Assembly (NCBI GenBank): GCA_943704415.1
Contig: CALSCO010001301.1
Location: forward strand, 1-21,428
Origin: Parvularia atlantis
Taxonomy: Eukaryota > Opisthokonta > Rotosphaerida
DNA length: 21,428 bases
Direction of reading: 5' to 3'
The position numbers and the translations under genes were made by a program. Positions 1 through 21,428 of the stretch are shown here, piece after piece. The notes under the pieces are model-generated. The model saw only the letters and a program-made list of their open reading frames with translations, ran no database searches and was not told the origin of the DNA. The number at the start of each line of letters is the position of its first letter. Position 1 is the first letter of the stretch.

Positions 1-138
1 CACCCACCCACCCTCTTCTGTTCGTTTTTCAGTTCAAGTTGAAGTTGTTTGTTGTTTCTCATCGACTGTGGTCTCCGCGGTAGCACAAAGACGAGCAGTC
101 CCTCATCATTATTCACGTGGTTGGTCCGCTCCAGATCG
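1..138 (+). promoter_or_regulatory. 5' flank of the Dabb gene
   Basis: This stretch is visibly less GC-rich than the rest of the window and has a T-rich tract ending in a cag near position 32, which could be the end of an intron in the 5' untranslated region. A CACGTG box lies at 114-119, 19 bases before the start codon. No coding segment was recognised. The role as promoter and leader is inferred from position only. Confidence 0.4.
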
Positions 139-643
139 ATGTCGCGCGGCGTCGCTCACATCGTCCTGATGGTCGCCAAGCCCGAGGCGTCGCCGGCCGC
201 GCTCGAGGCGCTGCTGGACGTGCGTGCGCGCCCTGTGCCCGTGTCCCACCGCGCCCACGCCGAGGCGCAGGTCTTCCGCGCGATGCCGCGCACGATGCCC
301 GAGATCGTCCTCGCGGCCCACGCCGGCACCAACTTTTCGGCGCGCGCCAAGGGCCACACGCACGGTGCGCGATCATCGTCCGCCTCCCCCCTCCCCCCCT
401 TCAGCCGCGCCTCATCCGCACGCACGGCAGCCGCCACGGTCGTCGTCAAGGACCGCGAGGCGCTGGCGGCGTACGCGACGCACCCGGTGCACCTCGCCCT
501 CGTCGAGCAGCACATGACGCCGCTCGTGGCCGGTGCGGCGGCGCGCAGCCTCGACCGCGCATCCGCCTCACCCGCGCACCGCGCGCGCAGACCGCACCGT
601 GATCGACTACGACATCGTCGAGGGCGCGGCCGCGTCGCTGTGA
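139..643 (+). CDS. Dabb (stress-responsive A/B barrel) domain protein
   Basis: Four exons (139-219, 271-364, 431-532, 591-643) join to a 109-residue protein, the usual length of a single Dabb domain. The family forms dimeric alpha/beta barrels; members range from plant stress proteins to small enzymes, so the substrate here is unknown. Visible family signatures are HIVLMVAKPEAS near the N terminus, AGTNFSARAKGHTH in the middle, VVVKDREALAAYATHPVHLAL in the second half, and RTVIDYDIVEG at the end. The ATG at 139 begins directly before the first beta strand. The introns are 51, 66 and 58 bp, all starting gtgcg and ending cag. The gene converges on RRP12, with only 52 bp between the two stop codons. 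Identification rests on motif recognition and is strong at family level; no individual function is claimed. Confidence 0.88.
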
Positions 644-695
644 GCGCGTCTCCCGCGCGCTGTCGTGCTGTCGGCGAACAACAACAGCGCCGCTT

Positions 696-3600
696 TCACA
701 TGCGCGCGCCCTTGCGCAGCGACGCCTTGGCCGCGCGCTTGTGCTTGCGCCCGGCCTGGCTGCCACGGTGCGCCGCGCTGAGGATGTTGCGCACCGTGCC
801 CTCGTTCTTGGCGTGCTTCCTGCCGCGCGTGCCCCGCTGATGAGCGCGCCGTCGCAGGACAGCAGGCGCGCGCGCACCGCTTGCTCAGGCGGTTCGGGTC
901 CAGCGGCAGGTACGCGTACGGGTCCGGCTTGTCCTTGCGCTTGATGTCGCCGCCGGCCTTCTGTGGTTCCGTGCGGGTGCGCGCATTAGTGTGCGCCGAT
1001 CAACGTCTGCGAACGACTCCGTGCCTTGGCGCGGTACTCTTCGCCCGTGACCGCCTTCGGCCCGGACGGCTTTGGCCGCCGCAGCTGCTTGCGGAAAGGT
1101 AGGCGCGGCTCATACACGACCTTAGATCCGCCGGCGACGCTGCGCTTGCCGGAGGCCGACGAGCGCCGGCTGCGCAGCGCGGTGAGTGAGCCCCCGAGGC
1201 GGCCGTGCGCAGGTACACCTCTTGCTGTCGCCGTCGACGTCCATCGCGTCGTCCTCGCCGTCCTCGTCGTCGTAGTCGTCCTCGTTCATGAACAGGCTCG
1301 ACGCTGCCGTGCCCTTGGCCCCGCGCGATCTGCGCCCGCAGCATCAGCACCCGGAGCACGGCGGCACGAGGCGGCACACGCACTTTTTCGAGGCAGGCGC
1401 AGTGTCGTCGTCCTCGGCCTGCTCCGCCACAACCCGGTCGAAGCGGCTACCGCCCGTCTGTCGCCGTCGCGTTGTCGCCGCCTTGCCGCGCTGGCGTTCC
1501 TCCTTGTACTCGCGCTCATCCTCGTCGTCGTCGTCGCGGAAGATCAGCCGCCCGTCCGGGGCGATCGCGACCTCCTCCTGCCGCCGCTTGCTGGTCGCGC
1601 TCACTGACCCGCTACTGTTGCTGCTGCGCGACGGCTTTGTACCTGCACAGGCCACTGATGTGAGCGATGCTCAGACGCGGTCGGGCACGCACTTGACACG
1701 CGCGAGGCGACGCGCTGGTCCAGCAGGTCCAGCGGCTCGTCGCCGTCCTCCTCGTCGTCCGCGTGACCCGTGCTCTCGCGGATCCACGTGCCCTGTCGGC
1801 CGTCGCGCCGCTCAGCGTGCGGCCCGTCGTGGTGACAGGCCGTGCCGCACCTTCTTGCTCCGCGCGCCGACGCCGCGGCTCAGTCCCAGCTGCTCGCGCA
1901 GGATGCGGGGCAGCTCCTCGTCCTCGTTGTCGCTCTCCTCGCTCTCTTCGGTCTGCTCCGTGTGCTTGGTGAAGCGCGTGAGCTTGGTCGACGCCTTGGA
2001 CACCTGCGGCGGCCGCACAGTGAGCACAGCAGCACCGCGGACGCTGCCCGCACCTTGGTTGACGCCACAGACGCGCGGTCGTCCTTGGCGGCTGCGCGTG
2101 GGTGGATCAGCGTGACACCGCATTGACCAAGCGCGGCGCACGGCCCGCCTCGTCCGCGCCCTCGGCCTTCTTGTTCTTGCTGCGGTCGGCCTGCTTGCGC
2201 AGGTTGTTGATGAACTTGGTCTGCTCCTCTGGCACGAGCTCAGCGACCATCTCGAAGCCAAACTTGCGGATGAGGCGCTGCATGCACGAACGGTCACGCA
2301 CGCTCGCGCTGCGCACGCAGGTAGCACGCACCTGGAAGATGAACTTGAGGTTCGACCGGAAGCGCAGCCGGTGCGGCGCCGTGCCGACAAAGAGGCCCTC
2401 GACCTGGCGCGCGCGGCCGTCAGCAGCGCGGGAGCGGACAGCTGCATGCGCACAATCTCTGGCAGGAACGGCCCGAGCTCCTCGTCGGCGAGGCACGCGA
2501 GCGCCACCTTGACAAAGCCGATCGCTGCCTGCGCTTGCGCACTTTGAGCGCGTGCACCAGCGAGCCATGCGGGACGCCGCACTTTGACGACCTCGCGCAC
2601 GGGCGAGCGCAGCAGCAGCAGAACCATCTTGACGAGCGCGTCGACCTCGTCGGGGCTGAGCTGGGCTGCAAGCGCGCGCATCGCGTGAGCTCACGCGATG
2701 CTCACAACGCAGCCGCGTGCTCGCGCGCACCGTGGAACTCAAAAAGCAGGCGTGCGAGCGTTGAGACCGACGCACTGACCATGTGCGGCGTCGTCCCACC
2801 AAGCCCAGCGAGCACCATCTTGATCAGCTCCGACAGCTTGTCTGCACCCAGCGAGGTGAGTCTGTCGCGGCGCACTTTGCAACCCAGACGCACCGAGGCC
2901 GTGCATGTGCCGCGCGATGAGGATGAGCAGGTCGAAGGCGGCCTGGCGGGCCTTCTCGTTGATCTCCTTCGTGCACAGCATAACCTGTGCGCGGCGTCAG
3001 CGCGGCGCCACACCACTTTGCGCACGAGGCGGCATGCCTCGGGCAGCATCGCCGGCACGTGCTCGATGCACTCGGCGCCGTCGAGCGAGCCCACGACAAG
3101 ACCCAGCAGGCGCAGACGCTCGCGCTTGCCGGCTGTGTCGATCAGCGTCTCGTCGAGCAGCGCGGGCAGCAGCGCAGCAAAGGACGCGCTCTCTGCAACG
3201 CTGGCGCATGAGACGGCTGCGCGCTCCAGGCGACACGCGCGCACCGTCCATCGTCTGTGGCGCGCCGTCCGCCTGGCCAGCGGCGACCGCGGCGACGATG
3301 CGCGCCACCGCCGTGCCGTGCAGCTCGCACAGGCTGAACAGGCACCGGTACGCCTTCTTCTGCACAACGGCGTCCTCGTGCCGCAGCAGTGGAAAGACGG
3401 CGCGCGTGAGCACGAGCCAGTTGGACTCGTCCAGCGGCGGCACAAGCGCAAGCGCGAGGTCGAGCATCGTGTGCAGCTGCGCGCACGCGACGTCAGTGGT
3501 GCCGCCACCGTGTGTCTGCCTCGCACCTGCGCGAGCTTCTGCTGGGCCTGCTCGGTCGGCTTGCCAGACGCCTGCTCGTCCATCGCGTCGGCCGTGGTGG

Positions 3601-6432
3601 CAGTGGCCTCAAGCAGGCGCGTGACGATCGTCCGGAAGAAGCCGTTGGTGCTCTGTGGGCGTGTTGCGTGAGCCACTGCCGCTCAGGAGCACGCCCAGCT
3701 ATGCACACCGCCTTGTCGGCGATCGCCGCATACGTGCGGATCGCGTCGAGCACAAACGCGCGACGGTCGGCCGGCAGCGAGCCAAAGACGTTGAACAGGA
3801 TCGGCATGAAGTTCTTCGCGAAGCCGGCCACGACGGCGCGAGCTCTGCCGGACTCACGCGTAAGGGCTGGTCAGGCCGCGCGGGCAGGGCGCGCACGGCG
3901 TGTTGGCATGCGGCCCTCGGCACGTCGAGTCAATCAAGTTGACGAGCGCGGTGCAGATCGAGGGCCGTGCGTCGGGCTCGCTTGTAAGTGCCGTGCCGAG
4001 GTCGCGCGCGATCGTGCTGCGCGCTCGGCCCGATTAGCAGCGCAGCGACCAGTGCGCGGGCCGACGCACGGGAACGCAGCCGCAGCGTCAGGCGGGCCGT
4101 GGCAGTACGTCGGCAGCAACGCGTACACCTGCAGCACCAGCGTCTGCAGCTGCTTCTTTTCGACCGCCCCGGCCGCCTTGGCCTGCGCGGCCTGGACGCG
4201 TTTGCGTGTGAGCTGGCGTGATTGCCGTGTGCACGCGCCCGCACGCACCTTCATCATGCGGATGAGCGGCATAAAGTACGAACCGAAGAAGGTCAGCGGC
4301 GAGCCGCGCGGAACCGCGTCGCGCAGGAAGGCGATCAGCCACGGCCGCGCGACAGTGGGCGCCTTGGCGAGCACGTTCGGCGGCAAGACGCGCACAAACG
4401 CCTCGATACCGACCGCGCGGCCCACGGCCTTGATGCACGCAACGAGCGCACCGTTGTACGCGGCCGCGCCAGTCGCTGCAACGGTGTGAAATCAGCGCAC
4501 GGCTGGCGGTGTACGCGTGGCACGAACCATCAAACGACGCGCGGTAGATGTCGTCCACCAGCAGCACGACGCCGTCGAGCGCGGGCGAGGCGCGCGGGCC
4601 CAGCGCCTCGAACGCTGCAGCGACGACGGGGATGGTCGCCTCCCAGTGCGCCTGGTACGTGTACGACAGGCACCGCTCGAGGCTGCGGCGCGCGCGCTTG
4701 AGCATGCCGGTGCGTATCGGCGCGCAACGCGGACCTCTTCTGCAGCGCGCTGAGCACGTCCGCGAGCGTCTTGGGGCTAAGGCCGGCGGACGTCTGCACG
4801 TGGCCCAGCACGTGCTGACACAGGAACTGCAGGTGGCGCACGGTCAGTTCTGCGCGCTCGTTCGCACAGGCGACAGGCACGTGCCTTGAGGCACAGCGAC
4901 GCGGCAGTGATCGATGCGGCCTTGTCTGACGCAAACAACGGGATGATAAGCCCAATTGCGGCCGGCGTCGTGTCGAGCGCGGCATTGACGTCGAGCCTGC
5001 ACGCGGCATCAGCTTGCGACGCACACACACACACACACGCGGCAGTGCGACGCACGACGCTAGCAGCCGGTAGCCCTCGGACACGGCCGCGAGCCACGCG
5101 CCGAGCACCTGCACGTCGTTCTTGTCCGGGCGCACCTCGCGCAGCTTCTGCACGCGCTGTCAGCCGCTGCGAGCGCCGACAAGCGCAGGTGAGACGCACG
5201 GCCAGCAGCATCGTCAGCGTCGGCACAGTCAGCGGCGTCACGGGCATCGGCGGCGCCGCGTGTGAATGGGGCGCAGGCTCGCCGGGCTCGTCGTCCTCGG
5301 TCGTCGCGAGTGTGGCCGGTGCAGCCGCGCGCTCGCCGTCGTCGCTGGCCGGCAGCGGGCCCGCCAGACGCCCAAACGTGTGTGCAAACGTCTCGAAGAT
5401 CCAGAACGACATGTGCGTGTGGCCGAGGCCGCTCAGCCGCACCAGCTGCTTAATCATCGCCTCCTGCGCCTGCCGCCGCGGTCAGCACTCCATCGCTGCC
5501 CGGCAACGCGTGTGCGCACCGGCTGCGGCAGGCTCACAAGCGTCTCCTTCAGGAACACGATCGCGTGCAGCGCCGCGTCGAGCTCGTGCTTGGCCGCCGA
5601 CGTCGAGCGCTGCAGCGCTTGCTGGCACACTCGCGCTGGCGCCGACCGAAACCGTTAGCGCCAACGCCGCCACCAGCACCAGCGCACCGGCTTCGGCGAG
5701 CGCAACGGTGCTGGCCGGCTGCGGCGAGGCAAACAGCGTGCGCATGCACTCGTGCGCCTTCTTGCGGATCTGCGCCCGACGCGCTCTTCAGTAGGCAAGC
5801 AGTCACGCCGCGCAGCCACCTTGGGCCGCGGGTCAAGCACAAATGTCGCGATCCACCGCAGGCGCTCGGTCGTCGTCGCCAGCGCCCACGTCGACGCGTC
5901 CTGCGCCTTGAGCGCCGCGCACAGGCAGTCGAGCGCCTGCAATGCTGTCAGCAGCGCGCAGCAACAGCGCGGCGTAGGCCCGTCAGCGCACCGAGCGCAC
6001 GACCGTCTGCACATCGCCGCGCGTCTGCAGCGCGTTCGCCACCGTCGTCGCCAGCTCGCCAAACTTGGCGCGCAGCACTGCAGGCGGCAGGCGCGGCACA
6101 ACGGCCGCCAGCAGCTGGAACGCGGCCGGCACGACCTCGGGCTTCTGCTGCTCGCCCCCGATCTGTGCACGCACCGCATCAACGCCGTGCCCCGGCACAC
6201 ACGATCGCACGCACCACGGTCATCAGCGCCCCAAAGTACGCCGCGGGGCTGCGCGCCACGCCTTTGCCGTCGATCAGCGCCTCAATCGCCGCCAGCAGCG
6301 CGACCATCTGCGCCCGCGCCCGCGCCGCTCAGCTCGCTCACGGGCGATCGTTTTCGCGCGCACACGCACCGCCCGGTGCGACTCGAGCTGCGAGTTGGCC
6401 AGCCGCCGCACAAACGCAAACGGCTCGTCCAT
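696..6432 (-). CDS. RRP12: RRP12-like ribosomal RNA processing protein
   Basis: HEAT/ARM-repeat protein that in other eukaryotes binds pre-ribosomes in the nucleolus and helps export of both subunits. My model has 32 exons and gives 1348 residues (the family is about 1230-1300): 6370-6432, 6215-6307, 5992-6162, 5820-5936, 5688-5769, 5520-5635, 5200-5469, 5056-5147, 4885-4996, 4735-4826, 4528-4682, 4249-4475, 4070-4191, 3924-4016, 3709-3844, 3527-3652, 3245-3476, 3026-3192, 2894-2984, 2731-2841, 2583-2665, 2454-2528, 2332-2403, 2142-2277, 2054-2091, 1851-2003, 1693-1792, 1384-1642, 1219-1329, 1025-1169, 878-960, 696-819. Diagnostic pieces are the NUC173 region (FVRVLPPNVL...WLIAFLRDAVP; LLPTYCHGPPD), LVMLCTKEINEKAR, RLIRKFGFEMV, and the C-terminal EEYRAKKAGGDIKRKDKPDPYA split by an intron. 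The tail is acidic, then strongly basic. Two introns (4827-4884, 961-1024) are GC-AG. A few acceptor choices (for example 1643, 5636) are ambiguous by in-frame steps. The ATG at 6432 matches the family's N-terminal helix. Confidence 0.9.
2678..2701. repeat. 24-bp perfect palindrome in an RRP12 intron
   Basis: The 12 bases GCATCGCGTGAG are followed at once by their exact reverse complement. The palindrome lies inside the intron 2666-2730 of RRP12 and contains a CTCAC that could serve as the branch site. In RNA it could fold into a hairpin of about ten base pairs. No function is known. Confidence 0.9.
5022..5038. repeat. (CA)n microsatellite in an RRP12 intron
   Basis: A run of about eight CA units sits inside intron 4997-5055 of RRP12. 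On the coding strand it reads as a GT run between the donor and the branch site. Confidence 0.85.
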
Positions 6433-6758
6433 CGGCTGCACAGTGCGGATGAACGCCACGTGGCGCGGACGGGTGGCTCTAAGGGCTCTGTCACTAAAGT
6501 ATGGCGGTGGTAGTGTGACGGTCGCCAGCGTCAGCTCGGCCTCTGACGTGCGCGCGCCAGACGCGACCGCGCCGGCACGGCCACCCACCCTCCCACACAC
6601 ACACACACACCGCTCCCCGCCGCGCGCTGGCCGCGTGCGCCTGCCCCGCGAGCGCTTGACCAACATGCACACACCCCCAACCCGCCGACCCCTTATCAAT
6701 GCTGCGCGCGTGCCGGGTCACCGATGGTGCTGGCGCGCCCGCCCGCACGACGCCGCAC
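6433..6758. other. Spacer between RRP12 start and the truncated PCYT2 segment
   Basis: 326 bases with no coding similarity that I can recognise on either strand. It should hold the RRP12 promoter and leader (minus strand). A CACGTG box is at 6457-6462, 25 bases upstream of the RRP12 start codon, and a (CA)n run of 18 bases is at 6594-6611. If PCYT2 were intact, about 300 further codons would be expected here, and they are not present. The sequence therefore either marks a real deletion or fusion point or a fault in the assembly. Confidence 0.6.
6457..6462. promoter_or_regulatory. CACGTG box upstream of RRP12
   Basis: A palindromic E-box is centred about 28 bases before the RRP12 start codon. 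In animals and some unicellular relatives such boxes are bound by Myc/Max-type bHLH-zip factors that control ribosome biogenesis genes; in yeasts Cbf1 binds the same core. Assignment here is by sequence and position only, and the motif is also frequent in GC-rich coding sequence. Confidence 0.4.
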
Positions 6759-7222
6759 CGTTCCTGGTCGCGCATGACCGTCGGGCCCTTGTTACGCAGG
6801 ATCTCCTCGTCCGAGTGCACGCCGACGAGCAGAACGTCGCCCATGGCCCGAGCCTGCGCACGCCCCGCACGCGACGTCAGCACGCAGCCGCGCCACCACA
6901 CGCGGTCGCGCGCGCCTGGCGCATCGCGTTGGCATGACCGAAGTGCATGCAGTCCCAGCAGCCGTCGACCCTGCGCGGCAGGGCACGCTCAGCGCCCACG
7001 CCGCCGGCCGCCGCGTCAGCAACGCACCACACGCTGATGTCCCAGTGAGGTGGTGGGTGATTCGCGGGGGGCGGCGACGGCGGCGACGTCAGCACGGCAC
7101 GGCACGGCACGGCACGGCACGGCACGGCAGCGCGCAGCAGCCGCGGTGCGCCTCCCACAAGCGCGCGCGCCCACCCCGCGCACGAGGACGCGCCCGACGC
7201 ACCGCACGGGACGCCGCTCCAT
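6759..7222 (-). CDS. PCYT2: Ethanolamine-phosphate cytidylyltransferase, 5' part only
   Basis: PCYT2/ECT1 makes CDP-ethanolamine in the Kennedy pathway of phosphatidylethanolamine synthesis. Only the start of the first cytidylyltransferase domain is present. Modelled exons are 7203-7222 (MERRPVR, ending in phase 2), 7028-7033, 6916-6970 and 6759-6853. They spell RVWVDGCWDCMHFGHANAM (with the HxGH nucleotide-binding motif), then RQARAMGDVLLVGVHSDEE and ILRNKGPTVMRDQER, all textbook family sequence. The 6-base exon 7028-7033 is needed to supply the conserved VW. Intron 6854-6915 has a GC-AG pair. Similarity stops close to 6759, about 60 residues into a protein that normally exceeds 350, and RRP12 begins 326 bases further on. 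So this is a broken copy, a misassembly, or an exon set spliced in an unseen way. It diverges from the DsbD-like gene, with 35 bp between the start codons. Confidence 0.7.
7092..7129. repeat. Pentanucleotide microsatellite (GCACG)n
   Basis: Seven full GCACG units plus a partial one in tandem, inside the first modelled intron of the PCYT2 segment (7034-7202). The repeat explains why this intron is about three times longer than its neighbours. Confidence 0.92.
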
Positions 7223-7257
7223 CCGCTAATGGGAGGTGAATTGTGACGCGCGGCCAA
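7223..7257. promoter_or_regulatory. 35-bp divergent start region
   Basis: The start codons of PCYT2 (minus, 7222) and the DsbD-like gene (plus, 7258) are separated by only 35 bases. Leaders and promoter elements must overlap each other or the coding regions. No TATA-like element is seen. Confidence 0.45.
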
Positions 7258-8745
7258 ATGCTTGACTCGTTGGTGAACCTCGGCGCGGGCGTGCTCGCGG
7301 CGGGCTCGCCGTGCGTCGTGGGTGCGCGCCGTGCTGCGTGCCCTGTGCGCACGTGATGCTCACGCGCCGCGCAGTGCTCGTGCCGCTCACCCTGTTCCGC
7401 TTCCGCGGGCAGGACGTCGGGTGGCCGTTTGTCGCGTTCGTCCTCGGGTTCCTCGTGACCTATGCCGTGCGTGTTCGCGCGTGCGCGTGGGCGGCTACGC
7501 CTGGGCGGCCCAACGCCGTGCGCAGTGCTTCGCGCTGGTCGCAAGCCGGCTGCTCGTCTCGGCCGTGCAGAACGGCTTGCGTGCGGGGCTCGGTGGCGTC
7601 TTCAGTCTCACGGGTGCGTCCGGACCGCGTGCTCGCCCAGCGTGTCTCAGCCGCGGCGCAGGCATGCTGTGCTTCACGGGCTTCGTCAACCCGCTCAACT
7701 TGCCTGGCGTGAGCAACCCGTTCGCAGTCGGCGGCGTCTTTGCGCTGATCGTCTCGGTTAACCCGTGGTGCGTGCCGTGCACGCTTTGTCGGCTCTGAGG
7801 CGCTCACGAGATCGGCAGCACGCTGCCTTTCCTCGGCATGGTGCTGTCGGTGCACTCGGGTGCGCGTGCGTTCGTGGCCATCCTCGAGTTTGCCGTGGGG
7901 CTCATCACGCCGGCCGTGCTGTTTGTGCTCTTCGGCAAGGTGCGGCCGGCCGCACCCGCACCGCAACGCGCACACCGACACGCTCGCGCACCAGCTGTCG
8001 CTGTCCATGTTCAAGCAGCACGCGCAGCTGCTCGTCGTGCTCAACTCGCTCATGAACGGCGTGCTCATCCTGACCGGCCTGTATCTGATCAGTCAGGTGC
8101 AATCGCTCACTGCGACGCTCACTGCGACGCGTTTGCGGCTCACGCGTGCGCGCGCGGCGGCAGGTGAAGATGTTCTCGACCGTGGATGTGCTCACGGCCG
8201 GCACGATCGTGCTCGCGATGCTGCAGCTGCTGTGCGTGACGACGTTCCGGTGGGCGTCGTGGGCGACGGCGACGCTGCTGCTGACGACCATGTGCGTGCC
8301 GCTGCTGATGTACAGCCTGATGCGGTGCGCACACACGCGTGCGCGCACGTCGTGCCTAGCCTGACGCGCGCACGCGCAAGGCACGCGGGCGAGCTGCACG
8401 CCAACTTTGACAGCGCCATGAGCACGCAAAAGTGCCCCACGAACGAGAACGACGCGACGCCCACCAGCCTGTGCGGTGCGGTCCGAGCGCGGACCGCACC
8501 GCACGCGCGCCGCTCACCGCGCCGCACCGGCCGCAGACGCGTGCCGCAGCTTCTCGTACATGTTCATGGGCGCAGTGCTGCTCGTGTGCGTGCACGTGTA
8601 CCTGCTGCGCGCGCTGCAGCGCGACGAGCGCGCCGGCACGAGCAGCATGGTCCAGCCGACCTCGCCCGTCGACCGCTACGTGCTCCTGCTCAAGCAGCAG
8701 GGGAGGAGACAGAAGCTGCTTTTGCAGGAGGAGCTGCCGTCATGA
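7258..8745 (+). CDS. DsbD/CcdA-like polytopic membrane protein
   Basis: Nine exons (7258-7321, 7375-7466, 7526-7613, 7662-7767, 7819-7939, 7995-8096, 8164-8324, 8381-8475, 8537-8745) join to 345 residues. The first 190 residues match the plan of the DsbD/CcdA transmembrane domain. A first helix carries GSPC (Cys19). Another carries VNPCTLPFLGMVL (Cys117). The loop GARAFVAILEFAVGLITPA follows, then a helix ending NGVLILTGLYLIS. In bacteria and plastids this fold passes electrons across a membrane through the two cysteines, for example to support cytochrome c maturation. About three more helices follow (near 200-217, 225-244 and 283-301), and the loop before the last holds Cys263 and a CDAC pair (Cys276, Cys279). 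The last 40 residues are charged and probably face the cytosol or matrix. Intron 7614-7661 is 48 bp and lacks a stop, so reading through it would add 16 residues. Family assignment is by motif and topology; function and compartment are inferred. Confidence 0.72.
8471..8504. repeat. Perfect 14-bp inverted repeat over a 5' splice site
   Basis: GTGCGGTGCGGTCC (8471-8484) is matched by its exact reverse complement at 8491-8504, leaving a six-base loop. The predicted donor of the intron 8476-8536 starts at 8476, inside the left arm. In the transcript the exon-intron boundary would be base-paired within this stem. Confidence 0.88.
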
Positions 8746-8959
8746 GTGTGCTTGTACGAGGCTGATCGCCGACCCGCGCGAGCGACACAGAGGCCACACG
8801 TGCAAAGGGGGACCCGAGACAGAAAAGAGGCGTTAGGAGGGCGGAGGGGAGGGGAGGAAACACCGCAGCAGCTGGAAGATTTGGAGGGGTCGCTGATGGA
8901 TGTACAGGGCAACTTGGATGGCACTTGAGAGGAGAGGTCGGAGGGTTTTCGGTGCGGGG
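8746..8959. other. Convergent 3' intergenic region with a G-rich tract
   Basis: 214 bases between the stop codons of the DsbD-like gene and CCR4, expected to hold both 3' untranslated ends. At 8836-8857 there are several closely spaced G runs on the plus strand, which could form a G-quadruplex and perhaps act as a pause or termination signal. No AATAAA-type polyadenylation hexamer is seen on either strand. Nothing coding was recognised. Confidence 0.5.
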
Positions 8960-11635
8960 TCATGCGCCCTTGTACGCGCCCCCGAAGCCCATGCGCGCAC
9001 CGTTGGCGACGGCGGACGACTGCGGGCGGCGCGCGGTGAGTGGTGTGTGCCGCCGACGGCCAACGGGACGCGCACCTGCCCGACGTTGACCGCAAACTCG
9101 GCCACGAGCGCGATGTGGTCCGACGGGAAGTGCGCGCTCGGGAAGCCCGGCTGCTTGGCCGCGTACTCTGGTGCGAGCGGGCCGAGCACGCCCGTCACCG
9201 TGAGCCGGTCGTTCGTGTACCAGATGTAGTCGATCGTGCCCACAAACGTCGGCGTCCTGGGGGCGCGATGCGACGCATCATCAGCCAAGCCGCATGGTCG
9301 CAGCCAAGCACGCACTTGTTGGTGAACGGCAGCTCGCCGACCTCCTGGTATGCCGACGCCAGCGGAAAGCGGTGCTGCAGGTCCGCGTCGGTGTACGGGC
9401 CGTAGCTGTGCCCTGGCGATGCGCACGGGCGTCGTCAGCGGATCGCCCCGCTGGCAAGCGCGCGCGTGCCGTCAAAGTCGCTGTGGGCTGACTTGGGCAG
9501 CTTGCCGCGCTGCATGAACTGGTAGACGGGCGAGGACGGGAGCGAATTGAAGTCGCCGCAGATGACCATGGGCAGCGACTCGCGCCCGTCGCGCCCGCCA
9601 AACGCGCCGCGCCGTGCCAGGCGCGTGAGCTCGTCCATCAGCAGCGCTGTCTGCACAAGCTTGACGTCGGCGTACTGCGGGTCCCAGGTCATGTGTGGGT
9701 TGGCGATCACGATCGTCTCGTTTGTGAGCAAGTGCCTGGGGCGCAGGCTGAGCGTGGGCGTGTGCCGGCGCTGCGACGAGGCTGCGCACCGCAGCGCGAC
9801 GACCAGCGCGATGTTGTCCTTGGGCATGATCCGGTTGAAGTAGTCCGGGCACGAGCGCAGCTCGGGCCGGACCGACGCCTGCTGGAACTCGATCAAGAAG
9901 TCGTTCAGGAACGAGAACTTGGCCGACTTGAAGAAGATGGCGCAGCCGTCGACCGAGCGCGCGTCGTCTTCGGTCATCGTCTTGGAGCGCGACTTTGGCC
10001 TGATGCCCGGTGCTGAGTGAGTGGCGCGCGACCCCCAATAGCGCGCCCCCCNNNNNNNNNNNNNNNNNNNNNNNNNNNNNNNNNNNNNNNNNNNNNNNNN
10101 NNNNNNNNCCCCCCCCCCCCCCCCCCCGGCCGCACCTGAAGATGCCCTTGTACTGCCCGTGCCGCCCGAGCTCGGCCTGGAAAAAGTCAAAGTAGTGGCT
10201 TGTCTCGACTTCCTGCGTCACGGGCACGCACGGGCGCCCGCTCAGCGCCGCCCATCGCTCGACCGGCAGCCCTCTGCGTACCTGCAGGCACACGATGTCC
10301 GTGTTGTTGTGCAGGATCTCGTGCACGATCAGGTCTTTCCTGTAGTCCCAGGCAAGCGCCCACGACGGGCAGTAGCCGTAGAGCTGTGGCGTGGCGTACT
10401 TGTCGCAGAGGATGTTCATGCAAAACACGGTGAACACTGCGCGGCCGTCAGCGCAGCCCCTGCCGCATGCCGCATGCCGCACGTCGCGCGAGCGTGAACG
10501 CACCGGCCTGCTCGGCGCTGTTCTCGGCCAGCTGAATCCACGGGCGTTCGGGCGGGGGCGCGGGTGCTGTCCGCCGTGTCAGGCTGCAGCCACGTAAGCG
10601 CACGAAGCGGACGCACCGGGTGCGTTGTCGCGCAGGTACTGCACGATCGTCTGGGCCGACGAGTCCTGCGCGATTGTGTGAGCGGCGGCCGTGGCGCACG
10701 CAAGGCGCACCTTGAGCGACAGCAGCGGCTCCTGCAGCGGGTTGCCCTCAAGGCCGAGCACCTCGAGCTGGAACAGCATGCCGACCTCCCAGGGCAGGAC
10801 AGCGATCTGGTTGTGGTACGCGAGCAGCTGCGCGTGGTCGGGGCGGTTTGGTGAGGTGCGCGCGCACGCTGGGCCGGCTGCGCACCTCGCGCAGCTGCAG
10901 GCACATGCTGATCTCGGGCGGGAGCGTGCGCAGGCGGTTGCTGCTCACGTCGAGCTGCACGAGCGCGCGCAGGGACCCGATGGCCGCGGGCAGGGCGACG
11001 AGCTGCGGCGGGCGCGTCAGGGCGGCCCGCTGCCGTGCCGCGCGCGCGCGTGGGAGCGTGCCTGGTTGTTGTTGAGCCGTAGCTGCGTCAGGAACGAGTA
11101 GCGGAACAGCGCCGGGCTGAGGTTGCGCAGGGTCGCGTTGCTGCGGCGCGAGGCGATGTGAGCCATTGGCTGCTACCGCTGTGCGGCCGCACCTCATGTC
11201 GATGCCGGACCAGCGCGCGCTGGTCCCGTTGCCCGTCGTGGTAGTGGTCCGGGCCGCGTCGTCGCTGCCCTCTCGCAAGCCGCCTCTCCTGCGCAGCGGC
11301 GGGGCGGCCGCATGAGCCGTGGGCCGCAGACTGTCCGTCGTCGCACCCGTCGCCGTAGACGGGGCGGTCGCGCGCGTCCGCCTTGGAGGGCGACCGCTGG
11401 GCTACTGCTGCAGCCGCGGCGGCCGCGGCGGCTGCGGCGGCGCCTGGCCCTGCGGCGCCTGGCCCGTTGCCGGCGGGCGAGCCTGCGCCCGACCCGCTGC
11501 GGCGCGTGCGGTCAGCCGGCAGCAACCCGAGCAGGCTCCCCTCGCCCCGCGCGAGACGCACCTACTGGTGGTCGCGAGGGCCATCGCCGACGGTGTGTAC
11601 GGCGCGGCCGTGACGGCCAGGGTGCTGTTGGACAT
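8960..11635 (-). CDS. CCR4: CCR4 deadenylase (LRR plus endonuclease/exonuclease/phosphatase domain)
   Basis: Catalytic subunit of CCR4-NOT, which shortens mRNA poly(A) tails in the cytoplasm. Fifteen exons (11562-11635, 11347-11496, 11193-11288, 11062-11140, 10886-11002, 10711-10827, 10617-10665, 10483-10566, 10282-10436, 10136-10212, 9790-9999, 9470-9735, 9316-9412, 9076-9256, 8960-9019) give 603 residues. A low-complexity N terminus with a polyalanine run is followed by leucine-rich repeats (about 107-211: NLSPALFRYSFLTQLRLNNN, LDVSSNRLRTLPPEI, VLGLEGNPL) and the nuclease (about 256-584). Likely active-site residues are Asn263 (MNILCDKYAT), Glu308 (CLQEVE), His417 (NPHMTWDP), Asp464 and Asn466 (CGDFNS), Asp533 (GTIDYIWY), and Asp570 and His571 (SDHIAL). 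The usual NTHxHW loop reads NPHMTW here. Introns 11003-11061 and 9413-9469 are GC-AG. The intron 10000-10135 contains the assembly gap, so no coding bases appear lost. Confidence 0.95.
10046..10127. other. Assembly gap flanked by C homopolymer
   Basis: 57 unknown bases (10052-10108) with six C on the left and nineteen C on the right. The gap lies wholly inside a CCR4 intron (10000-10135). On the coding strand the donor is followed at once by a long G run. The true length of the run is unknown, and the gap probably reflects sequencing failure through it. Confidence 0.95.
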
Positions 11636-11899
11636 GCCGGGGACGCCCGTCGCGGCTTCGAAGGGGGCTTTGCGACGCGGGTGCGCGGCGGGCGGGGATG
11701 TCGGGCTGCGTGCGTGCGATCGGGCGGGCGGGCGCGCGCGCGCGTGAGCGTCGCGGGCGGTACGTTGCGCGGCGTGCAGGGCGCGCGGCACAGCCCTAGG
11801 CGAGAGGGCGAGCAGCAAGCAGAGCGCGACGCAACAGACTGAGCGAGCCGCGCCCGTTCCGGCCAGCAATTGTGGTCAGCCTCACGACATCGTCTCTCA
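11636..11899. promoter_or_regulatory. Region upstream of CCR4 and downstream of the PH gene
   Basis: 264 bases between the PH-gene stop and the CCR4 start, both genes on the minus strand. It should hold the PH gene's 3' end and the CCR4 promoter and leader. A stretch of alternating GC (around 11730-11746) and several GGGC units are visible. I see no clear coding segment and no TATA element. Confidence 0.4.
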
Positions 11900-13171
11900 T
11901 CACTCAGCGAGCGCGGCGCCCTCGACCATGCCCAGCTCGACGATGAGCCGCTCCATGTAGGCGTCGGTCGTAAACGTCGACTCGGCACGCGGTGCGCCGT
12001 CCGCGATGTCGGCAGGCGCCGGCTGCGTCGCGGGCACGGCGGGCATCGGCCGGCGCGCGGCACTGCACGAGCGGTCAGCGGCATCTGGCGTCGCGCAGCA
12101 CGGTGGTGGCGCACCGTGGTGGCGACGGCGTGCCCGGCGCACCACCCGAGACGGCGCTGAGCGACTCGACAGACCCGCCGGCCGAGCGCATGCGCGGCGC
12201 GCGCACAAAGAGCGCGGCGTTGACGGGCTGCAGCACGGCGTCGTCGGCCGGCGGCGCCGCGACCGACTCCATCATCTGCTTGAGCGTCCACCCGTGCGTG
12301 ACAAAGGCGTTGACGGCGGCGCACAGCGGCAGGTGCTTGTCGCAGTACCTGGTCGCGGACGTGAGTAGCCCGCAAGCCGGTCGGTCGCACGCACACACCA
12401 CCCGCGCTCGTCTACGCGCTTCTTGTCGTGCGTGGCGCCGTGCCCGAGCGTCGCGAGCAACCGCGGCGAGACGCGCCCGGACACGCGCACGCCGCGGTTG
12501 GCAAAGCACTCGACGATGGCATACTGCTGAGCGATCGCCTGGCGCCGCGCGCTCAGCACGGCCGCGCGGCGAAGGCAGCATGCCACGTGCCTTGAACGAC
12601 GAGTGCCGCCCAGACGAGATCGCAGTCTGGATCGTGCGCATCCAGTCGTCCATCTCGGCCTCGGACGCCGCCGACAGGTACCACGTGCGCGCGTTGTCCT
12701 CGCCTGCGTCGGCACGCGTCGGCACGCGGTGAGGCCGTGGGATACTGGCCGGTCGCACGCCGCACCGCGCAGCAGGAAGACGTGCTTCTGCGAGGGCTTG
12801 TCGGCCGTGCGCTCGACCTTGGTGATGTCCTCGAGGTAGATCGTCCCCAGCGGCGCCGCGTCCTGCTCGCGTCGGCGTGAGCCACGGGGGCGTGTGTGCC
12901 GGCACCGCGCGGCGCGCACGTCGGGCGTCTTCATGTAGACGATGGCGTTGTTAGACAGCACGAACCTGGCGAGACGCGCGCCTGGTGTCAACAAACGCGC
13001 GCAGACGACACACGCCCGCACCAGCGCTTGCGCCAGTTCTTGACGTTTGTCCCGCCTGGCCGGCCCGGTGCGCGCGCGCACGGCAGCACGCGTCAGCAGG
13101 CAGGACGGGGCAGAGCAGCACAGCGCAGGCCCACCCTCCTTGACGAGCCAGCCCGCCTTTGACGCAGACAT
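11900..13171 (-). CDS. Pleckstrin homology (PH) domain protein
   Basis: Eight exons (13135-13171, 13022-13055, 12920-12965, 12766-12862, 12591-12703, 12402-12538, 12115-12348, 11900-12062) give 286 residues. Residues about 5-104 are a PH domain: AGWLVKEGG, then NVKNWRKRWFVLSNN, a basic strand pair typical of phosphoinositide binders. PLGTIYLEDI, HVFLLRG and the closing helix with the near-invariant Trp (EMDDWMRTIQTAI) follow. Such proteins are usually recruited to membranes by phosphoinositides or partner proteins. The remaining 180 residues (IVECFANRG..., YCDKHLPLCAAVNAFVTHGW, a Ser/Pro/Ala-rich linker, and a final TFTTDAYMERLIVELGM helix) match nothing I recognise. Intron 12539-12590 is GC-AG, and the frame requires it. 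The acceptor before 12862 could shift by one codon. Start codons of this gene and the CCDC43-like gene are 28 bp apart. Confidence 0.82.
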
Positions 13172-13199
13172 TGCGCTCGTCTCGCCCGCGAGGAACCCG
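13172..13199. promoter_or_regulatory. 28-bp divergent start region
   Basis: Only 28 bases separate the ATG of the PH gene (minus) from the ATG of the CCDC43-like gene (plus). If both starts are right, at least one transcript must begin with an almost absent leader, or the promoters sit within the opposite gene's first exon. Confidence 0.5.
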
Positions 13200-14022
13200 A
13201 TGGCGGCGAAGGTGCGCTGTCACACTCCTCGCGCCGGCCCTCACGCTCTCGCAGAGCGTCGTCGTGGCGGCGGTCGCGGCGGTCGCGCCCGACGTCGGCT
13301 TCGTCGTGACGCGCCTGCGCGACGTGGGCGTGACCGACGGCGCGATCGCCGACTACGTGCGCGGCCTGCTCGAGGACGTGCGCCGCTGTCCGGTCCACGG
13401 CACGCGTCTGACGCGCGCGCTCGCGCAGGAGACGATGGACGAGGCCGACAAGCGCGACGCCGTGCGCGAGTTTCTCGACGCGGCTGGATCGAGTGAGGGC
13501 GCGGGTGACGCGTTCCTGGACGACCTCTTTGGGCGGCACAACGCGGCCGTGGCCGAGGCGCTCAACGCGACCGAGCGCGCGCGGGAGGCGGCGTGGCTCG
13601 CGGCTAAGGAGGCCGAGCGCACGGCGCTGCAGGCGGACACGCTGGCCGACGGTGGGAGCAGCAGCAGCGGCGGCGGCGGCAGCAGCAGCGCGGGCCGGCC
13701 GCAAATGACGCTGGCCGAGCGGCGCCAGCGCGAGGCACTGCTGGAGCAGTACGGGTACGACGCGGACGACGTGGTCGAGACGGCCGACGGCGAAGTCGAG
13801 ATCCTGTACAAGGACCGGTCGGGCGCGGGCGCGGCCGACATGACGGGGCTGGGCGAGAACCGGAACGCGCAGGTGGTGGCGGACAAGGAGGCGCGCAAGC
13901 GTGCCGAGGCCAAGGACCAGCACCAGCGGCAGCTGCTGCGGCAGAAGGAGCTCGACCTGCGCGAGAAGGAGCGCAAGGAGAAGGCGCGCAAGCGCACGGA
14001 GAAGCAGGAGCGGCACCGGTGA
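13200..14022 (+). CDS. CCDC43: CCDC43-like coiled-coil protein
   Basis: Two exons (13200-13211 and 13255-14022) give 259 residues, close to the 224 of human CCDC43. The first exon encodes only MAAK. The N-terminal part (FVVTRLRDVGVTDGAIADYV, then RGLLEDV) matches the conserved helical region of CCDC43. A Gly/Ser linker follows, then the family block ERRQREALLEQYGYDADD. The C-terminal coiled coil is rich in Lys, Glu and Arg (NRNAQVVADKEARKRAEAKD to the final KRTEKQERHR). The protein's role is poorly defined in any organism. Its single 43-bp intron contrasts with the intron-dense neighbours. The downstream glycosyltransferase starts 38 bp after its stop in the same direction. Confidence 0.8.
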
Positions 14023-14060
14023 AGCGGCAGCTGTATACAGGACACACTTACGTTCGGATC

Positions 14061-15152
14061 ATGAACCGCATTGTAGTGACAGCGGGCGCGCTGCTCGCGC
14101 TGTGCGTCGTGGCCGTGCTGCTGGCGACGCTGCGGGCGACAGAGCGCGAGAGCGCGGCCGCGGTCGAGGCGCAGGCGCTGGCGCTGTCGGCGGCCGAGCG
14201 GCAGCTGCTGCACGAGGTGATGCGCGAGCGCGACGAGGACGCGGCGCACGCGGCGCACACCTCAACGACGCACATGACGCCCAGGGCACGGCCGCGCGCG
14301 TACTTTGCGCTGGCGGCGGGGCGCGACCGCTGGTTTGAGTGCCTGCGGCTGGCGTACGGGCTGCAGCAGTACGGCGCGCGGCACGCGTTCGTGTGCGGCA
14401 CGCTCGAGCCCGGCAGCGCCCTGAGCGCAGCCGAGGCGGCGGCGGCGGCGGCGCTCAACATGACCTTCGCGCACTGGACGCCGTTCTGGTCGCCGGCGAC
14501 GCGCTGGGGCGGGTGGGATGGCGTGCGCGGCAACTGGCGTGTGTCGTGGGAGAAGCTCAACGCGCTGCGGATGCACGAGTACGACGCGCTCGTGCACCTC
14601 GACACGGACGTGGTGCTCACGCGCGCCGCCGACGAGCTGTTCGACACGGTCAGCGACGACTACCCGTTCGCGCAGACCTTTGGTCATGACTCGTGCGGGA
14701 CACCGTACGGCCTCAACGGCGGCGTGTTTGTGGTGCGGCCCCTGCCGAGCGTGCACGAGCGCCTCGTCGGCTTTCTCGACCGCCCGTGCGAGGGCCGGAC
14801 CAACCCACACTGCGACTGGCTCTTTGGCGGCTCGGACCAGACCGTGCTTGCCCTGACCATGGGCGAGCTGCCGCACGTGGCCGACGCGCTCTGGGGCCGC
14901 GGTCGGCGCATGACCGTGCTCAGCCACAACTACAACATGTGGGCGCGCGCGTGCACCTGCGACCACGCGCACGAGACCGCCCGCAGCGCCGTCATCTACC
15001 ACCTCATCAGCCCAAAGCCCTGGCAGGCCAGAGCCGACCCGCCCTGCGCTGCGCCGCTCTTCGACATCTACAAGCGCCAGGCCGACGGCGTGCGCGACTG
15101 GCTCAAGGCGCACCACCCGGCCGCCGCGGCCACCTTCCCGCTCTCGACCTAG
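14061..15152 (+). CDS. GT8-like type II membrane glycosyltransferase
   Basis: Intronless, 363 residues. A short cytoplasmic start (MNR) and one hydrophobic helix (about residues 4-24) form a signal anchor, so the enzyme probably faces the Golgi or ER lumen. The catalytic region has GT8 (glycogenin-like) features: YFALAAGRDRWFECLRLAYG, then WEKLNALRMHEYDALVHL leading to the metal-binding DTD at 181-183. LNGGVFVVRPLPS, GGSDQTVLAL and SHNYNMWARAC follow. NMT in LNMTF is a possible N-glycosylation site. Donor and acceptor sugars cannot be read from the sequence. An in-frame GTG further upstream overlaps the previous stop; I prefer the ATG at 14061 because it opens the signal anchor. The stop is TAG. 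The 38-bp gap to CCDC43 suggests a shared transcript or a promoter inside the upstream gene. Confidence 0.82.
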   Translation: MNRIVVTAGALLALCVVAVLLATLRATERESAAAVEAQALALSAAERQLLHEVMRERDEDAAHAAHTSTTHMTPRARPRAYFALAAGRDRWFECLRLAYGLQQYGARHAFVCGTLEPGSALSAAEAAAAAALNMTFAHWTPFWSPATRWGGWDGVRGNWRVSWEKLNALRMHEYDALVHLDTDVVLTRAADELFDTVSDDYPFAQTFGHDSCGTPYGLNGGVFVVRPLPSVHERLVGFLDRPCEGRTNPHCDWLFGGSDQTVLALTMGELPHVADALWGRGRRMTVLSHNYNMWARACTCDHAHETARSAVIYHLISPKPWQARADPPCAAPLFDIYKRQADGVRDWLKAHHPAAAATFPLST

Positions 15153-15205
15153 CCCGGTGGCGCTGTGTGCGTGCGCGTGTACACAAAGGAAAATGACAAA
15201 CTCGC

Positions 15206-18138
15206 TCAGCGCCGGTCTGTCTTGCCCATTTTGCGCTTGCCCGCGAAGAGGTGCTTGGGCATGCGCGTGGGGATGCGCCGGTCCGACTCGCCCGCGCGCG
15301 CGAGCAAGTTGGACTTGCGCTGCGTCGTCTTGTGCATCTTGCGCGCCTTGGCGACTTGCTGCCGAGGCGCACGCGCGCGGGCGAGCGGCCGTCAGCCTGT
15401 GCGAGCATGCGCGCGCGCGACGGCGAACCTGCTCGCTGCCGAGACCAGACTGGCTCCGGCTGCGCGACGCGCCGCGCGACCGGGACGCGCCGCCATCCGT
15501 GTCCATCCCCTCGCCGTCGTCGCCGCCGTCGTCGCCGCCGTCCTCGTCCCCGCGCCCGCGCGACACTGACCTCCCGCGCGTGCGCGACGCCGCCTACACC
15601 ACCGCACGTCAGCCGCGCGCACACGCCAGCGGCCCCCCGCTCGCTCGCCACACCCGCCGCCGGATTTGTGCGATCGCGTCGTCCGACGCGCCGAGCTCCT
15701 GCAGGTGCTTCTCGAGCGCCTCGCCGGCGTCCTGCCCGGCCGCCCAGTGAGCGCATGGGCAGGTCGCACGCCACCGCAGCGTGCCTTGGACGTCACGCGG
15801 CGCGGCAGCGGCGGCCGATTGCGCAGCGAGAAGCGCTTGAGGTGGCTCGACTGCGCCGCGACAAGCTTGCGCTTACGCAGCGCCTCGGCAACGGCCTTCT
15901 TACCCTCTGCAGCGGCGGATGAGCGCACGCTGCGAGCAGGCGTGCGGCCGAGCGCGCACCCTTGCTCGCCTTGCGCAGCGACGCGTCCTTGGTCTGCGCC
16001 GCGCGGCTCGCCAGGTTGCCGCCCGCGTCCGTGTCCTGCGCGCCCGTGAGCCGCACACTCGAAAGCACCGTACCGGGCCCCACCATGCCGTCCTCGCCCT
16101 CGTCGCCGTCCTCCACGCCGTCCTCCTCGTCGTCAGACTCGACGTTGTTGTAAAAGCCCGCGGCGATCAGGCGCTGGCGCCGCACAGGTCACCCTCGTGC
16201 ACAAACGAGCCGCCAACTGCGCGCACCTCCTCCTCCTGCTCGAGCGCCAGCAGCTTCTGCTCGATGTCGGGGTCGACAAAGTCGATCACGTTCTTGCCGT
16301 TCCAGATCTCGGGCACTGCGTCGTACTTCCAGCCGTCGTCACGCAGCTGGTACATTTCTGCGCGGCACAACGCGATGCAAGTAAGAGCGCGCCCGTGGTG
16401 GCGCACGCGTGGGGTGCGCGTACTCTTCAGGTCGATGTTGTAGCGTCCGGGCCCGCCGTTCTCAGCCTCGAGATCGCGCTGGAGCTTGCGCCGCGCGGGG
16501 TCGTCCTTGTTGTACTTGGGCAGGACAGCAACCTGAGTGTGGCCGCGTCAGAGCAGACACAGCAGTGCGCGCGGCCGCACCGCTGCAGGGATGGCCGGCG
16601 GGCGCGCCTTGCCGTCGCGCGGGACGGGCTGGGCGAGGTGGAGCTTGTTGAGCACATCGCCGACCTTCTTGTTGCGCATCTTCATCTCGACGCGCGTCGA
16701 CAGCAGCTTGTCGCACGCCTGATACGCGCGGCGGCGCGGCCGGTGAGCAGCCGCTGCGGTGGCACTCGCGCACGAGCACGCACCACTTGCTTGACGTGCA
16801 TCACACCCTCATCCGTCATTGAGCTGGACTCGACCAGCGTCGCGCCATCGTTGACGATTGTTTGGATGAGCTGCGTCGCGCGCGGGCGCTGTGAGCACGC
16901 GTGGCAAGGCGCGCAAGGGGGCACGGCGCGCGCACCTGCTTGTTCTCATCCGACAGGTCGTCGTAGCGCATGAGGTCGACCTTGTTGAGCACGAGCACGA
17001 GCGGCTTGTTGGCAAACAGCGGCTTGATGCTGTTGTAAAGGCCGACCTGTTCGTGCGCCCGACAGCGTGAGCACGCGGTGTGTGGTTGCGTGCGCGACGT
17101 GTGCCTGCGCCGCGATCGAGTAGCCGCACTGCTCCGACAGGTCGACAAAGTAGAGCACGCAGGAGCGCAGGTGTGCGAGCGCGGTGATCGACTGCATCTC
17201 GATCGTGTTGCCTGGCCGGCGCGCCGGCGTCTGAGCGGCGCACCGCGCACGCACGGGCGGCACACACGGTCCTCCAGCGGATGGTCGAGGATGCCCGGCG
17301 TGTCGATCACCTGCCAGCGCAGGTACTTGTAGTCCATGTGGCCGACAAAGAGCGACTTGGTCGTGAACGCGTACGGCTGCACGTCGACGTTGGCGCGCGT
17401 GACCTGCTCCCGCACGGTCAGCAAAGTGCACAGCGGACGAGCTGTCGCCGCTGCGCGCCTTGTTCATGAACGACGACTTGCCCACGTTCGGGAAGCCCGT
17501 GATGAGCAGCGTGCGCGTGTTGGGGTCGATCGACGGCAGGCGCGACAGGTGCTGGCGGACCTGCTCGAGGTACGCGAGCGTGTCCTTCTGGCGCAGCATG
17601 CATGTGACCATGCTGCGCGGTGGCGGGCGGCGGGGTCGGCGCCGAGCCGCGGGGCGCCGAGCGGACGGGGCGCACCGGCCGAGGCACGCGCGCTTGAGCG
17701 TCTTGCAGCGGAAGAGCGAGTCGCCGTACTTGAGCAGCTTGAGGTAGTCCTTGGCGATGTTGTCGATCTGGTGCTTGGCCGCGTTGATCTGGCCCAGCGC
17801 GAGCTTGTAGTGGTCGCGGTCGTACAGCACGTTCATGAGGTCGCCGTAGAACGGGTGTATGTCCTGCGTGCGCGTGCTTAGTCGTGCGGCGGCAGCGGCA
17901 CGCGCGGCGCACGCACGTCCAGCTTGGGGAAGTCGGCCAGCAGCTGCGAGAGCTTCTCGTCGAACGACTGCTGCGTAAACTTGCACTTGCGCATGTAGAA
18001 CGAGCGGATGCGCGTGATCGGGTACGACTTGTGGATCTCGGTCGGGGTCTTGCGCTGCGTCTTGCTTAGGACGACGTCGACAAAGTCCTTGGCCTGCGGC
18101 ACGACCGCGATCCGCTTGAAGTTGTACAGGCTCGTCAT
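15206..18138 (-). CDS. NOG1: Nucleolar GTP-binding protein NOG1
   Basis: GTPase of 60S pre-ribosomes, acting in the nucleolus and released before export. Fifteen exons (17917-18138, 17676-17863, 17459-17612, 17268-17403, 17105-17211, 16936-17046, 16787-16870, 16581-16718, 16424-16532, 16227-16357, 15960-16173, 15785-15906, 15654-15731, 15429-15593, 15206-15358) give 703 residues, slightly over the usual 630-650. The family N terminus ([20 protein letters not shown]) is followed by the G1 loop GFPNVGKS (176-183), [12 protein letters not shown] as switch region, DTPG (222-225) and NKVD (290-293). Then come [32 protein letters not shown], an acidic stretch, and the hallmark C terminus [15 protein letters not shown]. 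An insert near 599-653 mixes RS dipeptides with a Gly/Asp-rich stretch. Introns 17404-17458, 17047-17104 and 15732-15784 are GC-AG; all three restore perfectly conserved sequence. Confidence 0.96.
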
Positions 18139-18199
18139 CTGCGGCGGGCGGCGCGCGGTGCCGTGGGACGACGGCGGCAGGCGAGAAAGTGACAGGCGC

Positions 18200-18229
18200 C
18201 ACGTGGCCCTTGGTGACGCTGGCCACGTG
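18200..18229. promoter_or_regulatory. Two CACGTG boxes upstream of NOG1
   Basis: CACGTG occurs at 18200-18205 and 18224-18229, both extended to CCACGTGG or close to it, 62 and 86 bases before the NOG1 start codon. They lie in the 155-bp spacer between NOG1 and the E2-like gene. A role as bHLH-factor sites is inferred from spacing and from the same box upstream of RRP12. Confidence 0.45.
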
Positions 18230-18293
18230 GACGAGTTCATCAGTCGATCTTCTCAGTGCCGCCGGTGAACATGTTGTCTTCTCTAGCACTGCA

Positions 18294-19900
18294 TCACCCC
18301 GTGTACGTCCGCACGAGCCCCATCACGGCGTCCACCCGCGCCGCCAGCTGCGTCATCTGGTCCTTGAGCGCCTGGCCCATCGTCGTCGTCGCAGTCGACG
18401 TCGTCGTGGGCGTGGCCGCTGCGCCCGCCTCGGCCGCCTCGGGCTCTGCGTCCGTGCTGACCACGCGCCGGAGCGCGCCGCGCACGCGCTCGGTCTGCAG
18501 CGCCGGTGCAGGTGTAGGTGCAGGTGCAGGTGCAAGTGCTGGTGCGGGTGCAGGCGCGGCTTCGGGAGCGGCGACGGGTGCGGGCGCGGGCGCGGGCGCG
18601 GGCGCTGGTTCGACGAGCGGCTCGGTCGGCGCGAGCGGCGCGGCAAAGGGCGTGTTGAGGTCGGCGATTTTGGCGCCGGGCACGAGCGCGAGCAGCGCCC
18701 GCCCGTTCGGCAGCTTGAGCAGCATGCGCGCCACGCCCGTGCCGATGTAGAGCGGCTCGGTGTGGTCAAGCACGCGCTGCGACACGACGATGTGCGCGGC
18801 CGGCGAGAACACGGCCGTGTTGAGCACGTCGATTTGCGCGGCCTGCACGACGGTCAGGGCACGCGCCGGGCCGCAGCGGCGGCGGGGAGCGCACCAGCAT
18901 CTCATTGCGCGAGTACTTGCGCACGGGCGCGCCAATGGCGTCGGCGACGGCGAACGGGTTGATCAGGTCCGCGCCGTTGCTGAGCGCGAGCACGGGCGTG
19001 CGCTGCTCGGTGACGAAGATCAGGTCCTTGAGCACGCACTCGACCGGCACGCGCAGCCGGGCCGCGCGCCGCGCCACCGCCATCTGTGCGCCCGCCGTGA
19101 CCACGAGCGACATGCCCTCGACCGCGCTCAGCGCCTCGGCCAGGCGCGGCACAAGCTCGACGATCTCGGCGCGCTGCTCGGCCGTGAGCTGCGCCACAGG
19201 CACCTCGAGCGAGCTCGCGCCCGCGGGCAGGTGCAGCAACGCCAGGCCGTTGGGCTCGCGGATGGCCTGCATGTACAGCTCGGCCGGGGTGAGGTCGCGT
19301 GTGAGGCCTGCGCCAGCGCGCTCGTGTCAGCCGGGCCCCCCAAGCGCACGTCGACGCCGCGCACGCACACTTGGGGTAGTGCATGCCGTTGATCGTCTCA
19401 CCGCACATCGACCGCAGCACCTTGGCCTCAAAGTCGCGGTCGTCCACGTTGCCGTTCAGACGCGACTCGAGGTTGGGGCACTGGAGCAGGTACAGCAGGC
19501 CGTTGACAAAGTGCTCGACGCGGTAGCTGGTCGAGAAGTCGCTCGTGAGCATCGAGAAGCAGACCCGCCCGTTGTCGATGTTGGGGTGGTACACCTTCTG
19601 CTGACACGTCACCTTGGGCGCGGCGTTTGGGTACGACTGCGCGGCGGCGGCCCGGCCGGTTGCGTCAGCCTTGCGTGCAGCGGGATGGAGGGTGGCGGGC
19701 GCGCGCACCTGGGGTAGCACCATTAGGAAGCGGAACGCACCGCCCGCGTACGGGCCCGACTTTGGCGTGAGCAGGACGCGCAGGCGGAACGGCGAGTCGC
19801 CCTGCAGCGCGATCGTGGCCTCGTCGTCGAAGACCGACTTCTTGTTGATCTCGCTCAGCTCGCGGAAGAGCCGCTTGACGGCGTCGCCGGCCTCGGACAT
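18294..19900 (-). CDS. UBC12-like E2 conjugating enzyme with long C-terminal extension
   Basis: Four exons (19709-19900, 19369-19636, 18895-19307, 18294-18842) give 473 residues. Residues 1-153 form a UBC fold: [15 protein letters not shown], the catalytic Cys90 nine residues after His81 of HPN, and [17 protein letters not shown], which resembles the end of UBC12/UBE2M, the NEDD8 E2. The active-site cysteine is present, so catalysis is possible. Residues 154-about 362 are an unknown domain with repeated elements ([49 protein letters not shown]). A Pro/Ala linker and a final Thr-rich and helical segment follow. E2 enzymes with extensions of this size exist (class III/IV), but I do not recognise this one. 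The ATG at 19900 is chosen; the open frame extends further upstream only through a TTG. The upstream region is shared with the RCHY1-like gene. Confidence 0.8.
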
Positions 19901-20291
19901 GACGCCGGTGGTGGTGCGGGAGGTGGTGCAACCGGGCAAAGTGCTGGCATGCCTTTAAGGGTCGGGGCTGGCAAGGGGGCTGGGCACAGTTGCGCAACCC
20001 ATAGGCTGTCACGTAGCGCGGCCATGACTGGCATGGCATGGCTGGATTGCACACAGTGACACCTCGGACACACTTTGCTCCTGCGCGTCACTCTGAGCCG
20101 CGCACCGAGCCAGCCCCTCGCCAGCCCCTCGCGCGGCACCTTCTCTTCGTCTGCGGCCCCGCCAAGCACCAAGCACACCCACGTACACACTCACACACAC
20201 GCGCGCGCACGCCGCTCTGGACGTCCTCGCGGCGCTCGCAAACAGCCTCCGCGGCGCAGCAGGCAGCACCAACACCGCCGCCACCGCGCCG
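19901..20291. promoter_or_regulatory. Divergent intergenic region between the E2-like and CHY-RING genes
   Basis: 391 bases, the longest non-coding stretch in the window. It contains an 11-base direct repeat (CCAGCCCCTCG at 20110-20120 and 20121-20131) and CA- and CG-alternating tracts near 20176-20214. I see no coding segment that I can assign. A 5' untranslated intron for either gene cannot be excluded. Confidence 0.45.
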
Positions 20292-21428
20292 ATGGCCACC
20301 GCGTCGCAGGAGACGCCGTCGCAGCTGGAGCGGCGCCAGCTGATCAAGGCGCTCATGCAGGACCCCTCGCTGACCGAGGCCGAGCGCGCGCGCAAAGTGC
20401 AGGTGCCGCGGCCCTCGCCTCGCCTTGCCTCCGCGCGAGCGTGCGCCGGTGTTGCCTGACACTGCGCGCGCCTCCCGCCCCCCCCCCAAGGAGCTCTTCG
20501 TGTCGCCCACGGTGCTCAACGCGCTCGGCGCGTCGCCACCACACGACTCGCCCGGTGCGCCGGCTGAACCGCAGTTCACCCAGCCGAACGGACGCGACCT
20601 GCTCGTGTCGTACCAGGTCGGGCGCGCCGCGCGTGCGCTGCGCTGCTGACGCGCAGTGAGCACGCGCAGGACATCAACGCCAACGTGCGCGGGTGCGAGC
20701 ACTACCAGCAGTCGTGCAAGATTCTCGCGCCGTGCTGCGGCAAGTGGTTCACGTGCCGCCTGTGCCACGACGCCGCCAACGACCACGAGGTCGACCGGTG
20801 CGGCCCGGCCCGGCAGGGTGACGGTGTGCGCGCCTTTTGACGACGATGACGACGCGTAGGTACTCGATCAAAACGATGCTGTGCATGGTTTGCAAGACGG
20901 TGCAGCCCGCCGCCCACGACTGCTCCAGCTGCGGCCTGCAGATGGCGCAGGTGCGACCCATCACCCGACGCGGGCGAGGCTCACGCGCGCCCGCGGCGCC
21001 GCAGTACTACTGCAGCATCTGCCACATCTGGGAGAACAAGGCCGACCGCCCCATCTACCACTGCCACGACTGCAAGATCTGCCGGTGCGCGGCCGCGCGG
21101 GCGCGACGACACACGCTCACACCCGCGCAGCGTCGGCCACGGCCTCGAGGTCGACTACTTCCACTGCCCGACCTGCGACATTTGCATGTCCATGAGCATG
21201 AAGGGCAAGCACCGCTGCGTCGAGAAGAGTCTGCACAGCAACTGCCCGATCTGCTTCGAGTACATGTTCACGTCGACCAAGCACGTCGTGTTCATGGTGC
21301 GCCGCGCCGCTGGCCACGAACGCGCTGCGCCGACGCCGGCCGCACCAGCGCTGCGGCCACAGCATTCACTCGCACTGCTACGACCAGTACCGGCGCACAT
21401 CGTACCAGTGCCCGCTCTGCAGCAAGTC
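20292..21428 (+). CDS. RCHY1: RCHY1/PIRH2-like CHY and RING zinc-finger E3 ligase, 5' part
   Basis: Seven exons are visible (20292-20402, 20491-20616, 20670-20797, 20860-20950, 21005-21084, 21131-21296, 21349 to the window end); the gene runs off the edge. The protein starts with a helical segment (ALMQDPSLTEAERARKVQEL) known from fungal and plant members. The CHY zinc finger follows (GCEHYQQSCKILAPCCGKW, CRLCHDAANDHEVDRY). Next are the CTCHY zinc ribbon (YYCSICHIWENKADRPIYHC, FHCPTCDICMS) and a RING finger (CPICFEYMF, RCGHSIHSHCYDQY, YQCPLC). PIRH2 proteins ubiquitinate p53 in animals; relatives elsewhere act on other targets. All six introns are GT-AG, 46-88 bp. The first intron ends in a C-rich tract before aag. 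The zinc ligands seen so far are intact. Confidence 0.93.

Follow-up and report, generated by a model that had tools for sequence, protein, structure and literature searches.

GC-AG introns form 0.98% of introns in animals, 1.01% in fungi and 1.49% in plants (PMC7072748). The reported fraction is 39.6% in Aureococcus anophagefferens (genome 69.5% GC), 22.2% in Micromonas pusilla (65.9% GC) and 7.7% in Chlorella. On the other hand, it is only 2.7% in Micromonas RCC299 at 64.1% GC (PMC3033335), and thus the link with GC content is not strict. The 5' ends of U1 are unchanged in Aureococcus and in both Micromonas strains (PMC3033335). In Emiliania huxleyi (65% GC), GC-AG was reported for 56% of 241 manually defined junctions and for 61% in Cufflinks transcripts; nine GC junctions were verified by RT-PCR and Sanger sequencing, and the automatic JGI models are described as having the opposite ratio (PMC4028052).

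The Micromonas donors are of the form AG/GTGCGT (here and below, the slash marks the cut) with the branch motif NCTGAC, and GC donors there are linked to introners, occurring in 53% of one introner class (PMC3879977). GC donors are generally nearer to the consensus at the remaining positions (PMC2490688), and cooperative U5/U6 contacts were proposed to offset C at +2 (PMC11732430). In donors of the U6/METTL16 type, A at +4 is usual (PMC10581693).

Genes of the window

The window (the whole stretch of 21,428 nucleotides) is gene-dense eukaryotic nuclear DNA of about 70% GC with plentiful short introns. In 2-kb segments of it the GC content is 66.6-73.3%, high in the manner of Emiliania and Aureococcus. 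The recognised genes encode a Dabb-domain protein, RRP12, an ethanolamine-phosphate cytidylyltransferase fragment, CCR4, a PH-domain protein, NOG1, a ubiquitin-conjugating-enzyme-like protein and a CHY/RING zinc-finger protein. No tRNA genes were found in the window, and no Rfam family, including snRNAs and U1, reached its gathering score there. Five genes contain candidate GC-AG introns.

15206..18138, minus strand: NOG1 (nucleolar GTP-binding protein 1), E 4.2e-216; 15 introns modelled, three of them GC
8960..11635, minus strand: CCR4 deadenylase (LRR and nuclease), E 1.5e-116; two GC introns; N-terminal exons uncertain
696..6438, minus strand: RRP12-like gene, E 7.1e-121; 31 introns modelled, two of them GC
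11900..13171, minus strand: PH-domain protein gene, PF00169, E 2.9e-24; one GC intron
6759..7050, minus strand: 5' part of ethanolamine-phosphate cytidylyltransferase; one GC intron; 5' limit approximate

A 300-residue block of NOG1 is 74.0%, 71.7% and 63.3% identical to three solved chains, which, by their entry codes, we take to be those of human, S. pombe and Chaetomium, respectively. The top-scoring solved chains are presumably from yeast for CCR4 and from human for RRP12, likewise judging by entry codes. Because the library comprises solved structures only, similarity to the NOG1, CCR4 and RRP12 chains does not place the organism. A search for a NOG1 relative in viral contigs gave none.

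The cytidylyltransferase match (6759-7050, minus strand) is limited to residues 13-61 of the solved enzyme, and the start of RRP12 at about 6430 leaves little room for the remainder. This piece could be either a truncated gene or an assembly collapse. The plus-strand region 7258-8745 encodes a nine-exon protein with many hydrophobic stretches and no match in Pfam; it looks CcdA/DsbD-like. An ORF without introns at 14061-15152, also on the plus strand, contains the motifs HLDTDVV and NGGVFVVRP and again has no Pfam match; its product looks glycosyltransferase-like. The minus-strand gene at 18294-19900 encodes a ubiquitin-conjugating-enzyme domain (PF00179) followed by a long C-terminal extension with an Ala/Pro repeat. 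An assembly gap of 57 N at 10052-10108, flanked by C runs at both ends, lies within the GT-AG intron 10000-10135 of CCR4.

Candidate GC-AG introns

An earlier note on this DNA listed nine introns as beginning with GC. Indeed, all nine intervals start with GC and end with AG, and all are on the minus strand. They were considered in a homology test blind to splice sites and in a gene HMM.

In the homology test, every frame-keeping boundary within 24 nt was tried for 59 modelled introns of four genes, and the spliced peptide was scored against solved homologues. The references were aligned stretches of three out of four chains for NOG1, two out of five for CCR4, two for RRP12 and one for the cytidylyltransferase; as the RRP12 alignments are truncated, introns of this gene below 3.7 kb mostly have little or no reference, except 961 and 820. 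The HMM was trained on GT-only introns (n=93), and then GC, GA and GG donors were allowed at equal priors of 1, 5, 10 or 30%. It was run with strong priors and hand-set gene regions. The costs listed below are those of forbidding GC near the site, and they range from 0.6 to 8.1 nats despite the GC prior of 1%.

17404..17458, minus strand: NOG1 intron, AAG/gcgcg...gcag; joins MNK/VTRANVD, ungapped against solved NOG1; homology score 270, the best; no GT-AG option; cost 7.3 nats
17047..17104, minus strand: NOG1 intron, CAG/gcaca...acag; joins SIAAQ/VGLYNS, ungapped against solved NOG1; homology score 220 for GC against 209 for GT; coding score nearly indifferent (0.6 nats)
15732..15784, minus strand: intron in the C-terminal part of NOG1, AAG/gcacg...gcag; exact in the HMM; homology scores 69 for GC, 64 for GT and 74 for GG in poorly conserved sequence; cost 1.8 nats
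11003..11061, minus strand: intron in the leucine-rich part of CCR4, CAG/gcacg...gcag; joins NNNQ/LVALP, ungapped; homology score 129, the best; no GT-AG option; cost 3.8 nats
9413..9469, minus strand: intron in the nuclease part of CCR4, ACG/gcacg...ccag; rival boundary 9406-9465, likewise GC; homology score 90 for GC against 71 for GT, a single non-AG pair being higher (93); 7.4 nats lost when nearby GC donors are forbidden; with regard to intron retention, the sole one of the nine with a length divisible by three
6854..6915, minus strand: intron in the cytidylyltransferase fragment, CAG/gcgcg...gcag; joins RQ/ARAMGD, ungapped; homology score 162, the best; no GT-AG option; cost 1.1 nats
4827..4884, minus strand: intron in the HEAT region of RRP12, AAG/gcacg...gcag; cost 8.1 nats; homology weak and poorly conserved, with scores of 36 for the modelled junction, 38 for the best GC, 42 for GA and no GT option
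961..1024, minus strand: intron at the C-terminus of RRP12, AAG/gcacg...acag; joins YRAK/KAGGDIKRK, ungapped; homology score 131, the best; no GT-AG option; cost 5.8 nats
12539..12590, minus strand: intron right after the PH domain, AAG/gcacg...ccag; exact in the HMM; cost 7.0 nats; covered by no homologue among the best 60 of 90 matches listed, frame and coding score being its only support

Among the eight introns with a homologue, GC-AG is the best of all pairs with an AG acceptor in six (961, 6854, 9413, 11003, 17047, 17404), and an in-frame GT-AG option is absent within 24 nt in five (961, 4827, 6854, 11003, 17404). At 9413, 17047 and 15732, the GT option scores below GC. Homology does not decide the junction at 15732 or 4827, where GG and GA, respectively, score higher. 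The same criterion supports 14 GT introns, and thus the test can return GT as well as GC. Another 15 introns score at least 60 without a unique best junction; these are 15732, one artefact of the assembly gap and 13 GT introns. Ties with other acceptors are frequent because a junction slid by a few bases yields the same or an equal-scoring peptide.

At priors of 1, 5, 10 and 30%, the HMM called, respectively, 9, 10, 10 and 12 GC introns, 0, 0, 1 and 2 GA introns, and 1, 1, 1 and 2 GG introns. It used GC at eight of the claimed loci at the 1% prior and at all nine at 5-30%. Seven of the nine introns were recovered at exact coordinates under every prior. The intron at 9413 was recovered under every prior as the GC intron 9406-9465, with the donor four bases off. 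The one at 17047 appeared as the GC intron 17047-17095 at priors of 5-30% and was not GC at 1%. Outside the nine loci, there were 1, 1, 1 and 3 GC calls at the four priors. GC is thus in excess over GA and GG in the HMM although the three had equal priors.

Some calls were rejected. The non-GT calls at 18495-18599 (GC at priors of 1-10%, in Ala/Pro low complexity), 11432-11494, 6641-6690 and 10013-10121 were discarded on manual inspection because of low complexity, an N run or an isolated position, and so were the higher-prior calls at 1458-1499, 6702-6763, 20620-20669, 12349-12419, 18495-18555 and 18560-18618. The last three are GC calls at the 30% prior and, like 18495-18599, were not counted. 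The call at 10013-10121 is actually the GT intron 10000-10135 containing the assembly gap. A first gene HMM, in which the intron cost was too low, produced one minus-strand model across the window with 86 GC introns out of 206, and it was discarded.

The rate of GC-AG introns in this one 21-kb window is 9/88, or 10.2% (CI 4.8-18.5%). This agrees with the earlier estimate of about 10%, and the rate is far above the level of about 1% usual in animals, fungi and plants, as had also been claimed. The 88 introns are nine GC introns, 77 GT introns and two hand-completed GT introns (10000-10135 and 6971-7027). The 77 are what remains of 82 modelled GT introns after removal of five dubious ones (6543-6610, 6702-6758, 11265-11346, 11497-11561, 13056-13134); donor counts agree when all 82 are kept. 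The probability of at least nine GC introns among 88 is 2.8e-7 at a rate of 1% and 0.0013 at 3%. For the six best introns alone (at least six of 85), it is 2.2e-4 and 0.043, respectively.

In conserved context (score at least 60) in NOG1, CCR4, RRP12 and the cytidylyltransferase piece, GC introns are 7/34, compared with 2/54 elsewhere (p 0.025). Thus they are perhaps under-called where homology cannot force them, and the true rate may be above 10%. This is a hint only, because the split was picked after the data had been seen. None of the 19 plus-strand introns modelled is GC, a number small enough for chance.

Donor context

Position +3 is A in 7/9 GC donors and in 2/77 GT donors (p 2.3e-7), G being present there in 72 of the 77. 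The exon ends in AG at 8/9 GC and 22/77 GT donors (p 7e-4), and in C/A-AG at 8/9 and 17/77 (p 1.5e-4). The GC donor without exon AG is that at 9413, whose boundary is also ambiguous. C at +4 occurs in 9/9 GC and 70/77 GT donors, and A in none of either group (0/9 and 0/77). G at +5 is found in 8/9 and 73/77, respectively. T at +6 does not differ (2/9 and 24/77). The GT donors of the window are nearly all GTGCG.

The earlier note had correctly given AG before the cut in eight of the nine introns and donors reading gcac or gcgc (seven and two, respectively). However, it derived the GC donors from gtgcg by a T-to-C change. Such a change leads to GCGCG, which fits two of the nine, whereas seven read GCA.

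The HMM matrix rewards G at +3, and so A at this position in the GC donors does not come from the model. The context of the GT donors partly mirrors the trained matrix; with a flat donor seed, GT training gave +3 A in 3/93, +4 C in 75/93 and +4 A in 1/93. Among homology-supported introns only, +3 A is present in 4/6 GC and 2/14 GT donors, and exon AG in 5/6 and 5/14.

The match to the canonical U1 5' end outside +2 has a median of 13 in GC donors and 12 in GT donors (p 0.008). The total match is 13 against 14 (p 0.89), that is, GC donors are not stronger overall, and the predicted U1 duplex has -3.2 kcal/mol in GC and -4.4 kcal/mol in GT donors (p 0.053). As neither total match nor duplex energy is better in GC donors, the compensation is partial.

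The length of the GC introns is 52-64 nt, and the median for GT introns is 54. Branch-site-like YTNAB motifs are found in 9/9 GC introns, 14-25 nt before the acceptor, and in 65/77 GT introns, at 8-45 nt. The heptamer AGGCACG has ten copies in the window, about as many as expected by chance (7.2). By hand comparison, five of them belong to the nine GC donors, another overlaps an acceptor in a plus-strand gene, and the other four lie opposite genes, in antisense; apart from these donors, none of the ten copies was seen in the sense strand of exons.

Motifs of U12-type introns are ATCC at +3 to +6 and the CCTTRAC branch site. Neither was present in any of the nine introns (0/9 for both), and the U12 type was rejected. 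The published forms of these motifs are ATATCC and CCTTAAC (PMC3033335).

Possible mechanism and known systems

Very probably, these are ordinary introns of the major spliceosome, about one tenth of the 5' splice sites having C at +2 and better pairing in the rest of the donor. The U2-type spliceosome would accept C at +2, and hardly A or G, if the remaining donor pairs better. The compensated donor would have exon AG and usually A at +3 (AG/GCACG), replacing the usual N/GTGCG; C at +2 would be offset in part by exon AG, through pairing with U1 and U5 loop 1, and by the A at +3. GC mutational pressure might supply the C. We infer splicing of the RNA as drawn, pairing with U1 (and U5 loop 1/U6) as the compensator, and the origin of the C from GC pressure. 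A at +3 runs against the GC bias and cannot be supplied by GC pressure, and therefore we read it as a trace of selection.

A considerably less probable reading is that there are two coupled donor solutions, N/GTGCG and AG/GCACG, with A taking the place of G at +3 if +2 is C, and +4 nearly fixed as C. If so, U1 or U6 recognition would here no longer favour A at +4, and A at +3 would be a near-requirement for GC donors, a sharper rule than that found for published GC-AG introns.

The earlier note suggested that a GC-rich genome had loosened the +2 position. The link with GC content is in line with published cases, without being strict. However, the looseness is not borne out: the HMM hardly ever called GA or GG donors (0-2 calls each), and thus +2 is not generally loose, only the T-to-C change being clearly tolerated. 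For the same reason we consider it unlikely that recognition of +2 is relaxed by a changed U1 snRNA or U1 protein, although the high rate and the GC-rich genome would fit this possibility, and for Aureococcus and Micromonas, modified RNA or U1 proteins have been suggested by Iwata and Gotoh (PMC3033335). The GC donors contain compensating bases, and wherever the U1 5' end was checked in published cases, it proved normal (PMC3033335). The canonical U1 AUACUUACCUG, if present, would favour compensation over a changed U1. A modelling artefact, with nearby GT donors being true and GC starts resulting from hand-forced frames, is very unlikely. Forbidding GC is cheapest, by coding score, at 17047, 6854 and 15732, some path is always found by the GT-only model, and at 17047 the HMM does without GC under the 1% prior. 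However, homology settles the matter at 17047 and 6854, and GT-only paths demand an extra intron at 961, shifted sites, or dropping of the intron altogether at 11003 and 6854. Relative to a GC prior of 1%, the GT-only model loses in total 14.0 nats in RRP12, 9.7 nats in NOG1, 7.0 nats for the PH-domain protein and 1.1 nats for the cytidylyltransferase fragment; in CCR4 the loss is 28.7 nats, above what the two claimed sites account for.

Recent introner-like insertion, as in Micromonas, is extremely improbable as the source of the GC introns. The GTGCG donor core and a CTGAC-type branch motif are indeed shared with Micromonas, and the GC intron 6854 has 15 identical nucleotides with the GT intron 3477 (30.2 bits, above nine of ten shuffle maxima). 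However, the highest of the shuffle maxima (32.2 bits) exceeds even this match, other pairs do not exceed 26.3 bits, and comparison of 91 introns yielded no sequence family. C-to-U RNA editing or base errors, with the donors being GU in the RNA or in the true genome, can scarcely be credited. There is no direct support, although DNA alone would not reveal editing; both leave the bias to +3 A and exon AG unexplained, and NOG1 aligns nearly end to end with its homologues, so that the local sequence looks sound.

This is probably one more of the GC-rich genomes in which GC-AG introns are numerous, and gene finders restricted to GT donors will disrupt its conserved genes. The coupling of +2, +3 and the exon provides a testable picture of how GC donors remain functional in a GC-rich genome with U1 unaltered, a question that was still an enigma to Iwata and Gotoh (PMC3033335). 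The abundance of GC-AG introns and its link with GC content are already in print, as is the GTGCG donor, and thus the present case is another member. The sharp coupling of +2 and +3 at a nearly fixed +4 C may be new, judging from nine introns only. Among the matches listed, the term GC-AG was not met in the chytrid/Holomycota literature.

The U2-type GC-AG introns of mammals and other organisms (MAG/GCAAGT) share with those described here the C at +2, the AG acceptor, exon AG and a closer consensus elsewhere. However, the mammalian-type introns have a rate of about 1% rather than about 10%, and A at +4, where all nine introns here have C. The A at +4 of U6/METTL16-type donors (PMC10581693) is missing in the GT donors of the window, and the Micromonas core is the same as the window's. 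The GA-AG introns of Eurytemora and Oikopleura (PMC7072748) are similar in that a single non-GT donor is raised, and there too an upstream AG and a downstream A are conserved; however, that donor is GA, for which a U1 variant was proposed, and GA was called 0-2 times here. In Globodera, a raised level of GC/AG introns was likewise obtained by manual curation (3.46%, consensus CAGG[T/C]AAGT), but the genome is 38% GC, the rate is lower, and GT and GC donors are alike in local context. The distance from the branch-like motif to the acceptor is 14-25 nt here and 43-52 nt in Micromonas, and, unlike the Micromonas introners, the GC introns here, 52-64 nt in length, form no repeat family. On the other hand, the GTGCG donor core and an NCTGAC-like branch motif are common to Micromonas and this window, and high GC content is shared with Emiliania, Aureococcus, Micromonas pusilla and Chlorella, in which GC-AG introns make up from 7.7% to 61%.
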